A model generated the notes under the pieces. It searched no databases and was not told the DNA's origin. It was given only the letters and a program-made list of their open reading frames with translations. From the IMG/VR virus record IMGVR_UViG_3300031643_000106, positions 1 to 64,000 of that record: a stretch of DNA of 64,000 nt, one strand, 5' to 3'. Below, one piece after another: positions 1-64,000 of the stretch. This DNA is from a virus. A program made the translations under genes and the position numbers. Positions within the stretch are counted from its first letter, which is position 1, and each line of letters begins with the position of its first letter.

Positions 1-69
1 GTCCAAGCTATAAAGCCGCTTAGCTTCCAGCCGTCCAATGTCGTAGTATTGCTTCGTTCTCTTATCCAT
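1..69 (-). CDS. Partial leftward gene, N-terminal 23 codons only
   Basis: An ATG at 69 is preceded by a strong AGGAGGTGAT ribosome site and by its own sigma70 promoter. The 23 visible codons begin MDKRTKQYYDIGRL and stay open to the window edge. The charged N-terminus is not recognised as a family. If the genome is circular or permuted, this would be the first gene of the leftward operon that fills the right side of the window. Confidence 0.6.
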   Translation of the reverse strand, partial: MDKRTKQYYDIGRLEAKRLYSLD

Positions 70-93
70 TATATCACCTCCTTCCTATTAGGA

Positions 94-122
94 AGTATAC
101 CAGATAAGACGCCCCAAGTCAA
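94..122 (-). promoter_or_regulatory. sigma70-type promoter for the leftward gene at 69
   Basis: Read on the minus strand, TTGACT (122-117) and TATACT (99-94) are separated by 17 bp. The expected start near 87 leaves a short leader that holds the AGGAGG site of the gene starting at 69. Confidence 0.7.
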
Positions 123-579
123 GGGTTTATACGGACGGAATATAATGACAGTTATGCATACCAATCACATTCGTCAACCAGCCTATAGCACCAATGTTAC
201 ACCCATGCCACTGCCATGCCAGTATGTATCATCATATCCTATGTGTTCCATGTGATAATGGCATATCATCCCACTACATACCAGTATATCTGCCCTGTAT
301 GGCATGAAAAAACCTGTAATCGCCGCTGGTATGGTATGTCTGGCAGCTTGACGTTGACCGGACGCAGTACAGATGACACGCATGGGCACACAGATAAAGA
401 ATACGCGTACGAACACCCGCAGACCCCCAAGCCCCCCACTTTCTCACTATAAAGTTTTGACCATCCAGACATTTTTATAAATCTTCTTAACTTTTTACAT
501 TATGCAGACATTTTTTACGAATCTCAATATGTTTTTACACAGGTTGACAAGATGTGGGAGTTTTATTTATCTCAAAGCC
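123..579. other. Divergent control region without a convincing gene
   Basis: About 450 bp between the leftward promoter and the first rightward promoter. Open frames here lack ribosome sites and gene-like composition. It holds a T-rich stretch with imperfect direct repeats (466-524) and a weak TTGACA at 544-549 with a poor -10. It is the natural place for early gene control; I see no clear operator palindrome. Confidence 0.45.
466..524. repeat. Two imperfect direct repeats, CAGACATTTTT type
   Basis: CAGACATTTTTATAAATCT (466-484) and CAGACATTTTTTACGAATCT (505-524) recur 39 bp apart in a very AT-rich stretch just upstream of the rightward promoters. The TTTTTACA motif also recurs at 493-499 and 532-539. 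They may be protein-binding or DNA-unwinding sites; function unknown. Confidence 0.4.
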
Positions 580-607
580 TTGACAGAATTAAGTTAGATG
601 TTATACT
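580..607 (+). promoter_or_regulatory. sigma70-type promoter for the tRNA-like RNA
   Basis: TTGACA (580-585) and TATACT (602-607) are spaced 16 bp. The predicted start near 614 falls on an AGGAGG motif, so the transcript would begin almost directly with a ribosome site, a micro-ORF and a tRNA-like domain, ending at the terminator at 805-829. Confidence 0.7.
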
Positions 608-626
608 TAATATAGGAGGTGATTAT

Positions 627-653
627 ATGACTGGCGTGGGTGGGTTCAAGTGA
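627..653 (+). CDS. Possible 8-residue leader peptide
   Basis: AGGAGGTGAT followed by ATG at good spacing opens an 8-codon frame, MTGVGGFK, ending in TGA. Such a strong ribosome site before so short a frame suggests either a translated leader peptide or a ribosome-binding element of the RNA. It lies between the promoter and the tRNA-like fold. No homologue is recognised. Confidence 0.3.
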   Translation: MTGVGGFK

Positions 654-676
654 CAGCAGGTTAGCTCTCTAAGAAG

Positions 677-770
677 AAGTGGGGGTTAATTCAGTAGTTC
701 AATTGGTAGAACATTGACAAATCATCGAATGACGTATGGGTTCGAGTCCCATTTGTTTTAGCCTCCACTT
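677..770 (+). ncRNA. tRNA-like structured RNA closed by an extra outer helix
   Basis: A 73-nt core (688-760) has exact tRNA spacing: D stem GTTC/GAAC with the GG of the D loop at 705-706, and a perfect T arm (ATGGG, TTCGAGT, CCCAT, 736-752). The acceptor stem has two T-T mismatches. The anticodon stem (714-718 with 726-730) does not pair and lacks U33, so a working tRNA is unlikely. Outside it, AAGTGGGGG (677-685) pairs with CCTCCACTT (762-770) over 9 bp. It could be a decayed tRNA or a tRNA mimic. Confidence 0.5.
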
Positions 771-804
771 TTATACGGCTAGTCGGATTGAAGTGTAATT
801 ACCC

Positions 805-829
805 AGCCCTGCTTTTGCGGGGCTTTTTT
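805..829 (+). terminator. Rho-independent terminator
   Basis: AGCCCTGC (805-812) pairs with GCGGGGCT (817-824) around a TTTT loop and runs into a T tract. It ends the short transcript carrying the tRNA-like RNA. Confidence 0.85.
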
Positions 830-830
830 C

Positions 831-859
831 TTGACTAAAATTACGCCTTATGGTATACT
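831..859 (+). promoter_or_regulatory. sigma70-type promoter for the RHH gene
   Basis: TTGACT (831-836) and TATACT (854-859) are spaced 17 bp, immediately after the terminator and upstream of the small gene at 907. Confidence 0.75.
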
Positions 860-906
860 GCATTTAGTACAATGACTAAAACTGCTAAAACAGGAGATAA
901 TCCCTT

Positions 907-1083
907 ATGGAACGCAAGATTAGGCTACAAATTTTCATCGCAGATTGGAAGAAAAAGACAATTAAATCACGCGCCTACGAATTAGGGTTCAAATCTATGG
1001 GAGATTATATATGGCATTTAGTCAAGCATGACGTGCCTTTAGACGATTTAGCGGCAATCAAGTTGAGAGAGTCAGTAGAGTGA
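907..1083 (+). CDS. Small ribbon-helix-helix-like DNA-binding protein, 58 aa
   Basis: ATG at 907 follows AGGAG. The protein begins MERKIRLQIFIADW and contains a basic strand followed by SRAYELGFKSMGDYIWHLVK, the pattern of an Arc/CopG/MetJ-type ribbon-helix-helix domain (strand, helix, turn with GF, helix). Such proteins bind DNA as dimers and often repress their own promoter. The gene has its own strong promoter and is the first gene of a small regulatory cluster. Its stop codon lies in an inverted repeat that may hide the next ribosome site. Confidence 0.65.
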   Translation: MERKIRLQIFIADWKKKTIKSRAYELGFKSMGDYIWHLVKHDVPLDDLAAIKLRESVE

Positions 1084-1149
1084 CCCCTCTATATAGTAAT
1101 ACAGAGTCTTTACTATACTATCATTATATGTGATAAAAAAGAGGGGTCA
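1081..1149 (+). promoter_or_regulatory. Long nested stem that sequesters the next ribosome site
   Basis: TGACCCCTC (1081-1089), which includes the stop codon of the RHH gene, is complementary to GAGGGGTCA (1141-1149), the Shine-Dalgarno of the gene at 1157. Inside, ATAGTAA (1093-1099) pairs with TTACTAT (1110-1116). Ribosomes finishing the upstream gene would open the stem, which suggests translational coupling. Confidence 0.5.
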
Positions 1150-1156
1150 TTGCTGT

Positions 1157-1486
1157 ATGACATTCTCAGGTTATGTAAAGTACAAAGACCATGAGAGTCA
1201 CACAACTCAGCGCGGGAAACGTCGTAACAGGTTTGTGACTATCCGCGTTCAGGAGATAGAGACTAATCGGATATACTGGCTTTATGATTGGAGTGGGCGC
1301 GGTAATAATGCTACTATGATGCTGAATCATAGGCATGAGGTATTATACGTTCAGGGATATATGAACTCACACGGCAAGATGAGTTTTGCTGTATTGCAGC
1401 GTTGGGGTATATGGGATCATGAGCGCGGTATGTCGTTACATCCGGTAACGCGCCAAGCGGGGTACATAGAAGTGAAGGAGGATTAG
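1157..1486 (+). CDS. Hypothetical protein, 109 aa
   Basis: I chose ATG 1157 because GAGGGG lies about 10 nt upstream; a GTG at 1130 lacks a ribosome site. The protein begins MTFSGYVKYKDHESH and is basic, Tyr- and Trp-rich and probably soluble. No family is recognised. It is followed after 2 nt by the gene at 1489, so the two are co-translated. Confidence 0.65.
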   Translation: MTFSGYVKYKDHESHTTQRGKRRNRFVTIRVQEIETNRIYWLYDWSGRGNNATMMLNHRHEVLYVQGYMNSHGKMSFAVLQRWGIWDHERGMSLHPVTRQAGYIEVKED

Positions 1487-1488
1487 GG

Positions 1489-1809
1489 ATGGCTAAGTAC
1501 GTCATATTTGGATACAATAGTTGTGACGAACATTCTGAGGGCGGACTTTCAGATATATATGGTTTTTCTTCTGAGTTACAAGGTTGGCATCCGCCTGATT
1601 ATTATGAGGCTTGGGAGGCGGTTGATACTGAAACTGGTGAATGTTATGAGTATCAATACGGGAAATGGACGCTGCTGATAAATGAGGTTATCAAAGACAA
1701 GGCGGGGCTGGAGGATGTGCCGGAAAGAGAAGATAGGGCGGTGGCAATGGAAAGAAGAAGAACGGTAATGCACCTAATAATGGGCTTCGAGAAGGGGGAT
1801 AAGGAATGA
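1489..1809 (+). CDS. Hypothetical acidic protein, 106 aa
   Basis: ATG 1489 follows GGAGGATTAGGG. The protein begins MAKYVIFGYNSCDEHSEGG and has a Tyr/Trp-rich middle (HPPDYYEAWEAVDTETGE) and a charged helical end. It resembles small phage early proteins in composition, but no domain is recognised. Its stop overlaps the start of the next short frame at 1806. Confidence 0.65.
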   Translation: MAKYVIFGYNSCDEHSEGGLSDIYGFSSELQGWHPPDYYEAWEAVDTETGECYEYQYGKWTLLINEVIKDKAGLEDVPEREDRAVAMERRRTVMHLIMGFEKGDKE

Positions 1810-1979
1810 TGTTATTTCGTTTAAGCTTAGTTGCCATAGACACATTGCCGCAGATAACGCTACCATTCGGCTATGTGCGTAATAACTACCATGACGTTAC
1901 TGACAACGTTGATGCTGTACGTCGGATATTCATGATGTATGCTGGCGTCACCAGCGAATTACACCGACGTATAAATTAG
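1806..1979 (+). CDS. Hypothetical small protein, 57 aa
   Basis: The start overlaps the previous stop in an ATGA arrangement. The frame begins MMLFRLSLVAIDTLPQ and ends in TAG at 1977-1979. Translational coupling supports it; the ribosome site is otherwise weak. No family is recognised. Confidence 0.45.
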   Translation: MMLFRLSLVAIDTLPQITLPFGYVRNNYHDVTDNVDAVRRIFMMYAGVTSELHRRIN

Positions 1980-1989
1980 AATCAACGCC

Positions 1990-2017
1990 TTGACAACCTT
2001 AATTTGCGTGGTATACT
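1990..2017 (+). promoter_or_regulatory. sigma70-type promoter for an sRNA-like transcript
   Basis: TTGACA (1990-1995) and TATACT (2012-2017) are spaced 16 bp. A terminator lies about 130 nt downstream with no coding frame between. Confidence 0.75.
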
Positions 2018-2023
2018 AGTAGT

Positions 2024-2149
2024 ATAACAGAGGCACTACGAAAGTCCACTTCTACAGTGGCACACCACGGACATCCTGTCCGCCTCCTGAGCAAAGTATA
2101 CGAAATATTCCAGCATGGGGATTGTTCAGCCTTGACAATCCCTTTTTTT
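2024..2149 (+). ncRNA. Putative small regulatory RNA, about 126 nt
   Basis: The segment is bounded by a strong promoter (1990-2017) and a strong terminator (2118-2149) and has no open frame with a ribosome site. It folds into hairpin 1, CCACT/AGTGG (2046-2060), and hairpin 2, CGGACA/TGTCCG with a 3-nt loop (2068-2082), followed by the terminator stem. A CCTCCT motif just after hairpin 2 (2083-2088) is complementary to AGGAGG ribosome sites, suggesting it could act on mRNAs. The 5' end is estimated from the -10 element. Confidence 0.55.
2118..2149 (+). terminator. Rho-independent terminator
   Basis: GGGATTGT (2118-2125) pairs with ACAATCCC (2135-2142), followed by seven Ts. Confidence 0.85.
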
Positions 2150-2188
2150 GTTACCGCCGCCGTATGTCGATTTTATACCGCAAAAGCC

Positions 2189-2216
2189 TTGACTGGCGAG
2201 TATGTTGTGGTATAAT
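2189..2216 (+). promoter_or_regulatory. Strong sigma70-type promoter for the 2353 operon
   Basis: TTGACT (2189-2194) and TATAAT (2211-2216) are spaced 16 bp. This is the closest match to consensus in the left part and would drive the gene run from 2353 to the terminator at 5166. Confidence 0.8.
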
Positions 2217-2220
2217 AGAA

Positions 2221-2335
2221 GTGAAGGCTATATGTTGTGGCCTTCAATCCTGTATCCAAAGGTGGTGATGCACAGAGTTAGCGGAAACAAGGACAATTCA
2301 AAGCCCCGCCCCGGAGATGGTGTTTTCTCCGGGGC
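2221..2335 (+). promoter_or_regulatory. Structured mRNA leader with two hairpins
   Basis: TGAAGGC pairs with GCCTTCA right at the transcript start, and GCCCCGGAGA (2308-2317) pairs with TCTCCGGGGC (2326-2335) around an 8-nt loop. No T tract follows, so it is not a simple terminator. It sits 8 nt before the GGGAGG ribosome site of the 2353 gene and may stabilise the message or control its translation. Confidence 0.5.
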
Positions 2336-2352
2336 ATATCTTGGGAGGTTAG

Positions 2353-2961
2353 ATGTTGGATAAGAACTGGTGTGACGACACAAAGGCGAGTATAGACAAG
2401 ATAAATGCGGATATGGAGAAAAGCAATCCATACGATTGCCCTACATTGGCAATTCTAAGTCGAGGTTGTATGATATATATTGATATAAAAGCAAATATAC
2501 TGTATCTTAACTACCGATATGAAGGAGAAAGGAAAGTCCGCCGTAGACGTTATCCTGTAGCTTCTGGATCGGAAAAGCTCCCATCGCCAAAAGGCAAATT
2601 CCATATTGTCCATAAAATAATGTATCCTAGTAAATTTTATGCAGACCTTACCAAAGAAGAAGCAAAAGCTACAGGCATTGCTGCTATGGAAATAAATGTA
2701 AAATATCTTGGTAGACCTTATGCTATACATGGTCGCCATCCAGACGTGGCGTTAGTAGACCAGCATACGGGTGGCTGTATAGCAATGCTGGAGGATGACT
2801 TAATAGAGTTGTTTAATTGTGTGGATAAGGGAACACCTGTAATAATATGGGATGTGCCTTATACATTCGCGAAGTTTGATGAAATTCCTGATTATAATAG
2901 GCTTACAATATGGCCGCCAAGAAAGGACGTGCATGGCAAAGACAACGAAAGCGCACTTTGA
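2353..2961 (+). CDS. L,D-transpeptidase-like (YkuD fold) protein, 202 aa
   Basis: The second half matches the L,D-transpeptidase pattern: a PSPKGKF segment (about 77-83), IHGRHP with H126, then HTGGCIAML with the candidate nucleophile C142, followed by a helix and GTPVIIW. The family normally reads S/T-H/N-G-C-x-R; here it is T-G-G-C-I-A, so the usual His/Asn and Arg are replaced. The family cross-links or edits peptidoglycan; a phage copy could change the host wall or act in lysis. No signal peptide is visible. The ATG follows GGGAGG. It overlaps the metallopeptidase gene by 29 nt. Confidence 0.7.
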   Translation: MLDKNWCDDTKASIDKINADMEKSNPYDCPTLAILSRGCMIYIDIKANILYLNYRYEGERKVRRRRYPVASGSEKLPSPKGKFHIVHKIMYPSKFYADLTKEEAKATGIAAMEINVKYLGRPYAIHGRHPDVALVDQHTGGCIAMLEDDLIELFNCVDKGTPVIIWDVPYTFAKFDEIPDYNRLTIWPPRKDVHGKDNESAL

Positions 2962-3319
2962 GTATTTCCAGAAATGCGTGAAGGCATGGATGGATAAACT
3001 GCATATAGCTGGATGGCAGGTGTATTTTGACCATGATGATATAGGAACAACATTTGCCAATGTAGCAATAAATTATCAAGGTCGAGTGGTGACTTTTACT
3101 CTCTGTGACGATTGGAAACCAACTGACATTAGACCTTTAAACAAAACTGAACTACGAAAAACAGCGTTACATGAAGTAGTGCATTTACTTATAGCACCAG
3201 TTAGATGTATTGGTGTAGAAAGATTTATTACGGAAGATGAATTTGATACGGCAGTTGAGGATTTGACTGTTAGATTACAGCATATATTTTGGAAGGAGGT
3301 GAGTAATGGAAAAACTTAG
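2933..3319 (+). CDS. HExxH putative zinc metallopeptidase, 128 aa
   Basis: ATG 2933 follows AAAGGA; in-frame starts further upstream lie deeper in the previous gene. The protein has a HEVVH motif at about 80-84 within a helix (ALHEVVHLL) and a downstream glutamate-rich helix, as in small phage SprT-like or minigluzincin-type peptidases. Substrate unknown. The 29-nt overlap with the transpeptidase-like gene and the shared operon suggest related timing, not necessarily a shared role. Confidence 0.65.
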   Translation: MAKTTKAHFEYFQKCVKAWMDKLHIAGWQVYFDHDDIGTTFANVAINYQGRVVTFTLCDDWKPTDIRPLNKTELRKTALHEVVHLLIAPVRCIGVERFITEDEFDTAVEDLTVRLQHIFWKEVSNGKT

Positions 3320-3593
3320 ATGTCGGGATCATCCACAACAGGAGGTATTTCTGAAGATAACTATTTCAAGAACGTATGTCGGTGCAGATGGAAAGTCGCT
3401 ACATAGTGGTGATTATAAGCGCAAAAAGTTCAACCTTCCTAAGACTAGCCGGTATATATATTATCTATGTGCGGCTGAGATGGATGAACCTGATTGCCCT
3501 GAATTAACTACATGTGAAGATTTGTTACATAAAGAAGGCAATGTGGGGATATTAGAGGCTTTGAGACAACGTAGGATACAACAGGAGGACTAA
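3306..3593 (+). CDS. Hypothetical protein, 95 aa
   Basis: ATG 3306 overlaps the end of the metallopeptidase gene and is preceded by GGAGGTGAG. The protein begins MEKLRCRDHPQQEVFL and has a basic middle and several cysteines (CAAEMDEPDCPELTTC) that could bind metal. No family is recognised. Confidence 0.6.
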   Translation: MEKLRCRDHPQQEVFLKITISRTYVGADGKSLHSGDYKRKKFNLPKTSRYIYYLCAAEMDEPDCPELTTCEDLLHKEGNVGILEALRQRRIQQED

Positions 3594-3594
3594 A

Positions 3595-3837
3595 ATGGCA
3601 AAGTTTGAATTAAACTCGGCAGGTAATTGGGCAGGACGAATTGGCAGGTCGCACTTTCTGGTGAAGCCGGAAGACTGGAATGACTTTGTATCATGTACGA
3701 CCACAGTGAATACATACAAAGCCGCAGGGCTTACTATGGCGGAAGTCAAAGATGGCAAGGTTAGCATAGGTATGCCCGTTGACAAGGCGGCATTGCTGAA
3801 TGAAGTGCTGAATAAATCAGAGGACGGCGATGAATAA
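3595..3837 (+). CDS. Hypothetical protein, 80 aa
   Basis: ATG 3595 follows CAGGAGG, 1 nt after the previous stop. The protein begins MAKFELNSAGNWAG, is soluble and mixed alpha/beta by composition, and ends in an acidic tail. It overlaps the next start by 8 nt. No family is recognised. Confidence 0.6.
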   Translation: MAKFELNSAGNWAGRIGRSHFLVKPEDWNDFVSCTTTVNTYKAAGLTMAEVKDGKVSIGMPVDKAALLNEVLNKSEDGDE

Positions 3838-4060
3838 AAACAGACAATGGCGTAATCGCATACACCAACAGCATTGTGAGAAGATAAGACTTAGGAAAAT
3901 AGAAAAGGCAAGTCGCAGTGGTGGATATTCTGGAACAGAGGAAGAACAGATAAGTAGTAGTTTGGCATTATTCTTCCAGTCTCCTAAACAATGGCGTGTG
4001 TTACAGAAAGTGCGCCAGCCTTTTGTAAAGCGGGTATATAGACAACAGAAGAAGGGGTAG
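3830..4060 (+). CDS. Hypothetical highly basic protein, 76 aa
   Basis: The frame begins MNKNRQWRNRIHQQHC and is Arg/Lys/Gln rich, with no acidic patch, which suggests nucleic-acid contact. It overlaps the previous gene and is followed by the gene at 4063. No domain is recognised. Confidence 0.5.
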   Translation: MNKNRQWRNRIHQQHCEKIRLRKIEKASRSGGYSGTEEEQISSSLALFFQSPKQWRVLQKVRQPFVKRVYRQQKKG

Positions 4061-4062
4061 TT

Positions 4063-4341
4063 ATGGCTGATATTTGCGGCAGGCATAGAGTCCACATGGA
4101 CGCATGGTGGGGCTTTCTGTTTAGGAATATAAAAATCATATCGAAGGATAGTGATGGTAGCATACATGGCTACAACAAAGCATTTGGAATATTCAAATGG
4201 GGGTATTTTGATGTATTCGAGAATGGCCCTGATAGTTACACCTTCCAGTACTCTTCCTTCTTTGATGACATAGAAGGTACGAAAGGCAAGTTATGGTATA
4301 ATGGTAAACTAAGGGCTACATTCACATTGGAGCGATTATGA
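4063..4341 (+). CDS. Hypothetical aromatic-rich protein, 92 aa
   Basis: ATG 4063 follows AAGGGG. The protein begins MADICGRHRVHMDAWWG and is rich in Phe, Trp and Tyr with beta-strand-like segments. It overlaps the next gene by 4 nt (ATGA). No family is recognised. Confidence 0.55.
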   Translation: MADICGRHRVHMDAWWGFLFRNIKIISKDSDGSIHGYNKAFGIFKWGYFDVFENGPDSYTFQYSSFFDDIEGTKGKLWYNGKLRATFTLERL

Positions 4342-4673
4342 AAGTTAAAAGATATGAGAACGGAATGCTCCTTATTGAGCCAACTGGCGAGGCCGTAATA
4401 AAGATAAACAAAGATGGCTTGCCGGAATTTGAAGCATTAGTACCATGTCCTTTTACATCACCAGAAAATAGAGACAAAGAGGTAAGAGAGGCTATAAATT
4501 CTGTTTACATGCAAGGATACTTTCTGACTGGACAAAAACTTATTCGGAATATTGCCTTTGATAAACGTAGAGAAAAGACCACTACTCAGGTGTCTTTCAG
4601 AGCATGTAAGAACAAAGATGAAGCTACGTTTGTGCTAGGACAGGTAAAGCGGATAGTAGAGGCGAAGATATGA
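4338..4673 (+). CDS. Hypothetical protein, 111 aa
   Basis: ATG overlaps the previous stop. The protein begins MKVKRYENGMLLIEPTGE, an N-terminal beta hairpin, followed by mixed helices. The end VKRIVEAKI overlaps the next start by 4 nt. Tight coupling supports the frame; function unknown. Confidence 0.6.
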   Translation: MKVKRYENGMLLIEPTGEAVIKINKDGLPEFEALVPCPFTSPENRDKEVREAINSVYMQGYFLTGQKLIRNIAFDKRREKTTTQVSFRACKNKDEATFVLGQVKRIVEAKI

Positions 4674-4957
4674 CATACAAAGCAAAGAACGCAAAGGAAG
4701 TTGCTGAACTAGCTTACAAGGCAGAAAAGAATACGCTGTATAGCGAGGTAGATATAGCATCAGCCCAGATTCTAATACTGTGGCATGATATAGACCTAAA
4801 GAGAATGAAGAAACTAGAGCGTGACCTTGCCAGTGCGCAGAAGGAAATAAAGGCATTACAGGCTAGATATGACGAACTATGGAAGGAGGCAAAAGAAGAG
4901 GACTTAGCGCAGGATTACTTGACAACGAAGGAAAAATCTGATAAACTAGATGTATGA
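4670..4957 (+). CDS. Hypothetical coiled-coil protein, 95 aa
   Basis: The protein is almost wholly helical and charged; residues about 40-80 (LKRMKKLERDLASAQKEIKA) show heptad repeats of a coiled coil. It overlaps both neighbours by 4 nt. It may be a small scaffold or regulatory oligomer; no family is recognised. Confidence 0.6.
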   Translation: MTYKAKNAKEVAELAYKAEKNTLYSEVDIASAQILILWHDIDLKRMKKLERDLASAQKEIKALQARYDELWKEAKEEDLAQDYLTTKEKSDKLDV

Positions 4958-5145
4958 CCAATACGCAAGTTAATGTAATAGAAGGGTTAATACATGATAG
5001 ATTATGCCCGTTTTACACCATCACAACCAAGAAGCGCAACAAAGACGCCGTAGAAAGCCTGACCATTGTATTAGAGTTTTACAGCAACGCCCAACTCGAC
5101 GCCGCAATAGATGCTCTCAGCAACCTCCCAAAGGAAACGGGGTAG
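4954..5145 (+). CDS. Hypothetical protein, 63 aa
   Basis: The frame begins MTNTQVNVIEGLIHDRL and is compact and helical. Its TAG stop (5143-5145) lies within the left arm of the terminator. It is the last gene of the 2353 operon. Confidence 0.55.
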   Translation: MTNTQVNVIEGLIHDRLCPFYTITTKKRNKDAVESLTIVLEFYSNAQLDAAIDALSNLPKETG

Positions 5146-5166
5146 AATCGCTACCCCGTTTTTTTT
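5135..5166 (+). terminator. Strong rho-independent terminator before the terminase gene
   Basis: AAACGGGGTAG (5135-5145) pairs with CTACCCCGTTT (5151-5161) around AATCG and runs into eight Ts. It ends only 3 nt before the terminase ATG, so late transcription must read through it, begin elsewhere, or be antiterminated. Confidence 0.9.
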
Positions 5167-5169
5167 ATT

Positions 5170-7005
5170 ATGAACGAATTAAATAGATTTCTCGAACAGC
5201 ATATAAATATCGCTGCAAAGGAGCGGAAAGAAGGTGGGTTAGTACGCAAATTCATGCCACAGGGTGTCGGGCAGACAGCTTTTATGGAAAGCTTGAAGTA
5301 CATTATCTTCCTTATGGGTGGTAACGACAGCGGCAAGACATTCTGCGGTATGATGAAGGCGGCACACCATATCATTCCAGCAAAGGACATACAGGGTAAC
5401 TACACTGGATACACAATTCATCCCTACCGGAAGATACGCATACCTCCTAATGGCATTGAAGGTTGGATTAGCACCTATTCCGAAAAGACACAGATAAGCA
5501 ACATCAAATCGCAGTACGAGCGCATACTTGACCCATTCGAGATAGACCATACCTCGGAGGCAGGCGCAAGACGTGTTGCGGAATTTGATAGAGGTGGTAA
5601 GATATTCTTTAAGTGGCAGACACGCGGCAAGAAAGACTACGAAGGCGATAAAATGGATTTCATCTTTGCCGACGAGCCGCACAAGAAAGAGTTACTTAAT
5701 GAATCCATAGCGCGTCTAATCAACCGCAAGGGTACACTATGGAACTGCGCTACGCTAGTCAGTGACGTTGATAGACCAGATATTGGCATGGCTGATATAC
5801 AATGGCTACAGGAAGAGATAATCGAGGCTGTGCTTAAAGAGCCAGAAAAATATCCCATATACGATGTTATATATGCCGAGACAAAAGATAACCCCTTCTC
5901 GCATTACGACTTTGCAGTTCAGGCTTTTGCGTTCATGTCAGAAGCCGAGCGCATTGTGCGGCTTACGGGCAGGCTTATTGGCTATAGCCGCCTGTGTTGG
6001 TTTGACCAAGTTATGTTAGAGAAGATAGATACCTACCTTCGTGAGAATCCCGATGTAGCTACGCCTGAGTATGGCACATTACGCGCTGATGTAGATGACC
6101 CTGCTCCAGAGGATATATATTTCGTGCCTTCAGCTATGCAGGACTTTCCTGACAAGCCACGCGGGAACTGGATAATCAAGATATGGGAACACCCAATGGA
6201 CAGGAATCAACTAGACCGACCTCGATACTACGTGGGTTGCGATAGTAGCGAAGGTACGGCAGGTGGCGATTATACTGCCGCTTATGTAAAAAAAGAAAAT
6301 AGGGAAGTAGTTGCATGTCTATATGGGCATATTACGGAAATCGAATTAGCCCGTCAGCTATGGCTATTAGGGCATTACTACGCTGACGCTGATGGCAAAC
6401 CTGCGCTGATGGCAATTGAGGTAAATGCTGGTGCAGGGAGTGTAACATGCAAATTTCTCTTGACAGGACACGCAGAACTTGGTATAAATAAGTATGACGG
6501 TACGCGTATTTATAAGCGTCCTGAAGAGAAAGACCTTCAGCGCGGGTTTAACTATATAGGCACAACCCCCGGATGGTTTACCAGCCCGCGCACACGCAGG
6601 CATTTGCTGACTGACATGCGGGAAGATATAGGCGCAACCTATGAAGCCATAGGTAAGATGCCTCCTGATCCACCTGTTATACCCGACAGGGTGTTTATGG
6701 AGGAGGCACGACGCTTTATACTACAGCCTGACGGCAAGAAGTACGCTGCTACATCAGGCGTGAGTAATGACGACTGTTTGATAGCAAGTGCGATTTGCGA
6801 TGAAGCAATTAAGCAAGGGTCTTATTCAGTTCCTAAACACGAACAGCGACAAAAGGCTAAGAAGTTGCCTAATATGTATTATGACCCTGATAAGCCAGAA
6901 AGCAATGAAATTATATTAAATATTGATGGCTACCTAAAAGACCTACAGGAACGGCGGAAGGTAAACGCTTTTCGTGAAAAGATGAATGTTAGAAGGAGGA
7001 AATGA
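5170..7005 (+). CDS. terL: Terminase large subunit, 611 aa
   Basis: This is the DNA-packaging ATPase-nuclease that docks on the portal. Walker A is GGNDSGKT at about 50-57, Walker B is FIFADE at about 164-169, and the RNase H-like nuclease begins around YYVGCDSSEGTAGGDY in the second half, with its acidic residues present. Length fits podovirus-like TerL. ATG 5170 has no Shine-Dalgarno because the terminator T tract precedes it; M29 at 5254 with AAGGTG upstream is an alternative start. No small terminase subunit is recognised nearby. Confidence 0.93.
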   Translation: MNELNRFLEQHINIAAKERKEGGLVRKFMPQGVGQTAFMESLKYIIFLMGGNDSGKTFCGMMKAAHHIIPAKDIQGNYTGYTIHPYRKIRIPPNGIEGWISTYSEKTQISNIKSQYERILDPFEIDHTSEAGARRVAEFDRGGKIFFKWQTRGKKDYEGDKMDFIFADEPHKKELLNESIARLINRKGTLWNCATLVSDVDRPDIGMADIQWLQEEIIEAVLKEPEKYPIYDVIYAETKDNPFSHYDFAVQAFAFMSEAERIVRLTGRLIGYSRLCWFDQVMLEKIDTYLRENPDVATPEYGTLRADVDDPAPEDIYFVPSAMQDFPDKPRGNWIIKIWEHPMDRNQLDRPRYYVGCDSSEGTAGGDYTAAYVKKENREVVACLYGHITEIELARQLWLLGHYYADADGKPALMAIEVNAGAGSVTCKFLLTGHAELGINKYDGTRIYKRPEEKDLQRGFNYIGTTPGWFTSPRTRRHLLTDMREDIGATYEAIGKMPPDPPVIPDRVFMEEARRFILQPDGKKYAATSGVSNDDCLIASAICDEAIKQGSYSVPKHEQRQKAKKLPNMYYDPDKPESNEIILNIDGYLKDLQERRKVNAFREKMNVRRRK

Positions 7006-7430
7006 TGGCAATACCGGAAATGCAGATAGCCGAAGATGCTTTACAAAATGTCTTTGCCGAGCGCAAGGCATATAGAGATCAACTGGACATCGCTAGAAAC
7101 GAAATAGATGCTATGCAACGCAAGATAGACGCACAGCAAGCCGACCTTGAGGCGTTAGAGCCATTCAGGTCGATTGCCATGAAGCCACTACTTTCCATGC
7201 CTGTGTACTTAGGCGATAAGCAGGTAATAGATATGCTGCGTGGAGCGTTAGTTAAGGCATTTGGTCGGCAGTATGATATTGGTGGCATAGAAAAAGGCGA
7301 TACCGTTGCAAAGAAGATAGCGCGTGACAAGATGGCTGACTTTGTGCAGGCATGTATCTATGACACAATAAAGTTTCATTATAATAACACTATGTCGCGA
7401 CACTTCCCAGAGGCAGATTTTAGACGATGA
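7005..7430 (+). CDS. Hypothetical protein between terminase and portal, 141 aa
   Basis: Start at the second of two adjacent ATGs, with GGAGG at proper distance; the gene overlaps the end of terL. Residues about 20-50 form a coiled coil (RNEIDAMQRKIDAQQADLEA). The rest is helical. Position suggests a head or connector accessory protein; no family is recognised. Confidence 0.65.
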   Translation: MAIPEMQIAEDALQNVFAERKAYRDQLDIARNEIDAMQRKIDAQQADLEALEPFRSIAMKPLLSMPVYLGDKQVIDMLRGALVKAFGRQYDIGGIEKGDTVAKKIARDKMADFVQACIYDTIKFHYNNTMSRHFPEADFRR

Positions 7431-9355
7431 AAACCGATAAGTGGTACTCAGTAGATAGGTTAGAAGCCATGTATGATGAGGTGGATACACACCCGTCATA
7501 CAAGCGGTATATAGGCGAGTTTCAGCGCGCTATGAAGTTCTATCGCGGCGACGGCTGGTGGGAAATGGATGAGGACTATGACGATGTTTTGATTGACGAC
7601 AGGATACCAGTCTACAAAGAAAATGAAATCAACCGCGCTGTTAATGACGCTAATTCAATTCTACTAAAGAATAAGCCTATTGTTCATACTCACCCAATGC
7701 TAAGTGCCGATAGTGATTTATCAAATGATATGGATCAGATACTATACGCCTCATGGAAGACATCTAATACACAGCATACGGCAAGAACGATGTTGAAAAT
7801 GAGTCAGATCGGTGGACTGGCTATTGGGAAGACTTACTGGAATAAGTCAGAAACCGCCAAGCATCCCGACGGCGAAGTAGGATTGGTGTATATTGCGCCT
7901 ACTATGATACGCGTTGACCCGGTTGCGCCTAATGACAAGCGAGGTCGTGGGGCGAGATATATTATTCATTCTACAATGCGGACGCCAGAAGAAATAGCCG
8001 TGCGCTATGGCACTGAAGGGCTGGCGGCAATGGGTATACGCAACATACGCGGCAGGTCTACTACGCATCTAATGGATTACTATGACGAGTTAAAGCAACT
8101 AGAATACCAGAATAAAAAAGACGAAGATGCTGAGGTTGATAAGCGCATCGAAGTCCGCGAATACTGGCTGTTCCCCACCACTGATGATACATTCTATTTA
8201 GTAACAGGCATCGACCCGACTATTGGCAAATACAAGTATGGCGCAGTAGTTACGCTGATTAAGAACGCCGTAGTTCGTATAGACCCTAATCCCTTTAACA
8301 CGCGTCGCACGATGAAAGGCGAGGGTTTTGATAAACCCAAGTCCGAAGAAGCTGGACATAAGATGCACCCATTCGTTTTCTGGTACTGGAAGCGCGATGC
8401 TAATGAAGATGGAGATAACGGTATATACGAATGCGAAGGTATGGTCAAGCAAATGGAATCCACACAGGTAGCGGCTGATGCACTTGGTAGGAACATTCAC
8501 CAGAATGCTTCTTCTACTGCCAATGCTGGATTGGATATTATAGAAGATGCACTTGTTACTCCATTAAATGAAATATTTATGCTACCGGGCGAGATTTTAC
8601 GGTTCAACGCCGCTTATGGCGGAAACTTAGATAATGTCAGGAAATGGAGAGCAGGCAATCCACTACCTGCTTTTGTCATGGACTTATGGCGCGAGAAGAA
8701 AAGGAATATACCGCTGCTTGGTGGCGTACAGCCGGGCATGACAGGATTATCGCCAGAGGGTACTTCACACTTGCCCACTGGCGCAGTAGCGGCACTGCAA
8801 GAGGCGTCATTCACGCCCATGTGGTCGCCTACTGATGAACTAGAAGCCGCTATCGAAGACATTGCCATCAGGTACTTAGGCATGATACAGCAGTATTATA
8901 AGCCCGATAGGTATGTTGATATAAGCGATGTTGGAGAGGCACGTTATTTACAGATACAGGGCAAGCACATCACGTCTCGCTTCAATCTATTCGTCGTAGC
9001 CGGTACAACTACGCCGCTATATGATATTGAACGCGATACGCGGTTAAGTGCTATACAGGAGCGGGTGGATAATTCCATAGCCGCATCACTTGCTATGGGT
9101 AGTAGTGTACCCATGCAAAGTTGCCTTATATACCTTCGCAACCTGCGCTATCCTTATGCCTACGACTGGATACAACTTCTACGACAGCAAATAGATATAT
9201 TAGAAAGCCGTATGCAGGATCAGATGCTACAGGAACAGGAAGTAGCGCAAATGCAGGAACAGCAGCCGCAAGAGGAGATTGATTATTCTGCCCTTGAGGA
9301 ATTAGCTGGCGAAGGACAAACACCAGATGATATACTAGCAGCACTAGAGAGCTAG
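7427..9355 (+). CDS. Portal (head-tail connector) protein, 642 aa
   Basis: Portal rings sit at one capsid vertex and pass DNA. Placement between terminase and scaffold, length, and the pattern of an N-terminal YKRYIGEFQRAMKFYRGDGW region, a long mixed core and a Gln/Glu-rich C-terminal helix (QEQEVAQMQEQQPQEE) match podovirus-type portals. It overlaps the previous gene by 4 nt (ATGA). Confidence 0.9.
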   Translation: MKTDKWYSVDRLEAMYDEVDTHPSYKRYIGEFQRAMKFYRGDGWWEMDEDYDDVLIDDRIPVYKENEINRAVNDANSILLKNKPIVHTHPMLSADSDLSNDMDQILYASWKTSNTQHTARTMLKMSQIGGLAIGKTYWNKSETAKHPDGEVGLVYIAPTMIRVDPVAPNDKRGRGARYIIHSTMRTPEEIAVRYGTEGLAAMGIRNIRGRSTTHLMDYYDELKQLEYQNKKDEDAEVDKRIEVREYWLFPTTDDTFYLVTGIDPTIGKYKYGAVVTLIKNAVVRIDPNPFNTRRTMKGEGFDKPKSEEAGHKMHPFVFWYWKRDANEDGDNGIYECEGMVKQMESTQVAADALGRNIHQNASSTANAGLDIIEDALVTPLNEIFMLPGEILRFNAAYGGNLDNVRKWRAGNPLPAFVMDLWREKKRNIPLLGGVQPGMTGLSPEGTSHLPTGAVAALQEASFTPMWSPTDELEAAIEDIAIRYLGMIQQYYKPDRYVDISDVGEARYLQIQGKHITSRFNLFVVAGTTTPLYDIERDTRLSAIQERVDNSIAASLAMGSSVPMQSCLIYLRNLRYPYAYDWIQLLRQQIDILESRMQDQMLQEQEVAQMQEQQPQEEIDYSALEELAGEGQTPDDILAALES

Positions 9356-9360
9356 GCTAA

Positions 9361-9384
9361 ATGTCGGCCACTGTCGGTCGGCAT
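9361..9384 (+). promoter_or_regulatory. Intergenic hairpin before the scaffold gene
   Basis: ATGTCGGCC pairs with GGTCGGCAT (9 bp with wobbles) around ACTGTC, just upstream of the AGGAGG of the next gene. There is no T tract; likely an mRNA stability or translation element. Confidence 0.5.
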
Positions 9385-9399
9385 ATTTAGGAGGATGAA

Positions 9400-10392
9400 A
9401 TGGCAGAAGTATTAGATACGACTTCCAAAGAAACGCAGGCTAGTGAATCTGAAAAGACATTGGCTGGCGCAGGGAGTACCGAATCGCAACCCGGCGGGAC
9501 AATAGCTTTCAATGCGAAGGCTATGTACCAGAATCCCTTGAATCCAGAAGAAGAAATAACAGGCGCACAGTTACAGCAAATAGTCAACAGAGGAACATTG
9601 TTTGACAAAGCACAGTCACAGCGCGATAAGGAACGTTCTGAAAGAGAAAGGCTTGCGGTTGACAACGAGAATTTGAAGATAGCGAAAGAAAAAGCCGAAG
9701 CCGAGCTAGCACAGCAAACAGAAAAAGGACGAATTGCCGAGACTATCCGTGACATGGGTATTGGCGCAAAGGCGCAGGTTAGTGACTGGGACGATGACGA
9801 CGATAAGCCAACTATGACGCCAGAAGAGATCACCCGCCGTGTGGAAGAAATAGCTGAAAGGCGTGTGGCTGCTGCGGTTGAAGCATTGGAGAAAAAAAAC
9901 GTAGATAACCAGACGCAGTATCTTAACTCACTTAAACAAGAACAGGAGACTGAACGTATTGTTAGCGATACTATGAGTAGCGCAAGGCGTGTAGCGTTAC
10001 AGACGCAACAGGCGAATTTACCTGATATTGCTGCTACGGATATTGAGGCAGCATTGGATATGCAGACATTAGCATCTCTGCGAGATGACGAAGCGCGTGA
10101 GGCTTTAAGAAACCGCGATACCGACACTTTTCAGGTAAAGTTGTTTGAAGCTGAGGAACTACGCACAAAGGCTGTTGATACAATGGCACAACTGCGGCTT
10201 CAGCAGGCTACCAAAACCGCTGAGAAGGAACGCGCAACGGAAATTGAATTCATGTCTGGTGGTACACGTCCGCCAGAGCTATCTGATATTAAGCCTACTG
10301 TTAATAAGGCAAAGGCGCGGGCAAATCAGCGGAAGCGCGTAGAGATAGCTACACGTCATAGTCTTGCGCGTGAGAAGCGCAATAATCGTTAA
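9400..10392 (+). CDS. Putative scaffolding protein, 330 aa
   Basis: ATG 9400 follows AGGAGG. The protein is acidic, almost entirely helical, with long coiled coils (about 60-120, RDKERSERERLAVDNENLK) and a basic C-terminus (RANQRKRVEIATRHSLAREK). This composition and placement directly before the major capsid gene are typical of scaffold proteins that guide procapsid assembly and then leave. Confidence 0.8.
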   Translation: MAEVLDTTSKETQASESEKTLAGAGSTESQPGGTIAFNAKAMYQNPLNPEEEITGAQLQQIVNRGTLFDKAQSQRDKERSERERLAVDNENLKIAKEKAEAELAQQTEKGRIAETIRDMGIGAKAQVSDWDDDDDKPTMTPEEITRRVEEIAERRVAAAVEALEKKNVDNQTQYLNSLKQEQETERIVSDTMSSARRVALQTQQANLPDIAATDIEAALDMQTLASLRDDEAREALRNRDTDTFQVKLFEAEELRTKAVDTMAQLRLQQATKTAEKERATEIEFMSGGTRPPELSDIKPTVNKAKARANQRKRVEIATRHSLAREKRNNR

Positions 10393-10410
10393 GTCACCCG
10401 AAGGAGTGAC
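10393..10410 (+). promoter_or_regulatory. Small hairpin holding the capsid-gene ribosome site
   Basis: GTCAC pairs with GTGAC; the AAGGAG ribosome site (10401-10406) lies in the loop and edge of the stem. It may present or mask the site for the major capsid gene. Confidence 0.45.
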
Positions 10411-10415
10411 ATATA

Positions 10416-11588
10416 ATGGCTTATACAGACCCTACATTTGACGCCGGGAGTTGGATAACCGAAAACATTGCGGATATTAGACTCGTAATGGAAGGTATCT
10501 ACGACATCCATCAGGACGCTTCGCCTACGTTACAGATACTTATGGCGAATTCCATGTCTGAGGAAGTCGGCCCTGCGCGTCAGATACACACTAAAATAAG
10601 ACACGGACTATACGATGTTCGTGTAGCACCAAACTCGAAGATACGCTTTGAGACACCAGACATCGACCCGTTCCATCAAGCGACATGGGATATGAAGCGG
10701 TGGTATGCGTCTGCTGGTACTGACTATGAAGAGATGATGCTTTATGGTCGTGGCAACCGCAGCCGCATAAAGTTGGTCGAAGAAAAAGTGGAAATAGTTC
10801 GGCAGAGTTTGGCGATAAAGATGAACTACTCAATATTCTCTGACTGGATGGAGACAATCACTGGTGGTTCATTCAGCCTAGAGGATGAGTTATCGGAAAA
10901 TCCTGTTCCGCCTAGTATGAATATAAGCGGTATGGGGTCTACTCATACAAATCGTATATTCTCGCTACCGATGTTTACCCGCACTCATGCTACAGGGCAT
11001 ACAATGGGTAACATCAGTTCAGCTAACGCCTACTGGAAGACGACTTCTACGCTAGGCACAGGTAGCGATGCCGCCCGCGCGACAACTGGCGACAATATAG
11101 ACATCTGCAATAACGGTGGGTCGATGACGACCTTCGAGAACTTGACTGTTGCCGCTATCCGCACTCACTTAAACAAAGTACAGCGCGGCGCAGGAACGGA
11201 ATTGCTATGCGCTACTCCAGCAGACTTATATGACGTACTGGAGGATTACTTGCTATCCGAGCGTAGGCGTGGTGCGAATGACTCTGATAATGCCAGTCCT
11301 ATCATGGACTTGGGCATTAACGCCGTAATTCGCATGATTAGTCGCAACTGCACGTTCTACGTGGATAACATGATGACCGACCTGTGGCCTAATAGCTTGT
11401 TCTTCTGGTCAACTGACCACTTGAAGCTGCAATTAGACCCAGGCATGGGGCCGTGGCTTGTGCCATTCGAGCGCATACCGGGCGGAAACATGTACGCGAT
11501 GGGGGCGGTCTACTTGGGTAATCTCATTATCCCAGACGGCGGAAGTCGCCGGGCGTTATCTGAAATGCACGGTTACGATGCACCATAG
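10416..11588 (+). CDS. Major capsid protein, 390 aa
   Basis: The gene lies between the scaffold gene and a small structural gene, the standard place for the HK97-fold capsid subunit, and its length fits. It starts MAYTDPTFDAGSWITEN and shows a long helix (about 110-145) with a beta-rich second half ending in PDGGSRRALSEMHGYDAP. The assignment rests on synteny and composition, as no short motif defines the fold. Confidence 0.85.
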   Translation: MAYTDPTFDAGSWITENIADIRLVMEGIYDIHQDASPTLQILMANSMSEEVGPARQIHTKIRHGLYDVRVAPNSKIRFETPDIDPFHQATWDMKRWYASAGTDYEEMMLYGRGNRSRIKLVEEKVEIVRQSLAIKMNYSIFSDWMETITGGSFSLEDELSENPVPPSMNISGMGSTHTNRIFSLPMFTRTHATGHTMGNISSANAYWKTTSTLGTGSDAARATTGDNIDICNNGGSMTTFENLTVAAIRTHLNKVQRGAGTELLCATPADLYDVLEDYLLSERRRGANDSDNASPIMDLGINAVIRMISRNCTFYVDNMMTDLWPNSLFFWSTDHLKLQLDPGMGPWLVPFERIPGGNMYAMGAVYLGNLIIPDGGSRRALSEMHGYDAP

Positions 11589-11609
11589 CACCATAAGGAG
11601 GTGTTACGA

Positions 11610-12092
11610 ATGGATTATATGAATGTTGATCTAGATAAAATATACACCAGTCAGGACTTCCCTCTTGGTGCGCGGTATGCAGATAACGACGGTCGTGTGT
11701 TTCGGTTCGTGAAGTATAACGATGGCGATGGCGAGGTCGTTGGTGTTGCTGGTCAATTGGTTATCGGCCTTGATAGTGCCTATCCCGATGGCGAAGTGAC
11801 TATGGATTATAGTTCTGCAACGATAAAGGCTATCGCCAATGACGCTCGTGGCTTCTTGCAGGCTGCACTGACCGATGGAGCATACGGTTGGGTGCAGACG
11901 TGGGGAAGAAACCGCAAGGCGGCATTGACTGGCACAGGTATTGACGCACAGGGCGAACAGGTGATGAAACACGCTACTACCGACGGTGCTATTGACACAT
12001 GGACAGCCGGCGAAGTCCTCGGTACAGCACTGGAAGTTGACGCTACGGCAGCACAGGCTGTTGGTACTTTGCAAATAAAGATAGCATCATAA
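11610..12092 (+). CDS. Putative capsid decoration or head protein, 160 aa
   Basis: ATG 11610 lies 7 nt after AAGGAGG; the GTG at 11601 overlaps that site and is unlikely. The protein begins MDYMNVDLDKIYTSQDFP and is beta-rich with many Gly, Ala and Asp (TDGAYGWVQTWGRNRKAAL), like small head-stabilising proteins that follow the capsid gene in many phages. Confidence 0.7.
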   Translation: MDYMNVDLDKIYTSQDFPLGARYADNDGRVFRFVKYNDGDGEVVGVAGQLVIGLDSAYPDGEVTMDYSSATIKAIANDARGFLQAALTDGAYGWVQTWGRNRKAALTGTGIDAQGEQVMKHATTDGAIDTWTAGEVLGTALEVDATAAQAVGTLQIKIAS

Positions 12093-12123
12093 CTATCTCG
12101 TATAGTACCCTAGCATAACAGGA

Positions 12124-12147
12124 CAGGGGCGGCGCAAGTCGCCCCTG
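12124..12147 (+). promoter_or_regulatory. GC-rich hairpin after the head genes
   Basis: CAGGGGC (12124-12130) pairs with GCCCCTG (12141-12147), extended inward to 9 bp, with no T tract. It separates the head genes from the sugar island and may act as an RNA-processing or stability element. Confidence 0.5.
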
Positions 12148-12153
12148 ATTACT

Positions 12154-12357
12154 ATGTCAAAATTCGAGAAGGCACTGGCAGACGCACTAGCAGAAAAGGT
12201 ACGCAGGGAAGAACTAATGCGTAATCCGCAGTATAGTGCTGATATAAAGAGTATCAAGGAGTTTATAAATGCCAACACAGGCTTTCGATTGGCTACCATC
12301 TCAGTAGAGAAGGGTGATATTACTATTATAAAGCTAAGAGCAAAGGAGCAATATTGA
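12154..12357 (+). CDS. Hypothetical small protein, 67 aa
   Basis: The frame begins MSKFEKALADALAEKVRR: a charged helix followed by a short alpha/beta end. The ribosome site is weak because the preceding hairpin occupies it. Its stop overlaps the TTG start of the heptosyltransferase-like gene (TTGA), supporting co-translation. Confidence 0.5.
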   Translation: MSKFEKALADALAEKVRREELMRNPQYSADIKSIKEFINANTGFRLATISVEKGDITIIKLRAKEQY

Positions 12358-14144
12358 ACATCTTCCCTCCTATTGGAATCTACCAGCCGTGGCATATTGG
12401 CGATAATGTTCTTATTGAGCCAATAGCCAGAAAATTTGCTGAGTTATTTAGCCAGAAAATTTACGTTCTTTCCAAATATCCCGAACTATATAACGAACAC
12501 CCTGATATAATTTCCACATACTTAGATGCGCGCGGCTGCCATGCTGATATGCGCGTAATAGACCTAACTGCGAGCATCGCCAGCGTAGGAGAAAGCAATG
12601 GTCGTAGATATTCTCTTGGCGGCAAGATGCAGCGTATGTGGGACAAGGCTGGCTTGCAATTCGAGTTATTAAAGCCGAAGTTATACTTATCATCGGCAGA
12701 GAAAAATCAGGCAATTAACGTCAAGCATCTATTTGATGTACCATGCGCTGGAATTGCCATTACCAGCAGGGCGAAACTAAAGCATTATCCATATATCATG
12801 TCCGTAATTAACGGTATGCAGAAAGCGGGATGTGCGGTCTTCCTATTTAGTGATGCGCTACCTCGCATGTATGCCAATATGGGAACGTATAATATCATTA
12901 ACCGTCCGTTGCGGGAAGTCATGATGTATCTCTCAGTAATGGATGTTGTGATCGGGCCGGATACTGGATTGCTGCATATAGCTGGTGCGCTAGATAGAAG
13001 CATAGTTCCAATCACGCGGGCGTTCTGGGAGGATATATACGATTCTTATGATAAATGCCATGTAATAGCAACGCCATATTCCAGTCGTTATGCCCTATGG
13101 TCGATACCGCCATCTAAGCCCATTAAAGCCGCAAAAGAAGTATTGGAGAGTAGTGCTAATACTGTCGTGCATAAGCCTATCAAATATGATAAAGATAATA
13201 TTGCATTATTCCGCTTGGACGGTCTTGGTGGAACAGTGACTTTGATAGACCAAGCGAAGAAAATCTATGACATAACTGGCAACAAAGTCGTTTTAATAGT
13301 ACGCGGCTATGGAGATGCCTTTAATGGTGTTCCGTACATAAAGGGCGTTATAGAAGTAGGGCATGTAAAGTGGCATGAATGTATTGCTGATATGCGAGAG
13401 CAGTTCGATACTATAGCTGAAATACGATTTGGACTTGGACTGTGGCATCAAAACGGGAAGAAGATATTCGAGCAGGACTTTGAGCCGATGCGTGGTATAT
13501 TTGATAGATTTCCACTTGACTTAATGAAACTAGAGATACACGGTATGCACCATATACTGACTACGGATATGTCTTTAGGCTTGCCGTATAATGCAATAGA
13601 AGGCGAGATATGCAACTACGCTCCAGTAGAAGTACCACTTCCAGAATGCTATTTAGTAGTAAATAACGGTGTTGACGTGCAGCATAAAGGCATGAAGCAG
13701 ACTAAATGTTGGGATGGATGGGATGACTTGCATAAGCTAATAGACATAGATATAGTGCAGGTAGGAACGCCACATGATGCCGTTATCAAAGGCGCAATAG
13801 ACTTTCGTGGCAAGACCAATATGGCACAGTTATTTTCTATATTACGTGATGCAGATGCCGTGCTTTGTGGCGAAGGGGGTATAATGCACCTCGCACATTT
13901 CGTTGGTGCAAAGAATACCTTAGTAGTGCGCGGGCCGACGCGTGGGAAGTTGTTTGAATATCCTAACCAGACTATGATTGATTCATATATATGCGAGCCG
14001 TGTTGCGGCGATACAGCCGACTGGTATATGAATTGTCCTTTGAGTATAGATGCTGTGTGCATGAAGTCAATAACACCAGAAAGAGTTGCATTTAATATAA
14101 CGGAGGTGCTTAATGAAGATTTGGTTACGGCTGCACGGATATGA
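12354..14144 (+). CDS. Tandem GT9-type (heptosyltransferase-like) glycosyltransferase, 596 aa
   Basis: Two GT-B units lie in one chain. The first has an N-terminal GIYQPWHIGDNV and VIGPDTGLLHIAGALD near residues 200-215. The second has FRLDGLGGTV and DADAVLCGEGGIMHLAHFVG near 495-515. The D/E-G-G/T-x-H pattern marks GT9, the ADP-heptose:LPS heptosyltransferase family. It probably transfers a heptose-like sugar to a host or virion glycan. The TTG start follows AAAGGAG and overlaps the previous stop. Confidence 0.75.
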   Translation: MNIFPPIGIYQPWHIGDNVLIEPIARKFAELFSQKIYVLSKYPELYNEHPDIISTYLDARGCHADMRVIDLTASIASVGESNGRRYSLGGKMQRMWDKAGLQFELLKPKLYLSSAEKNQAINVKHLFDVPCAGIAITSRAKLKHYPYIMSVINGMQKAGCAVFLFSDALPRMYANMGTYNIINRPLREVMMYLSVMDVVIGPDTGLLHIAGALDRSIVPITRAFWEDIYDSYDKCHVIATPYSSRYALWSIPPSKPIKAAKEVLESSANTVVHKPIKYDKDNIALFRLDGLGGTVTLIDQAKKIYDITGNKVVLIVRGYGDAFNGVPYIKGVIEVGHVKWHECIADMREQFDTIAEIRFGLGLWHQNGKKIFEQDFEPMRGIFDRFPLDLMKLEIHGMHHILTTDMSLGLPYNAIEGEICNYAPVEVPLPECYLVVNNGVDVQHKGMKQTKCWDGWDDLHKLIDIDIVQVGTPHDAVIKGAIDFRGKTNMAQLFSILRDADAVLCGEGGIMHLAHFVGAKNTLVVRGPTRGKLFEYPNQTMIDSYICEPCCGDTADWYMNCPLSIDAVCMKSITPERVAFNITEVLNEDLVTAARI

Positions 14145-15144
14145 GCCTTGTTCATGGACTACTGTCTGGGAGGCATTACGGGAAGCGTTTCTTGCCGACG
14201 GTGACGAGATATGTGATGTAATAGAGCCAGAGGAGCCAGAAGAGTATATAGAACTCTGGTGGGGCGACCCGCAGTTCTGGTCGTGGGACAGAAAGCCAGT
14301 AAAGGCGCGTATAGCACTTGCGCTTTCTGAAGCTAATTCCATTCGTGCCGAAGGTAGGCAGAATGTAATACGAAACCTGTGCAACGCAGATGCTATTATA
14401 TGCCCATCTGTCTTTGCTACTACGGCTTTCCGTGAAGCACCAATAGACAGACGGATTTATGTTGCACAATTTGGCGTGAATCCAACAGAGTTTACATACA
14501 TAAAGCGCGACTGGTCTGGCGATATTGTCTTTCTACATGCTGGCGTTACGCAGTTCAGGAAGGGTAGTTGGATGGTAGCAGAGGCGTTTATAGATGCCTT
14601 TAAGGACGTAGACAAGGTTAAACTTATAATAGCCTCGCCACGACCTTCGCCTATGTATACGCAGATGAAGATGGAATACGGGAAGCACCCTAACATAGAC
14701 TTCCTTTGCGAAAGAGAAGATTCCACTAGAGAGTTATATCGTCAAAGCCACATCTATGTGTCTCCACACTTGTCAGAGGGGTTTGGTCTTATGCCATTAG
14801 AGGCGATGGCGACTGGCATGGCTGGTATAATAGCTAGATGTTCTGCGCCGCGTGAATATTTTTCTAAAGACTATGGTTGGTGGATTGAGATGTCTGAGAA
14901 CTATGCGCCTATATCGTCATGTCTGCCAAATACGGCAGGATTCTGGAGGCTACCTGACATCCAATCTCTTTCTGCGTCTATGCGTGAGGCGTATGAACGT
15001 AGAGACGAACTTGAAAACATAGGCAAGAAATCCTCGGAATTTGTCCTGAAGAATATGACTTGGCATCATACCGCAACAAAGATAAAGACCATTATCAAGG
15101 AGGTTATAGATGAGAAAGATTTCGGCAATACTAACAGTATATAA
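14113..15144 (+). CDS. GT4-family glycosyltransferase, 343 aa
   Basis: GT-B fold. The C-terminal half contains HLSEGFGLMPLEAMATGM (about 218-235), the GT4 E-x7-E nucleotide-sugar motif, preceded by FLHAGVTQFRKGSWMVAEAF. It overlaps the previous gene by 32 nt and the next by 35 nt. It is distantly paralogous to the protein at 18684: both begin MKIWLR and contain WWIEM. Acceptor and donor unknown. Confidence 0.75.
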   Translation: MKIWLRLHGYEPCSWTTVWEALREAFLADGDEICDVIEPEEPEEYIELWWGDPQFWSWDRKPVKARIALALSEANSIRAEGRQNVIRNLCNADAIICPSVFATTAFREAPIDRRIYVAQFGVNPTEFTYIKRDWSGDIVFLHAGVTQFRKGSWMVAEAFIDAFKDVDKVKLIIASPRPSPMYTQMKMEYGKHPNIDFLCEREDSTRELYRQSHIYVSPHLSEGFGLMPLEAMATGMAGIIARCSAPREYFSKDYGWWIEMSENYAPISSCLPNTAGFWRLPDIQSLSASMREAYERRDELENIGKKSSEFVLKNMTWHHTATKIKTIIKEVIDEKDFGNTNSI

Positions 15145-15967
15145 CGAAGAGCAGCTTCTACCGATTTTGCTGAAAAACATCGAAGAGCATGTAGATGAAA
15201 TAGTTGTAGTAGATGGTAGTGCAAACGGAGAATCCACTGACGCTACGGCGGAGATAGCTAAAGGCAATAGTAAGGTAATCTACAAGAGTGGAATATTCCG
15301 CGCTGCTAATGGTTCGTGGGATTGCGGAATGCAGAAGAACGCTGCGATTACGGCGGCAGATGGAGATATATTCGTTATCTTATCAGCCGACATGGTGTTT
15401 TATAACCTAGACAGGTTGATTGCTGCCATACGGAAATTCTCTGAGCATAAACTATTCTTCGCATCAACTATAGAGTTCTGGTTAGACACCGAACATATCA
15501 GGTTGTATTCGGCAAACGAGGATGCTAAGACTGTATCTGGTGGAATACTACAGGCTGTGGCAGTAGATAGTTCTATAAAGCCATACTTTGACGATAATGG
15601 TAATCTTGCTATATCAGATGTATCAATAGAGGATAGGGTGCTTGTTCCTGATTGCATTAAATACCACATGGGTTGGATAAGGGATTTCCAGAAGCAGGTG
15701 GATAAACACATGATGCATGTCCGTCAGCTTCGATGGGGCGAGCATGGCGATAAGTTGTTAGCAGAAGGTGACAGGGCAGTTGAGCAATGGGCGATCATAC
15801 ATACGCTATCATATCCGCAGATACCATCTGTATGCTATGGTGGAGAATTGCCTAGTGTTATAGCAGAGGCGGCGAGGATGAAGTATAATGATGGCTACAA
15901 GGACGTGTTAGGCGTTTTTGAGTCCAAACATGGATTTAGTGCATTCAAGGCACGACAGTCATGGTAA
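15110..15967 (+). CDS. GT2-family glycosyltransferase, 285 aa
   Basis: GT-A fold. The N-terminus is ISAILTVYNEEQLLP, followed by DEIVVVDGSANGESTDAT and a metal-binding region around VILSADMVF. It overlaps the GT4 gene. The long C-terminal part with many Trp and His may set acceptor specificity. Part of the sugar island. Confidence 0.75.
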   Translation: MRKISAILTVYNEEQLLPILLKNIEEHVDEIVVVDGSANGESTDATAEIAKGNSKVIYKSGIFRAANGSWDCGMQKNAAITAADGDIFVILSADMVFYNLDRLIAAIRKFSEHKLFFASTIEFWLDTEHIRLYSANEDAKTVSGGILQAVAVDSSIKPYFDDNGNLAISDVSIEDRVLVPDCIKYHMGWIRDFQKQVDKHMMHVRQLRWGEHGDKLLAEGDRAVEQWAIIHTLSYPQIPSVCYGGELPSVIAEAARMKYNDGYKDVLGVFESKHGFSAFKARQSW

Positions 15968-15979
15968 CAGGAGGCATAA

Positions 15980-17236
15980 ATGCTATCGGTATGTATAATA
16001 GCTCAGGATGAAGAAGAGTGTATAGGTAGAGTTATAGAATCCGTGCCGTCTGCTGATGAAATTATTGTGCTTGATGGCGGTAGTATAGATAATACTATGC
16101 AGATAGCGAGCAGTTATCCTAAAGTCAAGGTCTATGAGAACAAGTTTGATGGCGACTTCGGTAAGCAAAAGAATCTATGCAACTCGTATGCTACTGGTGA
16201 CTGGATACTGAGTTTGGATTGCGACGAATACTTAGAGCCAGAGCAGGAAGCAAAGCTTTCCGCACTCATAGCCGACGAAACTGTAGATGCCTATGAAGTT
16301 ATTATAAAGACCTATTTGGATGGTATCTTTGTGGGAGATTCAGACCCACGACCGCGCAGGTTGTTTCGTCGCAGGAATGACATTAAGTGGGAAAAGCGTT
16401 TGCACGAAGAGTTGGTAAGTCCTAGTTTCGTACTATGCGATTTAGTTATAACACATTCCAAAACAGGCGCGATGCAGGAAATAGACAATAAGCGATATTG
16501 GAGTCTAGGGCAGATCCCTGACAGGTATGCCATAAAGACTGAGAAGCAATGGTACAGACGCGAGGTGGATAACTTCTCTGTGCCAATCGCCTGCTTTCAT
16601 AAGGTAGGTTATTATCCTGATTCTACTGTTGCCGTTACTATTGATGAGTTCAAGCAATGGATTATTGACAAGCTAGAAGCAGATTATAACTTCGTCTTGC
16701 TGGAAGACATATACGAGCATAGATGTGGTGGAAAGACGCTACCGCAAAAGCCAATTGTCTTGACTATTGATGATGGTTATATCTGTCTATATGAAAATGT
16801 ATATCCTGTACTGTGTAGGTATAAGATACATGCCAATGCCTTTATCATAACCGACGCAGTTGGTAAGTGGAACAACTGGGATTCGCCACCTGAAAGATTA
16901 TGTCAGCATGTTACATGGAAGCAAATAGATGAAATGAAGAGCCTTATATCGTTTCAATCGCATTCGGTTTCGCATAGGAACTTAACACAGATTGATGAGA
17001 TTAACATACGGCGTGAACTGAATCTCTCACGGACGGCAATAGAGACCAGTTTGCATTCGCCAGTAAGGTTCTTCAGTTATCCTTATGGTTCTTATGATAG
17101 GTTTATTAAGTCTATGGTAATTAAGTCTGGTTATATTGGTGCAGTAACATTAGGGAACGAAGTCAATAATATTGACTCAGAGATGTATGCACTTACGCGT
17201 TATAATATGACAAGTAAGGATATGGGGATTATCTAA
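15980..17236 (+). CDS. Fusion of GT2 glycosyltransferase and polysaccharide deacetylase, 418 aa
   Basis: Residues 1-180 are a GT2 domain (SVCIIAQDEEECIGR, DEIIVLDGGSID, DxD-type LDCDE at about 79-83). Residues about 200-410 are a CE4/NodB deacetylase: LTIDDGY with D264/D265, HSVSH with H328/H332, and SYPYGSYD near 367. One chain could add an N-acetyl sugar and then remove its acetyl group. ATG follows CAGGAGG. The stop overlaps the ATG of the next frame (TAATG). Confidence 0.8.
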   Translation: MLSVCIIAQDEEECIGRVIESVPSADEIIVLDGGSIDNTMQIASSYPKVKVYENKFDGDFGKQKNLCNSYATGDWILSLDCDEYLEPEQEAKLSALIADETVDAYEVIIKTYLDGIFVGDSDPRPRRLFRRRNDIKWEKRLHEELVSPSFVLCDLVITHSKTGAMQEIDNKRYWSLGQIPDRYAIKTEKQWYRREVDNFSVPIACFHKVGYYPDSTVAVTIDEFKQWIIDKLEADYNFVLLEDIYEHRCGGKTLPQKPIVLTIDDGYICLYENVYPVLCRYKIHANAFIITDAVGKWNNWDSPPERLCQHVTWKQIDEMKSLISFQSHSVSHRNLTQIDEINIRRELNLSRTAIETSLHSPVRFFSYPYGSYDRFIKSMVIKSGYIGAVTLGNEVNNIDSEMYALTRYNMTSKDMGII

Positions 17237-17292
17237 TGGATGAAAGAATTCTAAATATAGGCGGTTGGATGCACGAAAAAGAACTTGCATAG

Positions 17293-17823
17293 TTGTATGA
17301 AATGGCAAAGTCTATTCCAGAAGGCAAGGTTATCGTAGAGATTGGCGCATGGATGGGTCGTAGTTCGGCTGCAATATATACTGGCGCAGCAGGCAAAAAT
17401 CCTGTAATTTCAATAGACACATGGTTAGGGAGTCCTGACGAGCCAGAACATGATGTCGCCAAGACGCAGGATATATTCAGCCAGTATCTACAGAACATGA
17501 AAGAATTAGGTATAGAGATGATGCAGTTTGAATCATTCGATAGGTTAGAAAATAGACCTTATTATCTAATGCGTGATTCGCTGGATGCTGCAACTATCTT
17601 TCCAGATAAGTCTATATACTGGATATTCCTCGATGGACGACATACCCAAACAGCGCGGGATATTGATGCGTATTTGCCCAAGATGGATGATTATGGTATA
17701 TTTACTGGACATGATTACTTCTGCTTTTACGAACATATCCAGCAGGAGATACATAAGCGATTCTACATCAATGAAATAATCCACTCAATATGGGTAAAGC
17801 ATCTATCACTAAATGAATCATGA
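17293..17823 (+). CDS. Class I methyltransferase, probably truncated by an in-frame amber codon
   Basis: VEIGAWMGRSSAAIYTG is the SAM-binding motif I and IFLDGRHTQTARDIDAYLP with TGHDY matches the Methyltransf_24-type sugar or small-molecule methylases. The natural start appears to be ATG 17236, directly coupled to the previous stop: MDERILNIGGWMHEKELA, then TAG (17290-17292), then LYEMAKSIPEGK, which continues the family's N-terminal helix. Either the gene carries a nonsense mutation, or translation restarts at TTG 17293 or a following ATG. Confidence 0.65.
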   Translation: MYEMAKSIPEGKVIVEIGAWMGRSSAAIYTGAAGKNPVISIDTWLGSPDEPEHDVAKTQDIFSQYLQNMKELGIEMMQFESFDRLENRPYYLMRDSLDAATIFPDKSIYWIFLDGRHTQTARDIDAYLPKMDDYGIFTGHDYFCFYEHIQQEIHKRFYINEIIHSIWVKHLSLNES

Positions 17824-17840
17824 TTATTTGAGGAAATATA

Positions 17841-18665
17841 ATGAAAATTCCAAATCTACTGCAAATAGAATCCTCTACCGCCTGCAATGCCAGATGCGTA
17901 TTCTGCCCACATCCCAAAATGAAGCGCAAGCATGGCACAATGACTGATGAACTATTTTGTAAGATACTAGACGAGGCTGATGAGCTAGGGATAACAATGG
18001 TTCTTTTGTTCCTTAATGGTGAACCATTCGCGTTTCCGCGGATATTTGACTGGATGGAGAAATTGCGGGAACGCGGGTTATTGACTGTTATATTCACTAA
18101 TGCCGCTCTTATGACGGAGGAAAAGTCTATAGCACTTTTGTCTTTTTCAGACATAATACAGGATATAGTATTCAGCATAGCAGGAGTTGACAAGGAAAGT
18201 CTTGCTAATATCATGGGGTTAGATTACGATGTTGTGGTTTCTAACGTGCGTAGATTCTATACATTAAACAACGGGACAATACCAACAAAGATACACATGC
18301 CGCGCTTTTCCATGACCGATAGTTTCGTTACGGAGTGGCAAGAACAGTGGGCGGACATAGAGCCAAGAACAGGAGCAACGCATCTATATAACTTTGCGGG
18401 GTTGATCCATGATGACATGGAATTACGCGAATCTTCTACACATAAGTATGCCCCATGCAAAAGATTAAATCACTTGGCAATACTATGGGATGGGCGCGTA
18501 TGCTTATGTTGCATGGATGCAGAGGGGCAAGTTATCTTAGGCGATGCCAACACTCAGTCGCTTTCAAGTATATTTAATGGAGAAATATACGAACATTATA
18601 GGAAATTGCATTCCGAAGAACGCTATTCAGAATTACCGCTATGCAAGGACTGTAATATGCACTAG
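17841..18665 (+). CDS. Radical SAM enzyme with C-terminal SPASM-like cysteines, 274 aa
   Basis: CNARCVFC (C15, C19, C22) binds the 4Fe-4S cluster that cleaves S-adenosylmethionine. The C-terminal cysteines (CKRLNHLAILWDGRVCLCC and LCKDC) look like an auxiliary cluster of the SPASM or twitch type. Substrate unknown; its place among glycosyltransferases suggests a sugar or peptide modification. It needs anaerobic-type chemistry, hinting at an anaerobic or microaerobic host. Confidence 0.8.
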   Translation: MKIPNLLQIESSTACNARCVFCPHPKMKRKHGTMTDELFCKILDEADELGITMVLLFLNGEPFAFPRIFDWMEKLRERGLLTVIFTNAALMTEEKSIALLSFSDIIQDIVFSIAGVDKESLANIMGLDYDVVVSNVRRFYTLNNGTIPTKIHMPRFSMTDSFVTEWQEQWADIEPRTGATHLYNFAGLIHDDMELRESSTHKYAPCKRLNHLAILWDGRVCLCCMDAEGQVILGDANTQSLSSIFNGEIYEHYRKLHSEERYSELPLCKDCNMH

Positions 18666-18683
18666 TGATATGGAAAAAAAGAA

Positions 18684-19643
18684 ATGAAAATATGGCTTCG
18701 TACTCTTAATAGCCTTTCTGCGAAGATGGATATTTGCTCAACTGCGGTAGAGATGGTTTTCTATCACCTCTATGCGGCTATGAAGAACCTGAATCTACCA
18801 GTAGTCCTTGAAGACCCACACGAAAGATGTGTAGAGCTATGGCATGGGTGGGACTTCCAACCTAAAGGTGGAAACATAAATATAGTAATAACTACTGGTG
18901 GGCATGAGATTACTCGTTGGGTGAGATGGCAGGAAATAGATTGTATCTTTGTAAGTTCACAACAAGGAATGAATATAATTGGCGATTGTAGCAAGCCGGT
19001 ATATATTTGGCATCACAGAGCGGTTGACCCTGAAATCTTTCACGTCCTAGAGCGCGCTGATGAACCATTTATTTTCGTCCATTCGGTGTTTCCACAAGAG
19101 CATAAAGGTAGTAATATGTTGTGCAAGGTATTTAATGAAACCTTTGGTGGAATAGATAATGCGTTTCTCTATATAAATCATCCGCGTTCTACGCAATATG
19201 GTTTGCTGGAATTTATAGATAAATACAAAAGCGGAAAAATTATCTTTACGGCACAGACATACAATAGCAGGAAAGAGGCATGGAAGTTATATAACGGAAA
19301 CTGCTACGTCTATCCTACGTTATTAGATTCCGCGGCTAACACGGTATGCGAGGCATTAAGTACTGGCATACCTGCTATCGTTTCTGATATACCGCTTTTT
19401 AGAGAACTATTAGATGATGATTGTGTCTGGTGGATCGAGATGAATAGTGATGTGGGAAGGCATGGGTGTGGTAGTCCTAGTATAGCATCAATTAGAGAAC
19501 AAATGCTCTATGCTTATGAACACCGATTAGAAGCAAGGCAAAAGGGTAAATATGGGGCGCAGTTTATACGGGCTAAGTATACATGGGAAGGTTGTATCAT
19601 CAGGGAGTTTCTACCCATCATGCGTGAGAAAGGATATTTATGA
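18684..19643 (+). CDS. GT4-like glycosyltransferase, 319 aa
   Basis: The protein begins MKIWLRTLNSLSAKMDIC. Its C-terminal part (PTLLDSAANTVCEALSTGIPAIVSD) has the GT4 shape with E in CEALSTG. It is a paralogue of the protein at 14113, sharing the start, WWIEM and a helical tail (AYEHR versus AYERR). Its stop overlaps the next start (ATGA). Acceptor unknown. Confidence 0.65.
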   Translation: MKIWLRTLNSLSAKMDICSTAVEMVFYHLYAAMKNLNLPVVLEDPHERCVELWHGWDFQPKGGNINIVITTGGHEITRWVRWQEIDCIFVSSQQGMNIIGDCSKPVYIWHHRAVDPEIFHVLERADEPFIFVHSVFPQEHKGSNMLCKVFNETFGGIDNAFLYINHPRSTQYGLLEFIDKYKSGKIIFTAQTYNSRKEAWKLYNGNCYVYPTLLDSAANTVCEALSTGIPAIVSDIPLFRELLDDDCVWWIEMNSDVGRHGCGSPSIASIREQMLYAYEHRLEARQKGKYGAQFIRAKYTWEGCIIREFLPIMREKGYL

Positions 19644-20560
19644 AAGTATCACTTTATATGAACGTCTATAACGAAGCAATATGTCTTCCGTACATGGAAA
19701 GCATACTTCCATATTTCGACGAGATAGTTATTGCCGAAGGTAGCCCCATAGGTCTATCTATAGACGATACTGCAAACATAATACGTGAGTATCAAAAGAA
19801 ATACCCGATAAAGTTCTTTCAGGATACCTTCAGGCGTGAAAGTGATGGTGGATATGACTCTGCCCGAATGCGTAATCTTCTCCTAGATGAATGCACTGGA
19901 GACTTTGTGGTATATCATCATGCAGACATGGTATATGATGCTAAATCAATTGAGATATTCAGAGAAGTAATAGACAAGAATCCAACGTGCGACCTTATAT
20001 ATCACGACTATATACAGTTCTATCATGACATGAAGCATCTACATTTGTTTGATACAAGTTTTGAAGACAGCTTAAAGAAACTTGCATCTGGAGATACGTT
20101 GGCATATAACGTCAATCTAGGACTAAAGTATGTCGATAGACCGAGAATTGGGTTAAACATGACAGTTAAGATGCCGTCTGAATTTACACAATTATATGTA
20201 CCGCAAGTTACCAAGTATCATCTGGCATTTGTAATGCCATACGCCTATCAGGTAGAGAAGCACGTCAGGCGCATGACGCAACGCGAGTGGGATGCGTATG
20301 GCGAGACATACTTGCTGGATAGCTTTGAGGCAGTATTCCAGCGAGCTATTAAAGAAGCCGAAGACTATAAGGAAATATCTTTAGGTACATATCCATACTG
20401 CGGATATTTCCCCGATGAATTACGAGACAAAAATTACTGTTCTTTTGATGGCAGGGAAGAGTTCTACGATAATATTGATAAGTATAGAGAAAGGTTTTCT
20501 TTGTATTATGATTACGACTATTACCACTCAGACAAATTTGAAGCATGGAAAGGAATATAA
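19640..20560 (+). CDS. GT2-like glycosyltransferase, 306 aa
   Basis: MKVSLYMNVYNEAICLPYME and YFDEIVIAEGSPIGLSIDDT match the GT2 N-terminus. VVYHHADMVYDAKSIEIF holds the probable metal-binding aspartate. The tail is rich in Tyr and Asp. It is coupled by 4-nt overlap to the upstream GT4-like gene and followed by the epimerase gene. Confidence 0.7.
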   Translation: MKVSLYMNVYNEAICLPYMESILPYFDEIVIAEGSPIGLSIDDTANIIREYQKKYPIKFFQDTFRRESDGGYDSARMRNLLLDECTGDFVVYHHADMVYDAKSIEIFREVIDKNPTCDLIYHDYIQFYHDMKHLHLFDTSFEDSLKKLASGDTLAYNVNLGLKYVDRPRIGLNMTVKMPSEFTQLYVPQVTKYHLAFVMPYAYQVEKHVRRMTQREWDAYGETYLLDSFEAVFQRAIKEAEDYKEISLGTYPYCGYFPDELRDKNYCSFDGREEFYDNIDKYRERFSLYYDYDYYHSDKFEAWKGI

Positions 20561-20561
20561 C

Positions 20562-21440
20562 ATGAAAATACTTGTTACTGGCGGCAGTGGATTTATTGGT
20601 AGCCATGTGGTTCAGGAGCTAGAATCGCGCAATTACGATGTAGTTATATATGACCAACAACCACCTAGATACATAACTAGCGCAGAATATATAATGGGTA
20701 ACATAGGAAACTGTATAATGCTCCCTAACCCCAGAATGTTTTCTGCTGTGTTTCATTGTGCTGGCATTTTAGGTACAAGCAAGTTGTTTGATACCATGAT
20801 AGATGCTATTAAAGTTAATGTGTTGGGAAGTGTCAATATCTTTAGGTGGGCGGTAGGAAATGAAGACGATAACCACGACAGTCCTGTAGTTATTCAGCCC
20901 AATCTCTTAGGTACATGGCTTAATCCATATATGCTTACAAAGAATGAAGCTGAAAGGTGGGGCTTTATGTTCGCTCAAGAGTATGGATTAAGGTACATAA
21001 GTGTGAAGCCTACTGATGTATACGGCCCGCGACAGAGTTGGCATCAAGGCAAGGCATCATCTGATTTTATTACTAAAGCCTTACGCAATGAGATGATTCC
21101 AATACACGGCGATGGCACAGCATGGGTAAACTATATCTATGTGAAGGATGTCGCTAGGTTGCTAGTCAAGGCGTATGAAAAGATGGCAGTAGGGCAGGTT
21201 CTACCATTTTCGCACCCAGAAAATGACATGGGGATAGAGAAATTTGCAAGACTAATAATCAACCTAACAGACAGCAAAAGCGAGATTGGTTACGTTCCAA
21301 TGCGTACTGGGCAACCATATAAATGTCCTAAGATAGAACATAACTTATCTACTACATGGAAATATATTGACGCTGCTACTTTAATGCCGCTGCAAGACGG
21401 CTTGCTTAAAACTATAGACTACTACAGGGGATTGATGTAA
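20562..21440 (+). CDS. NAD-dependent epimerase/dehydratase (extended SDR), 292 aa
   Basis: I chose ATG 20562 after GGAA because the Rossmann fold starts there: MKILVTGGSGFIGSHVVQEL with TGGSGFIG binding NAD(P). NPYMLTKNEAER supplies the catalytic Tyr-x3-Lys, and VKPTDVYGPRQ is the family loop. It likely converts a nucleotide sugar (epimerase, dehydratase or reductase). HldD, which epimerises ADP-heptose, belongs to the same superfamily, but this sequence does not prove that activity. Confidence 0.8.
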   Translation: MKILVTGGSGFIGSHVVQELESRNYDVVIYDQQPPRYITSAEYIMGNIGNCIMLPNPRMFSAVFHCAGILGTSKLFDTMIDAIKVNVLGSVNIFRWAVGNEDDNHDSPVVIQPNLLGTWLNPYMLTKNEAERWGFMFAQEYGLRYISVKPTDVYGPRQSWHQGKASSDFITKALRNEMIPIHGDGTAWVNYIYVKDVARLLVKAYEKMAVGQVLPFSHPENDMGIEKFARLIINLTDSKSEIGYVPMRTGQPYKCPKIEHNLSTTWKYIDAATLMPLQDGLLKTIDYYRGLM

Positions 21441-21464
21441 AAAATACGAAGGTGGGGTATATCA

Positions 21465-22238
21465 ATGTATACAGCCAAAGAACGCAAAGCATATTATAAT
21501 GAGGCTTATCATACGACTTACAGTGGCTATGTTGCGAGTGACGGAACTCCGCGTTCTAGTACCGAAGTTGCCATAGAATGTGCTAGGATTTTTCATGAGT
21601 TCTTTAGTCCGAGTTCTATGTTGGGTTGCGGCTGTTCTACTGGCTTGTTATTGCATGGCATGATCAATATAGACAATAATATAAAGGTAGCTGGATTCGA
21701 TATTTCTGAATTCGTTGTCAATCACGTTTATCCCGATATAAGAGACAAAGTTATTGTATGGGATATTTCCAAAGATTTCCCCTATCAAGACGAAGAATTT
21801 GACTTAGTGTCTTGCTTAGATGTTCTGGAGCATTTGAATAATTATGAAGAAATTTGTACTGCCGTAGAGAATATATGTCGAGTGTCTAATAAGTGGATCA
21901 TCGTGCGTACTCCATTGGTTAATTTTACAATAACAGGTGATAAAGAAATCAACGATTGGTTAGAGACTCTTAATGTTCTACCGCATTTAGCGAGAATTAC
22001 ATTATCAGAAATATCTAAAGAGATAGTACAACTGTCACCAGACAATGAGGCATTGGAACATCCAAACGAGCATCCAAGAAAATTCTGGATTGCGTTATTT
22101 AATGCCTATGGCTATTATGAAGAGCAACTAACCGAAGAAATATATCACATGCCTAACCCATTACACATTAACTCATTTAATACGTTAGTGTTCAGGAAAT
22201 CAAACGGGAGGATTGATGAAAGCACTGTTCGTAGTTGA
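21465..22238 (+). CDS. SAM-dependent methyltransferase, 257 aa
   Basis: The class I fold appears as MLGCGCSTGLLLHGM (motif I), VAGFDISEFVV (motif II region) and DLVSCLDVLEHLNNYEEI (motif IV with the DVLEH signature). This group often methylates sugars or small molecules. It overlaps the radical SAM gene by 23 nt. Target unknown. Confidence 0.75.
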   Translation: MYTAKERKAYYNEAYHTTYSGYVASDGTPRSSTEVAIECARIFHEFFSPSSMLGCGCSTGLLLHGMINIDNNIKVAGFDISEFVVNHVYPDIRDKVIVWDISKDFPYQDEEFDLVSCLDVLEHLNNYEEICTAVENICRVSNKWIIVRTPLVNFTITGDKEINDWLETLNVLPHLARITLSEISKEIVQLSPDNEALEHPNEHPRKFWIALFNAYGYYEEQLTEEIYHMPNPLHINSFNTLVFRKSNGRIDESTVRS

Positions 22239-23532
22239 ACCATATATCATTGACCCGCTAGGAATCGCCTACCTTAGCAGTTACTTGAAGGCGGCTGGAC
22301 ACTCAGTAGGTATCTATTCTCCGGGCAAACCTACTGATGGCCTAGCCGCCGACATGCTGTGCTATTCCATAACTACTGGCAAACATATAAAGTATATGGA
22401 AATCAACAAGCGCATGAAAAAAATCTTTCCAGACGCTATATCGGTATTTGGTGGATCGCATGTCACATTCTTTCCTGAGTTTGCTAATGCGGATGGTGTA
22501 GATGTAGCAGTAGCAGGCGAAGGCTTTGATGCTATTGTAGATGTTGCCAATGCCGTAGAGCGCGGTGACGGATTTTCGCACATTGATAATGTCGTACATG
22601 ACGGCAAATTTACGTTGCGCCCGATGCGAGATAAGGCGACGTTGCTGCATCCAGACAGGGAGTTAATATATTCCAATCCACGGAATTATAATAATCCAAT
22701 AAAGAATGTGATGTGTAGCTGGCTATGCGTCTTCAACTGCCCATACTGCTACAACGGTCAGTATAAGAAATTGTATAATATTCGTCGTGCAGTTATCCGC
22801 CCAGTTGCAGACATCATGGAAGAAATCGTAGAGCTACAAAGATACCCCCTGCAACTCCTGTTCTTCCAAGATGACATCTTTCCGCTATATGACCATAGGT
22901 GGTTGGATAGATTCTGCGAGGAATATGCAAGCCTTCATATTCCATTTCATATACAGACGCGTGTAGAGTATATAAACGAAAGTGTGATTAAGCAACTAAA
23001 GGAAGTCGGCTTACATGGAGTAACCTTTGCCATAGAGTCCGGTAACACTACCTTACGCAATGAAGTCTTACGTCGCAGGATGAGTGATGCTACTATCATT
23101 GCCAGTGCTGATATACTGCATAAGCATGGAATAAACCTACGCACTGAAAATATGATAGGCATACCACATGAGACGCCCAAGACAGCGATGCAGACATTGA
23201 AGTTGAATGTTGCCTGTAAGCCTACTATTGCATGGGCATCTGTGTTCCAGCCATATCCCGGAACAGACTTGGGCGATATGTGTCTGGAAGAAGGATTATT
23301 TGATGGAGATATTGACTCATTCAGCGAGTCATTCTTCGAGACATACCGCCTTAAAGTCAAGCATGGGAAATATTATGTTAGGCTTCAACATCTGTTCTCT
23401 CTTGCTGCTAGTTCTCGTTTAGTAAGATTCCTTTTGCCCATTTTACTAAAGTTATCTTTGACAAAACTATATAAAATCGTTTATAATAGAACTAAGAAAA
23501 GGTTATATGGACGTTTATACAAAGTTGGGTGA
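22216..23532 (+). CDS. B12-binding-type radical SAM enzyme, 438 aa
   Basis: Residues 1-130 form a cobalamin-binding-like Rossmann domain (LGIAYLSSYLKAAGHSVGIY, FGGSHVTFFPE, VAGEG). CVFNCPYC (C-x3-C-x2-C) near 171-178 binds the cluster, and GVTFAIESGNTTLRNEVLRR fits the radical SAM core. Such enzymes often methylate unreactive carbons or rearrange ring structures. The last 60 residues are hydrophobic and basic and may bind membrane. ATG follows GGGAGGATTG. It closes the sugar island. Confidence 0.8.
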   Translation: MKALFVVEPYIIDPLGIAYLSSYLKAAGHSVGIYSPGKPTDGLAADMLCYSITTGKHIKYMEINKRMKKIFPDAISVFGGSHVTFFPEFANADGVDVAVAGEGFDAIVDVANAVERGDGFSHIDNVVHDGKFTLRPMRDKATLLHPDRELIYSNPRNYNNPIKNVMCSWLCVFNCPYCYNGQYKKLYNIRRAVIRPVADIMEEIVELQRYPLQLLFFQDDIFPLYDHRWLDRFCEEYASLHIPFHIQTRVEYINESVIKQLKEVGLHGVTFAIESGNTTLRNEVLRRRMSDATIIASADILHKHGINLRTENMIGIPHETPKTAMQTLKLNVACKPTIAWASVFQPYPGTDLGDMCLEEGLFDGDIDSFSESFFETYRLKVKHGKYYVRLQHLFSLAASSRLVRFLLPILLKLSLTKLYKIVYNRTKKRLYGRLYKVG

Positions 23533-23535
23533 AGT

Positions 23536-23679
23536 ATGGATTTCGTATTTACAGTCATTGCAAAAATGTGTAGTATATATATGCTTCTACATGGACGACT
23601 TGCTATCTGGACGCGTGAGCCTGCACAGCCAGCATTGACGTTAGGCTATGGGCATACCGTAGATGACGAATACAAGTAG
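23536..23679 (+). CDS. Hypothetical small protein, 47 aa
   Basis: ATG 23536 comes 3 nt after the radical SAM stop. The frame begins MDFVFTVIAKMCSIYMLLHG, with a hydrophobic first third that could be a membrane segment, and ends GHTVDDEYK. The ribosome site GGGTGAAG is weak. No homologue is recognised. Confidence 0.4.
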   Translation: MDFVFTVIAKMCSIYMLLHGRLAIWTREPAQPALTLGYGHTVDDEYK

Positions 23680-23687
23680 GTATTATT

Positions 23688-25187
23688 ATGGCATGGAATA
23701 GATTAGGCTTAGAGTACAGGATAAAAGACGAACTTGGAATAGAGCGTAGCGTTGATGATGGAAATTTAACCAACACAATGATATACGATGCAATAGGCGA
23801 TACGCTGAAGATAGTTGCCGATGATTGCCACTTGTTTCCTGTCAGACGACGTATTGCCATGATTGCCGACCAGTGGGAGTACCCCGTACCCGACGATGTA
23901 GGGAAGATAATAAGCATCTGGTATATAGACAGTAACGGAACACGCCTGCCAGTTCGCTATCTTAGTCCTCAGCAGTTCATGAACAACCTCGACCCTGACG
24001 ACACTGGTAGTGAGCCAATATACTTCTGCTATCCTTACTTTCAAGCACCCATCATTCAGATATATGTCAACGCCCCGCCTGTTTATGATTATATCTCTAA
24101 GTCGTATGTGACTACTGGGTCTATAAGGACGGTTATAGATTCAGGTGCTAACTTCGGCCTTACGCTTGATGGTACTCGTATTGAGCCGGGATTTGTTGTG
24201 CATAACCTCACTGACGACAGCTATGGATACGTTGAAGGGCTAGATATTACAACCAACAAGGTAACAGGCACGGCTGATCCTAGTACAGATTCTAATACAT
24301 TAGTAGATGCAGCAGGCGACTTTGTAAATAATGGTGTTGCTGTTGGTGATATTATCTGCACACCGTCAAGTGGCGTGGTTACTAGCTATGGCTTTGTTAC
24401 TGCTGTTACTGCTACGCAGTTGACTTATGAGAAAATACAGGGCGATGCCTCTATGTTTGCTAGTACCGATACATATAAGGTAGGTATAGCTACTGAGATT
24501 CGCCTATCAACAGCTACACCACATCCCGGTCTGCGTTCTGGAGCGACAAACGACTTTACCGTGGGTGACGCAAAGGCGTCAATAACAGGCACTACGTTTA
24601 CCGCCACTACTGTTACTGGTAGTAGTACATCAGGTGCAGAAGCAGACGATATTGCAATTGCGTCAGGCGGCTCGCATGGTTTGATTACTGACGTAGATGA
24701 CAATGAACTGACTGTCAACATGTGGATAGGTGGACAGCCTACTGACGCTGAGACTGTTACGGTGAAAGAATGTGACCAATACCAGATTGAGAATAAGTTC
24801 AGGACGCAGAAGGTGCTATGGATAAACCCACCTGTCGAGAATAGTGATGATGTAGGGTCAGAGAGTTTAGAAATTCTCTTTAGTGGCTATCCCATGTTGC
24901 CTGACGAGGACGATGACCCTATTGAAATACCCGAAATGCCATATTCGCCTGCTATCATGAAGTGCTTGTTCTGGCAGTGCCTAAAGAAGAAAGGTAACGC
25001 ATCTCAGGCTGAGGTTATAGCGGCAGAGACAATCTATAGGCAGGGCGTTAAGCCCTTTATGCAGGACATCAATGCTCCACCGTCTACTGGCAAGCTAACG
25101 GCACTAAACAATAGGCGTGGTAGGTCAGGTAGGATAGGTTACAAGGATCAAGGCCCAAGTGGTGCTTTGTGGAATCTTGAAGTATAG
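23688..25187 (+). CDS. Tail-tube/adaptor protein with inserted beta domain, 499 aa
   Basis: The N-terminal 110 residues (NRLGLEYRIKDELGIERS, VRRRIAMIADQWEYPVPDDV) and the C-terminal 110 residues (FSGYPMLPDEDDDPIEIPEM, ALNNRRGRSG) resemble podovirus head-tail adaptor or tail tubular A proteins, helical around a beta core. Between them, about residues 140-380 are Thr/Ser/Gly/Asp rich beta repeats that look like an inserted decoration domain. It would sit between portal and nozzle. Confidence 0.65.
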   Translation: MAWNRLGLEYRIKDELGIERSVDDGNLTNTMIYDAIGDTLKIVADDCHLFPVRRRIAMIADQWEYPVPDDVGKIISIWYIDSNGTRLPVRYLSPQQFMNNLDPDDTGSEPIYFCYPYFQAPIIQIYVNAPPVYDYISKSYVTTGSIRTVIDSGANFGLTLDGTRIEPGFVVHNLTDDSYGYVEGLDITTNKVTGTADPSTDSNTLVDAAGDFVNNGVAVGDIICTPSSGVVTSYGFVTAVTATQLTYEKIQGDASMFASTDTYKVGIATEIRLSTATPHPGLRSGATNDFTVGDAKASITGTTFTATTVTGSSTSGAEADDIAIASGGSHGLITDVDDNELTVNMWIGGQPTDAETVTVKECDQYQIENKFRTQKVLWINPPVENSDDVGSESLEILFSGYPMLPDEDDDPIEIPEMPYSPAIMKCLFWQCLKKKGNASQAEVIAAETIYRQGVKPFMQDINAPPSTGKLTALNNRRGRSGRIGYKDQGPSGALWNLEV

Positions 25188-25189
25188 TT

Positions 25190-25288
25190 GAGAAGGGCGA
25201 TTGCCCCTAGACCGTGTGGCGGTCTAGTAACGAGGCGCGTAGTTGCATTTGGCTACGCATAAGGATGGGACAGAATACGCGTCCCTGA
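25190..25288 (+). promoter_or_regulatory. Leader with a row of hairpins
   Basis: The 117-nt gap contains a GGCGATTGCC stem, CTAGACCG/CGGTCTAG (8 bp), GCGTAG/CTACGC around a 10-nt loop, and GGGAC/GTCCC, one after another, then the GGAGGA ribosome site of the 25305 gene. There is no T tract. It looks like a structured untranslated region or processing site. Confidence 0.5.
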
Positions 25289-25304
25289 AACGGAGGAACA
25301 ACAA

Positions 25305-26105
25305 ATGTCTAAGTTCGATTCACGACATCCAATATTAACTGCAATGCGGCGATATTTTTATAACATCAGACGACCAGCCGACCCCAAAGGCGTAATAAGA
25401 GTAGATACCGGCGCACCAAATACAAGCGTCTGGGACTATATACCAACACAGCCAGCATTATCGCTGGATGGCATCCAGCCGCACCTATGGCTATTCCGCG
25501 ACCCTACCGATATTGTCACTGACCAAGTAGAAGCCACTACCTATAAGTGGAAAGAAACATCCTCTGGATCGGGTACGCCGTTAGCAGTTCAGGACGAACA
25601 AGGTGGCGTTGCCAAGAGTCTTAACGGCGCAGGTGACAATAATTTCTACTTCTACGAATCAGCGAATGAACTCGTTGTACCAACATCAGGTAAGAACATC
25701 TGGTTTGAGTGCGAATTCAAAGTATCAGACGCCACTCAATCAGATTGGTTTATCGGTCTATGCGCAAGACTAGCCACTGGAAACTTGTTTGATGATAGGC
25801 TAGATTCTGCTGGCTTCAAGAGTGAAGATGGCGATGCCTATGTGGACTGTGAGAATGGCGTAGCCGGAGACGCACGTATTTCTACAGAGGAATACACTAT
25901 GCTAGATAATACGTGGACTAAGATGGGTTTCCGGTATAACGGTAGTCAGTTCTTCTACTTCATTGGGGATACTGACACATACAAAGCTGTCCATACATCA
26001 AAGATACCAACAACCGAGATGTGTGTATCATTCGGTTGTCGTAATGGAGAAGCTGTTGCGAAATCTATCTCTGTCAGAAAGATATTCTTAGGCATAGAGC
26101 CATAG
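25305..26105 (+). CDS. Beta-rich structural protein, LamG-like, 266 aa
   Basis: ATG follows CGGAGGA. After a basic N-terminus (RHPILTAMRRYFYNIRRP), residues about 80-266 are beta-strand rich, with Trp, Phe and Asn patterns (IWFECEFKVSDATQSDWFIG, TWTKMGFRYNGSQFFYFIG) typical of concanavalin/LamG-like jelly rolls. It may decorate the virion or bind sugars. The N-terminal basic stretch could anchor it. Assigned from composition only. Confidence 0.55.
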   Translation: MSKFDSRHPILTAMRRYFYNIRRPADPKGVIRVDTGAPNTSVWDYIPTQPALSLDGIQPHLWLFRDPTDIVTDQVEATTYKWKETSSGSGTPLAVQDEQGGVAKSLNGAGDNNFYFYESANELVVPTSGKNIWFECEFKVSDATQSDWFIGLCARLATGNLFDDRLDSAGFKSEDGDAYVDCENGVAGDARISTEEYTMLDNTWTKMGFRYNGSQFFYFIGDTDTYKAVHTSKIPTTEMCVSFGCRNGEAVAKSISVRKIFLGIEP

Positions 26106-26117
26106 GGGGTGATTTAA

Positions 26118-26276
26118 GTGGCTAAAAGTAAAAAGGGATTTGATACTTCGTATAAGGACAAGTCGGCTAGATTCAATCCGACGGTGAAGTCCAAAGGTAC
26201 GAAAGTACCGAAGATTAAGTTGAAGGGCGACATGACTATCAACGCAACCACCGATACGAGGTTCAGACCTAAATAA
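26118..26276 (+). CDS. Tiny basic protein, 52 aa
   Basis: GTG 26118 follows AGGGGGTGAT. The protein begins MAKSKKGFDTSYKDKSARF and is Lys-rich with no hydrophobic core, so probably disordered. It is the first of three tiny basic proteins in a row within the tail genes; a packaged or cement role is possible. Confidence 0.6.
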   Translation: MAKSKKGFDTSYKDKSARFNPTVKSKGTKVPKIKLKGDMTINATTDTRFRPK

Positions 26277-26297
26277 CTAACAACAGGGAGGGGCGTT

Positions 26298-26456
26298 ATG
26301 CCCCTCAAACAATATATGTCAAAGACAAAGAAAAAGCGCAAGATGAAGTACATACGCCGCAAGAGGCAAAGACGGCGTGAGAAGGAAGCGACATGGAATG
26401 CCAGCAAAGAAGTTAAAGCAATCTGCACGAAAGGCGGGGCTGAAGACAGGGAGTAA
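26298..26456 (+). CDS. Tiny highly basic protein, 52 aa
   Basis: ATG 26298 follows GGGAGGGG. The protein begins MPLKQYMSKTKKKRKMKY; about half of residues 8-30 are Lys or Arg. It likely binds nucleic acid or anionic capsid surface. Its 3' end overlaps the next gene in another frame. Confidence 0.6.
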   Translation: MPLKQYMSKTKKKRKMKYIRRKRQRRREKEATWNASKEVKAICTKGGAEDRE

Positions 26457-26535
26457 GCGATTCAATGCCTACGTCTATGGCACTGAGCATAAAATCAAGA
26501 AGCGACGTGCGGCAAAGCGCAAGCGGAAAAAGTAA
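26398..26535 (+). CDS. Tiny highly basic protein, 45 aa
   Basis: ATG 26398 lies inside the previous gene with GAAGGAAG upstream. The protein begins MPAKKLKQSARKAGLKTG and ends KKRRAAKRKRKK. It is third of the basic trio. It resembles small basic proteins seen among phage tail genes; function unknown. Confidence 0.55.
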   Translation: MPAKKLKQSARKAGLKTGSKRFNAYVYGTEHKIKKRRAAKRKRKK

Positions 26536-26543
26536 ATAATCTA

Positions 26544-26585
26544 TGGGCGGTGGGATGCGAAAGCATCCACCCTAAGCACCGCCCA
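26544..26585 (+). promoter_or_regulatory. Nested hairpin before the winged-helix gene
   Basis: TGGGCGGTG pairs with CACCGCCCA on the outside, and GGATGC pairs with GCATCC around a GAAA tetraloop on the inside. No T tract follows. Probably an RNA-stability or processing element. Confidence 0.55.
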
Positions 26586-26610
26586 CCAACTACTTAGGGG
26601 GTTGGTTCAT

Positions 26611-26994
26611 GTGGAAGTACAGAGAATACCCGGACAGTCTAATTTATGTAACAAGAATGGTGTCCTTAATGTTCCTCGTTATCTTAGAGTACCATACTGT
26701 TTGTTGAATTCAGAATCATTCTTGTTGTTATCGCCGTTGGCGGTTAAAATATATTTCATGATTCTACGACAATGGAAAACAAATGAATCTGACAAACCAG
26801 TTGAAATATCTATTGCAAAGATGAGAACATATTGCCCAAGTCCGACGAAGCCAGATAGTTTGATTGGACGCAACCAAATCGCCGATGCTATAAAACAGTT
26901 AATGAAATATGGTTTTATACATAAAGTTAATCAATATAAGAAATGCAATAAGTATTATATTGAGCAAAGACGATTCACTGGCGAATACCGTTAG
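26611..26994 (+). CDS. Winged-helix DNA-binding protein, 127 aa
   Basis: GTG 26611 lies 9 nt after AGGGGG; the TTG at 26602 is too close. The protein has LSPLAVKIYFMILRQWK followed by ISIAKMRTYC and RNQIADAIKQLMKYGFIHKV, the helix-turn-helix-wing layout of replication-initiator-type and regulatory proteins. It is an intruder among tail genes. Four copies of a 17-bp palindrome lie directly after it and are its probable binding sites. Confidence 0.65.
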   Translation: MEVQRIPGQSNLCNKNGVLNVPRYLRVPYCLLNSESFLLLSPLAVKIYFMILRQWKTNESDKPVEISIAKMRTYCPSPTKPDSLIGRNQIADAIKQLMKYGFIHKVNQYKKCNKYYIEQRRFTGEYR

Positions 26995-27013
26995 ATGGTA
27001 TATTATATAAAAC

Positions 27014-27149
27014 AGTATCAAGTTGATACTCAGAAACCTAACATAGAACCGCATTTCATGGTCGAGCCTAGTATCAGATTGGTACTAGGTGGTGAGAAAA
27101 GTAAATAGGAATATCAATTAGGTACTAGACCTAGTATCAGATTGATACC
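27014..27149. promoter_or_regulatory. Four operator-like 17-bp palindromes
   Basis: AGTATCAAGTTGATACT (27014-27030) is a perfect palindrome around a central G. AGTATCAGATTGGTACT (27070-27086, extended by CCT/AGG), AATATCAATTAGGTACT (27110-27126) and AGTATCAGATTGATACC (27133-27149) are variants. They fill the gap between the winged-helix gene and the nozzle gene. They may regulate downstream late genes or form a replication site. Confidence 0.65.
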
Positions 27150-27154
27150 AGAAA

Positions 27155-29575
27155 ATGCCAGAACTCAGGTTAGACAATTTTACTCCCGGAATGAAAAGGG
27201 ATAGGAGCCTGCGAGAAGCAGGTATGCTATCACTACGCACGTTAAAGAATATGGAGATTATCTATACTGATGGTCGCTTGCGTATGCGGAAAGGCTACAC
27301 ACGGTGGAACACAGGACAGATAGCTGCACCTGCTACGCAACTATTCTGGTATCAGCCTATTGATACATCAGAAGACGGCAATCTCTTTGGTATTTATAAT
27401 GGCTACTGGTATCAAATCAGCGAGACAAGCGCACACAAGCAACTTAGTTCGGTAGCAGCAACAGCACGGCGTCCTATTATTCAGTTTGGAAACAGGGTAT
27501 TCTTCGGCACTGATGAAGGATGGCGGTGGACAGATAGCGATTTGCTTATCGGGTCTACATACTCGTATGATGCTGGATTAAGCAAGCCAACAAGCGCACC
27601 GACTATTACACTACGAGCCGCGATTGGGCATTGGTCTAGCGTACATAACAAAATGGATACCTCTTCATTATTAAATGCTACAACCACTCGCAAGTTGGCA
27701 ATGGCATTTACTGTGCCTGCTGATACAGAATGGACGTTTAGCCATATAAGGGTATTGATGTATTTAGTAGCAGATGCCACTGTCGTTGGTACGATGTGGG
27801 CGGAGATAAGGGAAAATGATGGTGGTGAACCAGAAGCAGATGCAGTAAGTAATGGCACATCGTTTAATGTTGCCGTATCTAGTGTAGATACAAGTGCAGA
27901 ATGGATTGATTTTGTGTTGACTGATGTAGTAACGCTAACGGCAGGACAGTATTGGATTGTAATAGATACAGATGATGATTACAGAGACAACTTCTATGAC
28001 GTTTCTAATTACGTTGCTATCAGGGGCGATGCGCTTAACGGACATCCTGTACTAGAAACAAATTCTTTGCGCTTGATTGCTGGCGTTCCTAATGTATGGA
28101 CTGGGACTACAATGGAGTTTAATTTCCAGATAGGCGGAATTTTTTCAGAAGACACAGGGACACAATGGTTTGATTATGTGTATACATATGTAGACACTAC
28201 CTATGATATAGAGTCACGACCTAGCGAAAACACTAGAATTGAGACTGAATCATATAAACGAGCAACGCAATTAGATGGATATACGACACCACCAGCTACC
28301 GAGCGTGTAGATAAAATACGATTATACCGTAGAAAAGTAGATAATTTTGATACAGAAGAGACATCTATTACTGATACATATAAATTCGTAGGTGAACAGG
28401 ATTATCCTTATGCCTCAGCCCCACATTTAACAGATGCCGTGCTTACAGATTTTCTTGGTGCAGACCTACAGACTACTGATCATTACAAGTATTCCGATAC
28501 AGATGATAGTGGAGACAAGATACGGACGGCAGCATTATTGCCTCATGTTGCTGTTATATGGAAGAATAGAGTCTGGTTTGCTGAGGCAAATTCTAATATC
28601 CTATATTTCAGTAAAAAACTAGAGCAAGACGGAGCAACAAATTTAGCTAATACTGCTGTGCCTGATTATTTCCCGCTAGAAAATAAACTCGAAATGCCTG
28701 TCCCAACAGGGATAACTGCATTGGCTACATTAGGCAGCGATTTGCTAGTAGTATACTTTGCTGATGAAAGTATCTATACAATACGTGGTGGCGATGGTTC
28801 GCTGAATCCACCACCGGATATAAATATGCAGGAAGTAGTTGCCGAACATGGTATAATAGCACCTGCGGCAGTAGGTAGCATGAAGGGTAGATTATATTAT
28901 CTTTCAAGAGATGGCTTTTACGAGTTCACAGGGTCGCCATTAGCACCGGGCGACATAGTAAGTGAGGATAACCAGAGTATATTCGATGCTATTGAGACGA
29001 CTTATTTAGATGACTCTATTCTTGCCGTATTTGGAAACGAGCTATGGTTGCTGGTAGATGCAGATAACGATGGGGCGTTAGAAACAATCTTAATACAGGA
29101 CATGCAAAGATATATACCCATGCGCGGTCTATACGACCGTCCGTGGCGCATGTATGAATATGACACCACGCTAAATGATATTATTGTGAGAAAGACAGGT
29201 GCAACGACGCGTACGCTACTTGCCGCTGACGCCGAAAGCAATTATATATTAGAGTTAGAGGATGGACTTACTGACAATGGTAAAGCTATAGTAGGTATAG
29301 CAGAAACGCATGACCTTATTGTGCGTAATCAGGTGCATCTAAATGAGGTAGAGATAGATGCTAATTTCTCAACTAATGTTGCTCCATTCTTGGTAACAGT
29401 AATCGACAATGCTGGTGTGGAATATAATTTTTCAATAAGTCCCGGAAACATATATGACCCGCGTAGTTATAGAACCGGATGTAGAGTAACAAGCCTTAAT
29501 CGTATTCGCATGAAGCTACAACATAGGGCTGTAGCGGCTGATGAATTACTGGCATTATCAGTAAAGTATACATAA
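27155..29575 (+). CDS. Tail nozzle / tail tubular protein B-like, 806 aa
   Basis: The start MPELRLDNFTPGMKRDRS is followed by LRTLKNMEIIYTDGRLRMRKGY, as in nozzle proteins of T7-like tails, and by beta-propeller-like strands such as VWFAEANSNILYFSKK and GRLYYLSRDGFYEFTG. Residues about 150-310 look like an inserted beta domain. It would form the distal tail tube with the adaptor at 23688. The ATG is only 6 nt after the last operator-like palindrome and has no strong ribosome site. Confidence 0.75.
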   Translation: MPELRLDNFTPGMKRDRSLREAGMLSLRTLKNMEIIYTDGRLRMRKGYTRWNTGQIAAPATQLFWYQPIDTSEDGNLFGIYNGYWYQISETSAHKQLSSVAATARRPIIQFGNRVFFGTDEGWRWTDSDLLIGSTYSYDAGLSKPTSAPTITLRAAIGHWSSVHNKMDTSSLLNATTTRKLAMAFTVPADTEWTFSHIRVLMYLVADATVVGTMWAEIRENDGGEPEADAVSNGTSFNVAVSSVDTSAEWIDFVLTDVVTLTAGQYWIVIDTDDDYRDNFYDVSNYVAIRGDALNGHPVLETNSLRLIAGVPNVWTGTTMEFNFQIGGIFSEDTGTQWFDYVYTYVDTTYDIESRPSENTRIETESYKRATQLDGYTTPPATERVDKIRLYRRKVDNFDTEETSITDTYKFVGEQDYPYASAPHLTDAVLTDFLGADLQTTDHYKYSDTDDSGDKIRTAALLPHVAVIWKNRVWFAEANSNILYFSKKLEQDGATNLANTAVPDYFPLENKLEMPVPTGITALATLGSDLLVVYFADESIYTIRGGDGSLNPPPDINMQEVVAEHGIIAPAAVGSMKGRLYYLSRDGFYEFTGSPLAPGDIVSEDNQSIFDAIETTYLDDSILAVFGNELWLLVDADNDGALETILIQDMQRYIPMRGLYDRPWRMYEYDTTLNDIIVRKTGATTRTLLAADAESNYILELEDGLTDNGKAIVGIAETHDLIVRNQVHLNEVEIDANFSTNVAPFLVTVIDNAGVEYNFSISPGNIYDPRSYRTGCRVTSLNRIRMKLQHRAVAADELLALSVKYT

Positions 29576-29632
29576 ATGGGGGTTGGATGTATATATCCTG
29601 CCTTTACCCATTCATTTATAGGAGAATAGGAA

Positions 29633-29866
29633 ATGGCTTTACAAGAATTATATGAGAGTTATGTGGGTGAAAATACCTTCTGGATGAAAGTCGCAGGGGC
29701 TTGTATGGTAGCTGCAATCAATATCGCCGCCTTAGAAGGCACTGGCCCTGCTACATTAGTTAGTCCACCTATTTTGTTTTTTGATGTCATAACTCCTTTT
29801 GCTGGGTTTATATCTATAAAACCAGCTAAGTCGTTGAACTCAAAAAAACCTTACAAAAAATGGTGA
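29633..29866 (+). CDS. Small hydrophobic structural or membrane protein, 77 aa
   Basis: ATG follows ATAGGAGAATAGGAA. The leader holds a stem, ATAAATGGG with CCCAT and ATTTAT. The protein has two hydrophobic segments (MKVAGACMVAAINIAA and ILFFDVITPFAGFISI) and a basic tail KKPYKKW. It could be a holin-like or internal membrane protein, but location among virion genes favours a virion component. Confidence 0.5.
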   Translation: MALQELYESYVGENTFWMKVAGACMVAAINIAALEGTGPATLVSPPILFFDVITPFAGFISIKPAKSLNSKKPYKKW

Positions 29867-29870
29867 CGAG

Positions 29871-30176
29871 ATGAAATATGAACGTGGAGATTTTACAGTA
29901 GGTGACGTAGGTTGTTCTATTACAATTACTACCGACCAAGACCTAACTGGCCGTAACGTAGATTTCTATTTCATAAAGCCGACTGGTGGGTCTATTATTA
30001 AAGATTCTACTAGCGTTAGTACATACACTGCAACATATACTTTCGCGTCTGGAGACTTGGATGTTGCTGGCGACTGGTATGTATATCTGTATGACGCAAC
30101 AGCAGGATTCTTTTATAATGAAGATGGCACGAACAGGTTTAGAGTTAAGCCAAAACCATTTGCGATGGCGGTGTGA
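29871..30176 (+). CDS. Ig-like/BppU-type small structural protein, 101 aa
   Basis: The protein begins MKYERGDFTVGDVGCS. It shows alternating strands (SITITTDQDLTGRNVDFYFI, TATYTFASGDLDVAGDWYVY) like the N-terminal domain of baseplate upper proteins, a beta-sandwich that binds other tail parts. The next gene starts in overlap with its stop. Confidence 0.55.
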   Translation: MKYERGDFTVGDVGCSITITTDQDLTGRNVDFYFIKPTGGSIIKDSTSVSTYTATYTFASGDLDVAGDWYVYLYDATAGFFYNEDGTNRFRVKPKPFAMAV

Positions 30177-30178
30177 CA

Positions 30179-30388
30179 ATGTTACGACGCGGGCTACAGG
30201 GAGACGATTTAATACAGGAAATAGAAGATAAAGTTCAGCAAAAGGAATTGCGTAAATTCTCTAGTATGCCAAGCTATAAGCTACTTAGGAATTATGAAAT
30301 TGCTCATGTAGAAGTCTCAGGCACACATAATATAATAATTCGTGTTGGGAATAAATTGCTAAAGACCGGAGATTTGACGGAAGTTTGA
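30179..30388 (+). CDS. Hypothetical small protein, 69 aa
   Basis: ATG 30179 directly follows the previous stop; a GTG at 30173 overlaps it. The protein begins MLRRGLQGDDLIQEIEDK: a charged helix and then a short beta region. No family is recognised. Confidence 0.5.
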   Translation: MLRRGLQGDDLIQEIEDKVQQKELRKFSSMPSYKLLRNYEIAHVEVSGTHNIIIRVGNKLLKTGDLTEV

Positions 30389-30400
30389 GAGGTGAATATA

Positions 30401-31132
30401 ATGGCAGACCCACAGTCGATACTAGCTTTATTACAGTTGGGTGCTGATCAGGCAGGGCGATGGGGAGAGCATGCTCCCCAGACCGCAAAGTATTTAAGAA
30501 GCGGCCAATACGGAGAGGCAGGGAAGAGTTTCATGCGTGGTTACTTGCCACTTGGCATAGGTGAGTCTATCTTCCCTCAAGAATCGCCAGCGGAAAAGTA
30601 TGCACGAATGATGTTAGCACAAAGGCAGCAACTAATTAACCAGTTACAACCACAAGCCGCAGGACAACCATCGGCAGCTTCGCGTGGGGTAGAGGCAGCC
30701 TTGAAGCAGGCTACTAACAGATACATGCAAGCCTATGGAGCGTCAGCGCAACAGCAGGGCATAGCAGGCACTACAGTAGCGAAGGCACAGCAAGGGCGCA
30801 TGGCGGCAGGAGTACAGCAGGCGATGGCGCAGGCGCGTGGGCAGTTGGCTACATCAGCGCAACAGCAAATAGGCGCATTAACGCAGGGTGCAATGCAGAC
30901 ACAGTTATCATTAGAGATGCAGGAACAACAGGCAAAATCTACTTTTTTTAACTCGTTAGGCGAATTATTTGGCATGAAGCAAGGCGGCAAACTAGACCCT
31001 GAAACACAGAAACGGTATGATGAATTGACTGATATAATGCGCGCACTGGTATACAATACTCAGTCAGGTAGTGGTCAAGGTACATACGCAAGCCAGATAA
31101 AGAACCCGCTTGGAACGGTATCTGCCTTATGA
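30401..31132 (+). CDS. Internal virion protein, Ala/Gln-rich, 243 aa
   Basis: ATG 30401 follows GAGAGGTGA. Residues about 65-200 are a long Ala/Gln/Gly-rich helix (AQQQGIAGTTVAKAQQGRMA), and the first 60 residues are mixed with LPLGIGESIF. Position before two larger helical proteins matches the three ejected internal proteins of T7-like phages. Confidence 0.6.
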   Translation: MADPQSILALLQLGADQAGRWGEHAPQTAKYLRSGQYGEAGKSFMRGYLPLGIGESIFPQESPAEKYARMMLAQRQQLINQLQPQAAGQPSAASRGVEAALKQATNRYMQAYGASAQQQGIAGTTVAKAQQGRMAAGVQQAMAQARGQLATSAQQQIGALTQGAMQTQLSLEMQEQQAKSTFFNSLGELFGMKQGGKLDPETQKRYDELTDIMRALVYNTQSGSGQGTYASQIKNPLGTVSAL

Positions 31133-31147
31133 TAGGAGTGATATGCT

Positions 31148-32464
31148 ATGTCAAGATATAGTCAACTAGCACCATTGGCGAGTGGACTATTGGTAATGCA
31201 AAAAGCCAAAGAAGCCGGTGATGAGGCAGCATATAAACGTGCCATGAGCGATTATGATGCACAGATAAAGGGTTTCACAAACATCATGAGCTTGCGTGAG
31301 TCCAAGCAGCGCATGGATATTGCGGGGGCGCAGGAGTCTTATAGGAAGAGCATGGAGCCTGTATCGAGACAGCAAGCGGGTGCAACGGTAGAAGCTACGC
31401 AAGCAGGAACAGAAGCTACAAAAGCAGGCACAGAGTTTACTGGTGTGCAATCCACTGGTCTAAAAACAGAAATAATGCGGACAGATAAGCAATGGAAACA
31501 GCTTCAAGCTGATACCGAAGAGGCAAATAATCTATTGAAAGAATATGGCATAGAGGGTTCTGCCGCCGCCAGAAATATAGTGAACAGTGTTCTTACCAGT
31601 ACACTAGACTCAACGGTTGCCCTAGAGGAATTACGTCAGCGCATACCAGAACTTGCTACAGCACTGAAGGGAACTCAGATAAAAGAAGAGACTAAAACCG
31701 TTCCAGAAACCAAGAAAGCAGAGCGCGAAGTTGCAAAAACTACAGTCGCCAAAGCGCAAGAAGAGCGGGAAGTAATGCGACTAAGGGCAGAGTATGGGAT
31801 ACTGGATGAAGCGGCACAAAATGAGCTAAAGGCGGTACGTCGTGAAAGAGCTAAACTAACTAGTTCGGAAGTCGAAGAGCAGGCAAAGCAGGGAATGGAT
31901 TATTATTCCAAAATGCCAAAACTTGTACTTGAACAAATAGCGGCGCAGATTGGTTTAGATAAAGCGCAGGCATTAGCGGCTGAATTGAAGGGCAAAGGTT
32001 CTGAGTATCAGGCACAGGCGATGGAAATAGCGGCGGGAATGATGGGTATATCCATATCTGAGATGGTAGCGCGGTCGTATATTATAGACAATAAACTTCG
32101 CATGAGCGAGCAAGAATATCAGTCACAGATACGGATGTTGAGTACAGCGGCGGCTAACATGAAATCAATGGCAACGTCGGCAGAGGTATATGATTCATTA
32201 GGTGATGTTCCAGATGAACAACGACAGATGTTTGCGCTATTGGCAGGTTCGTCCACAAGGACTCTAAGTGAAGCTGACAAAGAACAAGCTATAAAGCGTT
32301 TAGATAATCACATGCGTTGGCTTGCTACGCAGGCAGCTAATATATATCCAGATATTGACTGGAATGCTTTTATTGAAGGTAGCACAGGGGTTCAGCCTAT
32401 TATGTCAGATGCAGCAAGACGACAGGCAGCAGAGGCTATACGAAAAGCGTTAGGTACGCAATGA
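31148..32464 (+). CDS. Internal virion protein, coiled-coil, 438 aa
   Basis: The protein is nearly all helical, rich in Ala, Glu, Gln and Lys (VEATQAGTEATKAGTEFTG; ETKKAEREVAKTTVAKAQEE). Together with its neighbours it likely forms the internal core or ejectosome that crosses the host envelope. The stop overlaps the ATG of the next gene. Confidence 0.6.
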   Translation: MSRYSQLAPLASGLLVMQKAKEAGDEAAYKRAMSDYDAQIKGFTNIMSLRESKQRMDIAGAQESYRKSMEPVSRQQAGATVEATQAGTEATKAGTEFTGVQSTGLKTEIMRTDKQWKQLQADTEEANNLLKEYGIEGSAAARNIVNSVLTSTLDSTVALEELRQRIPELATALKGTQIKEETKTVPETKKAEREVAKTTVAKAQEEREVMRLRAEYGILDEAAQNELKAVRRERAKLTSSEVEEQAKQGMDYYSKMPKLVLEQIAAQIGLDKAQALAAELKGKGSEYQAQAMEIAAGMMGISISEMVARSYIIDNKLRMSEQEYQSQIRMLSTAAANMKSMATSAEVYDSLGDVPDEQRQMFALLAGSSTRTLSEADKEQAIKRLDNHMRWLATQAANIYPDIDWNAFIEGSTGVQPIMSDAARRQAAEAIRKALGTQ

Positions 32465-35400
32465 GCGAAGTTAAGGAAATAGACGTTAGCGAATACATAG
32501 GCAAGATACAGCAGGAGAAAACACCCGCTGACGCTATCAGTGTGTATTACGAAGCCTTTCCTGATCAGAAAGATAAGTTAGAAGAAGCCCGTAAAATTGT
32601 AGGTGACGAAGAATTCCTTAATATACTGAAGGCAGAAATACGGAATAAACAGGTATCCGCTGGATTCTATGATCGCAAGTCTGAACGTGAACGCATAGCT
32701 GAAGAAGAAGCCATCAGACAGCGTAATGCTGAAAGAGCAGAGAAATCTATGCTAGGATATGTTGGAGAGATGCAGTATCAGGAAACGCTTGGGCTATCTA
32801 AGGGTATAGAAGCAGGTGCGAAGAGAGTAGAGCAGGCATGGGAAGATGTGATAGGCGCACCAGCGCGCAAGCTAGGTGAAACAGTCACACAACCACTTGT
32901 GCAGAAGGCAAGGTCGGCATTGGCAGGCGGCGTCAAGGTAGAGGACGTGCGAACTGTGCTAGAGACTGGGAAAGTACCAGACTCCATGATGCCATCTATC
33001 GGGGTCATGGGTATCAGTGCAGATAACGCACGGAATCCGAAGGTTGTTTTAGGAGAATTAGTCAAGCAAGGCATGATGCCTGATGTTACAGAGATTGGCG
33101 AAGAATCCTTACAGCAGATGATATTATCCAAGTCAGTTGGTAAATCCAGAGATGCCTATACGCGGATGCTATTCAAGATGTTCTATGACCCTTATGCTAG
33201 TGCTGTGAGAAAAGGCGAAGAACCTGCGGGATATAGAAGTAGAACAGAACTGGCAGCAGAACATCCTATGCGCTCCATACCAGCTTTATCTGGCGAGGCG
33301 GTAATGGAATATCCAGTAGAGCTAATCGAGCATCCCGACCAGATGGCAAAAGTAGCGGCGCAGTTGCTTGTTGGCAAGTTTATAGTAGCACCAATAGTAG
33401 GCAAGGGAATAGAGACAGCCATAGCGAGATCGCCATTAGCCAAGCGTGTCTTTACTATGGATATGGGGCAGGCGTACCGCCGATGGTTGAAGATGAAGAA
33501 CATGAAATCATCGCCAGAGGCAGTATATGAATTCTTCCAGAATGCACAGCGTCCTGATGTAGCGCAACAGGTGGTAGTGCGTGGAGTACCAAAAGATTCA
33601 CCAGAGGTTTTATATACTCTGAATAAATTATCTAACCGCGTAGGTCAGATGTCAGCACAAGAGGCAAGGGCTTTTGTAGAGCAGTTTGCCAGACCTATAC
33701 GCAATGGTCAGTTCAAGGTGCTTGTGCCACGAAGTATAGTAGGTAAGGTAAGTCTTGCGCCAGAGTTGAGTGCTATTCCAGAAGCGGCTGTTGGTGTGCC
33801 GCCAACTGTAACAGTACCAACACCAACGCCAAGACAAGTTCCGTTGCTCCTTGAATCGCCTGATGTTATTCCCCGTATGCCTGCTGGTGCGCCTGTGGGT
33901 GCAATGGGCATACCGACTACAGTATACCCGACAGAGGCGATGTACGCTATCAATGCAGATCCTACAGCGGCAAATACAGGTTACTCGGTAGACGAGGTTA
34001 TCTTCATGCGGTCTATGGGTATGACAGACCCACAGATAAAGGCGAGGTCGTTAGAGGAATTAAAGCCACCAGACATGGCGTGGTTTAGGAGTGAGGCGAT
34101 TAGCAAGGGTGATGCCGTTATTATGCCAAAATGGAAGACAGCAGGGAAGGTAATAGATGACAGCGACCCACAGATGCTAATGGTGCAGATGCGTAATGGG
34201 TTAAAGATTAAAGTGGCAAGAGAAGAAGTATTGAATGTTGAGTACGCCGATATACCCACGCGTGTAGTACCAATAGGACAGATGCCTATAATGGAAGTTC
34301 CCAAAGGCTATCAGTCGCATCCAGCGATTATAGATGCAGATGACGAGTTCTTGCCGGGTAGACCCATGCAGAGTACAGTAGAGGAAATACCTAAAGAACC
34401 AGAAGCTATTGCGTTGCCGGAGCGTGGTGCTATCGCATTGCCAGAGGAACAGCCCCCAGTAGCACCAGTGGAACAGCCGCCGTTACCACAGCCCGAACAA
34501 GTAGCACCGCCAGTGGAACAGCCGCCAGCAAAGCCGCAGGTTGCGCCTACGCCAGCAGAAAAGCCAACCCGCGCAGGTCTACGTCGAGAGATAAAGGAAA
34601 TCCAGAAGCTAACGAAGCAGATGGCGCGTGACTTAGGGATTGACGTACCTAGCGATTCACCTGAAGCGGCTATCAGCAAGTCAAGGGCAGAGGTTGTTGT
34701 CGAGACTAAGAAGGAATTGACTGAATTACAGAAGCAGATTGATAATCTAAAAGGCGAAGAAGGCTTTATCTATATACCAAGCGTTACGGAGATAAAGGCG
34801 GCAGCGCGACGCGTTGTAGACAGCGTTAGTCAGAAGTTTGATTTCCGTAGGCAGAAAAAGCAGATAGAGTTTGATAGCTTGATCGCACAGCTTGACGGTA
34901 TGCGTAATAAGGGTGCTATATACGCAAAGTTTCAGGGCGACAATATGCGAAAGATGGGGTCGCCTAAAGAAAACAACGAACTAATATCCCGCTACATGGA
35001 TCAGCCAGACAAATATGCCGCAGATTTCGCAAAGTTACCTAAAGAATCAAGGGCATTGGCTACATTACTGCAGGAACTATATGCTCAACTTGGCGCAGCA
35101 GCGCAGAAACTAGGCTTTCTTGACCAGCTACGAGAGAATTATATCCTCCACAGTTGGGAAGAAAAGCCAGAGGCGATAGGTAAGGCATTTGGCGTAGGGA
35201 CAGGGAAGTTGCATGATAAGCCTAGCTTTGCCATGCCACGCAAGTTCAATACTTTCGATGATGGCGAAGAGGCTGGACTGACGCCAATACTAGACCCTAT
35301 TAAACTATATGAATTATACGCATACGAGTTCCACCGAGCGGCGGCAGATAAGCAGTTCATTGATGCGGTAAGGCAAATGGTAGACGAGAATGGCAATCCG

Positions 35401-37260
35401 CTTATCATGGGTCAGCCCAAAGACCCTGCAAAGAAAGCTATCTATGATAACGAGTATGTATACCTCAATCTTCCTAGCATAAACAAGTTGATGTCAGAAG
35501 GGCAAGTACCTGCAAAGATTCATCCAGCTATTGCGCCATCAATAACGGGATACTTCCAGCAACAATGGCAAGTGCCGTCTTTCCAGTGGTTAGGCAGAGA
35601 AATAGACCTATGGTCTAAGTATAAGGGCTTCAGGGGATTTATCAAGCGAATACATTTCTGGAATCCGTTGGTACATGGCTGGAACGTCATGTCAAATAAT
35701 ATTCTTATGTCAGTTATTTCATCAAAGAATCCGCTAAAGTGGGCGACTAAGCCGATGACTATGTTCTTCAAGGGCAAGAAATTATGGGAAAGCCATGATC
35801 AGTTAGTCCTTGATATGGCAGAAGCAGGACTACAGGTTGCACATGCGAGAAACATAGCACGTCAGATGCAGGAAGAAGTGCAGAACCTTGTGCCTGACTG
35901 GAGTGTAAAGAATGTAGCACGTCATCCGTATGCCGCATTAAAGCACTTTAATGATGTGGTATTGTGGGAGGATATGGTGCGAAATTCACAACTAGCGGCG
36001 GCTGATATGCTGCGTAAGATAATGGCAAAGCGAATGCCAGATACAGATCAAAAGACAATTGATAAGACAATAGCACACCATCTTAACGATGTATATGGTA
36101 CACTTCCCGCATACTGGATGTCACGCATGTCGCGTGAACTAGGTGCAGTGGCTTTTCTTGCCCGTAACTGGACTATATCTAACATAAATTTGCCAGTAAA
36201 GGCGATGACGCTTGGACGTGCAGGGGCAGGGGCTAGGTTTGCGCCCGAAGAAACCAAGAAACAGCTTGGTAGGCTATATGGAGAGTTCGTTGGTGGAATG
36301 TTATTGCTTGGGTTGGTGTCAATAAATCTTATTCAATACGCTTGCATTAAGGCTACGAATAAATTGAAAAAAGAAGGGAAGATGAACGGCGCATTGGTAG
36401 AACCACACCTGACATTCCAGAATGGATGGCGACGTGCGTTAGATGTAGATACTGGCTTTCGCAATGCGCGCGGACAGCCGCTATATGTCATACCCGGACT
36501 GTTTCGTAACATACGAGACTGGAGAGGATGGCTTACTGAACCAACTAAAGTAGCGATGAACAAGCTAGAGCCGTTCTTAAAGCATAATATAGAGCAGTTA
36601 GCTAATTATTCAACATGGAAGCATGAAGATATTGTGCCACAAGGCACGCCAATTCACAAGGCATTGGAGAAGCGACTTGAATATTTTTCCAATTCTATGA
36701 GTCCATTGTCTACTTTCGCTCCAGAAGCAGGCAAAGTCAAACATAAACTAGAGTACATCATGCCGTTTACAGGTCAGTGGATAAGCAAAGGCGCACCCGG
36801 TGGCAGATTAGCGGAGATATACTACGACACTAAGGATAAGATGAAACTAGAGAAAGCGGAGGCCGATGCTGAGATTGACGAACTTATACAAAAAGGCGAA
36901 TGGCAGGCTACAATAGAGAAGATGCTGACTGTTGGCCGCTACAAGACAACAAAGGGCATGGCTGACCGTATAAAGAAGTTCGTAGCACCATTGAATTATA
37001 TGTTACAGAACGCTACAAAGGAAGAACTAATGGCGTATGTTGGCGAATTAAAGAAGCATGGCTATACTATTAAAGACTTAGAAAACGCCGCAGTTAAAGA
37101 GGCAATGATATTACTTGGCAGGCATTACATAGAAACTAATCCGCCAGAAGGCGAAGATGCAGAGCGTCCGGAGGGGGGTTATCGCGGTAGTAAGATAAGG
37201 CGACCAGCTAAAACCAGTGAATTTGTAGTGCCTGATGAATGGTTACAGCAAGCGAGGTGA
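32461..37260 (+). CDS. Giant internal virion/ejection protein, 1599 aa
   Basis: The largest gene of the window. Residues about 640-710 are a Pro/Gln/Glu-rich linker (EEQPPVAPVEQPPLPQPEQV). The second half (about 750-1500) is helical and resembles the large polyvalent-type internal proteins of podoviruses. One hydrophobic segment, VGGMLLLGLVSINLIQYACI, lies near residue 1278. It is likely ejected into the host to conduct DNA. No peptidase motif is obvious. ATGA overlap with the upstream gene. Confidence 0.65.
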   Translation: MSEVKEIDVSEYIGKIQQEKTPADAISVYYEAFPDQKDKLEEARKIVGDEEFLNILKAEIRNKQVSAGFYDRKSERERIAEEEAIRQRNAERAEKSMLGYVGEMQYQETLGLSKGIEAGAKRVEQAWEDVIGAPARKLGETVTQPLVQKARSALAGGVKVEDVRTVLETGKVPDSMMPSIGVMGISADNARNPKVVLGELVKQGMMPDVTEIGEESLQQMILSKSVGKSRDAYTRMLFKMFYDPYASAVRKGEEPAGYRSRTELAAEHPMRSIPALSGEAVMEYPVELIEHPDQMAKVAAQLLVGKFIVAPIVGKGIETAIARSPLAKRVFTMDMGQAYRRWLKMKNMKSSPEAVYEFFQNAQRPDVAQQVVVRGVPKDSPEVLYTLNKLSNRVGQMSAQEARAFVEQFARPIRNGQFKVLVPRSIVGKVSLAPELSAIPEAAVGVPPTVTVPTPTPRQVPLLLESPDVIPRMPAGAPVGAMGIPTTVYPTEAMYAINADPTAANTGYSVDEVIFMRSMGMTDPQIKARSLEELKPPDMAWFRSEAISKGDAVIMPKWKTAGKVIDDSDPQMLMVQMRNGLKIKVAREEVLNVEYADIPTRVVPIGQMPIMEVPKGYQSHPAIIDADDEFLPGRPMQSTVEEIPKEPEAIALPERGAIALPEEQPPVAPVEQPPLPQPEQVAPPVEQPPAKPQVAPTPAEKPTRAGLRREIKEIQKLTKQMARDLGIDVPSDSPEAAISKSRAEVVVETKKELTELQKQIDNLKGEEGFIYIPSVTEIKAAARRVVDSVSQKFDFRRQKKQIEFDSLIAQLDGMRNKGAIYAKFQGDNMRKMGSPKENNELISRYMDQPDKYAADFAKLPKESRALATLLQELYAQLGAAAQKLGFLDQLRENYILHSWEEKPEAIGKAFGVGTGKLHDKPSFAMPRKFNTFDDGEEAGLTPILDPIKLYELYAYEFHRAAADKQFIDAVRQMVDENGNPLIMGQPKDPAKKAIYDNEYVYLNLPSINKLMSEGQVPAKIHPAIAPSITGYFQQQWQVPSFQWLGREIDLWSKYKGFRGFIKRIHFWNPLVHGWNVMSNNILMSVISSKNPLKWATKPMTMFFKGKKLWESHDQLVLDMAEAGLQVAHARNIARQMQEEVQNLVPDWSVKNVARHPYAALKHFNDVVLWEDMVRNSQLAAADMLRKIMAKRMPDTDQKTIDKTIAHHLNDVYGTLPAYWMSRMSRELGAVAFLARNWTISNINLPVKAMTLGRAGAGARFAPEETKKQLGRLYGEFVGGMLLLGLVSINLIQYACIKATNKLKKEGKMNGALVEPHLTFQNGWRRALDVDTGFRNARGQPLYVIPGLFRNIRDWRGWLTEPTKVAMNKLEPFLKHNIEQLANYSTWKHEDIVPQGTPIHKALEKRLEYFSNSMSPLSTFAPEAGKVKHKLEYIMPFTGQWISKGAPGGRLAEIYYDTKDKMKLEKAEADAEIDELIQKGEWQATIEKMLTVGRYKTTKGMADRIKKFVAPLNYMLQNATKEELMAYVGELKKHGYTIKDLENAAVKEAMILLGRHYIETNPPEGEDAERPEGGYRGSKIRRPAKTSEFVVPDEWLQQAR

Positions 37261-37265
37261 AGATA

Positions 37266-37832
37266 ATGTCTACTATAGCACAAAGGACAGGACATCATGG
37301 AAGTGGGCAATTGACTGTTGGGACAAGCGCAAAAGCAATTACCCAGATAGTTAAATCTACAGGCGCAAGCACAATCTACTCGATTAACTCGGTACTTGAT
37401 GGGGCGGCATGGGATTTATCTGACGTTGAAGTTGGTGACGTGGTTAAGACAGCGGACGGCTATCGTGGCGTTGTTACTGCCGTAGATGACGCAAGTGATA
37501 CATTGTCAATAGCAGGTGGCTGGATGTCTCCAAGTGGACGTGCGCCTAATGTAAACTCGTCAAGAAAGCCTACTGACACTAATGCAGCAACAGTGTATAG
37601 AGTGAATAGATGCAAGCGCATTAAGATTAACGCCGACGCAGGTAATGGTATATCAATATTCGTCAGGCATGGTGGCTCTGCTCCGGGGGCGGGTGTATAC
37701 ACTGATTACCCACTACCGGCAGGAGTATCACTATCGCTGGAAGCAGAACATGAATATATAGACCTGACTACTGTGTGGGTTATAGCGGCTGGTGCAGCTA
37801 CCGCTAACTGGATTATAGGAGGAGTGAATTGA
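37266..37832 (+). CDS. Beta-rich structural protein, 188 aa
   Basis: ATG 37266 follows GAGGTGA. The protein begins MSTIAQRTGHHGSGQL and is Ser/Thr/Gly/Val rich with short strands (VEVGDVVKTADGYRGVVTAV), ending in a hydrophobic Ala-rich strand. It probably belongs to the tail appendage or receptor-binding module. No family is recognised. Confidence 0.55.
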   Translation: MSTIAQRTGHHGSGQLTVGTSAKAITQIVKSTGASTIYSINSVLDGAAWDLSDVEVGDVVKTADGYRGVVTAVDDASDTLSIAGGWMSPSGRAPNVNSSRKPTDTNAATVYRVNRCKRIKINADAGNGISIFVRHGGSAPGAGVYTDYPLPAGVSLSLEAEHEYIDLTTVWVIAAGAATANWIIGGVN

Positions 37833-37833
37833 A

Positions 37834-38808
37834 ATGCCATATAAACGCAATGTTCAACATCCCGGACAGCGCGAGATAAAGAACCTGACGGTAGCGACAG
37901 TAATAAAGGCTATACCGGATGGGACTACAACTCCAAGCGTCACAGATGAAATGCACATAGAAATTGAGAATACTGTAGCAGTTACAATCACTGATTTCAT
38001 CGGTGTACCGGCTGGCAAAGGGCAGATTCTATACACCCATTTGAAAGATGGGGTAACAAGTTTTGGCAATGATGGTACAAAGTTAAACATATTGGACATG
38101 CCGCCCGGTGTAGATTGGGGGCCGGGGAATTTAGATGAGATATTAAAGTGGTATCATGATGGTACAACATGGAATTTAATAGAAGTAAACAAAACTGGTG
38201 CAGAAACATATACTATTAAAGACCTAGACGATGGTGATACTACCCCGGATATAACTAACGTTAGCCATATAAGGACTAATAACACTACCCCAACGACTAT
38301 AACAAACTTCACAGGGAAGGGTAGCAAAGGACAGATAGTATATACGCATATAGGAGATGATGAACTTACTAGCTTTGGCAATGATCCAACAAAGCTAAAG
38401 TTTTTGGACATGCCGCCCGGTGTAGATTGGGGGCCGGGGAATTTTGAAGAGATATTGAAGTGGATACATGACGGAACTAGGTGGGTACTAGCATCAAAGA
38501 CGCCTACTGCTGCAACAATATCGCCTATAAAAGTAATCGAAGATGGCGAGACTGAGCCTGATGTTACTGATGTAACAGATATAGTAATAGAAAACACTGC
38601 CCCTACAACCATCACCAATTTTGTCGGAGGTAAAGAAGGCAAAGTTATTTATGTGCATATTGCTGATGACCAGAAATCTACCTTTGGTAATGACCCGACA
38701 AAGCTAAAGTTCCTTAACATGCCCCCCGGAGTAAACTGGGGGCCGGGCAACATTGATGAGATATTAAAGTGGCAGCATGACGGGACAAAATGGATTTACG
38801 TTGGCTGA
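37834..38808 (+). CDS. Appendage protein with three tandem copies of a ~95-aa domain, 324 aa
   Basis: The protein is built of three repeats, about residues 30-120, 130-222 and 232-324. Each has a start like DGxTTPDVT, TTITNFxG, KGQIxYTHIxDD, LDMPPGVDWGPGN and ILKWxHDGTxW. The same module seems to appear once in the lipoprotein at 38828 and once in the DGR target at 39199. It resembles beta-solenoid or lectin-like appendage repeats. ATG follows AGGAGTGAATTG. Receptor or fibre role inferred. Confidence 0.65.
   Translation: MPYKRNVQHPGQREIKNLTVATVIKAIPDGTTTPSVTDEMHIEIENTVAVTITDFIGVPAGKGQILYTHLKDGVTSFGNDGTKLNILDMPPGVDWGPGNLDEILKWYHDGTTWNLIEVNKTGAETYTIKDLDDGDTTPDITNVSHIRTNNTTPTTITNFTGKGSKGQIVYTHIGDDELTSFGNDPTKLKFLDMPPGVDWGPGNFEEILKWIHDGTRWVLASKTPTAATISPIKVIEDGETEPDVTDVTDIVIENTAPTTITNFVGGKEGKVIYVHIADDQKSTFGNDPTKLKFLNMPPGVNWGPGNIDEILKWQHDGTKWIYVG
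38092..38444. repeat. Two 41-bp identical direct repeats within the triplicated gene
   Basis: The 41 bp at 38092-38132 recur exactly at 38404-38444; they encode LDMPPGVDWGPGN. Perfect DNA identity between repeats 1 and 2, with repeat 3 diverged (LNMPPGVNWGPGN), points to a recent duplication or conversion and could allow repeat-number change. Confidence 0.7.
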
Positions 38809-38827
38809 ACACCATAAGGAGCGAAAA

Positions 38828-39190
38828 ATGAAATATGCTGGATGTATTATATTGCTATTGATAATAGCAGGATGTTCTGGTAGCGAGAAAGCTACCATTG
38901 TAGAAGATAAGGCATTAACCGTCTTTAGCGATGGTGAAGAGTATCCAAGTGTAGCTTCAGGAAACTACTTTGCCACTAATAACAGTGGCTTAACAACCAT
39001 CAAAGATTTTACAGATGGGTATGATAAAAAGATTATCACCATTATCTTTCGTGATGATAATACTATAGTGGAAAGCAATGACAGCATAGTATTGATGGGC
39101 GAATTGTCATTTGCTACTATAAAAGGCGATGCATTAACATTAGTTAAGTATGATGATACGTGGGAAGAAGTCAATAGACTTTTGAAATGA
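38828..39190 (+). CDS. Predicted lipoprotein with the appendage-repeat domain, 120 aa
   Basis: MKYAGCIILLLIIAGCSG is a type II signal peptide: basic start, hydrophobic core and lipobox IAGC with the lipidated Cys at 16. The mature part (VFSDGEEYPSVASGNYF, TTIKDF, KKIITIIFRDD, LVKYDDTWEEV) aligns in pattern with the triplicated domain of the preceding protein. A phage lipoprotein of this kind could block superinfection by occupying the receptor. Inference; it could also be a surface anchor working with the DGR target. Confidence 0.65.
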   Translation: MKYAGCIILLLIIAGCSGSEKATIVEDKALTVFSDGEEYPSVASGNYFATNNSGLTTIKDFTDGYDKKIITIIFRDDNTIVESNDSIVLMGELSFATIKGDALTLVKYDDTWEEVNRLLK

Positions 39191-39198
39191 GGTATATA

Positions 39199-42100
39199 AT
39201 GAAAACGAAGAAGCTAATTACAGTATTATTACTTGTGCTGATTACCAGCATGGCTTATGGAGCATCTTTGCGCCCTGCTTACTTTGGCGATGGAGTAAAC
39301 AAAGGTGCTGCCGGGCATGATGTTCGAGCATACGGGGCTACTGGCGATGGCGTAACTGATGACGCCGCAGCTATACAGGCGGCAGCCGATGCGGTAGCCG
39401 TAGTCGGGGGAGTGGTATTCTTGCCACCTGCGACCTATGCTATAGAATCTGGTATCACTATAGCCGCTGGCGTTCATGTTGAAATGGTTGGAGCCACCCT
39501 GCTATATACCGGCACTGCGGAAGAAACAGCATTAACGATTGGCGAACCCGGAGTCAATAATCGGCACGTATCCCTAATGGGGTTAAGTGTAGAAAGAGAC
39601 ACCTATAGTGACTGGTCTAATAATGCCAATATCGGTATCAGTATAATCAACGCTGTGGGTTGCGATATAAACATTGCCTTAGCGGCCGGGTTTACTATTG
39701 GCGTTAAATGCCTCGGACATGGGAAGGGCTGGGTTCATAACAATACACAGCTTGGGCGGATATTATATAATAAATATGGCCTTATGCTTTCCAATGATAC
39801 TTATGCTGGTGCCTATGGCTGGTGTAATGATAACCGGTTCTATGGTGGGCATTTTTCCACCTATTCAGGACAGTCTACTACAATAGACTGTCATGCTGTC
39901 TGGATAACAAGTGATGATGGTGGGTATACCGCCAATAACTCCAACGCCTTTTTTGGGATGGGGATAGAATTATCCGCCAGAACAGGAGGTGCTTATAGCT
40001 ATGGGGTATTATTAACACATGGAAATAGTAATGACTTTCATTCGTTACGGATAGAGGGCGTGGATTATATCTACAAATCCGAAAACGATTCTGCAAGAAA
40101 CGTTTTTTGGTTAATTCGTGATATTGATGATGATTTTGTTGAAGATGGTGACAAGCACTCTAATATTATTTTTCATCGAGATAAAGTAGAAGAGCGGCCA
40201 CCACGAGCGATTTTCTTATCAGGGCCTTTGTATAAGAAGGCTGCCTATTATGATGGCGATACAAACGTTAATGTGCCAAATGTGTTTCTTGCCAAGAATG
40301 ATGCTGTAACATATTCTAATATGGATAATATAGATATTACAGATGAATATTTACAGTTTACCACCCGTGGTGTTGGAATTTTCGTCAATACAGAAAATGC
40401 CAAAAAGTTTCTGGTAACCAGAGATGCCGTTGCGGGCAACGGTGGAAGATTATATGTCCGTTGCTATGACAGCGATGGCGCACTCCTTGATGGCTCCGGG
40501 GTCACCACGTATTTATATAGCAGGCGAGCTAGTACCGCTATGTCGTGGAGTGTAAACTACGGCGGTGCATATATATCTGGTGTAGACAGCGACGTGGCCG
40601 TTAGGTTCGAGGTAACCAGCGATGTTAAGACGATTGGTATTATATGCACATCTGGCACAAACCCACTCAAGATTCGCAGCTTCGCTATATATGAACTTGA
40701 TGCAGCACGTTCTTATGCTGCTGCTTGCTTTACAGGCTACGAGGAAATAGTACCCGGTGTCAACATTGGAACCACGTCGCCTACTGCTGGCAAGTACGAG
40801 GTTGGCCGACTTGTATATAACGCTACCCCAAGCGAATGGGCTGTAATTGGGTGGCAGTGCGTCAGCCGTGTTGATAGCCAGATGCGTGTCGGTGCAGTAG
40901 CTACCGATACGACTATGGAGATAGACGCCACTGCTGGTATGACTGCCGGGGATATTGTAGGTGTCGTGCAGGACGATGGCACTACTCACTGGACGACAGT
41001 AGCTTCCATTACAGACGGAGATACTCTGGAACTCACTGTTGGGCTGACGGACGACGCGGCAATAGATAACGATGTTTACACCTATCGCTTTGTCGCCTTT
41101 GGGTCAGTTGGCACGCCGTCTGCTACGCAAGTAATAGACGCAGTTGGCGATGCTATTCTGGCCAATGCCACGACTATCGTTCTCAATCCTGACGCCGACT
41201 ATGTTCTGACGAGTACACCGACTATCGCAGACGGCACGACAGGGCAGGTGCTTTATATCACCTGTGCGAATAACGAAGCGCATACCGTAACCATTCAGGA
41301 TCAGGATACATTAGCCAGTTCTCATTTGCAACTTTTGGCATCGACTCAGGTAGTTACGGGGAAGAAGGTTCTTCTCTTACAATTCGATGGCACTGACTGG
41401 GTGCAGTTGACGGGGCTGACGGACGCTGATTATGGCGACGTGACGATTTCGGGTGGCGTATGGTCGGTGGAAGATGATAGCCATTCTCATACAGGAGCAA
41501 CCTTGTCAGGAATAGATATATCGGCAGATACGAATCTGGCCGCCGGTTCTGGCATTACATTAACAGGTGATACACTGAGCACCAATATCCCCGGTGGATA
41601 TTATAGGGAATATGACGATAAATGGCAATATAAAGGCGTAGGTGCGGCGGCTGATAGGTATACATTACAGAGCCCAGCAGGATTATTGCTAGATATAGAC
41701 GGTACGATGTATCGGATAGTCGCACAGACGGATTATGTTCTGTCTGCGGCTGCGACTTGGGATACTCAAGTAGGAACAGATTACACGGTAGCCGCAAACA
41801 GGGCTGGTGTTGACTTTTATATTTATGCTATCCAACCGGCATCGGGAACTGTGCCACTTATTGAGGTAAGTGACAATAGTAGTGCCCCGGATGGCTATAC
41901 TACCGCAAATTCCCGCAAGGTCGGCGGCTTCCATTGTCTTTGTGTTGCCGTTGGCACTATTGGCGGCCATCCACTTACAGATTTTGTTGCAGGCGATATA
42001 CTTCCTGACAGCGTATGGGATTATGACCATCGCCCTATGGCATCGCCGGAGGGTATGGTATATTCTGAAGCGGCAAATATCTGGGTAGATATATATCTCG

Positions 42101-42747
42101 CTTCAGGCACAGGTGCGACAACTGCATCTGTTTATGGTGCTACAATTACCGATACGCGGAACTGGATGGACTTCACGGACGACGGTGCTGCCGTGAAGAA
42201 GCGGCTGCTCTGGGATGGCGAATTTCAGAAAATCGCTGCTGGTAGCAACGAAGAAACGAATATTGCTGGCGGTGCTGACCCTGGTACAACCGGGGGACAT
42301 AGTGACACCGTAGGCAGGCGGATGATTTCCAACATCGGAGTTGAGGACGGTTGCGGGGTTATGCGGCAATGGCTACAAGACCAGAGCTATCGCTACGATG
42401 CTGGTAACCATACTCATTCTGTAACTGTCACGTACAAGGCCAGCGCAACCGGTTCGCCTGTCTACAAAGACCAGGCTGAGACGAATTTTAATGGTGTAAC
42501 TGGCTCAGGAGCGGATGAAACAGTTAATACTTCAAGCGTTGACCCCGATCCTGCTTGGGCGCATCAAAACCTCGCTGGCGCTAAGGGTAGTCTTTACAGG
42601 CAGGGCACATACGGGGATGTGAAGCTGCGGGCGGGTGCGGATTGGAATGACGGGACGGATTCCGGGTCTCGGGCTCGGTATGCGGATGGCTACCGTTGGT
42701 CTGCGAATGCGGCTATCGGTGGCCGCTTCGCTTCGGAGCCGCGATAA
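39199..42747 (+). CDS. DGR target: secreted or tail-spike protein with variable C-type-lectin end, 1182 aa
   Basis: ATG 39199 has GAGG upstream and starts a clear Sec signal peptide (MKTKKLITVLLLVLITSMA, cut after AYGA). Residues about 38-95 are pectate-lyase-like (DVRAYGATGDGVTDDAAAIQ, GGVVFLPPATY), a beta-helix start common in phage tail spikes. A middle domain near 640-740 resembles the appendage repeat. The C-terminus has ISNIGVEDGCGVMRQWLQD and AGADWNDGTDSGSRARY, like the Mtd-type lectin domain of DGR targets. The last ~37 codons before the stop are the variable repeat. Confidence 0.85.
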   Translation: MKTKKLITVLLLVLITSMAYGASLRPAYFGDGVNKGAAGHDVRAYGATGDGVTDDAAAIQAAADAVAVVGGVVFLPPATYAIESGITIAAGVHVEMVGATLLYTGTAEETALTIGEPGVNNRHVSLMGLSVERDTYSDWSNNANIGISIINAVGCDINIALAAGFTIGVKCLGHGKGWVHNNTQLGRILYNKYGLMLSNDTYAGAYGWCNDNRFYGGHFSTYSGQSTTIDCHAVWITSDDGGYTANNSNAFFGMGIELSARTGGAYSYGVLLTHGNSNDFHSLRIEGVDYIYKSENDSARNVFWLIRDIDDDFVEDGDKHSNIIFHRDKVEERPPRAIFLSGPLYKKAAYYDGDTNVNVPNVFLAKNDAVTYSNMDNIDITDEYLQFTTRGVGIFVNTENAKKFLVTRDAVAGNGGRLYVRCYDSDGALLDGSGVTTYLYSRRASTAMSWSVNYGGAYISGVDSDVAVRFEVTSDVKTIGIICTSGTNPLKIRSFAIYELDAARSYAAACFTGYEEIVPGVNIGTTSPTAGKYEVGRLVYNATPSEWAVIGWQCVSRVDSQMRVGAVATDTTMEIDATAGMTAGDIVGVVQDDGTTHWTTVASITDGDTLELTVGLTDDAAIDNDVYTYRFVAFGSVGTPSATQVIDAVGDAILANATTIVLNPDADYVLTSTPTIADGTTGQVLYITCANNEAHTVTIQDQDTLASSHLQLLASTQVVTGKKVLLLQFDGTDWVQLTGLTDADYGDVTISGGVWSVEDDSHSHTGATLSGIDISADTNLAAGSGITLTGDTLSTNIPGGYYREYDDKWQYKGVGAAADRYTLQSPAGLLLDIDGTMYRIVAQTDYVLSAAATWDTQVGTDYTVAANRAGVDFYIYAIQPASGTVPLIEVSDNSSAPDGYTTANSRKVGGFHCLCVAVGTIGGHPLTDFVAGDILPDSVWDYDHRPMASPEGMVYSEAANIWVDIYLASGTGATTASVYGATITDTRNWMDFTDDGAAVKKRLLWDGEFQKIAAGSNEETNIAGGADPGTTGGHSDTVGRRMISNIGVEDGCGVMRQWLQDQSYRYDAGNHTHSVTVTYKASATGSPVYKDQAETNFNGVTGSGADETVNTSSVDPDPAWAHQNLAGAKGSLYRQGTYGDVKLRAGADWNDGTDSGSRARYADGYRWSANAAIGGRFASEPR
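42630..42737 (+). repeat. DGR variable repeat (VR)
   Basis: The 108 bp match the template repeat at 42821-42928 except at 17 positions; at each the template has A (13 A to G, 2 A to T, 2 A to C). None of the 78 non-A template positions differ. It encodes residues about 1144-1180 of the target and ends 10 bp before its stop. Confidence 0.95.
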
Positions 42748-42820
42748 GTAATGAGAAAAAGATAAAACGAAGAACGCGAAACGCGCGATTTATTTTTGGG
42801 CTGATAGGTCTGTGGCTGCT

Positions 42821-42928
42821 GGCAGGTGCGAATTGGAATAACGGGACGAATTCCGGGTCTCAGGCTCGGAATGCGAATAACTACCGTTGGAATACGAATA
42901 CGAATATCGGTAGCCGCTTCACTTCGGA
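42821..42928 (+). repeat. DGR template repeat (TR)
   Basis: This is the donor copy for the VR, 191 bp downstream. It contains 30 adenines, many in AAT/AAC codons in the target's frame, so mutagenesis replaces Asn codons most often. Homology extends weakly leftward to 42815 with one non-A mismatch. The TR would be transcribed, reverse transcribed with errors at A and written into the VR. A CGCG-AAA-CGCG hairpin lies at 42775-42785. Confidence 0.93.
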
Positions 42929-43043
42929 TACAGGACTGTGAGCTAACTCCTGGCTGGACTTATTGGCCTTGTCGAAAGGCAAAATACAAAACGGAGGGGC
43001 TGGAGGGCTAGTAGCGATTGCGAAAGTCATCCAGCCTATTATC

Positions 43044-44054
43044 ATGAAGCGTCATGGAAATTTATACGCCAAAATAGCGAATATTGATAATATTCGTATA
43101 GCATATTTGAAGGCTAGAAAAGGTAAGGGCTGGCAGCGCACTATAAAGCGGTTCGATGTCAACCTAAATGCGAATCTTGAGGCAATATATAGAATGCTTG
43201 CAGACAGAAAATTCAATACATCGCCATATAAAACAAAAATAATAAATGAGCCGAAACGGCGCGAGATATTTATTCTACCATTCGCTCCTGACAGGATTGT
43301 GCAGCACGCATTGATGAACGTCGTTGAGCCGATATGGGAAGGCCTATTTATCCACGATTCTTATGCCTGTAGAGTTGGCAAAGGCATACATGCAGGAAGC
43401 AGGCGCACGATGGAGTTCGTGAGGAGAAACAGATATTGCCTGCAATGCGATGTATCAAAATTCTACCCGTCAATAGACCACGATACCCTATTTTCCATAA
43501 TTCAGAACAAGATAAAGTGTAGCGACACGCTGGCGATGATAAAAAATATTGTTTACAGCACTGAAGGGCCGAGAAATGTTCCCATAGGAAATTATACCAG
43601 CCAGTGGTTTGGCAACCTGTATTTGAACGAGCTTGATAGTTTTGTCAAGCAGAAATGCCAAATCAAGGATTACATTCGATATTGTGATGATTTTCTCCTG
43701 TTCCATGACGATAAGCGGCATTTGCATGAAATTAAAGATGAACTGAAGGCCTTCGTGGATGCAAGGCTCAGTCTGAGGCTAAGGAAAGATAGTATATTCC
43801 CTGTAAGCCAGGGGGTGGACTTTCTTGGATACCGGCATTTTAGAGGATATATCTTGCTGAGGAAAAGCACCGCTAAGCGCGTGATAAAGCGGCTGAGGAA
43901 AATGCCGGAAATGCTTGCATCCGGTAGGCTTTCTAAGGATAGGGCCAGGGCGTCACTTGCATCGACTAGGGGCTGGCTAAGATGGGCAAATGCGCACAAT
44001 CTGTCATTGAGCCTGGAGATGGATAAATTGATGGAGCTGTGCGATGCAGCCTAA
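43044..44054 (+). CDS. DGR reverse transcriptase, 336 aa
   Basis: I chose ATG 43044 because MKRHGNLYAKI is the usual DGR-RT N-terminus, although no ribosome site precedes it; a TTG at 42963 would add 27 residues. Motifs are DVSKFYPSID (D136), IGNYTSQWFGNLYL with the DGR-type SQ at about 186-187 instead of SP, and YCDD at about 213-216, then the thumb with GVDFLGYRHF. It copies the TR RNA with misincorporation at adenines. The end overlaps the next gene. Confidence 0.92.
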   Translation: MKRHGNLYAKIANIDNIRIAYLKARKGKGWQRTIKRFDVNLNANLEAIYRMLADRKFNTSPYKTKIINEPKRREIFILPFAPDRIVQHALMNVVEPIWEGLFIHDSYACRVGKGIHAGSRRTMEFVRRNRYCLQCDVSKFYPSIDHDTLFSIIQNKIKCSDTLAMIKNIVYSTEGPRNVPIGNYTSQWFGNLYLNELDSFVKQKCQIKDYIRYCDDFLLFHDDKRHLHEIKDELKAFVDARLSLRLRKDSIFPVSQGVDFLGYRHFRGYILLRKSTAKRVIKRLRKMPEMLASGRLSKDRARASLASTRGWLRWANAHNLSLSLEMDKLMELCDAA

Positions 44055-44343
44055 GAAATTTGGCGATTTCGCCGACGAACCGCCGTTGCTGGAAGGTGAA
44101 AAACTAAAAATTGAGCAACTTATAAATAAGGAGATATTGGTTTTAGGGTATCGAATTGCTGATAGCAAGTATAACGGCGAAAGTCCAAAGAAATACCTGA
44201 CAATACAATTAAGCATGGAGGACTCCAAACATATTGTTTTCACAGGCTCAAAAGTGCTTCGAGACCAGATAGAGAAATATAGCAAGGAGATACCCTTCTT
44301 TGCTACGATTAAAAAGGTGGATAAATATTACACTTTTACATAA
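44044..44343 (+). CDS. Small protein coupled to the DGR reverse transcriptase, 99 aa
   Basis: ATG overlaps the RT stop by 11 nt, so it is co-translated. The protein has KLKIEQLINKEILVLGYRIA, KYLTIQLSMEDSKHIVFTG and PFFATIKKVDKYYTF, a strand pattern like a small OB-fold or nucleic-acid binding domain. It is not an Avd four-helix bundle by composition. It may be a DGR accessory factor. Confidence 0.6.
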   Translation: MQPKKFGDFADEPPLLEGEKLKIEQLINKEILVLGYRIADSKYNGESPKKYLTIQLSMEDSKHIVFTGSKVLRDQIEKYSKEIPFFATIKKVDKYYTFT

Positions 44344-44354
44344 GGAGATATGCC

Positions 44355-44762
44355 ATGAAGAGATTTCTTTTTATAATTGTGCTTCTGACTATTTGTTTCG
44401 TTTCTTTCCCCGGCGACGCGGCTAACGGCGGCGATAATATATACAGATTCTATATATCCCGCGCCGCTGCGAGGTTGCTGGATAATATTTATGACGGTAT
44501 AGAGTTGGAGGTAACATGTGAAAGAACATCGGTAGATGGAAGGACGGGTGATGCCAAGATAAATTGGTATATTCAGAAAGATGAATTTTCGACATGGCCA
44601 CCAAGTAAGCCAGAACTTAAAACAAAGATATTTGCATACCTGAAAGACAAAATAGGAAACAAGCGGCGCTTGGACAGGATGATTGAGGAGGCCAATAAGC
44701 CTGTAATTAGCCATGAGGATATTCCCGCTCTGCTGAAGTGGGAGTTTACTATTACTCAATAG
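44355..44762 (+). CDS. Exported protein of the DGR cassette, 135 aa
   Basis: ATG follows AAGGAGATATGCC. MKRFLFIIVLLTICFVSFP is a signal peptide, probably cut near GDAA. The mature part is charged (ARLLDNIYDGIELEVTCE, WPPSKPELKTKIFAYLKD). No family is recognised. With 38828 and 39199 it is the third exported protein in this stretch, so it may serve the displayed variable protein or lysis. Confidence 0.6.
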   Translation: MKRFLFIIVLLTICFVSFPGDAANGGDNIYRFYISRAAARLLDNIYDGIELEVTCERTSVDGRTGDAKINWYIQKDEFSTWPPSKPELKTKIFAYLKDKIGNKRRLDRMIEEANKPVISHEDIPALLKWEFTITQ

Positions 44763-44833
44763 CGGCGGCGTCAACAGATACGAAAGCGGCGGGATATTGG
44801 CCGTTATACCCACAACCATTGAATTAGGGGCAT

Positions 44834-44865
44834 TCCCTATAAAAAAACTAAACTTATAGGGGGTG
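44834..44865 (+). promoter_or_regulatory. Hairpin with ribosome site of the next gene
   Basis: CCCTATAA pairs with TTATAGGG across an A-rich loop; the GGG start of the ribosome site of the 44873 gene lies in its right arm, so translation may be controlled by folding. Confidence 0.4.
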
Positions 44866-44872
44866 TCAAGAA

Positions 44873-45259
44873 ATGTCGGAGGCAGAAACAAAACATAAAC
44901 CAGTGGCGGAGGACACATTGAATGGTGATGCTGCTATGCCAGAAGATTACGTTACTAGACAAACATGCACAGCTAATTTCAACAGAGTTATAGAGAAGAT
45001 TAAAGATCTTAAAGACTCGGTAGATAGAAGCTTGGACAAAATGGATGAATTCGAGAAACGTATTAGTAATACCGAAACCGATGTAGCCGTAATCAACAAA
45101 GGGATTAGAAACGGCAAGGAATCAGACGACAAAGAAGCCAAAGGTAAATACGACAGACGCACATTCCAATTTAGTTTATGGCGGATAATATTGATGGTAG
45201 TGGGTATAATACTGGCATCAAATATACCAGATATTATAAAGTATATCGTACGGTTATAG
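44873..45259 (+). CDS. Tail-anchored coiled-coil membrane protein, 128 aa
   Basis: Residues 30-95 are hydrophilic and helical with heptads (VIEKIKDLKDSVDRSLDKMD), and the last 25 residues are a membrane segment (IILMVVGIILASNIPDIIKY) with a short basic end. This layout matches XhlA/holin-associated membrane proteins placed near lysis genes. It could also tether another protein. The stop lies just before the ribosome site of the next gene. Confidence 0.6.
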   Translation: MSEAETKHKPVAEDTLNGDAAMPEDYVTRQTCTANFNRVIEKIKDLKDSVDRSLDKMDEFEKRISNTETDVAVINKGIRNGKESDDKEAKGKYDRRTFQFSLWRIILMVVGIILASNIPDIIKYIVRL

Positions 45260-45267
45260 GAGGATAC

Positions 45268-46098
45268 ATGGGCGAAATCGTTGACAGGAAAAATATATTG
45301 ACTATATCAAAGGCATACAAGGAGACAGGACATCGCTTTGTCACTACCTGCGGGTGCTTTGATATACTACACATAGGCCACAAGAGATTTCTTGAGGCGT
45401 GTGCAGCACAAGGCGATGTGTTGGTTGTATTAGTCAACAGCGATAGGTCAGTCCGTGCGCTGAAGGGCGCAGGTAGACCGTGTGTGCCGGAAGAAGAACG
45501 TGCGGAGATTCTATCCGCCTTTAGTTGTGTTGACTATGTATGTATATATGATGAAGATACGCCTGATGAAATATTAAAGATTATAGACCCCGACGTGCAT
45601 TGCAAAGGCAATGAATACAAGTTGGAGGACGTTGGTGAACGCCATGTAGTTCGTCATGTAGAACTTATCCCCATTGACAAACTTAATTCTACCACAAAGA
45701 TTATCAATCAAATTCTTGTGAACAACGGCACTATTGATGTCGAACAGCTACGCAATTCCCCAGACGTAGTAGTTGACGACAACCACGATTGGGGATTTGA
45801 ACTCCGCCTTATTAACAACGATTTATACACCGGCAAGTTTTTGGTCTACACTAATAACACCCATGCAGGTAGCTGTCATTACCACGCAAAAAAGACAGAG
45901 ACATTCAAGATTATTTCTGGTGAAGTTCTAGTATATAAAGAACCTAATGTTCAGCGAATATTCAAGCACGGAGAGGAAATCTTAATACCGCGTGAGTACC
46001 GCCACCAGATGCGCGCCGTTACTCCCCGCGCTGTCATCATGGAAGTTAGCACCCACCACGACGATAGCGACACCTACAGAGTTGAGTCTATTCTATAG
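45268..46098 (+). CDS. RfaE/HldE-type nucleotidyltransferase fused to a cupin domain, 276 aa
   Basis: I chose ATG 45268 after TAGGAGGATAC; longer versions run into the previous gene. GCFDILHIGH at 29-38 is the HxGH nucleotide-binding motif and LNSTTKIINQI matches the second motif of the ADP-heptose synthase nucleotidyltransferase half. Residues about 180-276 form a cupin (CHYHAKKTETFKIISGEVLV, HQMRAVTP). Cupins of this kind are found in sugar isomerases and epimerases. The separate kinase half is at 50620. This combination is unusual. Confidence 0.8.
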   Translation: MGEIVDRKNILTISKAYKETGHRFVTTCGCFDILHIGHKRFLEACAAQGDVLVVLVNSDRSVRALKGAGRPCVPEEERAEILSAFSCVDYVCIYDEDTPDEILKIIDPDVHCKGNEYKLEDVGERHVVRHVELIPIDKLNSTTKIINQILVNNGTIDVEQLRNSPDVVVDDNHDWGFELRLINNDLYTGKFLVYTNNTHAGSCHYHAKKTETFKIISGEVLVYKEPNVQRIFKHGEEILIPREYRHQMRAVTPRAVIMEVSTHHDDSDTYRVESIL

Positions 46099-46292
46099 CA
46101 CCATCGTCGTAGTTAGGTGGTAAATCGTGCCGTGTTCTTTACCGTCAGTTCTCAGATTGGACATGAGAACTACTCCATAAGCAACAATCCTTCCGTATTT
46201 GACCTGTAAGGCGTTTTCTTTGCACAAAAAACTAAATGCCGAATAAAGTGGCGCAAAAGTTATTTGTTCTTGACCTTGCCCATGTCTCGCCC
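46099..46292. other. Convergent intergenic region
   Basis: Rightward late genes meet leftward genes here. AGTTCTCA (46147-46154) pairs with TGAGAACT (46164-46171) around a 9-nt loop; no T tract is present on either side, so termination may be weak or factor-dependent. No coding frame is supported. Confidence 0.5.
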
Positions 46293-46913
46293 CTACGATT
46301 TTACGCCAGCCCTACCTTCTGCATCGTGTTTGAGAATTATATCCGCCGCAGTAGACAGGTTAGCCGAAATAATCAGCGGTTTGCCAGTGTAATCATGTAT
46401 AGGTCTATCGCCTACATAGATTAAATTGGTGATGTCTGTGCGTTCTCCCGCTTGAATGTCAGTCAACGAGTCTCCTATCATCCAGCACAAACTACGATCT
46501 AGCTGATAACCCATGATTTTTTTCCATAGCATACCGGGCGCAGGCTTGCGACATCCACAATTTATGTCAGGATGATGTGGACAGAACTGATAGTCCTGTA
46601 TCTTTATCTTCTGTTGCTCCAACAGATATACCATAAAACCAAAGGTCACTTCCATCTCGGTCAACGTACAGAATCCACGCCCTATACACGATTGGTTGCT
46701 GACTATAATCAATTTGTAATCTGTTGACTGTAGTTTGTATAACCCCTCGATAGCCTCTGGCAAAAGCACCACGTCTTTAGGGTGCATGGTATATGCTTCT
46801 GGCACATCAGCCTCCAGTGCTACACTACCATCCTTAATAGCTGGAGGCAGGTCTAAAATTACGCCGTTCATATCCAGAAAAATAGCTTTACCTAACTCAA
46901 ACTTTAGTTTCAT
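46293..46913 (-). CDS. GmhB-like HAD phosphatase with altered active site, 206 aa
   Basis: ATG 46913 follows GGAGGTGACGT. SNQSCIGRG (72-80), CPHHPDINCGCRKPAPGM with the zinc ligands C111, H113, C119 and C121, and MIGDSLTDIQAG match D,D-heptose 1,7-bisphosphate phosphatase. The catalytic DxD is D14-M-N16: the second Asp, the usual acid/base, is Asn. It may be slow, altered in specificity, or a binding protein. It fits with the nucleotidyltransferase (45268) and kinase (50620). Confidence 0.75.
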   Translation of the reverse strand: MKLKFELGKAIFLDMNGVILDLPPAIKDGSVALEADVPEAYTMHPKDVVLLPEAIEGLYKLQSTDYKLIIVSNQSCIGRGFCTLTEMEVTFGFMVYLLEQQKIKIQDYQFCPHHPDINCGCRKPAPGMLWKKIMGYQLDRSLCWMIGDSLTDIQAGERTDITNLIYVGDRPIHDYTGKPLIISANLSTAADIILKHDAEGRAGVKS

Positions 46914-46916
46914 ACG

Positions 46917-47111
46917 TCACCTCCTATGTTTGTACTCTTGTATCAGATTGGCTATACTATACGGCATTGTGGGTTGCTCCTCTACATGCTGATTTGGCAA
47001 TGATTCTTTGTATCGCAGCCACCGTGCTACCATTTTAGTAGGATAGCTCATGTGTTTCATGCGGTGATTGTCTCGCCACCTTTGGATTAGCTTCAACCAC
47101 AATTTAGCCAT
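46917..47111 (-). CDS. Hypothetical basic protein, 64 aa
   Basis: ATG 47111 follows AGGAGGTGAC. The protein begins MAKLWLKLIQRWRDNHRM and is rich in Arg, Lys, Trp and His, probably helical. It overlaps the membrane protein gene upstream by 8 nt. No family is recognised. Confidence 0.6.
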   Translation of the reverse strand: MAKLWLKLIQRWRDNHRMKHMSYPTKMVARWLRYKESLPNQHVEEQPTMPYSIANLIQEYKHRR

Positions 47112-47481
47112 GCGTCACCTCCTGTGTTGCATATTTCTTTAGCCTTCGTGTTACAAAATAATTGGTGATTAGACCTCCTGCAAGAAACAAAATAGCAAGC
47201 ATTCCAAATACCCCAACAGATTTCATTTCGCCAATAAAATAACACACTATACTCCCGATCAAAAGTGGCAACCCTATCATGAATAAGACCATGCTTAAAT
47301 CAAGATCATTTTTGGCTAGTACCATTTTCCCTAACGGAACATGAAAAGTTCTGATACGCCACAGAGGGATACGGGATAAAATCCAACAAATAGACAGGTA
47401 TATCCCGCATATCACTAGGATACAGATAATGCCACCAATTACTTTTATTATAATCAACGCACCGCTCAATATATCATCCAT
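47104..47481 (-). CDS. Membrane protein with about four transmembrane helices, 125 aa
   Basis: Hydrophobic segments at about 8-35 (IIIKVIGGIICILVICGIYL), 63-80 (LFMIGLPLLIGSIVCYFIG) and 88-105 (GVFGMLAILFLAGGLITNYF), with a basic tail RRLKKYATQ. Likely in the inner membrane; function unknown. ATG follows GGAGG. Confidence 0.65.
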   Translation of the reverse strand: MDDILSGALIIIKVIGGIICILVICGIYLSICWILSRIPLWRIRTFHVPLGKMVLAKNDLDLSMVLFMIGLPLLIGSIVCYFIGEMKSVGVFGMLAILFLAGGLITNYFVTRRLKKYATQEVTHG

Positions 47482-47491
47482 CTTCCACCTC

Positions 47492-47692
47492 CTAAGTCCA
47501 CATAGTAACCTCGTATTGGTTAGATACGTCTTGTATTTTGCAGAGTCCTTTGTCGAATTCAGAGACGCCTTCCATTATCTGCCATATCGTGCCATCGTGC
47601 TTGACATATAAGTCAAGTATATCTGCCTCTTGCGGTGTCAAGTCACGTCGATACTTGTAGCTAAAGAACGAAGCATTCTTATATGGCTCCAT
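47492..47692 (-). CDS. Hypothetical protein, 66 aa
   Basis: ATG 47692 follows AGGAGGTTAAG. The protein begins MEPYKNASFFSYKYRRDL, contains LTPQEADILDLYVKHDG (helical) and ends in a strand. No family is recognised. Confidence 0.6.
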   Translation of the reverse strand: MEPYKNASFFSYKYRRDLTPQEADILDLYVKHDGTIWQIMEGVSEFDKGLCKIQDVSNQYEVTMWT

Positions 47693-47693
47693 C

Positions 47694-48026
47694 TTAACCT
47701 CCTATGTGTCCAAATGGGTGCGTACCGCCACCTATGTTCTCGAACAAATACAATATGCGCCCATCATTAAAGATAAGATTACAAATATATTCAAGGGAAT
47801 CATCCCCTTGTATGATTTCCCCCATTTGCGCCGTTATAAATTTCCGCATACCAGTGTGTTTATATGGCAAACTCTGATATACTACACCAGTTATGTAAAT
47901 ATCATCACCCGCAACTCTAGCAGAAGTTATCTCTACTCCGCCGCAAGGCATTTCCAACTCAAAGGCTTTTGCGAGTGGACAGCTAAATTCCTCAATGTGC
48001 CTACCTCGCTCTCCCCAAATTCTCAT
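47694..48026 (-). CDS. Hypothetical beta-rich protein, 110 aa
   Basis: ATG 48026 follows GGGGG within a repeated leader motif; upstream in-frame starts lie in the repeat. The protein begins MRIWGERGRHIEEFSCP. Many beta strands and a His-Gly end (GGGTHPFGHIGG) are seen. No family is recognised. Confidence 0.55.
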   Translation of the reverse strand: MRIWGERGRHIEEFSCPLAKAFELEMPCGGVEITSARVAGDDIYITGVVYQSLPYKHTGMRKFITAQMGEIIQGDDSLEYICNLIFNDGRILYLFENIGGGTHPFGHIGG

Positions 48027-48027
48027 C

Positions 48028-48264
48028 TTAACCCCCATTTCTACTGGTAAGCCCACCTAAATTTTCTTTTTTATTTTTTTCAGCTACCGTTTTTGTATCT
48101 CCACTATTATCATGGGTGGGTCTTTGAGTCGTCCAACAATACGTAATACCAAAATGCCAAAAGAAAACTCCGATAACGTGGGCATCTTTCCCGCTACCTA
48201 GATAGCCATAATTACGATATATCTTAAAATCCCTCATAAACACCGATGATATGCGATGACGCAT
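48028..48264 (-). CDS. Hypothetical basic protein, 78 aa
   Basis: ATG 48264 is preceded by GGGGGTGAT from the upstream repeat copy. The protein begins MRHRISSVFMRDFKIY with an aromatic middle (VFFWHFGITYCW) and ends LGGLTSRNGG encoded by the second repeat copy. The downstream repeat provides the ribosome site of the next gene. Confidence 0.5.
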   Translation of the reverse strand: MRHRISSVFMRDFKIYRNYGYLGSGKDAHVIGVFFWHFGITYCWTTQRPTHDNSGDTKTVAEKNKKENLGGLTSRNGG

Positions 48265-48304
48265 AAACAATATAATCACCCCCATTTCTACTGGTAAGCC
48301 CACC
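48032..48304 (-). repeat. Two 26-bp identical repeats carrying ribosome sites
   Basis: The same 26 bp occurs at 48032-48057 and 48279-48304, and a diverged third copy lies immediately beyond (about 48305-48325). In the leftward sense each ends with GGGGG used as Shine-Dalgarno for the genes starting at 48026 and 48264. This looks like a spreading translation-start module. Confidence 0.6.
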
Positions 48305-48346
48305 CTCATATCTACGGGTAAGGTTCGGTCATAGTGTCCAATATGG

Positions 48347-48913
48347 TCACGTACAATTATCATGCAAAAATGAATGACAACGCCCACATAATAATACAAC
48401 ATCACTAAATATATTCTCTTCCCCGTACCTGTCGTAGTGTACATGGTGCAATTCCAAACATTTGTCACATCCACATACATAGCATCTGGGATCATCGTCT
48501 AATAGCATGTGCTTTAATACCACTTGGTGTTTTCTTTCTTTATTGTTTAGCTTCCTTGCAGGTCTTGGGGCGGTGGGGATTAGCATTTTAATAAGCCTTA
48601 GTTGTCCATGTGTTAATGATCCTATCTTCGGACAACTTACATCAACGGCAAGCTTCATCATGGACTTATCACCGCTTGTGTTCCAAACAAAATCCGCACT
48701 ACGCAACTCTCGTATCGCACGAATCGTGCTAGAGTGTGGCAAACATGAGATTGATTCCATTTGGTCATGTGAAATAGTAAAGGTATCGTCATGGCTTGGG
48801 TTCTCCCGATGATATACCCATAGTGAAATCAACAGAACTTTTGCTATGTTGGTAAGTTTGTTATATTTATTTGAGTTAAGTATTTGACATGGGATACAAA
48901 TATTCTCTTCCAT
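48347..48913 (-). CDS. Winged-helix plus HNH endonuclease-like protein, 188 aa
   Basis: Residues 1-85 have a helix-turn-helix pattern (YNKLTNIAKVLLISLWVY, SSTIRAIRELRSADFVW). Residues about 143-186 are a zinc-bound HNH finger: CYVCGC, LELHHVHYDRYG, and CGRCHSFLHD. HNH proteins cut DNA and in phages are often homing enzymes or packaging partners. ATG follows GAGGTGAAG. It is preceded by a structured leader and a promoter at 49038-49067. Confidence 0.7.
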   Translation of the reverse strand: MEENICIPCQILNSNKYNKLTNIAKVLLISLWVYHRENPSHDDTFTISHDQMESISCLPHSSTIRAIRELRSADFVWNTSGDKSMMKLAVDVSCPKIGSLTHGQLRLIKMLIPTAPRPARKLNNKERKHQVVLKHMLLDDDPRCYVCGCDKCLELHHVHYDRYGEENIFSDVVLLCGRCHSFLHDNCT

Positions 48914-48936
48914 TTCTTCACCTCTGGTGTTGTAAG

Positions 48937-48989
48937 GTGGTGATGGTCGCGAACACCATGACTACGGGAATAGCCAACACGACCACCAC
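48937..48989 (-). promoter_or_regulatory. Leader RNA hairpin, copy B
   Basis: In the leftward RNA, GUG-GUGGUCG (48989-48980) pairs with CGACCAU (48949-48943) and CAC (48939-48937), leaving a 3-nt bulge. The same architecture with compensatory base changes is found at 61578-61635 (copy A); copy C is at 54751-54799. It sits between promoter and first gene. Confidence 0.6.
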
Positions 48990-49037
48990 AATAGTTTTAG
49001 TGATGCAGACAGGTCATGACTCCGTGTCTACACTACA

Positions 49038-49067
49038 ATTATACTACACTACCAGAGGTAAAGTAAA
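49038..49067 (-). promoter_or_regulatory. Leftward sigma70-type promoter
   Basis: TTTACT (49067-49062) and TATAAT (49043-49038) with 18 bp between; TG-like extended -10 bases are absent. It drives the HNH gene and the following leftward genes. Confidence 0.55.
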
Positions 49068-49070
49068 GCA

Positions 49071-49205
49071 TTATATCTTGCGTCCACGACCTGTCTTGCT
49101 GGTAGTCTTGCAACCACCACGTCCACGATTCAATCGCTTGCCTCCCCCTGAATCGTCGTGCTTGGGTACACCTTTCTTGGTTTTCTTAGTCTTTCTTCTG
49201 GTCAT
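49071..49205 (-). CDS. Tiny highly basic protein, 44 aa
   Basis: ATG 49205 follows GTAGGAGGGATAGC. The protein begins MTRRKTKKTKKGVPKH and ends TTSKTGRGRKI; over one third is Lys or Arg. It is likely disordered and nucleic-acid binding. It ends just before the promoter at 49067. Confidence 0.65.
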   Translation of the reverse strand: MTRRKTKKTKKGVPKHDDSGGGKRLNRGRGGCKTTSKTGRGRKI

Positions 49206-49253
49206 TGCTATCCCTCCTACGTTGGTTATGACGTACATCATTCGTGGGGTACG

Positions 49254-49466
49254 TTATCCATCCTCTCCTTTTAACTGAGCCAGAGCTTTGACTGAAAACT
49301 CCACCTCCGTAAACACCTTTATTCGCCAATCTCCATGCCGGATAGCTAATTCGCTTACTTGTTCCTCTATTTCTTTCTCAGACGAAGACTCCAGTTCGAG
49401 CCTCCACTCCTTTGCTCCGATACGGTCACCGACATTTCTCATCACGAAATACATTTTATAAGCCAT
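49254..49466 (-). CDS. Hypothetical protein, 70 aa
   Basis: ATG 49466 follows GAGGAGGGGCGGG. The protein begins MAYKMYFVMRNVGDRIG and has charged helix and strand segments. It overlaps the HAD gene upstream by 11 nt. No family is recognised. Confidence 0.6.
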   Translation of the reverse strand: MAYKMYFVMRNVGDRIGAKEWRLELESSSEKEIEEQVSELAIRHGDWRIKVFTEVEFSVKALAQLKGEDG

Positions 49467-50058
49467 CCCGCCCCTCCTCTCTCAGTATTATCTCCACTGC
49501 CTCAAGAAATCCAGACACTTCGTAATCTGCGCTCGTCTTTGGTCTGCGATCCCACGAATGTTTCTTAGCTATCTCAGGATCGCCATTCACCGCTATGTGA
49601 AACTCCGTCTCAGGATACCACAGGTGGATTGTCTTGCACCCCGTAGCTGCGCCTGCCTCGATGTCTGTCGGCAGATCGCCAATCATCCAGTATTCAACCT
49701 CGTCTACCGCCAGCATGTTCTGTATATTTTGTTGCCACTTAATCAACTCGGTCTTTCCAATTACGGCATCGCCAAAGACAACGCCAATATCTACCATGCT
49801 ACTGAGAGCGGCATCAACCCTGTATAGAATTGCGTCATGAATAGCAACAAGCTCCTCTTTGGTTATCACCCCCTTTGGTACACAGTTCTGCGTGGTTACA
49901 CAGAATACAGGAACAGCCGCATCTCTAAGCCGCTTCAATCCCTCAAGTACGCCGGTAAAAAACTGCACCTGATTTGGTGCAGTAATGTACCAATAGCCCT
50001 GATAACCAGTGCGTATCAAGGTGTCGTCTCTGTCTACGAATACAACCTTCTGCTTCAC
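49456..50058 (-). CDS. HAD-superfamily phosphatase, 200 aa
   Basis: GTG 50058 was chosen because AAAGGAGGTG lies 4-5 nt upstream. VVFVDRDDTLI gives an intact DxD (D9, D11), with TTQNC as motif II and YWMIGDLPTDIEAGAATG as motif IV. It resembles the GmhB/histidinol-phosphatase group but lacks the zinc loop. Unlike the protein at 46293, its catalytic aspartates are complete, so it may be the working phosphatase of the sugar pathway. Confidence 0.75.
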   Translation of the reverse strand: MKQKVVFVDRDDTLIRTGYQGYWYITAPNQVQFFTGVLEGLKRLRDAAVPVFCVTTQNCVPKGVITKEELVAIHDAILYRVDAALSSMVDIGVVFGDAVIGKTELIKWQQNIQNMLAVDEVEYWMIGDLPTDIEAGAATGCKTIHLWYPETEFHIAVNGDPEIAKKHSWDRRPKTSADYEVSGFLEAVEIILREEGRDGL

Positions 50059-50071
50059 GTCACACCTCCTT

Positions 50072-50251
50072 TCATGGCAACAAACACAATGCAATGTGGA
50101 CTTTCCCTACGCCGATATGTAATACAGCATAGTGGAGTCTTATCTCGAAGAAAGACTCTCCGTATCCTATCGCCATAGCCAATCTCCAAAAGATAACTTC
50201 CATTGCATTTGTGCCACGATAAGGCGCATATAATCGCCGTAGGCTAATCAT
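50072..50251 (-). CDS. Hypothetical small protein, 59 aa
   Basis: ATG 50251 follows GAGAGGAGGGATAAG, a strong ribosome site. The protein begins MISLRRLYAPYRGTNAM and is hydrophobic in the second half (YAVLHIGVGKVHIALCLLP). It may associate with membrane. No family is recognised. Confidence 0.55.
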   Translation of the reverse strand: MISLRRLYAPYRGTNAMEVIFWRLAMAIGYGESFFEIRLHYAVLHIGVGKVHIALCLLP

Positions 50252-50343
50252 CTTATCCCTCCTCTCATTCCTACATAGCGGTGCGGATTCTTATAATCCT
50301 TGCCACCGCTTTATTTTGAAAATCCCATCTCACACCTCCCTGC

Positions 50344-50619
50344 TTACCAGCTATTATAAAACCGAATTGTTTTGACATGCTTGGGTATTGCCTTTACATC
50401 TATTTCATACCCCTCGGATTCAATACCTCCCCATTCTCGGCAATGTTCCTCTAAGTCAATAACCACACCAGAGGCATCCGGCTCTTCACCATCGAAGAAC
50501 GCGTCTACCTCGTCTGGTATTTCTAGGTTTGCCGCTACACAAGTATCGTATACCGCCTTCATCTTTTTCCATTCTTCATCTGGCGGCACTATCCCTCTTA
50601 CAAATGTTGACATTGACAT
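50344..50619 (-). CDS. Hypothetical protein, 91 aa
   Basis: ATG 50619 uses a GGAGGTGAT site located in the last codons of the sugar kinase gene, so it is coupled to it. The protein begins MSMSTFVRGIVPPDEEW and is acidic and soluble (DEVDAFFDGEEPDASG). It resembles small phage-encoded acidic proteins of unknown role. Confidence 0.6.
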   Translation of the reverse strand: MSMSTFVRGIVPPDEEWKKMKAVYDTCVAANLEIPDEVDAFFDGEEPDASGVVIDLEEHCREWGGIESEGYEIDVKAIPKHVKTIRFYNSW

Positions 50620-51537
50620 CTACATCACCTCCCCGCACAGTTCGTCCACCGTGCAATGCGCTATGCCTTCCTTCTGCACTACTATTGCGCCTGCTTTGTT
50701 CGCTAGTTCTGCTGCTGACCGCACATCTTCGGTACGCAAATATTCCATTGTGAAAACGGATAATACCGTATCTCCTGCGCCAGGCGTTTCCACAGCTTTT
50801 ACATTGTGTCCATCTAAGGAATAGACCTGCCCTGCTGAATAAACATCAAGCCCGGATGAACCATGAGTTATTATTCTAGCCTTGCTTGAACGTAGAACAT
50901 CTTTTAGCACCCCACCCCTAGAGTTAAATTCTTCCCCATTACATTGAAAGACCGTACAGCCAAAGAAATGACTGACATCCTTCGCTTTGGAATTGACAAA
51001 CGTAGGCACATCAAACTCATTGCACACCTTTATTATCGCTTCCGCCTGATGTGGCTGTAATACGCCCTTGTTGTAGTCAGACAGGACAACAGCGTCATAT
51101 TTGCGAACATCATCCATAAAACAACCAAGCAGTTCTTCGTCCGCTGACTGAGATGTTGACGTGCTTTCGCAATCTACCCTTACAATGTGACACCCATTCC
51201 CAATTATTCTTAATTTGTGTGGTGTATTGTACCTCCCGTCTTGGTGATAATGGCCGACTATGCCTTTGTTATGACATTCTACCATTATATCTTTTGCGGC
51301 TTTGTCATATCCGCCTACGGTATGAAACCACACATGCGCCCCAAGTCTGCGTAACTGCACAGCAACATTCCCTGCGCCACCAAGATTGATAACCTTCTCA
51401 GGATTCTCTACCACTGGAACAGGTGCTTCGGGGTTAATCCGTGTCACGCTACCACGCCACCACTCGTCTTGTATGAAGTCACCAACAACAGCTATCTTCA
51501 GCTTGCTATACGCCTCCCGTAGTACATCAGCTTTCAT
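50620..51537 (-). CDS. HldE/RfaE-type PfkB sugar kinase, 305 aa
   Basis: ATG 51537 follows AGGAGGATAAT. TRINPEAPVPVVE (32-44) and NLGGAGNVAVQLRRLG (51-66) are signatures of the heptose 7-phosphate kinase half of HldE. The catalytic GAGDT lies at about 253-257. In bacteria HldE joins kinase and nucleotidyltransferase; here the nucleotidyltransferase is a separate gene (45268). It would phosphorylate a heptose 7-phosphate at C1; the isomerase GmhA is not seen and could come from the host. Confidence 0.88.
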   Translation of the reverse strand: MKADVLREAYSKLKIAVVGDFIQDEWWRGSVTRINPEAPVPVVENPEKVINLGGAGNVAVQLRRLGAHVWFHTVGGYDKAAKDIMVECHNKGIVGHYHQDGRYNTPHKLRIIGNGCHIVRVDCESTSTSQSADEELLGCFMDDVRKYDAVVLSDYNKGVLQPHQAEAIIKVCNEFDVPTFVNSKAKDVSHFFGCTVFQCNGEEFNSRGGVLKDVLRSSKARIITHGSSGLDVYSAGQVYSLDGHNVKAVETPGAGDTVLSVFTMEYLRTEDVRSAAELANKAGAIVVQKEGIAHCTVDELCGEVM

Positions 51538-51546
51538 ATTATCCTC

Positions 51547-51765
51547 CTAAAATGGGATGTCACTTTCACCTTCCGGCTTATCATCCCATGTAACCGGACA
51601 GGTAAAGCTACGGCAGTTGAATAGCTCTGCCGCTATGGTAGTGATGGCATTGCAAACAATACTAGCATCAATCTTATCTTGTCTCATCTTGCACGTATTA
51701 ACGTATTCCCAAAAACAATTGTCTGCATCCACCAAACACAACTTCATCATCTCTACATCCTTCAT
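51547..51765 (-). CDS. Hypothetical protein, 72 aa
   Basis: ATG 51765 follows GGGGAGGTAGAGAA; a GTG further upstream is less likely. The protein begins MKDVEMMKLCLVDADNCF, with several Cys and Trp residues, and ends PEGESDIPF. That tail resembles the acidic DDIPF end of single-stranded DNA-binding proteins, but the rest is too short for an OB fold. No family is assigned. Confidence 0.55.
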   Translation of the reverse strand: MKDVEMMKLCLVDADNCFWEYVNTCKMRQDKIDASIVCNAITTIAAELFNCRSFTCPVTWDDKPEGESDIPF

Positions 51766-51956
51766 TTCTCTACCTCCCCTGTGCATACCAGTTCGCCACG
51801 CTTGCAGGTGCGTGTGACTTTCACTGAACGAAATTTTCTCGACCTGATTATTTCCAGTTCCAGTTTTTGTAACTCATATATCTTTTCCGCATCAGACATT
51901 TTCTCTATTGCTAATTTCGCATCGTTTCTCTCATCTTCTTCCGTCTGTCCTCTCAT
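51762..51956 (-). CDS. Hypothetical coiled-coil protein, 64 aa
   Basis: ATG 51956 follows AGGAGGAAGAATA. The protein begins MRGQTEEDERNDAKLAIE: a charged helix, then a basic strand with two cysteines (TCKRGELVC). It overlaps neighbours on both sides. No family is recognised. Confidence 0.55.
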   Translation of the reverse strand: MRGQTEEDERNDAKLAIEKMSDAEKIYELQKLELEIIRSRKFRSVKVTRTCKRGELVCTGEVEK

Positions 51957-52047
51957 TATTCTTCCTCCTCCCTGTTGCAGCTATTCCTATCACCACCAAC
52001 ACCAGACCAGCCTGCCATGATAATAGCAGGTTAATTATGTGGTTCAT
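51931..52047 (-). CDS. Small membrane protein, 38 aa
   Basis: ATG 52047 follows TAGGAG. The frame begins MNHIINLLLSWQAGLVLVVI, a single hydrophobic helix, then a basic tail TGRRKNNERTDGRR. It overlaps the next gene by 26 nt. Small phage membrane proteins like this are common in early operons. Confidence 0.45.
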   Translation of the reverse strand: MNHIINLLLSWQAGLVLVVIGIAATGRRKNNERTDGRR

Positions 52048-52057
52048 GCTCACGCTC

Positions 52058-52198
52058 CTATAGTAATACTAACATCCACGCGGACTTACAGAGCGGGCAT
52101 TTGCCCTCCCATATATCGTTCACGTCCGATGTTAGCTCCATCAGATGTCCACAAGAACACCTGAACTCCATTGTATCCTTTTCAACAGCTACCGCCAT
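52058..52198 (-). CDS. Small zinc-ribbon protein, 46 aa
   Basis: ATG 52198 follows AAAGGAGCGTGACGAAG. CSCG and CPLC (FRCSCGHLMEL, GKCPLCKSAW) form a likely four-cysteine zinc ribbon. It overlaps the upstream gene by 17 nt. It may bind nucleic acid or protein. Confidence 0.6.
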   Translation of the reverse strand: MAVAVEKDTMEFRCSCGHLMELTSDVNDIWEGKCPLCKSAWMLVLL

Positions 52199-52397
52199 CT
52201 TCGTCACGCTCCTTTTGTTCACTTTCTACCAAGATTAGCTTCCATTTATTGCCACAATAATCACATACACCTGCCCATGTATTTTCATCATTAGCTGGTT
52301 CAAGTTCTGCACCGTTAAGACAGGTACAATCAATACAAATCTTATTATCCTCTAGCCACTCTATGTCATCGAGTCCCTCTTTCCACGTCAGCCTCAT
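52182..52397 (-). CDS. Small zinc-binding protein, 71 aa
   Basis: ATG 52397 follows AGGAGGTGGTAAG and overlaps the nuclease stop (ATGA). Cysteines CIDCTC and CDYC suggest a zinc ribbon; WKLILVESEQKE follows. A role in nucleic-acid binding is possible. Confidence 0.6.
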   Translation of the reverse strand: MRLTWKEGLDDIEWLEDNKICIDCTCLNGAELEPANDENTWAGVCDYCGNKWKLILVESEQKERDEDGGSC

Positions 52398-52930
52398 CTT
52401 ACCACCTCCTTCGTTAAGCTAAACTCTGGTTGTTCCTGCTCGCCGCGTATCACATGCCCAAACGCTTTCCATGATAGCTTCCGCGCCATCGTCTCAAAAT
52501 TCTTTGTGCGGTTTTTCTCAGTCCGTGATTTTTGCCTGCGTTTAGCATTACGACGCACACGACCACGCTCGTCTATAATACCTACCCATTTGGGAAGCAT
52601 GGATGTGTCAACGCAGTCTGAGACGATGTAATACAGGAAATCATAATCATAACTAATCTTAAATTTCCAGAGCTTGGAACCAATAACCAGACCATCTTCC
52701 ATTACATAAGGCTTAACACCGCGCCAACCTCGCGGCTTGAAGTCGGAACGCAAATCAGAAGTAGTATCTTTAGCTTCAACGATATAAACACCGCCGTCTG
52801 CCTTCATTCCTACTGCATCAGGTATACCGCAGAAATGCCATTGAACCTCTGTGGCAAATACGACACAGCCTGTTTTTTGCACCCACCGCAAGGCTACTTG
52901 CTTTAGTAGCTTATGCTTGTGGTTCTCCAT
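52394..52930 (-). CDS. MmcB-like PD-(D/E)XK nuclease, 178 aa
   Basis: GIPDAVGMKADGGVYIVEAKD contains the D38...E52-x-K54 active site of PD-(D/E)XK nucleases; FATEVQWHFCGIPDAV matches the MmcB/DUF DNA-repair group. The C-terminal third is very basic (RRNAKRRQKSRTEKNRTKN) and probably binds DNA. It is likely a structure-specific nuclease for recombination or host-DNA breakdown. ATG follows AGAGGGGGTGC. Confidence 0.7.
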   Translation of the reverse strand: MENHKHKLLKQVALRWVQKTGCVVFATEVQWHFCGIPDAVGMKADGGVYIVEAKDTTSDLRSDFKPRGWRGVKPYVMEDGLVIGSKLWKFKISYDYDFLYYIVSDCVDTSMLPKWVGIIDERGRVRRNAKRRQKSRTEKNRTKNFETMARKLSWKAFGHVIRGEQEQPEFSLTKEVVR

Positions 52931-52966
52931 TAAGCACCCCCTCTCTGTATAATTTCTGCTTTGATG

Positions 52967-53413
52967 TTATCTATCTTGCGTTGCCACTTTCTGTTGTAGC
53001 TGTAACGACCTGAGAAACTTTAGCCCCGTTAGGTATCGTGCATCAGTGCATCGCTTCTTTTGGTGGTGATCTTCAAGTCGCTCTACTAGCTTGTCGATTG
53101 TTATGCCCCCTTTCACCGCATGTTCGGCAAGCACAGATTTTACATGGGTGTTCCACTCTACCTTGCGTTGTTCCTCTATCTGCTCACGCTTGAACCCCCT
53201 TGCCTTCTGCCTGAACATCGAGCCTAAGTTCAATAGTTGCAACTTCTGTTTCTCCCGCTCCGCATTTTCCGCCAAGCACTGCTTCATTACCGCCAATGCC
53301 GCAGGATAGCCCTTGTTTTCCCCAAAAGTATAAATAGCATCTTCGTTAAATTTCTTGTGCTTGAAAGTTAATTGTGCTATTTCTTGCCTTGCTTTTCTCT
53401 CTGCATCGTTCAT
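52967..53413 (-). CDS. Hypothetical helical protein next to the iteron array, 148 aa
   Basis: ATG 53413 follows GGGGGCAAAC; an upstream GTG-type start lies in the repeats. The protein is basic and helical (AERKARQEIAQLTFKHKKF, REKQKLQLLNLGSMFRQKA). Its control region consists of repeats at 53429-53570. It could be a replication or DNA-binding partner of the winged-helix protein upstream. Confidence 0.55.
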   Translation of the reverse strand: MNDAERKARQEIAQLTFKHKKFNEDAIYTFGENKGYPAALAVMKQCLAENAEREKQKLQLLNLGSMFRQKARGFKREQIEEQRKVEWNTHVKSVLAEHAVKGGITIDKLVERLEDHHQKKRCTDARYLTGLKFLRSLQLQQKVATQDR

Positions 53414-53428
53414 GTTTGCCCCCTTATT

Positions 53429-53570
53429 GTTACACTTTTGCACCTAATTATTGTTACACTTTTGCTACCAATTGCATGAAATCACCATGAATTAGTTACA
53501 CTTTTGCTACTAATTTCGGGTGCATTTTTGCTACTAATTATTCGATTCCTTGGTTACACTTTTGCTACTC
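53429..53570. repeat. Iteron-like array, five copies of a ~20-bp direct repeat
   Basis: Consensus GTTACACTTTTGCTACTAATT. Copies: 53429-53449, 53453-53473, 53495-53515, 53520-53539 (weaker) and 53553-53570 (within the end of the winged-helix gene). Spacings are 24, 42, 25 and 33 bp. Direct repeats beside a Rep-like winged-helix gene are typical of plasmid and phage origins or of autoregulation. Confidence 0.75.
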
Positions 53571-53941
53571 TTATTAATATTATTACCATAGGGGTGTCCT
53601 TCGCCAGTTAGCCATTCAAGGTTAGGTTTATATTTAGAAGGTATATGCTTGCCCCCTTTATCAATAATTATAAACCCTGCGTTATCTAGTTGCTTGAGGC
53701 AAGCACTGATTCGCCTGTTATCATACCCCGTTATCTCTTTAATCTCTTCGTATGTAAACGGATAGTAGTCCTTTATTTTTCCGTTCATGCGCGTAAACTT
53801 GGTTAGCAAAACAACATACAACCATCTAGCATGTGTTGATAATTTGTTTAGCTCTGGAGATTGCGTAGTATAGTGCGGAATTGCAGTAAACGGGGCTTGT
53901 AGCTTCTCATAGTAATCGACCCTGCTTTTCCTCTTAGCCAT
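53534..53941 (-). CDS. Winged-helix replication-initiator-like protein, 135 aa
   Basis: ATG 53941 lies in the end of the methyltransferase gene with GGTGG upstream. LSTHARWLYVVLLTKFTR, FTYEEIKEITGYDNRRISAC and LKQLDNAGFIIIDKGGKH make a clear winged helix, as in RepA/replisome organiser N-domains. It lies directly beside the iteron-like array, whose last copies overlap its 3' end. It probably binds those repeats. Confidence 0.7.
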   Translation of the reverse strand: MAKRKSRVDYYEKLQAPFTAIPHYTTQSPELNKLSTHARWLYVVLLTKFTRMNGKIKDYYPFTYEEIKEITGYDNRRISACLKQLDNAGFIIIDKGGKHIPSKYKPNLEWLTGEGHPYGNNINKSSKSVTKESNN

Positions 53942-54731
53942 GACTACCACCGCCTAACGGTAGCTCTGGCTGTGTTAGCTCAATCTTGATACGCTCTTTC
54001 GATATGTCGCAATATTCCTCTGATATATCTATCCCTATATACCGGCGACCTGTTTTGATACTGGCAACAGGCGTTGTTCCACTACCAACGAATGGGTCTA
54101 ATACAATCTCGTCTGGGTATGAATATAATTTTATTATTCGCGCCGGAATTTGGATTGGGAAAGGGGCAACATGCCCAATAGCAGATGCCTTTTCAGGTGC
54201 TATAGACCATACGCTGTTTCGCCATGATTTGAACTCAAATGGTGTCAAGTAATATCCGCTGCGCTTCTCTCTTTTACCGTATTTTCTTAATACAATAATA
54301 TACTCATGTTGATCAGCCAGTGCGGGATCAGATGGGTTACAATAACTGCCCCATGCCGTGCCAATCTGCCCGTAGCCTTTATGCCAGATTATTTCCCCAA
54401 GCGGTTCGCATTTCCCAACAGACCATTCATATATTTTAGCTACATTTGTTAGGTACGGTCGACGTTTTGTGTTTGCCATATTAATTATTAGCTTACACCC
54501 GGGCTTGAGGATTCTTAATGCCTCATTCCACACTTGCCATAGATATTCATGGGCTTTATGGAAATTCTGTGGATGCCAGAGTTCCTCCCAAAACCTAATT
54601 ACACCGGGATAAGGTGGACTTGTAACAACCAAATCCACAGACTCATCTGGCATTTGCGGCATAACCTCAAGGTTATCACCACATATAATTTTATTCTCAA
54701 AATCTTCTGGAAATTTTAGGTCGGTATTCAT
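53934..54731 (-). CDS. DNA methyltransferase, TSPPY type, 265 aa
   Basis: ATG 54731 follows GGAGGTTATT. TSPPY (37-41) is catalytic motif IV and DPFVGSGTT near 216-224 is SAM motif I; the order IV before I indicates the beta class (N4-cytosine or N6-adenine). The TSPPY form favours N4-cytosine. No restriction enzyme is nearby, so it likely protects phage DNA or regulates it. First gene after its own promoter and structured leader. Confidence 0.85.
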   Translation of the reverse strand: MNTDLKFPEDFENKIICGDNLEVMPQMPDESVDLVVTSPPYPGVIRFWEELWHPQNFHKAHEYLWQVWNEALRILKPGCKLIINMANTKRRPYLTNVAKIYEWSVGKCEPLGEIIWHKGYGQIGTAWGSYCNPSDPALADQHEYIIVLRKYGKREKRSGYYLTPFEFKSWRNSVWSIAPEKASAIGHVAPFPIQIPARIIKLYSYPDEIVLDPFVGSGTTPVASIKTGRRYIGIDISEEYCDISKERIKIELTQPELPLGGGSHG

Positions 54732-54750
54732 AATAACCTCCGGTGAATGA

Positions 54751-54799
54751 GGTAGGGCGGCGTTTCACCGAGCGATACGGGATCGCCACACCGCCCACC
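54751..54799 (-). promoter_or_regulatory. Leader RNA hairpin, copy C
   Basis: In the leftward RNA, GGU-GGGCGG pairs with CCGCCC and ACC with a single-base bulge; GCGAU/AUCGC forms an inner stem. It resembles copies A and B in architecture (outer 3 bp, bulge, inner 6-7 bp) though not in sequence. Confidence 0.5.
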
Positions 54800-54817
54800 A
54801 AGTTTGTCTGCGTCGCG

Positions 54818-54842
54818 GTAAGCCAGTGTACGGCTGGCTTAC
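54818..54842 (-). promoter_or_regulatory. Inverted repeat at the transcript start
   Basis: GTAAGCCAG (54818-54826) and CTGGCTTAC (54834-54842) form a perfect 9-bp inverted repeat with a 7-bp centre, placed just after the -10 of the methyltransferase promoter. It may be an operator or the first hairpin of the transcript. Confidence 0.55.
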
Positions 54843-54846
54843 TATC

Positions 54847-54874
54847 ATTATATCACAACCCCCTGTAAAGTCAA
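54847..54874 (-). promoter_or_regulatory. Leftward sigma70-type promoter
   Basis: TTGACT (54874-54869) and TATAAT (54852-54847), spaced 16 bp. It drives the DNA methyltransferase and the initiator-like gene. The -35 overlaps the stop of the 54871 gene. Confidence 0.8.
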
Positions 54875-55062
54875 GGCTTTTGTGCTAGGCGATACCACGG
54901 TGAAAAATCTCCGAGTGTTCGGCTTTTTGCTATCTTTTTCTCTGCCAATCCACGTCGCACCAACGCATCCAAAGTAGCATTGCTTTCGTTTAGTAACCAC
55001 TGCATCTGCCATCCAATCTCTAGCTTCCCCAACGCTCTTTCCATTGCCGGTGATAGTTTCAT
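54871..55062 (-). CDS. Small winged-helix-like protein, 63 aa
   Basis: ATG 55062 follows GGAGATAA. MKLSPAMERALGKLEIGWQ and TLDALVRRGLAEKK resemble small bacterial and phage proteins with a helix-turn-helix that distinguishes a switch residue (LDALVRRGL). Target unknown. Confidence 0.65.
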   Translation of the reverse strand: MKLSPAMERALGKLEIGWQMQWLLNESNATLDALVRRGLAEKKIAKSRTLGDFSPWYRLAQKP

Positions 55063-55071
55063 TTATCTCCT

Positions 55072-55329
55072 TTACTTGAAATCTTCTTCCTTCCAACCGC
55101 TGTTTATCTCAATTATATCTTTCATGCGGGTAGTTGCGTTATCGGCTATGCGTTTATAATTCTTTACCTCCATTTCCAAGACGCTTATTGCGTTTTCGTA
55201 TAACGCAATTAACTTCGTTGAGTTATCATTAACTCTGCTTTCAAAGTAGTGCAGAACCAACAGCAGGACTATTATAATAATCAACATCACTATTATACAT
55301 ATCAGTGTTGCTTCAAATGGGTTAAGCAT
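55072..55329 (-). CDS. Membrane-anchored coiled-coil protein, 85 aa
   Basis: ATG 55329 follows GGAGGCGAC. One long membrane helix (LICIIVMLIIIIVLLLVLHY) is followed by a charged coiled coil (NAISVLEMEVKNYKRIADNA). Layout resembles i-spanin or Rz-like and other phage membrane proteins; no lysis partner is identified. Confidence 0.6.
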   Translation of the reverse strand: MLNPFEATLICIIVMLIIIIVLLLVLHYFESRVNDNSTKLIALYENAISVLEMEVKNYKRIADNATTRMKDIIEINSGWKEEDFK

Positions 55330-55463
55330 GTCGCCTCCTTTGTGTGTATTACATCGCTACGTCCTCCAACAACGTAACAACAGTACGCCATGATCGCACA
55401 TGGATACCCTACAAAGCACACGATCATAGCCGCTATACCATACAGGTGTTCATACCATGTCAT
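55302..55463 (-). CDS. Small membrane protein, 53 aa
   Basis: ATG 55463 follows AAAGGAGGCGTTGAT. The protein begins MTWYEHLYGIAAMIVCFVGY and has two short hydrophobic segments with several Cys. It overlaps the next gene by 28 nt. Function unknown. Confidence 0.55.
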   Translation of the reverse strand: MTWYEHLYGIAAMIVCFVGYPCAIMAYCCYVVGGRSDVIHTKEATCLTHLKQH

Positions 55464-55464
55464 A

Positions 55465-55572
55465 TCAACGCCTCCTTTCTTTGTGCTTGTCTTTCTCATA
55501 CGATAGCCATATACTACCAAGAGAGAAGCACATAATAAACAATACGAATATGGTAGCCGCAACTGTTTTCAT
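55465..55572 (-). CDS. Small membrane peptide, 35 aa
   Basis: ATG 55572 overlaps the protease stop, with GGAGGAATA upstream. MKTVAATIFVLFIMCFSLGS is a single hydrophobic helix, with a basic tail KDKHKERRR. It forms a run of three membrane proteins after the protease gene. Confidence 0.5.
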   Translation of the reverse strand: MKTVAATIFVLFIMCFSLGSIWLSYEKDKHKERRR

Positions 55573-56642
55573 TATTCCTCCTTGTCGCTGAGTTCTTTGG
55601 CTATGATAATCAGTTCGGTGGTGATAGACTCCGTAGCTCTGGACAGTACCATGATGCGCCTGATAATCTCCGCATAGGTAGCCTTATGCCCTATTGCCTC
55701 CAGCATTAAGCCAACATCAGGGAAGCCATAGCCTGTCTCTAGCGTCTTCACACCTGCGTTGCTACCGTATGTCTTTAGTAGGTTGAAGAATCCGTTCTGC
55801 CCTACGCCTTTATTAGCACTACGCACCAACGCCGCTACGCCTGCCATGTTAGCACATGCCTGACTCGTACCCTCTGCTACGGTAAACCTGTGGCGCATCC
55901 AGAAGGTAACTGGCTGTGCGCTACCCGGTGCAACGGCGGTTATGTTTTCTCCGTAGTCAGACATGCCCCACCGTGCGCCAGTAGGGTTAGTACCACCTAT
56001 TGCCAGTGCGCCACTGGATTCCGCAGGGTACATCATTGACGCCTTGCCACGATTGCCTGATGCCGCCAGTACAATACAGCCCTTGCTGATGGCGTATGCT
56101 ATAGCGTCCACTACGGCTGTTGACTGGTATGAATAGCCAACACAGATAGTTATAACATCAGCCTTCATGTCAGCGGCACGTTCTATGCCGTCTGCTAATC
56201 TCGATGCAGGGCAATTACCGTATCTATCTATGACAACAATAGGCATTAACATAGCATCAGGAGCAACGCCTACCATGCCAAAGCCGTCGCACTCAGCAGC
56301 TATCGTGCCTGCTAAGTATGTTCCATGCCTGTATTTATCACGCGTAATGGCGTTGTTATCTACGAAATTCCAGCCCGGCACAATCTTTGGGTGCTGACCT
56401 GACGTTATATCACGCGTCACTACGTCATACAAGCGGTCGTTGTAGGCATCGCTGTTGGCACTGGACAATGGAACATTGCCAGACCAGCCTAAATCTTTAT
56501 GAGAGCCGTCAACCCCACTATCTACTACAGCCACGACCACGCCTGCGCCCGTGGAATAACGCCAAGCGGCAGGTACGTTTAACAACTTTAGATTCCAACA
56601 TGAACCGAACATCTCATCCGTAATCTTCGCCGCATCAGCCAT
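55572..56642 (-). CDS. Subtilisin-like (S8) serine protease, 356 aa
   Basis: ATG 56642 follows GGGAGGATGATA. The complete triad is present: VVAVVDSGVDG (D41), RHGTYLAG (H106) and EGTSQACANMAG (S260), with oxyanion Asn in AASGNRG (N197). There is no signal peptide or propeptide, so it acts in the cytoplasm. Phages seldom carry S8 proteases in early operons; it could cut host proteins, a defence protein or a virion precursor. Confidence 0.88.
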   Translation of the reverse strand: MADAAKITDEMFGSCWNLKLLNVPAAWRYSTGAGVVVAVVDSGVDGSHKDLGWSGNVPLSSANSDAYNDRLYDVVTRDITSGQHPKIVPGWNFVDNNAITRDKYRHGTYLAGTIAAECDGFGMVGVAPDAMLMPIVVIDRYGNCPASRLADGIERAADMKADVITICVGYSYQSTAVVDAIAYAISKGCIVLAASGNRGKASMMYPAESSGALAIGGTNPTGARWGMSDYGENITAVAPGSAQPVTFWMRHRFTVAEGTSQACANMAGVAALVRSANKGVGQNGFFNLLKTYGSNAGVKTLETGYGFPDVGLMLEAIGHKATYAEIIRRIMVLSRATESITTELIIIAKELSDKEE

Positions 56643-57078
56643 TATCATCCTCCCTCTTGGCGTCTTGCGCCTTGATTATATCATCCAACTCTTGCCGTGT
56701 CTTAAAGATACCCTCCTTTGCAAGTTCAACGAGTGGTTTAACCATCCGCCTAGCGTCCAGGTATGCAGTTGCCATGCCGTGATAATATCTTTCCTTCCTC
56801 GACCCTGCTACAACCATGTCTTCCATTCGACCGTGGCTGTAGTCAATTTCGTCACTAAGCCTCGTCATGATATTCTTGACTAGCAAGGATATATCTTTCT
56901 TCACGACTACATCTTTCTCACACGCTGCACATGAGGTTAGAAATAGTCCCTCGCGTCCCAACTTGTCCTTAGTAGCCAGTGATAAGCGTATAAATGCCGC
57001 ACTGTCTACTTCAAGTTCCACGACATATTTCCCTTCATCCTCTTGAAAACTTATCTTAAACCACTGGTCATCAGCCAT
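56635..57078 (-). CDS. Hypothetical protein, 147 aa
   Basis: ATG 57078 is within the end of the upstream gene. The protein begins MADDQWFKISFQEDEGKY, with CAAC and a helical C-terminus. Its last ~22 residues (GIFKTRQELDDIIKAQDAK) match the end of the neighbouring excisionase-like protein (GIFKCRQNLADEIKIQDEK), suggesting a shared interaction tail. Confidence 0.6.
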   Translation of the reverse strand: MADDQWFKISFQEDEGKYVVELEVDSAAFIRLSLATKDKLGREGLFLTSCAACEKDVVVKKDISLLVKNIMTRLSDEIDYSHGRMEDMVVAGSRKERYYHGMATAYLDARRMVKPLVELAKEGIFKTRQELDDIIKAQDAKREDDNG

Positions 57079-57361
57079 TAGCCACCGTACCCCCTTTCTC
57101 ATCCTGTATCTTGATTTCGTCAGCTAAATTCTGACGACACTTGAAGATACCCTTCTTCTTATATTTTAATCGCAGGTCAGCCATCCGCTTGTGCCATAGC
57201 ACGACCTCCTCTAAGTCGAAGCGCAACCGTCCACCGATGTATGTGTGTGGCATACCTTCTTTCACCCAATTTCTGATAGTGTTCCTATGCACTTGCATCA
57301 TCAACGCAAGCCACGTTGTATCCAATACTTTAGGATTATCTAGCTTCTTGAATTTTGCCAT
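57071..57361 (-). CDS. Excisionase/MerR-like helix-turn-helix protein, 96 aa
   Basis: ATG 57361 follows AGGAGGTACAGC. TTWLALMMQVHRNTIRNWVK, followed by IGGRLRFDLEEVVLWHKRM, is the helix-turn-helix and wing of MerR/Xis/DNA-binding excisionase domains. It may control transcription or recombination; no integrase is present. Its C-terminal tail is shared with the next protein. Confidence 0.75.
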   Translation of the reverse strand: MAKFKKLDNPKVLDTTWLALMMQVHRNTIRNWVKEGMPHTYIGGRLRFDLEEVVLWHKRMADLRLKYKKKGIFKCRQNLADEIKIQDEKGGTVANG

Positions 57362-57372
57362 GCTGTACCTCC

Positions 57373-58377
57373 TCATTCTGGTGGGTTATGGGTCTTACCT
57401 GTGCCAAACAAATCTTCCTTCGGTTCGGCAGGAACAGCCTTAGACCACTCTTCGTATGACGCTTTCATGTTTTCCATAGTGGATTCATCATTCAACGCAC
57501 GATTGACATTCAATGTACGCTGACCTGTTGTGCCAAAGCTGGATTGCAGGAAGCTAACTAACTCCTTGCTATCAATGCCCATTTTGGTAGCCAATTGCCC
57601 TACCATGCCATCGTATTGCTTCTTGACTTCGGGTGCGATTACTTCTGCTTTTGGCGTAGCTTTCTTTGCTGGCTTGGGACGCGCTGATTTGTTGTACCCC
57701 ATTTCTTTAGTACGCTTGGGGTCAAATGACTTACCTCCTGTGCGGTAGTCGTCCATCCACTTCTGCATCAGGTCTTTTGGCAACAACGCCAGTATCACAT
57801 TACGCATAGCCTTTGATTCTGCTATACTCATGGCGTGTTCTTTCTCGATTACGCCGCCGCGTGTAGCCAACATCAGTTTTTCCCCATACCATCTACCTAT
57901 AGTTATATTTGTGTGATGGTCGTGGGCTTCTGCATAGGCCATCCAAATCAACTCTCCGCCTTCTTCTTTCAATTCAGGACACTTGTCAACAGTAACAGAC
58001 ATCTGCCCATACGCGCGCATTGCCACAAGTGCGCCCTGATAACCAACGCCAGTGACATGAACATGCTTCTTCCCTTTCTTGCGGTACGAACATCCTTTCC
58101 CATAGTTCATGACATCGCACAAATGCCCCCAGTCTACTTTGCCATTCTCGGACGCAAAGGGCTTGTTATAGATCACCGACGCATCATAATGTCCTGACAA
58201 CTGGTCGGTAATTTCCTTCGTCAAGTCACGATCCAAGATGCGGAAGACAACCGCCTTCTCAGTAGCATCCATATCTATTTTTTCTATTAAATCGTCAAGG
58301 ATGCTGTCCTTCTGTTCTACTACCATTCCTTTGACCACCGCTGCTTCTACCTTATCTTTCTCTTGCTTCTCAGCCAT
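57373..58377 (-). CDS. Putative single-strand annealing or recombination protein, 334 aa
   Basis: ATG 58377 follows AAGGAGGAATAAC. The core (VKGKKHVHVTGVGYQGALVA-like region near 100-120, then a run MAYAEAHDHHTNITIGRWYG and HAMSIAESKAMRNVILALLP) resembles the layout of phage annealing proteins with a final A-E-x-K-A-x-R-N helix. The C-terminal third is a Lys/Pro-rich linker plus a helix bundle. A RecB-like nuclease is in the same strand at 62155, which fits a two-part recombination system. Family not certain. Confidence 0.5.
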   Translation of the reverse strand: MAEKQEKDKVEAAVVKGMVVEQKDSILDDLIEKIDMDATEKAVVFRILDRDLTKEITDQLSGHYDASVIYNKPFASENGKVDWGHLCDVMNYGKGCSYRKKGKKHVHVTGVGYQGALVAMRAYGQMSVTVDKCPELKEEGGELIWMAYAEAHDHHTNITIGRWYGEKLMLATRGGVIEKEHAMSIAESKAMRNVILALLPKDLMQKWMDDYRTGGKSFDPKRTKEMGYNKSARPKPAKKATPKAEVIAPEVKKQYDGMVGQLATKMGIDSKELVSFLQSSFGTTGQRTLNVNRALNDESTMENMKASYEEWSKAVPAEPKEDLFGTGKTHNPPE

Positions 58378-58378
58378 G

Positions 58379-58639
58379 TTATTCCTCCTTCTTAAATCCT
58401 TTCACTACCAAACATTTTACACACTGCCGGTAGCATTTGTTGCGAAAATACCTATTCTTCCATTCGTGTTCTTCGTTGTTCAGAGTACAGTCGGACACTG
58501 TTGAGTATGTGGTGTTCGCCATCCAACGGAACTTCTTTCCACACATTAAACACTTGGCGACCGCTCCCCCTAATAGCTCGTACTTTGTTTCCCCACAGTA
58601 CGGACATACGATCTTAGCCGTCATCGAGTGTTCTATCAT
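58379..58639 (-). CDS. Zinc-finger protein, 86 aa
   Basis: ATG 58639 follows GGAGGTAGTGGC. CPYC and CLMC (KIVCPYCGETKYELL, KCLMCGKKFRW) form one zinc ribbon, with further cysteines in CYRQCVKC. Probably nucleic-acid binding. Its ATG overlaps the upstream stop. Confidence 0.65.
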   Translation of the reverse strand: MIEHSMTAKIVCPYCGETKYELLGGAVAKCLMCGKKFRWMANTTYSTVSDCTLNNEEHEWKNRYFRNKCYRQCVKCLVVKGFKKEE

Positions 58640-58800
58640 GCCACTACCTCCAAATACAGCATGTGGACGCTTGACATGCTTCCATCGGACATTTCTACTA
58701 CCAGCCAAGTACAAGGCTTCCCCTCTTTGACAATCGTGCCTACTTGGTCATAGTATTTAGACCACTTATTCAGGATTTTCACCTTGTCTCCTGCTTTCAT
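58636..58800 (-). CDS. Small KOW/SH3-like protein, 54 aa
   Basis: ATG 58800 follows GGGAGGTGCAGG. MKAGDKVKILNKWSKYYDQV and GTIVKEG fit a small SH3-type barrel with a KOW-like start, used for RNA or protein contact. Coupled by ATGA overlap to the zinc-finger gene. Confidence 0.6.
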   Translation of the reverse strand: MKAGDKVKILNKWSKYYDQVGTIVKEGKPCTWLVVEMSDGSMSSVHMLYLEVVA

Positions 58801-58812
58801 CCTGCACCTCCC

Positions 58813-59055
58813 TTAATGATACTCTGGAATAAAGCATCCCAAAGTCACAACTGCGGTCGGTTTGACGCTGTGCAAACTCATATATATTTCACGCTTTTTG
58901 AGTTTAGCACCACGCAAATGCCAACACTGCTTGGCATACTGACCGTTGTAGTGATTCATCCTGCACCCGCGACAGAACAATTGTTTGTCGCTGTCTGCTA
59001 CCTTGCGCCGCTTATCCTTTTCCCATACAGCTATTACATCGTCTTTGTTTCTCAC
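58813..59055 (-). CDS. Small zinc-binding protein of the CxxC...YNG...CWHL type, 80 aa
   Basis: GTG 59055 follows GGAGGTGGGGGCT. CRGCRMNHYNGQYAKQCWHL resembles CVKCTENFYNGNNPHG...CWHL in the 59130 gene and a similar motif at 60854, so three relatives lie close by. Likely binds one zinc; function unknown. Confidence 0.6.
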   Translation of the reverse strand: MRNKDDVIAVWEKDKRRKVADSDKQLFCRGCRMNHYNGQYAKQCWHLRGAKLKKREIYMSLHSVKPTAVVTLGCFIPEYH

Positions 59056-59120
59056 AGCCCCCACCTCCATATAAGAATCGCTATCGTTACAGCTACCACT
59101 ATTGTTGATATTGCGTCCAT
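59052..59120 (-). CDS. Possible 22-residue membrane peptide
   Basis: ATG 59120 follows AGGAGGGC. MDAISTIVVAVTIAILIWRW is one hydrophobic helix. The stop overlaps the GTG of the next gene. Small size keeps confidence low. Confidence 0.35.
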   Translation of the reverse strand: MDAISTIVVAVTIAILIWRWGL

Positions 59121-59129
59121 CATGCCCTC

Positions 59130-59363
59130 CTATCGTGTTATATGTGGGTCAACCATTACTGTCTGCCGCTCATGCTGACAATCTAATACTCGCTCTGCCT
59201 TTTGTTTCCACGGCGGTTTCTGCCATAGCCCCACTTTCTTTTTCCATACCACGCGTGCTGTCTTGAGATGCCAGCACTCCTTGATGCCATGTGGATTGTT
59301 GCCGTTGTAGAAGTTCTCGGTACACTTGACGCAGTATTTACGCCGCTTATCATAGTTCTTCAC
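59130..59363 (-). CDS. Small zinc-binding protein of the CxxC...YNG...CWHL type, 77 aa
   Basis: GTG 59363 follows GGAGGTATGAT. CVKCTENFYNGNNPHG and ECWHLKTARVVWKKKVG match the family seen at 58813. The Trp/Lys-rich tail (GLWQKPPWKQKAERV) suggests nucleic-acid contact. Confidence 0.65.
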   Translation of the reverse strand: MKNYDKRRKYCVKCTENFYNGNNPHGIKECWHLKTARVVWKKKVGLWQKPPWKQKAERVLDCQHERQTVMVDPHITR

Positions 59364-59427
59364 ATCATACCTCCATCGTTAGTTGTGCCGTCTCTGCCGC
59401 TATCCTCTGTCTCGCTATCTCATAGTA

Positions 59428-59670
59428 TTATTCGTCATCAACTGGTGAATATACCTGTAATAACTGCGGCGTCAGCGGTTTGTTGAACGTCAGCAATGTC
59501 AAATAAACTTTGCCTGTAAATAATATCTTTATTCTCTCAAGTATTGAGAATTTCCAGCAACTAGACACCGCGCCACTGTCGTCACCATGCTTATATGCTG
59601 GTAAAGTTAAATATTCGTCCTGACTTTCGGCATAGTTACAATTACTTCCCTTAAAATCTATTGGTTTCAT
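59428..59670 (-). CDS. Small conserved-type phage protein, 80 aa
   Basis: ATG 59670 follows GGGAG about 10 nt upstream; a longer frame overlaps the upstream gene. The protein begins MKPIDFKGSNCNYAESQDEY and ends LTFNKPLTPQLLQVYSPVDDE. This pattern (start, CWK segment, FTGKVYLTLLTFNKPLTPQ) recurs in small phage and bacterial proteins of unknown function. Confidence 0.65.
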   Translation of the reverse strand: MKPIDFKGSNCNYAESQDEYLTLPAYKHGDDSGAVSSCWKFSILERIKILFTGKVYLTLLTFNKPLTPQLLQVYSPVDDE

Positions 59671-59956
59671 CGGTTTTACTCCCTTCGTATTCTTTTCTTT
59701 TGTACCATTCTTTTGATCGTCCGGGGAATGGCGAATGCTCTGCAACAAGGTCAACTGGTGTTGGAAATTCAGCATCATGTCCACGTAGGATATGAATAAC
59801 TCTATAGTAGGCGTCTCTTTTGCCCAATCGACGCATATTCCATAAGTCATATCCCTTTTTCCCTTTCCAGCCATCAGCCGAAGAATATTCGCCATGATAT
59901 TCTTTGTTGGTTTCTTGGGCTATCAATTCGTGCAGCACATCAATCAAGCTGCCCAT
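59651..59956 (-). CDS. Hypothetical dATP/dGTP-type or structural small protein, 101 aa
   Basis: ATG 59956 follows AGGAGGTGTATA. The protein begins MGSLIDVLHELIAQETNK; the middle (DAYYRVIHILRGHDAEF) is helical, and a charged end (EWYKRKEYEGSKTDETNRF) follows. The name is only a placeholder for an unrecognised protein. It overlaps its neighbours. Confidence 0.5.
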   Translation of the reverse strand: MGSLIDVLHELIAQETNKEYHGEYSSADGWKGKKGYDLWNMRRLGKRDAYYRVIHILRGHDAEFPTPVDLVAEHSPFPGRSKEWYKRKEYEGSKTDETNRF

Positions 59957-60261
59957 TATACACCTCCTGTACTCTTGTGTGTCCGTAGCTTCCCCACCGA
60001 TAGCCAAAGCAGACCAGCGATACATAAGACAACCCCGCTACGCATAGCCACATCGGGCATACTTCTTTCTCTCTTTGCTATAGCCAGATGACTTTCCAAC
60101 ATGCCGATCTTCTTTGTAGATTCAGCATAGCGTTTTTCCACTGCGCGGCAATTAACTTTTCCGTTGCCCTTTGTATCCCGCATATACTTTGGTGCGGTAA
60201 AGTACACAGCCAAGATAGCTACTGCGGTTGCTATTAAGATTATTCGCTGACATTTATTCAT
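59956..60261 (-). CDS. Membrane protein with two transmembrane helices, 101 aa
   Basis: ATG 60261 follows GGAGGTGAAAG. TM1 IILIATAVAILAVYFTA near residues 7-23, a charged periplasmic or cytoplasmic middle with a helix, then TM2 GVVLCIAGLLWLSVG near 75-90. Could be holin-like or spanin-like; the middle coiled coil resembles Rz-type proteins weakly. Confidence 0.55.
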   Translation of the reverse strand: MNKCQRIILIATAVAILAVYFTAPKYMRDTKGNGKVNCRAVEKRYAESTKKIGMLESHLAIAKRERSMPDVAMRSGVVLCIAGLLWLSVGKLRTHKSTGGV

Positions 60262-60278
60262 CTTTCACCTCCGTTCAT

Positions 60279-60357
60279 AACTACCGATTGCGGAAAAGAT
60301 TGGCTTCCGATTACGGAAATGATAGCCTGTTTAATCTCTTCCGATTTCGGTAGTTGG
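60279..60357. repeat. Three CCGATTnCGG sites within an outer inverted repeat
   Basis: CCGATTGCGG (60284-60293), CCGATTACGG (60307-60316) and CCGATTTCGG (60341-60350). The first and last are extended by matching arms AACTACCGA and TCGGTAGTT. Spacings are 23 and 34 bp. They look like binding sites of a dimeric regulator upstream of the 59956 operon. Confidence 0.6.
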
Positions 60358-60471
60358 TATGTTTTTATTTCTTTTGCAAACCGTTGCCGTTATTGGCTTT
60401 GTGTGACCAGTGCAAATAAAGATTAAACCTCTTGTAAAAGCCTTCGTCTATAAGAATGGTGGCTGTTGGGT

Positions 60472-60585
60472 CTATCTTTCCCTTTCTAGCCACGAAGGTT
60501 CTAGGTAATACTTATTGCTGTTAAGCTCTAACCCGCCATGTTTGTATTCAATAAACTCTACTGCCGCCGCTCCTGATCCATCCAT
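60472..60585 (-). CDS. Hypothetical small protein, 37 aa
   Basis: ATG 60585 is preceded by GGGGAATGAGAAG, the same leader as the gene at 60838. The protein begins MDGSGAAAVEFIEYKHGG and ends in WLERER. No family is recognised. Between it and 60279 about 115 bp carry no gene. Confidence 0.45.
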   Translation of the reverse strand: MDGSGAAAVEFIEYKHGGLELNSNKYYLEPSWLERER

Positions 60586-60589
60586 CTTC

Positions 60590-60838
60590 TCATTCCCCTT
60601 GCTCAGCCTCCCACCTTGCCGCTTCCCGTGCTGAAACCATGCCGGTAATTACCCCGCACCGCTTATCTATACGCGAGGCAATTCCACCGACTGTTTTCAG
60701 TTCATCCAAGCCCGTTGCATCTGGATTGTCAATATGCTTCCAGATGCTATCTATGCTTTGGCATAGCTGATCTGCGAGCTTAGCCATGTCAAGCTTTAGC
60801 AATTCTTTCTCCTGCTTTATACGCTGCTCAAGTACCAT
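60590..60838 (-). CDS. Hypothetical coiled-coil protein, 82 aa
   Basis: ATG 60838 follows GGGGAATGAGAAG. The protein begins MVLEQRIKQEKELLKLDM and is helical throughout; the end REAARWEAEQGE is acidic. It may oligomerise. No family is recognised. Confidence 0.6.
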   Translation of the reverse strand: MVLEQRIKQEKELLKLDMAKLADQLCQSIDSIWKHIDNPDATGLDELKTVGGIASRIDKRCGVITGMVSAREAARWEAEQGE

Positions 60839-60853
60839 CTTCTCATTCCCCTT

Positions 60854-61048
60854 TCAACGCTTACAGCGACACCCTCTCTTGGTAGCATGTTTCAGCATCA
60901 TGCAGTATTTGTCCTCCGCAACCGCCACGTCGCCACGCTCCGACCTCCCTTTAGGCCAGTTATAGTAGTTATCTCTACAGCCAGCGCACACCGTCTCTCG
61001 AAACTCATTACGCTTCTTTAGCATCTTTGCTTTTTCTTTCTTATCCAT
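60854..61048 (-). CDS. Small zinc-binding protein, third CxxC family member, 64 aa
   Basis: ATG 61048 follows GGAGGTGT. CAGCRDNYYNWPKGRS and YCMMLKHATKRGCRC place cysteines as in the proteins at 58813 and 59130. The N-terminus is very basic (KKEKAKMLKKRNEF). Confidence 0.6.
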   Translation of the reverse strand: MDKKEKAKMLKKRNEFRETVCAGCRDNYYNWPKGRSERGDVAVAEDKYCMMLKHATKRGCRCKR

Positions 61049-61070
61049 CATACACCTCCGTTTCGTCACG

Positions 61071-61108
61071 CTATTTGGCGGATGTAACACGCCTATTTGG
61101 CGGACGTA
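61071..61108. repeat. Two 16-bp direct repeats, one helical turn pair apart
   Basis: CTATTTGGCGGATGTA (61071-61086) and CTATTTGGCGGACGTA (61093-61108) start 22 bp apart, upstream of the 60854 gene. They may be operators for a regulator of the 60854-59428 genes. Confidence 0.5.
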
Positions 61109-61224
61109 TAATCTATTGTTTCGTTGAAACCATAAACCCGCATGGTTGTTGGCTTTGCGGCACATAAATTAGATGTAAACCTTTGTCAGTTTCATACGTC
61201 TCTTACTCTGTAGGCTCTGGGGCT

Positions 61225-61554
61225 TCATGCTGTGCCATCCATGTACTTACTAATCATCTGGTAGGTAGTTCCCCTTTGCCATCTACCACCCGGTTCATAG
61301 ACAACAACAAATCCATCCTTTCTTAATTCCTTAACGCCGCGCTGTACTGTTCTTAGCGGCAACCCTGATTCGTCTACGAGTTCTTTCTGTGTCCACGTTA
61401 CCTTGCCTGTAGCGGTAGCACCTGTCCGTATATACCTTAATCCCATAGTCAAATAGACTATTCTGGAATAGGCTTTCAGCATACGCCATTTCTTAGATTG
61501 TAGTGTTGTTTCTGGGATAGCCACATAGTATCCATTGATCCTGTGGTCTGCCAT
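61225..61554 (-). CDS. Winged-helix protein (replication/regulator type), 109 aa
   Basis: ATG 61554 follows GGAGGTGCAAG. LKAYSRIVYLTMGLRYIR, WTQKELVDESGLPLRTVQRG and VKELRKDGFVVVYEPGG form a helix-turn-helix with wing like phage replication-protein N-domains. It is the first gene after a promoter and leader hairpin. It may bind the repeats at 61071 or 60284. Confidence 0.7.
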   Translation of the reverse strand: MADHRINGYYVAIPETTLQSKKWRMLKAYSRIVYLTMGLRYIRTGATATGKVTWTQKELVDESGLPLRTVQRGVKELRKDGFVVVYEPGGRWQRGTTYQMISKYMDGTA

Positions 61555-61577
61555 CTTGCACCTCCGATTCATGTAAG

Positions 61578-61635
61578 GTGGTAGTGGCTGCGATGAATCG
61601 TGATCAACATGGCGTTAATCAGACACAGCCACCAC
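61578..61635 (-). promoter_or_regulatory. Leader RNA hairpin, copy A
   Basis: In the leftward RNA, GUG-GUGGCUG (61635-61626) pairs with CAGCCAC (61590-61584) and CAC (61580-61578), with a 3-nt bulge. Relative to copy B at 48937-48989 the inner pairs change together (CU/AG to UC/GA), and both are flanked by the same TGTAAGGTGGT in the plus strand. Confidence 0.65.
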
Positions 61636-61673
61636 GCATAATTTAGGTTGTTGAGGGAGCTACCCTCACCTAT

Positions 61674-61701
61674 ATTATACACCTAACACCGGAGATGTCA
61701 A
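61674..61701 (-). promoter_or_regulatory. Leftward sigma70-type promoter
   Basis: TTGACA (61701-61696) and TATAAT (61679-61674), spaced 16 bp: near-perfect consensus. It drives the winged-helix gene at 61225 and beyond. Confidence 0.85.
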
Positions 61702-61717
61702 GATGTTATTCCATGTA

Positions 61718-62143
61718 TCACCCCCTAATCTTATCTATGTTAGACTGACATAGCATGATGTTACAAGCGTTATCAAGAACAGCAACCAAGTCCTCCGCGT
61801 CCAATCTTTCCAACGCTACACCCTCTAAGCACGGCAAGTCCAGAGAATATCTGCTGGCATACCCCCTGATAAACTTCTCATGTGTGTAGAGAGCGGGATT
61901 GTTCTTATTTGGTACAGTTAATTTCTTGTGACGCAGTGAAACACTGGCATCCTTATCGGAATCGCGCCTGTAGTCATTGTATGCCCCCGCGTTCCATTCC
62001 TGTTCATCATTCCAGTCTATAGGCTTCATGGCTTTGAGAAATGTACCCATGTGCCTTTGGGCATCATTCTCGCTATGGAATATCTGAACCTCTGTCACCG
62101 TAGCCATCTTCGTATGAATAAATATCCAAACCTCAATCGTCAT
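61718..62143 (-). CDS. Hypothetical protein, 141 aa
   Basis: ATG 62143 follows GGGGGTAATAAA. The protein begins MTIEVWIFIHTKMATVTEVQ: N-terminal beta strands like a small sandwich, then DWNDEQEWNAGAYNDY and a helical C-terminus. No family is recognised. Confidence 0.6.
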   Translation of the reverse strand: MTIEVWIFIHTKMATVTEVQIFHSENDAQRHMGTFLKAMKPIDWNDEQEWNAGAYNDYRRDSDKDASVSLRHKKLTVPNKNNPALYTHEKFIRGYASRYSLDLPCLEGVALERLDAEDLVAVLDNACNIMLCQSNIDKIRG

Positions 62144-62154
62144 TTTATTACCCC

Positions 62155-62928
62155 CTAATCTACAGTACCACCATATTTAGCGACGCAACGATCAGCGTAG
62201 CCACACCACTTGCGACTACACAGGAAATGCCCACGATTAGGCAACCACACCTCCTTTTCTATGCCGTTAGCCACAACAGCGATGAGGTTCAGAAAGTAAA
62301 GTATCATCGCTGTGTTTATGTCAACAGGGAAGCGCAATACCTCCGGCTTCTTCTTAGCCACAGCATATATTAGCTCTGCCTGTGCCGCTACGCCGCTTTC
62401 AGACCGTGAGCCTATAGAATAGCCAGTTGTTTGTATTAAATGGTCATGACGGGGTGTTTTAAGCCCCTTCCCGGTGGTCTTATTCTCTACCACTACCCCG
62501 CCGTCTGTTACGACATCAATTATGCCCGTGAATTTCCATGACTTGTTCTCTAACTCAAGGGCAAACTCACGCTCTGCACACACCGGCTGAATAGTCGGCG
62601 CAACAACAGTCTGGTACTCACGCAAAACAGCCACGCCGCTATCCTTCACCTCGCCTTTATCCTCACCATCCTGCCACAAGGTATCATGCGCCCGTATGTC
62701 ATATTCTGTGCTGAATATGTCCAGCACGTCATCAACGGGCAAATCTTCGTGGCTTGCTACCTTCTGGTCGTAGTTCTTGTATGTTCCCGTATGAAAAGCA
62801 TTGCCGCGTGTCATTGCGCCACTAGGCGGGACAATCAGTCCTTCACAGTACCTCCAGAAGTATTGTGCAGGACAGCGCAAATAGATATTGACACTACTGG
62901 CGGATAAATGGTCAATCTCCATTGTCAT
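62155..62928 (-). CDS. RecB/Cas4-like PD-(D/E)XK exonuclease, 257 aa
   Basis: LSASSVNIYLRCPAQYFWRY at the start is the first motif of RecB/Cas4-type nucleases, and GIIDVVTDGGVVVENKTTG carries the D...E-x-K core. Late cysteines (FLCSRKWCGYADRC) with Cys20 could hold an iron-sulfur cluster. It likely resects DNA ends and works with the possible annealing protein at 57373. ATG 62928 overlaps the upstream stop. Confidence 0.8.
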   Translation of the reverse strand: MTMEIDHLSASSVNIYLRCPAQYFWRYCEGLIVPPSGAMTRGNAFHTGTYKNYDQKVASHEDLPVDDVLDIFSTEYDIRAHDTLWQDGEDKGEVKDSGVAVLREYQTVVAPTIQPVCAEREFALELENKSWKFTGIIDVVTDGGVVVENKTTGKGLKTPRHDHLIQTTGYSIGSRSESGVAAQAELIYAVAKKKPEVLRFPVDINTAMILYFLNLIAVVANGIEKEVWLPNRGHFLCSRKWCGYADRCVAKYGGTVD

Positions 62929-63175
62929 CACCTGACCTTAGAGCAGATAGAGCATCCGCCAGTCCGCACAGGAAACCAATACTTGCCTCAAACGAAGAAG
63001 CCCCTGATTGCAGTTCCCCTAATTCGTTTAGTCCTCCAGTATCGTGTCCCGGCTTAGCAAGAATCCTTTTGACTCCTTCAAGCCTTCTTATCAAACTATC
63101 TGCCTGATCAGTCAACGATTCTTTCTTGTGAATAATTCGGTTCTCTATGAACAGAATTGCCTCCGGCTTTTCCAT
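62912..63175 (-). CDS. Hypothetical protein, 87 aa
   Basis: ATG 63175 follows AAGGAGGCTAAAG. The protein begins MEKPEAILFIENRIIHKK and is helical with a Gly/Ser-rich tail. It overlaps the nuclease start by 17 nt, so the two are coupled. No family is recognised. Confidence 0.6.
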   Translation of the reverse strand: MEKPEAILFIENRIIHKKESLTDQADSLIRRLEGVKRILAKPGHDTGGLNELGELQSGASSFEASIGFLCGLADALSALRSGDDNGD

Positions 63176-63359
63176 CTTTAGCCTCCTTGCAGGATATACA
63201 CCCATGCGGACACTCATGCGGTGTTATTGCCGCACATACACGACACCAGATACGCGCCGCCTTCTTTGGTCTAGGGAAGCGGTAACTTGGCTCGTCGTCA
63301 TTCCCCGGCTTCTGGAATCTGCTAGGCCATAACGCAAACTCGTCGCCACGCTCACTCAT
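63108..63359 (-). CDS. Hypothetical Cys/His-rich protein, 83 aa
   Basis: ATG 63359 follows GAGGTGGATGATA. The protein contains WCRVCAAITPHECPHGCISC, a probable zinc knuckle of four cysteines plus histidines, followed by a basic tail. It overlaps both neighbours. Confidence 0.6.
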   Translation of the reverse strand: MSERGDEFALWPSRFQKPGNDDEPSYRFPRPKKAARIWCRVCAAITPHECPHGCISCKEAKDGKAGGNSVHREPNYSQERIVD

Positions 63360-63768
63360 TATCATCCACCTCTCGTTTCAAGAAATCTACATACCCTTTT
63401 CGTCTTTCCTCATCGGCCTGTCCAATTTTCGCCATTTGGGACATAACATTAGCATGTTCCTCGCGCAGTAGGTGAAGAAGTTCATGCAAGAATCTACCAT
63501 TTAACCCCCTCACCTTGTGATTTGGTAAGTTATATCGCGTCCTCTCGGCCATATCGTTTATTTTAACTTCCCCCTGTTCCGACACGGTATATTTAATTAT
63601 TAACCATCCCCTAGTATCAAGCGATCCAGCAGGCGGTACGTCTCTTAATTCTACGAGACAGTGATCTACCTCCTGCCGATACCTTATTTCCAGCCTACCC
63701 ACTATCAGCTCCGAGGGAGCATCTTCTAATAGTTTGGATATTTCTCGTAGAATTTCCTCTGCTGTCAT
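63352..63768 (-). CDS. Hypothetical protein with HELLH segment, 138 aa
   Basis: ATG 63768 follows AGGAGGATTGAT. N-terminal helices (MTAEEILREISKLLEDAP), beta middle, then GRFLHELLHLLREEHANVM. HELLH formally matches HExxH, but it lies in a Leu-rich charged helix without the usual later ligands, so a peptidase is doubtful. Confidence 0.55.
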   Translation of the reverse strand: MTAEEILREISKLLEDAPSELIVGRLEIRYRQEVDHCLVELRDVPPAGSLDTRGWLIIKYTVSEQGEVKINDMAERTRYNLPNHKVRGLNGRFLHELLHLLREEHANVMSQMAKIGQADEERRKGYVDFLKREVDDNE

Positions 63769-63769
63769 A

Positions 63770-63946
63770 TCAATCCTCCTTTCCTAATAGTGTGTCTATC
63801 TCTGCTTCAATGTGCTTGATAACACGGTCAGCCTTCGCCATGTCGCCCCTGTATCTGGCAAAATCAGCCGCATTTCTTTCTATAAACTTTTGCCAATCAC
63901 TCTTGGGCTTAATATTGTCTCGTATGAACTTAATGTCAACTCCCAT
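63770..63946 (-). CDS. Hypothetical small helical protein, 58 aa
   Basis: ATG 63946 follows GGAGGCGTTGGAAG. The protein begins MGVDIKFIRDNIKPKSDW and is charged and helical, ending IDTLLGKED. It is the most upstream leftward gene fully inside the window; the sequence beyond 63960 shows no clear feature. Confidence 0.55.
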   Translation of the reverse strand: MGVDIKFIRDNIKPKSDWQKFIERNAADFARYRGDMAKADRVIKHIEAEIDTLLGKED

Positions 63947-64000
63947 CTTCCAACGCCTCCTCATGTAGTGATATAATAGTGTCTGGATATTGTACCCAAT

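Follow-up and report, generated by a model that had tools for sequence, protein, structure and literature searches.

A conserved, predicted OB-fold protein encoded beside the reverse transcriptase of an Avd-less diversity-generating retroelement in a tailed virus

The stretch of viral DNA analysed here (the window: 64,000 nucleotides, positions 1 to 64,000 of IMG/VR record IMGVR_UViG_3300031643_000106, the entire record being 69,867 bp) carries a diversity-generating retroelement (DGR) that, to judge from its sequence, is intact, recently active and part of a tailed virus, and that as a DGR is ordinary. What is new at this locus is not the DGR itself but the small gene that follows its reverse transcriptase (RT), here called ORF99. 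Our preferred reading, which we consider probable, is that this DGR works without Avd and that ORF99 serves as the accessory partner of its RT. A broader proposal, towards which we incline with less assurance, is that ORF99 is the founding member of a widespread class of OB-fold accessory proteins of DGRs that replace Avd, and that are encoded separately downstream of the RT, by a gene in the place of Avd, or as a domain fused to the RT.

Components of the retroelement

The variable repeat (VR; 42630..42737, + strand) and the template repeat (TR; 42821..42928, +) align over 108 bp without gaps, and both this pairing and every count given for it in an earlier note on the same DNA were reproduced exactly: 17 of the 30 TR adenines are changed in the VR (13 to G, 2 to T and 2 to C), while none of the 78 other positions differ. 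A chance origin is excluded: the probability that 17 differences would all fall on 30 of 108 positions is about 1e-11, and 94 related, non-redundant loci show the A-only pattern as well. In those loci 1610 of 2630 TR adenines are changed (61%) as against 39 of 7759 other bases (0.5%), a contrast that is partly built in, since the alignments were scored in favour of differences at A; the scan, when repeated for T-directed differences, gave nothing. The VR bases opposite TR adenines in the related loci are A 1020, G 900, T 402 and C 303, and as G is thus the commonest of the changes there too, the surplus of G in the window VR is typical. The TR has no second VR within the 64-kb window, and a comparison of the repeat region with the entire virus record gave only the self-match.

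At the 3' ends of the repeats, where IMH and IMH* would be expected, VR and TR part company immediately past 42737 and 42928 respectively. The spacer between the repeats (42738..42820, +) is only 83 bp long, too short for avd, and has a small, weak hairpin (CGCG-AAA-CGCG) about 37 bp past the VR, although its overall folding is no better than that of shuffled sequence. A conserved hairpin after the VR was considered as a general feature and rejected: stems of at least 6 occur in 13 of 93 loci, compared with 3% of shuffled sequences, and most loci, the window included, have no such stem.

The RT gene (42963..44054, +), which adjoins the TR, bears the SQ and YCDD motifs previously described. It matches phrog_1423 (E 2.4e-116), the solved structure it matches best is that of BPP-1 bRT (8ub7, E 1.3e-54), and it is placed among DGR RTs with TR/VR pairs in an unrooted tree of 123 rows that contains no non-DGR RTs as an outgroup; its assignment to the DGR group is therefore upheld. 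The part of the gene that is homologous to other RTs begins at about 43044 (MKRHGN), rather than at the TTG at 42963.

The target gene (39187..42747, +; 1186 aa) ends in the VR, which makes up its last 37 codons, as had been claimed. The product has a signal-like N-terminus, followed by a pectate-lyase-like beta-helix (residues 46-185 match Pfam PF12708, E 1.9e-11), and its C-terminal part is Mtd-like: residues 857-945 match the second domain of Mtd (PF21916, E 1.1e-14) and residues 844-1185 match the tail protein family phrog_11262 (E 7.7e-53), while direct comparison with BPP-1 Mtd itself gives a weak match (E 2e-5). These family matches support the earlier suggestion that the VR closes a lectin-like domain, predicted to be of the C-type-lectin-like kind. 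In the relatives L003-L008 blastp gave no clear counterpart of the pectate-lyase-like N-terminal part, which suggests that different bodies carry the diversified tip.

With TR, VR, DGR-type RT and Mtd-like target all present, the claim of a complete DGR at this locus is well supported. The label “textbook” does not fit it entirely: there is no avd in the cassette, and another conserved gene, ORF99, is found there instead. Within the interval 42630-44343 originally assigned to the DGR, the stretch 44044-44343 is this separate conserved gene, which was missing from the earlier text.

Transfer of sequence from TR to VR

A comparison with a close strain carrying the same cassette (L002, a 4.8-kb contig, 96.4% identical over 2222 bp) bears on whether the system has been in recent use. 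The TRs of the two strains differ at six sites. At the five of these that are non-A in both strains, each VR has the base of its own TR (5/5); at the sixth, where one TR has A and the other G, the base in both VRs is G. The two VRs differ at eleven more positions, all of them adenines common to both TRs, and the last two differences between the strains, which are non-A, fall beyond the 108-bp repeat, in its flank. The expectation that variants should be limited to positions with A in the TR has thus been checked in part, through this one strain: within the VR it holds apart from the five differences that follow each VR's own TR, while the two flank differences are non-A.

The mirroring of five non-A TR differences in the matching VRs indicates, at the level of sequence, directional homing, TR sequence having moved into the VR since the window and L002 strains diverged. 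Identity between the strains is 85% in the VR, 97% in the RT and 99.7% in ORF99, and repeated copying of the TR into the VR with errors at A would produce both the pattern seen in the VR and its low identity.

ORF99: conservation and predicted fold

The first 11 bp of ORF99 (44044..44343, +; 99 aa) lie inside the end of the RT gene. Relatives with 46-54% identity directly follow the RTs of L003, L005, L006, vir525 and ANMV-1; a profile search using ORF99 alone found 80 virus loci, and an ORF99-type protein lies beside the DGR in over 150 sampled loci. Of the 101 relatives found through its own sequence, 98 have a DGR RT no more than 600 bp away, the median gap being 29 bp. As to the other three, in one (G002/L004) an insertion with an IS240-type (DDE) transposase, right behind the RT, cuts ORF99 in two after residue 29, while in another (L087) the contig begins inside the ORF99 relative. 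The third (L097:862-1752), the sole ORF99-like sequence located away from a DGR RT, is a weak match to the last 73 residues of an unrelated 296-aa protein, for which no Pfam match was found.

ORF99 is present once, and only once, in each of 39 virus records. Among 50,697 named phages it occurs only in vir525 and ANMV-1, in each case beside a DGR RT, and in 790 genomes from two bacterial phyla all strong matches adjoin an RT, including that of the distant L102. Sequence searches of the PDB, Pfam and NCBIfam gave no significant match, and the sole match in PHROGs was to phrog_19665 (function not assigned there), weakly and by 25 of 55 members of the ORF99 family. A literature search for DGRs with an OB-fold, single-stranded DNA-binding or oligonucleotide-binding protein returned nothing relevant, although an earlier description is possible.

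In an AlphaFold model of ORF99 (built with 53 sequences; pLDDT 89.9) the strands and helix succeed one another as in an OB fold, a five-stranded barrel in the order b1-b2-b3-a-b4-b5. Foldseek alone found nothing under E 0.001 with this model, but when VIA-align was run on Foldseek's top 1000 chains OB domains headed the list, namely those of RuvBL2 (Z 7.0; 69 residues at 3.0 A), of the single-strand-binding protein (SSB) of Bartonella (Z 6.0; 68 residues at 2.4 A) and of LEF-3, and RPA- and POT1-type domains, the best solved matches having Z of 5-7. The predicted fold is thus likely to be OB, on matches that lie below Z 8 and so fall short of the level that would prove kinship, and ORF99 is taken here as a predicted nucleic-acid-binding protein.

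Other small ORFs that follow DGR RTs (cr55_1, LMMB, ACA1, VP58.5, phiARM81mr and BPP-1 Bbp4) were considered as kin of ORF99 and set aside, as none matched its profile; a search with the LMMB RT found no relatives. In many loci ORF99 is followed, at about +335 bp, by a member of another small gene family, referred to here as GFPK (MIGFPKYLNT...DDTHKVVE...LGFTVDEV; L155:3532-3828), to which BPP-1 Bbp4 shows a likeness on visual inspection. This family was rejected as a replacement for ORF99, being often merely the next gene and also co-occurring with ORF99.

Relation to Avd

A search of the entire 69,867-bp record with the bAvd model (PF22296) gave no match, and by this measure the DGR is not of the Avd type (the BPP-1 group). 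The same Pfam model finds bAvd within the cassette in none of 39 ORF99 records, as against 10 of 16 DGR phages without ORF99; in two of the 39, a bAvd-like gene lies far off, 12 and 30 kb away. The possibility that ORF99 is itself a disguised Avd was rejected, because it has no bAvd match and a different predicted fold.

In a sample of 80 loci chosen by RT only, ORF99 is present in 52, Avd in 8, both in none and neither in 20. The probability of zero overlap in this sample is about 1e-4 on the assumption of independent loci, which these are not: in the unrooted tree of 123 RTs those bearing Avd form essentially one clade, lying between groups that bear ORF99, so the mutual exclusivity has few independent events behind it. 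TR/VR pairs were found in 17 of the 20 loci that had neither protein under the first profile, from which it follows that neither is strictly required; with a broader profile two of the 20 (L198 and L223) proved to have remote OB homologs.

The position of ORF99 is not fixed. In six loci (L075, L199, L202, L204, L212 and L220) a relative lies between VR and TR, which is where avd is found in L205-L225 and in BPP-1. With hhalign, the C-terminal extension of the hankyphage RT matches the ORF99 profile (probability 96.7, E 3.7e-10), and a model of this extension has the same order of strands and helices as ORF99, its best solved match being the PRD1 SSB P12 (Z 5.4). The RT of L223 is a second OB-RT fusion (E 5e-6), on a different branch of the RT tree. 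The C-terminal extensions of crAss-like RTs were also considered as OB domains and rejected for want of profile support (probability under 5), and in some crAss DGRs there is neither an Avd-like gene adjoining the RT nor ORF99 nor an RT extension.

Proposed role of ORF99 and alternative explanations

That ORF99 keeps company with the RT between VR and TR in six loci, and fused to it in the hankyphage type and in L223, ties it to the RT and not merely to a location. We infer that it is a DGR accessory protein standing in for Avd, with a role in homing. By the mechanism established for BPP-1, the RT would copy TR RNA, making random errors opposite A; the resulting cDNA would then replace the VR at the end of the tail spike, so varying part of the last 37 codons, which are predicted to form a lectin-like tip; the varied tip would presumably alter host binding. 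ORF99, translated from a start within the final codons of the RT, would bind nucleic acid, whether TR RNA or mutated cDNA, and may do some part of the job that Avd does in BPP-1, for example aiding the RT by holding the template, or protecting or delivering the cDNA.

It could instead be supposed that the DGR is an ordinary one and that ORF99 is an unrelated gene of the tail module (for instance a tail-fibre chaperone) that happens to follow the RT. In keeping with this, other small families do follow DGR RTs, among them GFPK, which in L187, L193 and L194 likewise occurs as a C-terminal fusion to the RT, so that fusion alone is no proof of the function of ORF99; there are also other small ORFs after the RT in ACA1, VP58.5 and crAss-like phages, and several loci close in their RT, such as L155, have no ORF99. 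A bystander would not, however, be expected to stay with the RT across changes of position (after the RT, between VR and TR, or fused), never to share a cassette with Avd, to be missing from named phages that have no DGR, and to have a predicted fold typical of nucleic-acid-binding proteins, and for these reasons we regard such an explanation as unlikely. It is a good deal less likely again that ORF99 serves the virus as a general single-strand-binding protein and has no particular part in the DGR: the resemblance of its predicted OB fold to SSB and RPA-type domains would suit that idea, but it sits in the tail operon beside the RT, one copy per virus, and in some lineages is fused to the RT. 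That the DGR is decayed, its VR differences being old, is extremely improbable, as nothing was found in support of this, the RT is open and conserved, its codons differ between the window and L002 mostly by silent changes (19 silent, 7 replacing), and the VR tracks its own TR at all five non-A sites changed since the strains split.

Accessory partnership with the RT, then, is the role we favour for ORF99. If it does bind cDNA, this would bear on the poorly understood entry of mutated cDNA into the target.

Context within the virus

The large terminase (Terminase_6N; 5170-7005) and the P22-like portal (7427-9355) had no tblastn match among the 50,697 named phages, which places the virus lineage far from named ones. 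An archaeal host was considered, the two nearest named relatives being archaeal viruses, but not adopted, because ORF99 loci occur also in bacterial-binned contigs (Deltaproteobacteria, Omnitrophota, Chlorobi, Nitrospirae and Bacteroidales) and because the window carries sugar genes such as are commonly seen with Gram-negative hosts. These genes (12354-25187, 45178-46098 and 50620-51537) include a glycosyltransferase 9, a fusion of glycosyltransferase 2 with a polysaccharide deacetylase, a nucleotide-sugar epimerase, a PfkB kinase and a fusion of a cytidylyltransferase (heptose-1-P adenylyltransferase-like) with a cupin, and the block possibly represents a heptose-type sugar pathway. A tRNA-Ile at 687-763 has the anticodon AAT, which is unusual in prokaryotes. 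Also present are a subtilase-family protease (55572-56648, -), an N6/N4 DNA methylase (53934-54731, -) and a PD-(D/E)XK nuclease (62155-62931, -).

Comparison with known systems

The DGR of BPP-1 (mtd, avd, TR, brt) shares with that of the window an Mtd-related target with a C-terminal VR, A-only mutagenesis, and a TR directly ahead of a homologous RT (36% identity). It differs in that avd lies between its VR and TR and that it lacks a relative of ORF99, where the window has no avd and has ORF99 after the RT; in addition, BPP-1 Mtd lacks the pectate-lyase-like domain of the window target.

Parallels are also found in two other viruses. Caudoviricetes sp. vir525 (BK063673; recorded host Methanosarcinales) has the closest named RT (60%), a phrog_11262 target, and an RT-overlapping relative of ORF99 (vir525_00052, 49%, annotated as a hypothetical protein), although its target is short (a 1158-bp gene) and lacks the N-terminal domain. 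The ANMV-1 virus has the same order of target, VR, TR and RT, an Mtd-like target and, directly after the RT, an ORF99 relative (AJP62065, 47% identity), while its RT is only about 40% identical to that of the window. In the available text of the paper describing the ANMV-1 DGR (Paul et al. 2015, PMC4372165) an Avd ORF is labelled in the cassette and the gene after the RT goes unmentioned; both there and in the 2018 hankyphage paper (PMC6199706), again as far as the available text goes, Avd-like ORFs were named on charge and size.

The accessory proteins named for DGRs in the literature consulted are Avd, HRDC (PF00570) and MSL (PF01624) (PMC10053308). ORF99 resembles them in being encoded with the RT, and in some loci takes the place of Avd between VR and TR, but it matches none of their families, bAvd (PF22296) included, and has a predicted OB fold. 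About one DGR in four is reported to lack any homolog of the known accessory genes (PMC7290462), and for many of these a conserved OB-fold partner supplies a candidate. Hankyphage (Bacteroides phage p00) is likewise Avd-less under the bAvd model, the available text of PMC6199706 proposing a nearby small ORF as Avd-like and leaving the RT extension unmentioned. It shares with the window an OB domain homologous to ORF99, differing in that this domain is fused to the RT C-terminus, which suggests that in RTs of the hankyphage type the OB partner is built in.

Follow-up and report, generated by a model that had tools for sequence, protein, structure and literature searches.

The window analysed here, which covers bases 1–64,000 of a 69,867-bp IMG/VR record, codes for several predicted enzymes of nucleotide-heptose synthesis, and raises the question of which enzyme would isomerise sedoheptulose 7-phosphate at the start of the pathway. 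To our knowledge, GmhA is the only sedoheptulose-7-phosphate isomerase known. No SIS_2 or gmhA match was found in the whole record by searches that detected the positive controls, so the preliminary description was right to report GmhA missing.

Predicted heptose enzymes encoded in the window

Judging from a TerL-like ORF at 5170, a portal (7427), an SU10-type adaptor (23688), and a tail protein (ORF 39187–42747), the source of the window is a tailed phage; the TerL-like ORF and a capsid-like ORF at 10416 are putative assignments read from ORFs. The heptose genes are scattered, do not form an operon, and sit across a strand switch near 44–48 kb, where the sign of the GC skew flips. An HNH-type ORF (48347) lies among them. 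A megablast search of the 20 kb around these genes against phages gave no match, and no relatives of the kinase, the nucleotidyltransferase, the capsid-like ORF, or TerL were recovered in single-protein scans of viral contigs.

The product of 50620–51537 (minus strand) is a predicted heptose-7-phosphate kinase of the HldE domain I (PfkB) type. TIGR02198 was its best family by far (E 2e-68), although the score of 230.8 bits is under the 345-bit equivalog cut-off, and its best solved relative in the PDB was HldA (4e84, E 1.8e-28). Both characteristic motifs, RINPEAPVPV (R-I-x-P-E-A-P-V-P type) and GAGD, are intact. The nucleotidyltransferase is encoded on the opposite strand by the first part of the 45268–46098 (+) ORF (45268–45747, residues 1–160). 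It is of the HldC/RfaE domain II type: TIGR02199 was the best family at 146.9 bits, yet under the cut-off of 181.5, the best solved relative (5x9q, 4e-21) is from the same family, and the HxGH motif is intact (GCFDILHIGH). Thus, the HldE-type kinase and the RfaE-type nucleotidyltransferase of the preliminary description are both borne out. The E-values of the heptose gene matches rule out chance.

Two HAD proteins had also been described as GmhB-like phosphatases. Both follow the GmhB/HisB branch, which upholds the family assignment, but each departs from the GmhB pattern at one site. The first, encoded at 46293–46913 (minus strand), scored 109 bits with NF006506, had 4pnh as its best PDB match, and retains the zinc loop CxH...CxC as CPHH...CGCRKP. 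At motif I, however, it has DMNG in place of DxDG, with the second aspartate lost, and is the sole aligned GmhB-like row with asparagine at this position. It is probably an impaired phosphatase. The second, a HAD-IIIA protein encoded at 49456–50094 (minus strand), is a weaker match (TIGR01662, 49.3 bits, cut-off 44.6); it has the motif I DxD (DRDD) and lacks the zinc loop, and is a candidate heptose bisphosphate phosphatase.

The proposal that an SDR protein encoded at 20562 plays the part of HldD did not hold. Its TIGR02197 score was 23.5 bits, over model positions 1–31 only, against a cut-off of 274.6, and its best NCBIfam model is dTDP-glucose dehydratase. No HldD was recognised in the record. 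Compared with the bacterial ADP-heptose pathway (GmhA, HldE or HldA plus HldC, GmhB, and HldD), the phage shares the families of the kinase, the adenylyltransferase, and the GmhB-like phosphatase, but differs in having no GmhA, no HldD, one HAD protein with DxN, and a nucleotidyltransferase fused to a cupin.

A cupin with the residues of sugar isomerases

The cupin, overlooked in the preliminary description, makes up approximately residues 161–276 of the nucleotidyltransferase protein (45748–46098, plus strand) and matches PHROG 7851 at 5e-19. It scored 19.6 bits with PF07385 (D-lyxose isomerase), just below the gathering cut-off of 20.8, and showed a weak profile similarity to TIGR01479 (type II phosphomannose isomerase/GDP-mannose pyrophosphorylase). 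AF2 modelling of the cupin domain on 92 sequences gave a pLDDT of 94.9, while the full two-domain protein modelled without an alignment gave an unusable pLDDT of 33. Because cupins fold alike and the Z-scores of the fold search tie, the fold does not separate cupin functions and says little on the function of this one.

The residues are more telling. Aligned to D-lyxose isomerase 2y0o, the cupin profile scored 29.1 bits, the highest for any single stretch in the five alignments listed, and seven sugar and metal contacts of D-lyxose isomerase (aligned positions K56, H69, H71, K80, E82, H137, and E150) fall on positions that are invariant in 92/92 aligned cupins; in the window protein these are K190, H204, H206, K209, E211, H246, and E259. 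In the Thermofilum enzyme, the contacts with mannose and fructose are made by K62, H75, H77, K86, E88, H143, E156, and D163 (PMC8378251). Comparison of the sequences suggests that the two numberings differ by a constant six; for D163, the last of these contacts, the cupin profile offers no exact equivalent. D-lyxose isomerases (2y0o, 7nzo) and cupin phosphomannose isomerases (7zvy), which are ketol isomerases of manno-configured sugars, have the same metal and sugar-contact residues as the phage cupin. The phage cupins are shorter, at about 115 amino acids against 171–178 residues in the target chains, and are 23–24% identical to lyxose isomerases. The name “Cysteine dioxygenase”, which the cupin carries in PHROG and RefSeq, was set aside, as residues and context fit a sugar isomerase better.

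The interconversions of mannose 6-phosphate with fructose 6-phosphate and of heptose 7-phosphate with sedoheptulose 7-phosphate involve the same C1–C2 change in manno-configured sugars. In GDP-mannose synthesis, a single polypeptide, type II phosphomannose isomerase/GDP-mannose pyrophosphorylase, carries out both the first step and the last. Proteins of this kind (AlgA/ManC type), like the window protein, have an N-terminal nucleotidyltransferase and a C-terminal cupin, and the phage fusion may be a parallel case. The nucleotidyltransferases themselves differ: that of AlgA/ManC is of the GDP-mannose family, while that of the window protein is of the HldC (HxGH) family, with heptoses as the expected substrates.

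Cupin and GmhA in viral and bacterial cassettes

It is common, not exceptional, for a phage to carry heptose genes, and such genes have already been reported: they are described in SynMITS9220M01 (PMC7378029), rfaE in pelagimyophages (PMC7029224), and viral rfaE/hldE in deep water (PMC10653327). We found heptose kinases of the HldE type on more than 500 IMG/VR contigs. The company that these genes keep was surveyed in three IMG/VR scans, keyed on the kinase, the cupin, or GmhA, and scored with profiles built in this analysis; the thresholds were our own, and related loci are not independent. Hypergeometric values calculated for the lack of co-occurrence disregard this kinship and were given no weight. 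Among 80 viral loci drawn by the kinase, 61 had the cupin, 4 had GmhA, and none had both. Among 80 loci drawn by the cupin, 51 had the kinase, and GmhA was found in 0/51; conversely, the cupin was found in none of the 33 kinase-bearing loci drawn by GmhA. At one viral locus (L307), cupin and GmhA are ca. 5 kb apart. Another viral contig (L193) carries two kinase/nucleotidyltransferase/cupin sets within 6 kb, and cupin–nucleotidyltransferase fusions occur in both domain orders.

A tree of dereplicated kinases (69 cupin-type and 19 GmhA-type) required at least four changes between the cupin and GmhA labels. The window kinase clusters with the cupin type; its branch is long, and the SH-aLRT value of 84 was not starred. 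In 24 of the 69 dereplicated cupin loci, the kinase, phosphatase, nucleotidyltransferase, and HldD, which make up all other steps, are found alongside the cupin within 6 kb. In four cupin loci HddA replaces the PfkB kinase (three with HddC, two of these also with a HAD protein), and by gene content these are loci of the GDP-heptose route. The isomerase step is common to the ADP- and GDP-heptose routes. No heptose kinase was recognised near the cupin in 25 of the 80 cupin-drawn loci, so the cupin has, or had, other uses, unless these cassettes are cut or too divergent.

Most phage records with relatives of both the kinase and the nucleotidyltransferase are cyanophages, whose heptose cassettes are annotated as such. 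In P-SSM2, S-SSM7, S-CAM3, and P-TIM68 the nucleotidyltransferase, the kinase, a small HAD protein, the same cupin, and an HldD homologue are encoded close together. These cassettes share with the window phage the nucleotidyltransferase, kinase, cupin, and HAD phosphatase, and the lack of a SIS-type GmhA; they differ from it in that the cupin and nucleotidyltransferase are separate genes, the small HAD is EcbF-like, and an HldD homologue is present. Of five complete genomes of cassette-bearing cyanophages that were searched, four had no SIS domain at any position. The cyanophage gene annotated or grouped as “phosphoheptose isomerase” (L010:6719–7063, P-SSM2 YP_214542.1; also in L004, L008, and L003) had no SIS match. 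Its product starts with a HAD motif and resembles EcbF/BcbF-type capsule phosphatases, the best model, with scores below the cut-off.

The genome of SynMITS9220M01 contains two clusters that each include a kinase gene, and between them they encode both the cupin and a SIS protein that weakly resembles GmhA. Two further proteins of this phage are of note. QJT70198.1 (L359:259–1416), annotated as “phosphatase”, combines a domain resembling sugar nucleotidyltransferases with an RpiB/LacA-type sugar-phosphate isomerase, and is another nucleotidyltransferase–isomerase fusion. The hypothetical protein QJT70212.1 (L361:2770–3522) joins a HAD-like N-terminal part (DLDGT) to an HldC/glycerol-3-phosphate cytidylyltransferase-like domain.

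In bacteria the cupin is rare. None of 80 bacterial kinase loci had it within about 6 kb. It was found in 11/398 genomes of a phylum sampled around one genome, G001 (at 1e-14), in 0/385 genomes of the class of G001 (at 1e-20), and in 1/395 genomes of the phylum of a second, G002 (at 1e-18). The bacterial cases inspected were in other contexts or belonged to another subfamily, with Q-x-H replacing H-x-H, and gmhA is also present in two bacteria that encode relatives of the cupin. Four bacterial loci (L348–L351) encode NeuB-like synthases of 528–538 amino acids that end in a cupin of this type (YC-K, HxHxxKxE, EVST).

Proposed pathway and alternative explanations

The explanation that we tentatively prefer, while holding it somewhat short of an even chance, is that this phage has a module for nucleotide-heptose synthesis, of a kind often found in aquatic phages, with a metal-dependent cupin in place of GmhA. 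The cupin half of the fusion protein would convert host sedoheptulose 7-phosphate to D-glycero-D-manno-heptose 7-phosphate, a substrate that we infer from genomic context and conserved residues. The PfkB kinase, whose family is clear, would then produce the 1,7-bisphosphate. The 7-phosphate would be removed by the 49456 HAD protein, perhaps together with the 46293 protein; this is the weakest of the enzyme assignments. Since no HldD was recognised, the donor would stay in the D,D form or be epimerised by the host. The preliminary description spoke of nearly a whole route, which is apt if the cupin counts as the isomerase; as written, it contained no isomerase and the wrong HldD. We extend the same proposal, with similar reserve, to the whole aquatic-phage cupin family, which may be a metal-dependent phosphoheptose isomerase, non-homologous to GmhA, that serves ADP- and GDP-heptose cassettes alike. 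It would make the phage pathway self-sufficient, and in the window phage the first and last enzymes would be a single protein.

The strongest alternative, credible though in our estimate doubtful, is that ADP-heptose is made with host GmhA performing the first step, leaving the cupin a role further along the route; it might, for instance, epimerise or otherwise modify the nucleotide-heptose or its product. Supply of GmhA by the host, as first suggested for this locus, is possible, if no longer the most economical reading, and agrees with the lack of GmhA in the record. In viral loci, HldD is found together with the cupin but not together with GmhA, and the cupin could therefore serve a later step. 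Moreover, the SynMITS9220M01 cupin is accompanied by HddA, an HddC-like enzyme, a dehydratase resembling GMD, and a reductase resembling RmlD. In Campylobacter, such a set works with an RmlC-type cupin epimerase. RmlC-type epimerases are metal-free, whereas in the phage cupin the metal site is intact and the D-lyxose isomerase contacts are kept. In addition, it is present here without HldD and is almost never found beside GmhA.

We consider it unlikely that the product of the module is a different activated sugar or polyol, its heptose names being inherited from distant homologues. All of the proteins do score below equivalog cut-offs, and the phage kinase is only about 30–35% identical to bacterial kinases. 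However, when profiles of heptose enzymes were compared with those of glycerol and other sugar enzymes, both the kinase and the nucleotidyltransferase were closest to the heptose enzymes, by wide margins (230.8 bits versus 56.8 for ribokinase, and 146.9 versus 29.7 for glycerol-3-phosphate cytidylyltransferase), and in related cassettes the same genes lie beside HldD homologues (TIGR02197, 210–243 bits). A decaying pathway that makes nothing would agree with the DxN motif of the 46293 protein, the lack of HldD, and the scattering of the genes around an HNH-type ORF, but is very improbable given the intact motifs of the kinase, nucleotidyltransferase, and cupin and the second HAD protein with DxD.

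In the literature searched, which covered few subscription papers, we found no description of a cupin as a GmhA replacement or of a nucleotidyltransferase–cupin fusion, and none linking a cupin to sedoheptulose-7-phosphate isomerisation. If the cupin is indeed the isomerase, the heptose-nucleotide route may be encoded in full, with no need to lean on the host, on hundreds of phage contigs, and the family would clearly illustrate how an enzyme can be replaced by a non-homologous one within mobile cassettes. In that case the name “phosphoheptose isomerase” would have been given to the wrong cassette gene in cyanophages, leaving a set of phage annotations to correct.

A plausible user of ADP-heptose as donor is the tandem GT9 protein (heptosyltransferase family) encoded at 12354–14144 (plus strand). 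The preliminary description of this protein is supported by two GT9-like halves, although only the N-terminal half (PF01075, 39.5 bits) is above the cut-off of 22, the C-terminal half, at 19.4 bits, being just below it. The GT9 gene opens an 11-kb glycan island (12354–23532) that lies between the head genes and the SU10-type adaptor. The remainder of the island (14113–23532, plus strand) codes for GT1 and GT2 glycosyltransferases, a GT2-deacetylase, methyltransferases, SPASM and B12 radical SAM proteins, and an SDR. Through GT9 and the island, the heptose could be used to decorate the host envelope or the virion, and remodelling of LPS or of the virion, proposed at the outset, is plausible.

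Several other features of the window were observed. A tRNA-Ile(AAT) gene is located at 687–763, and genes for an L,D-transpeptidase (YkuD), a DNA methyltransferase, and an S8 subtilase-like protease are located at 2353–2961, 53934–54731, and 55572–56648, respectively. A diversity-generating retroelement occupies positions 42624–44054. Its variable repeat (VR, 42624–42737) is at the 3' end of the tail-protein ORF, and is 84% identical to the template repeat (TR, 42815–42928), with many of the differences at TR adenines; the reverse transcriptase, with an IGxxxSQ motif, is encoded at 42963–44054.
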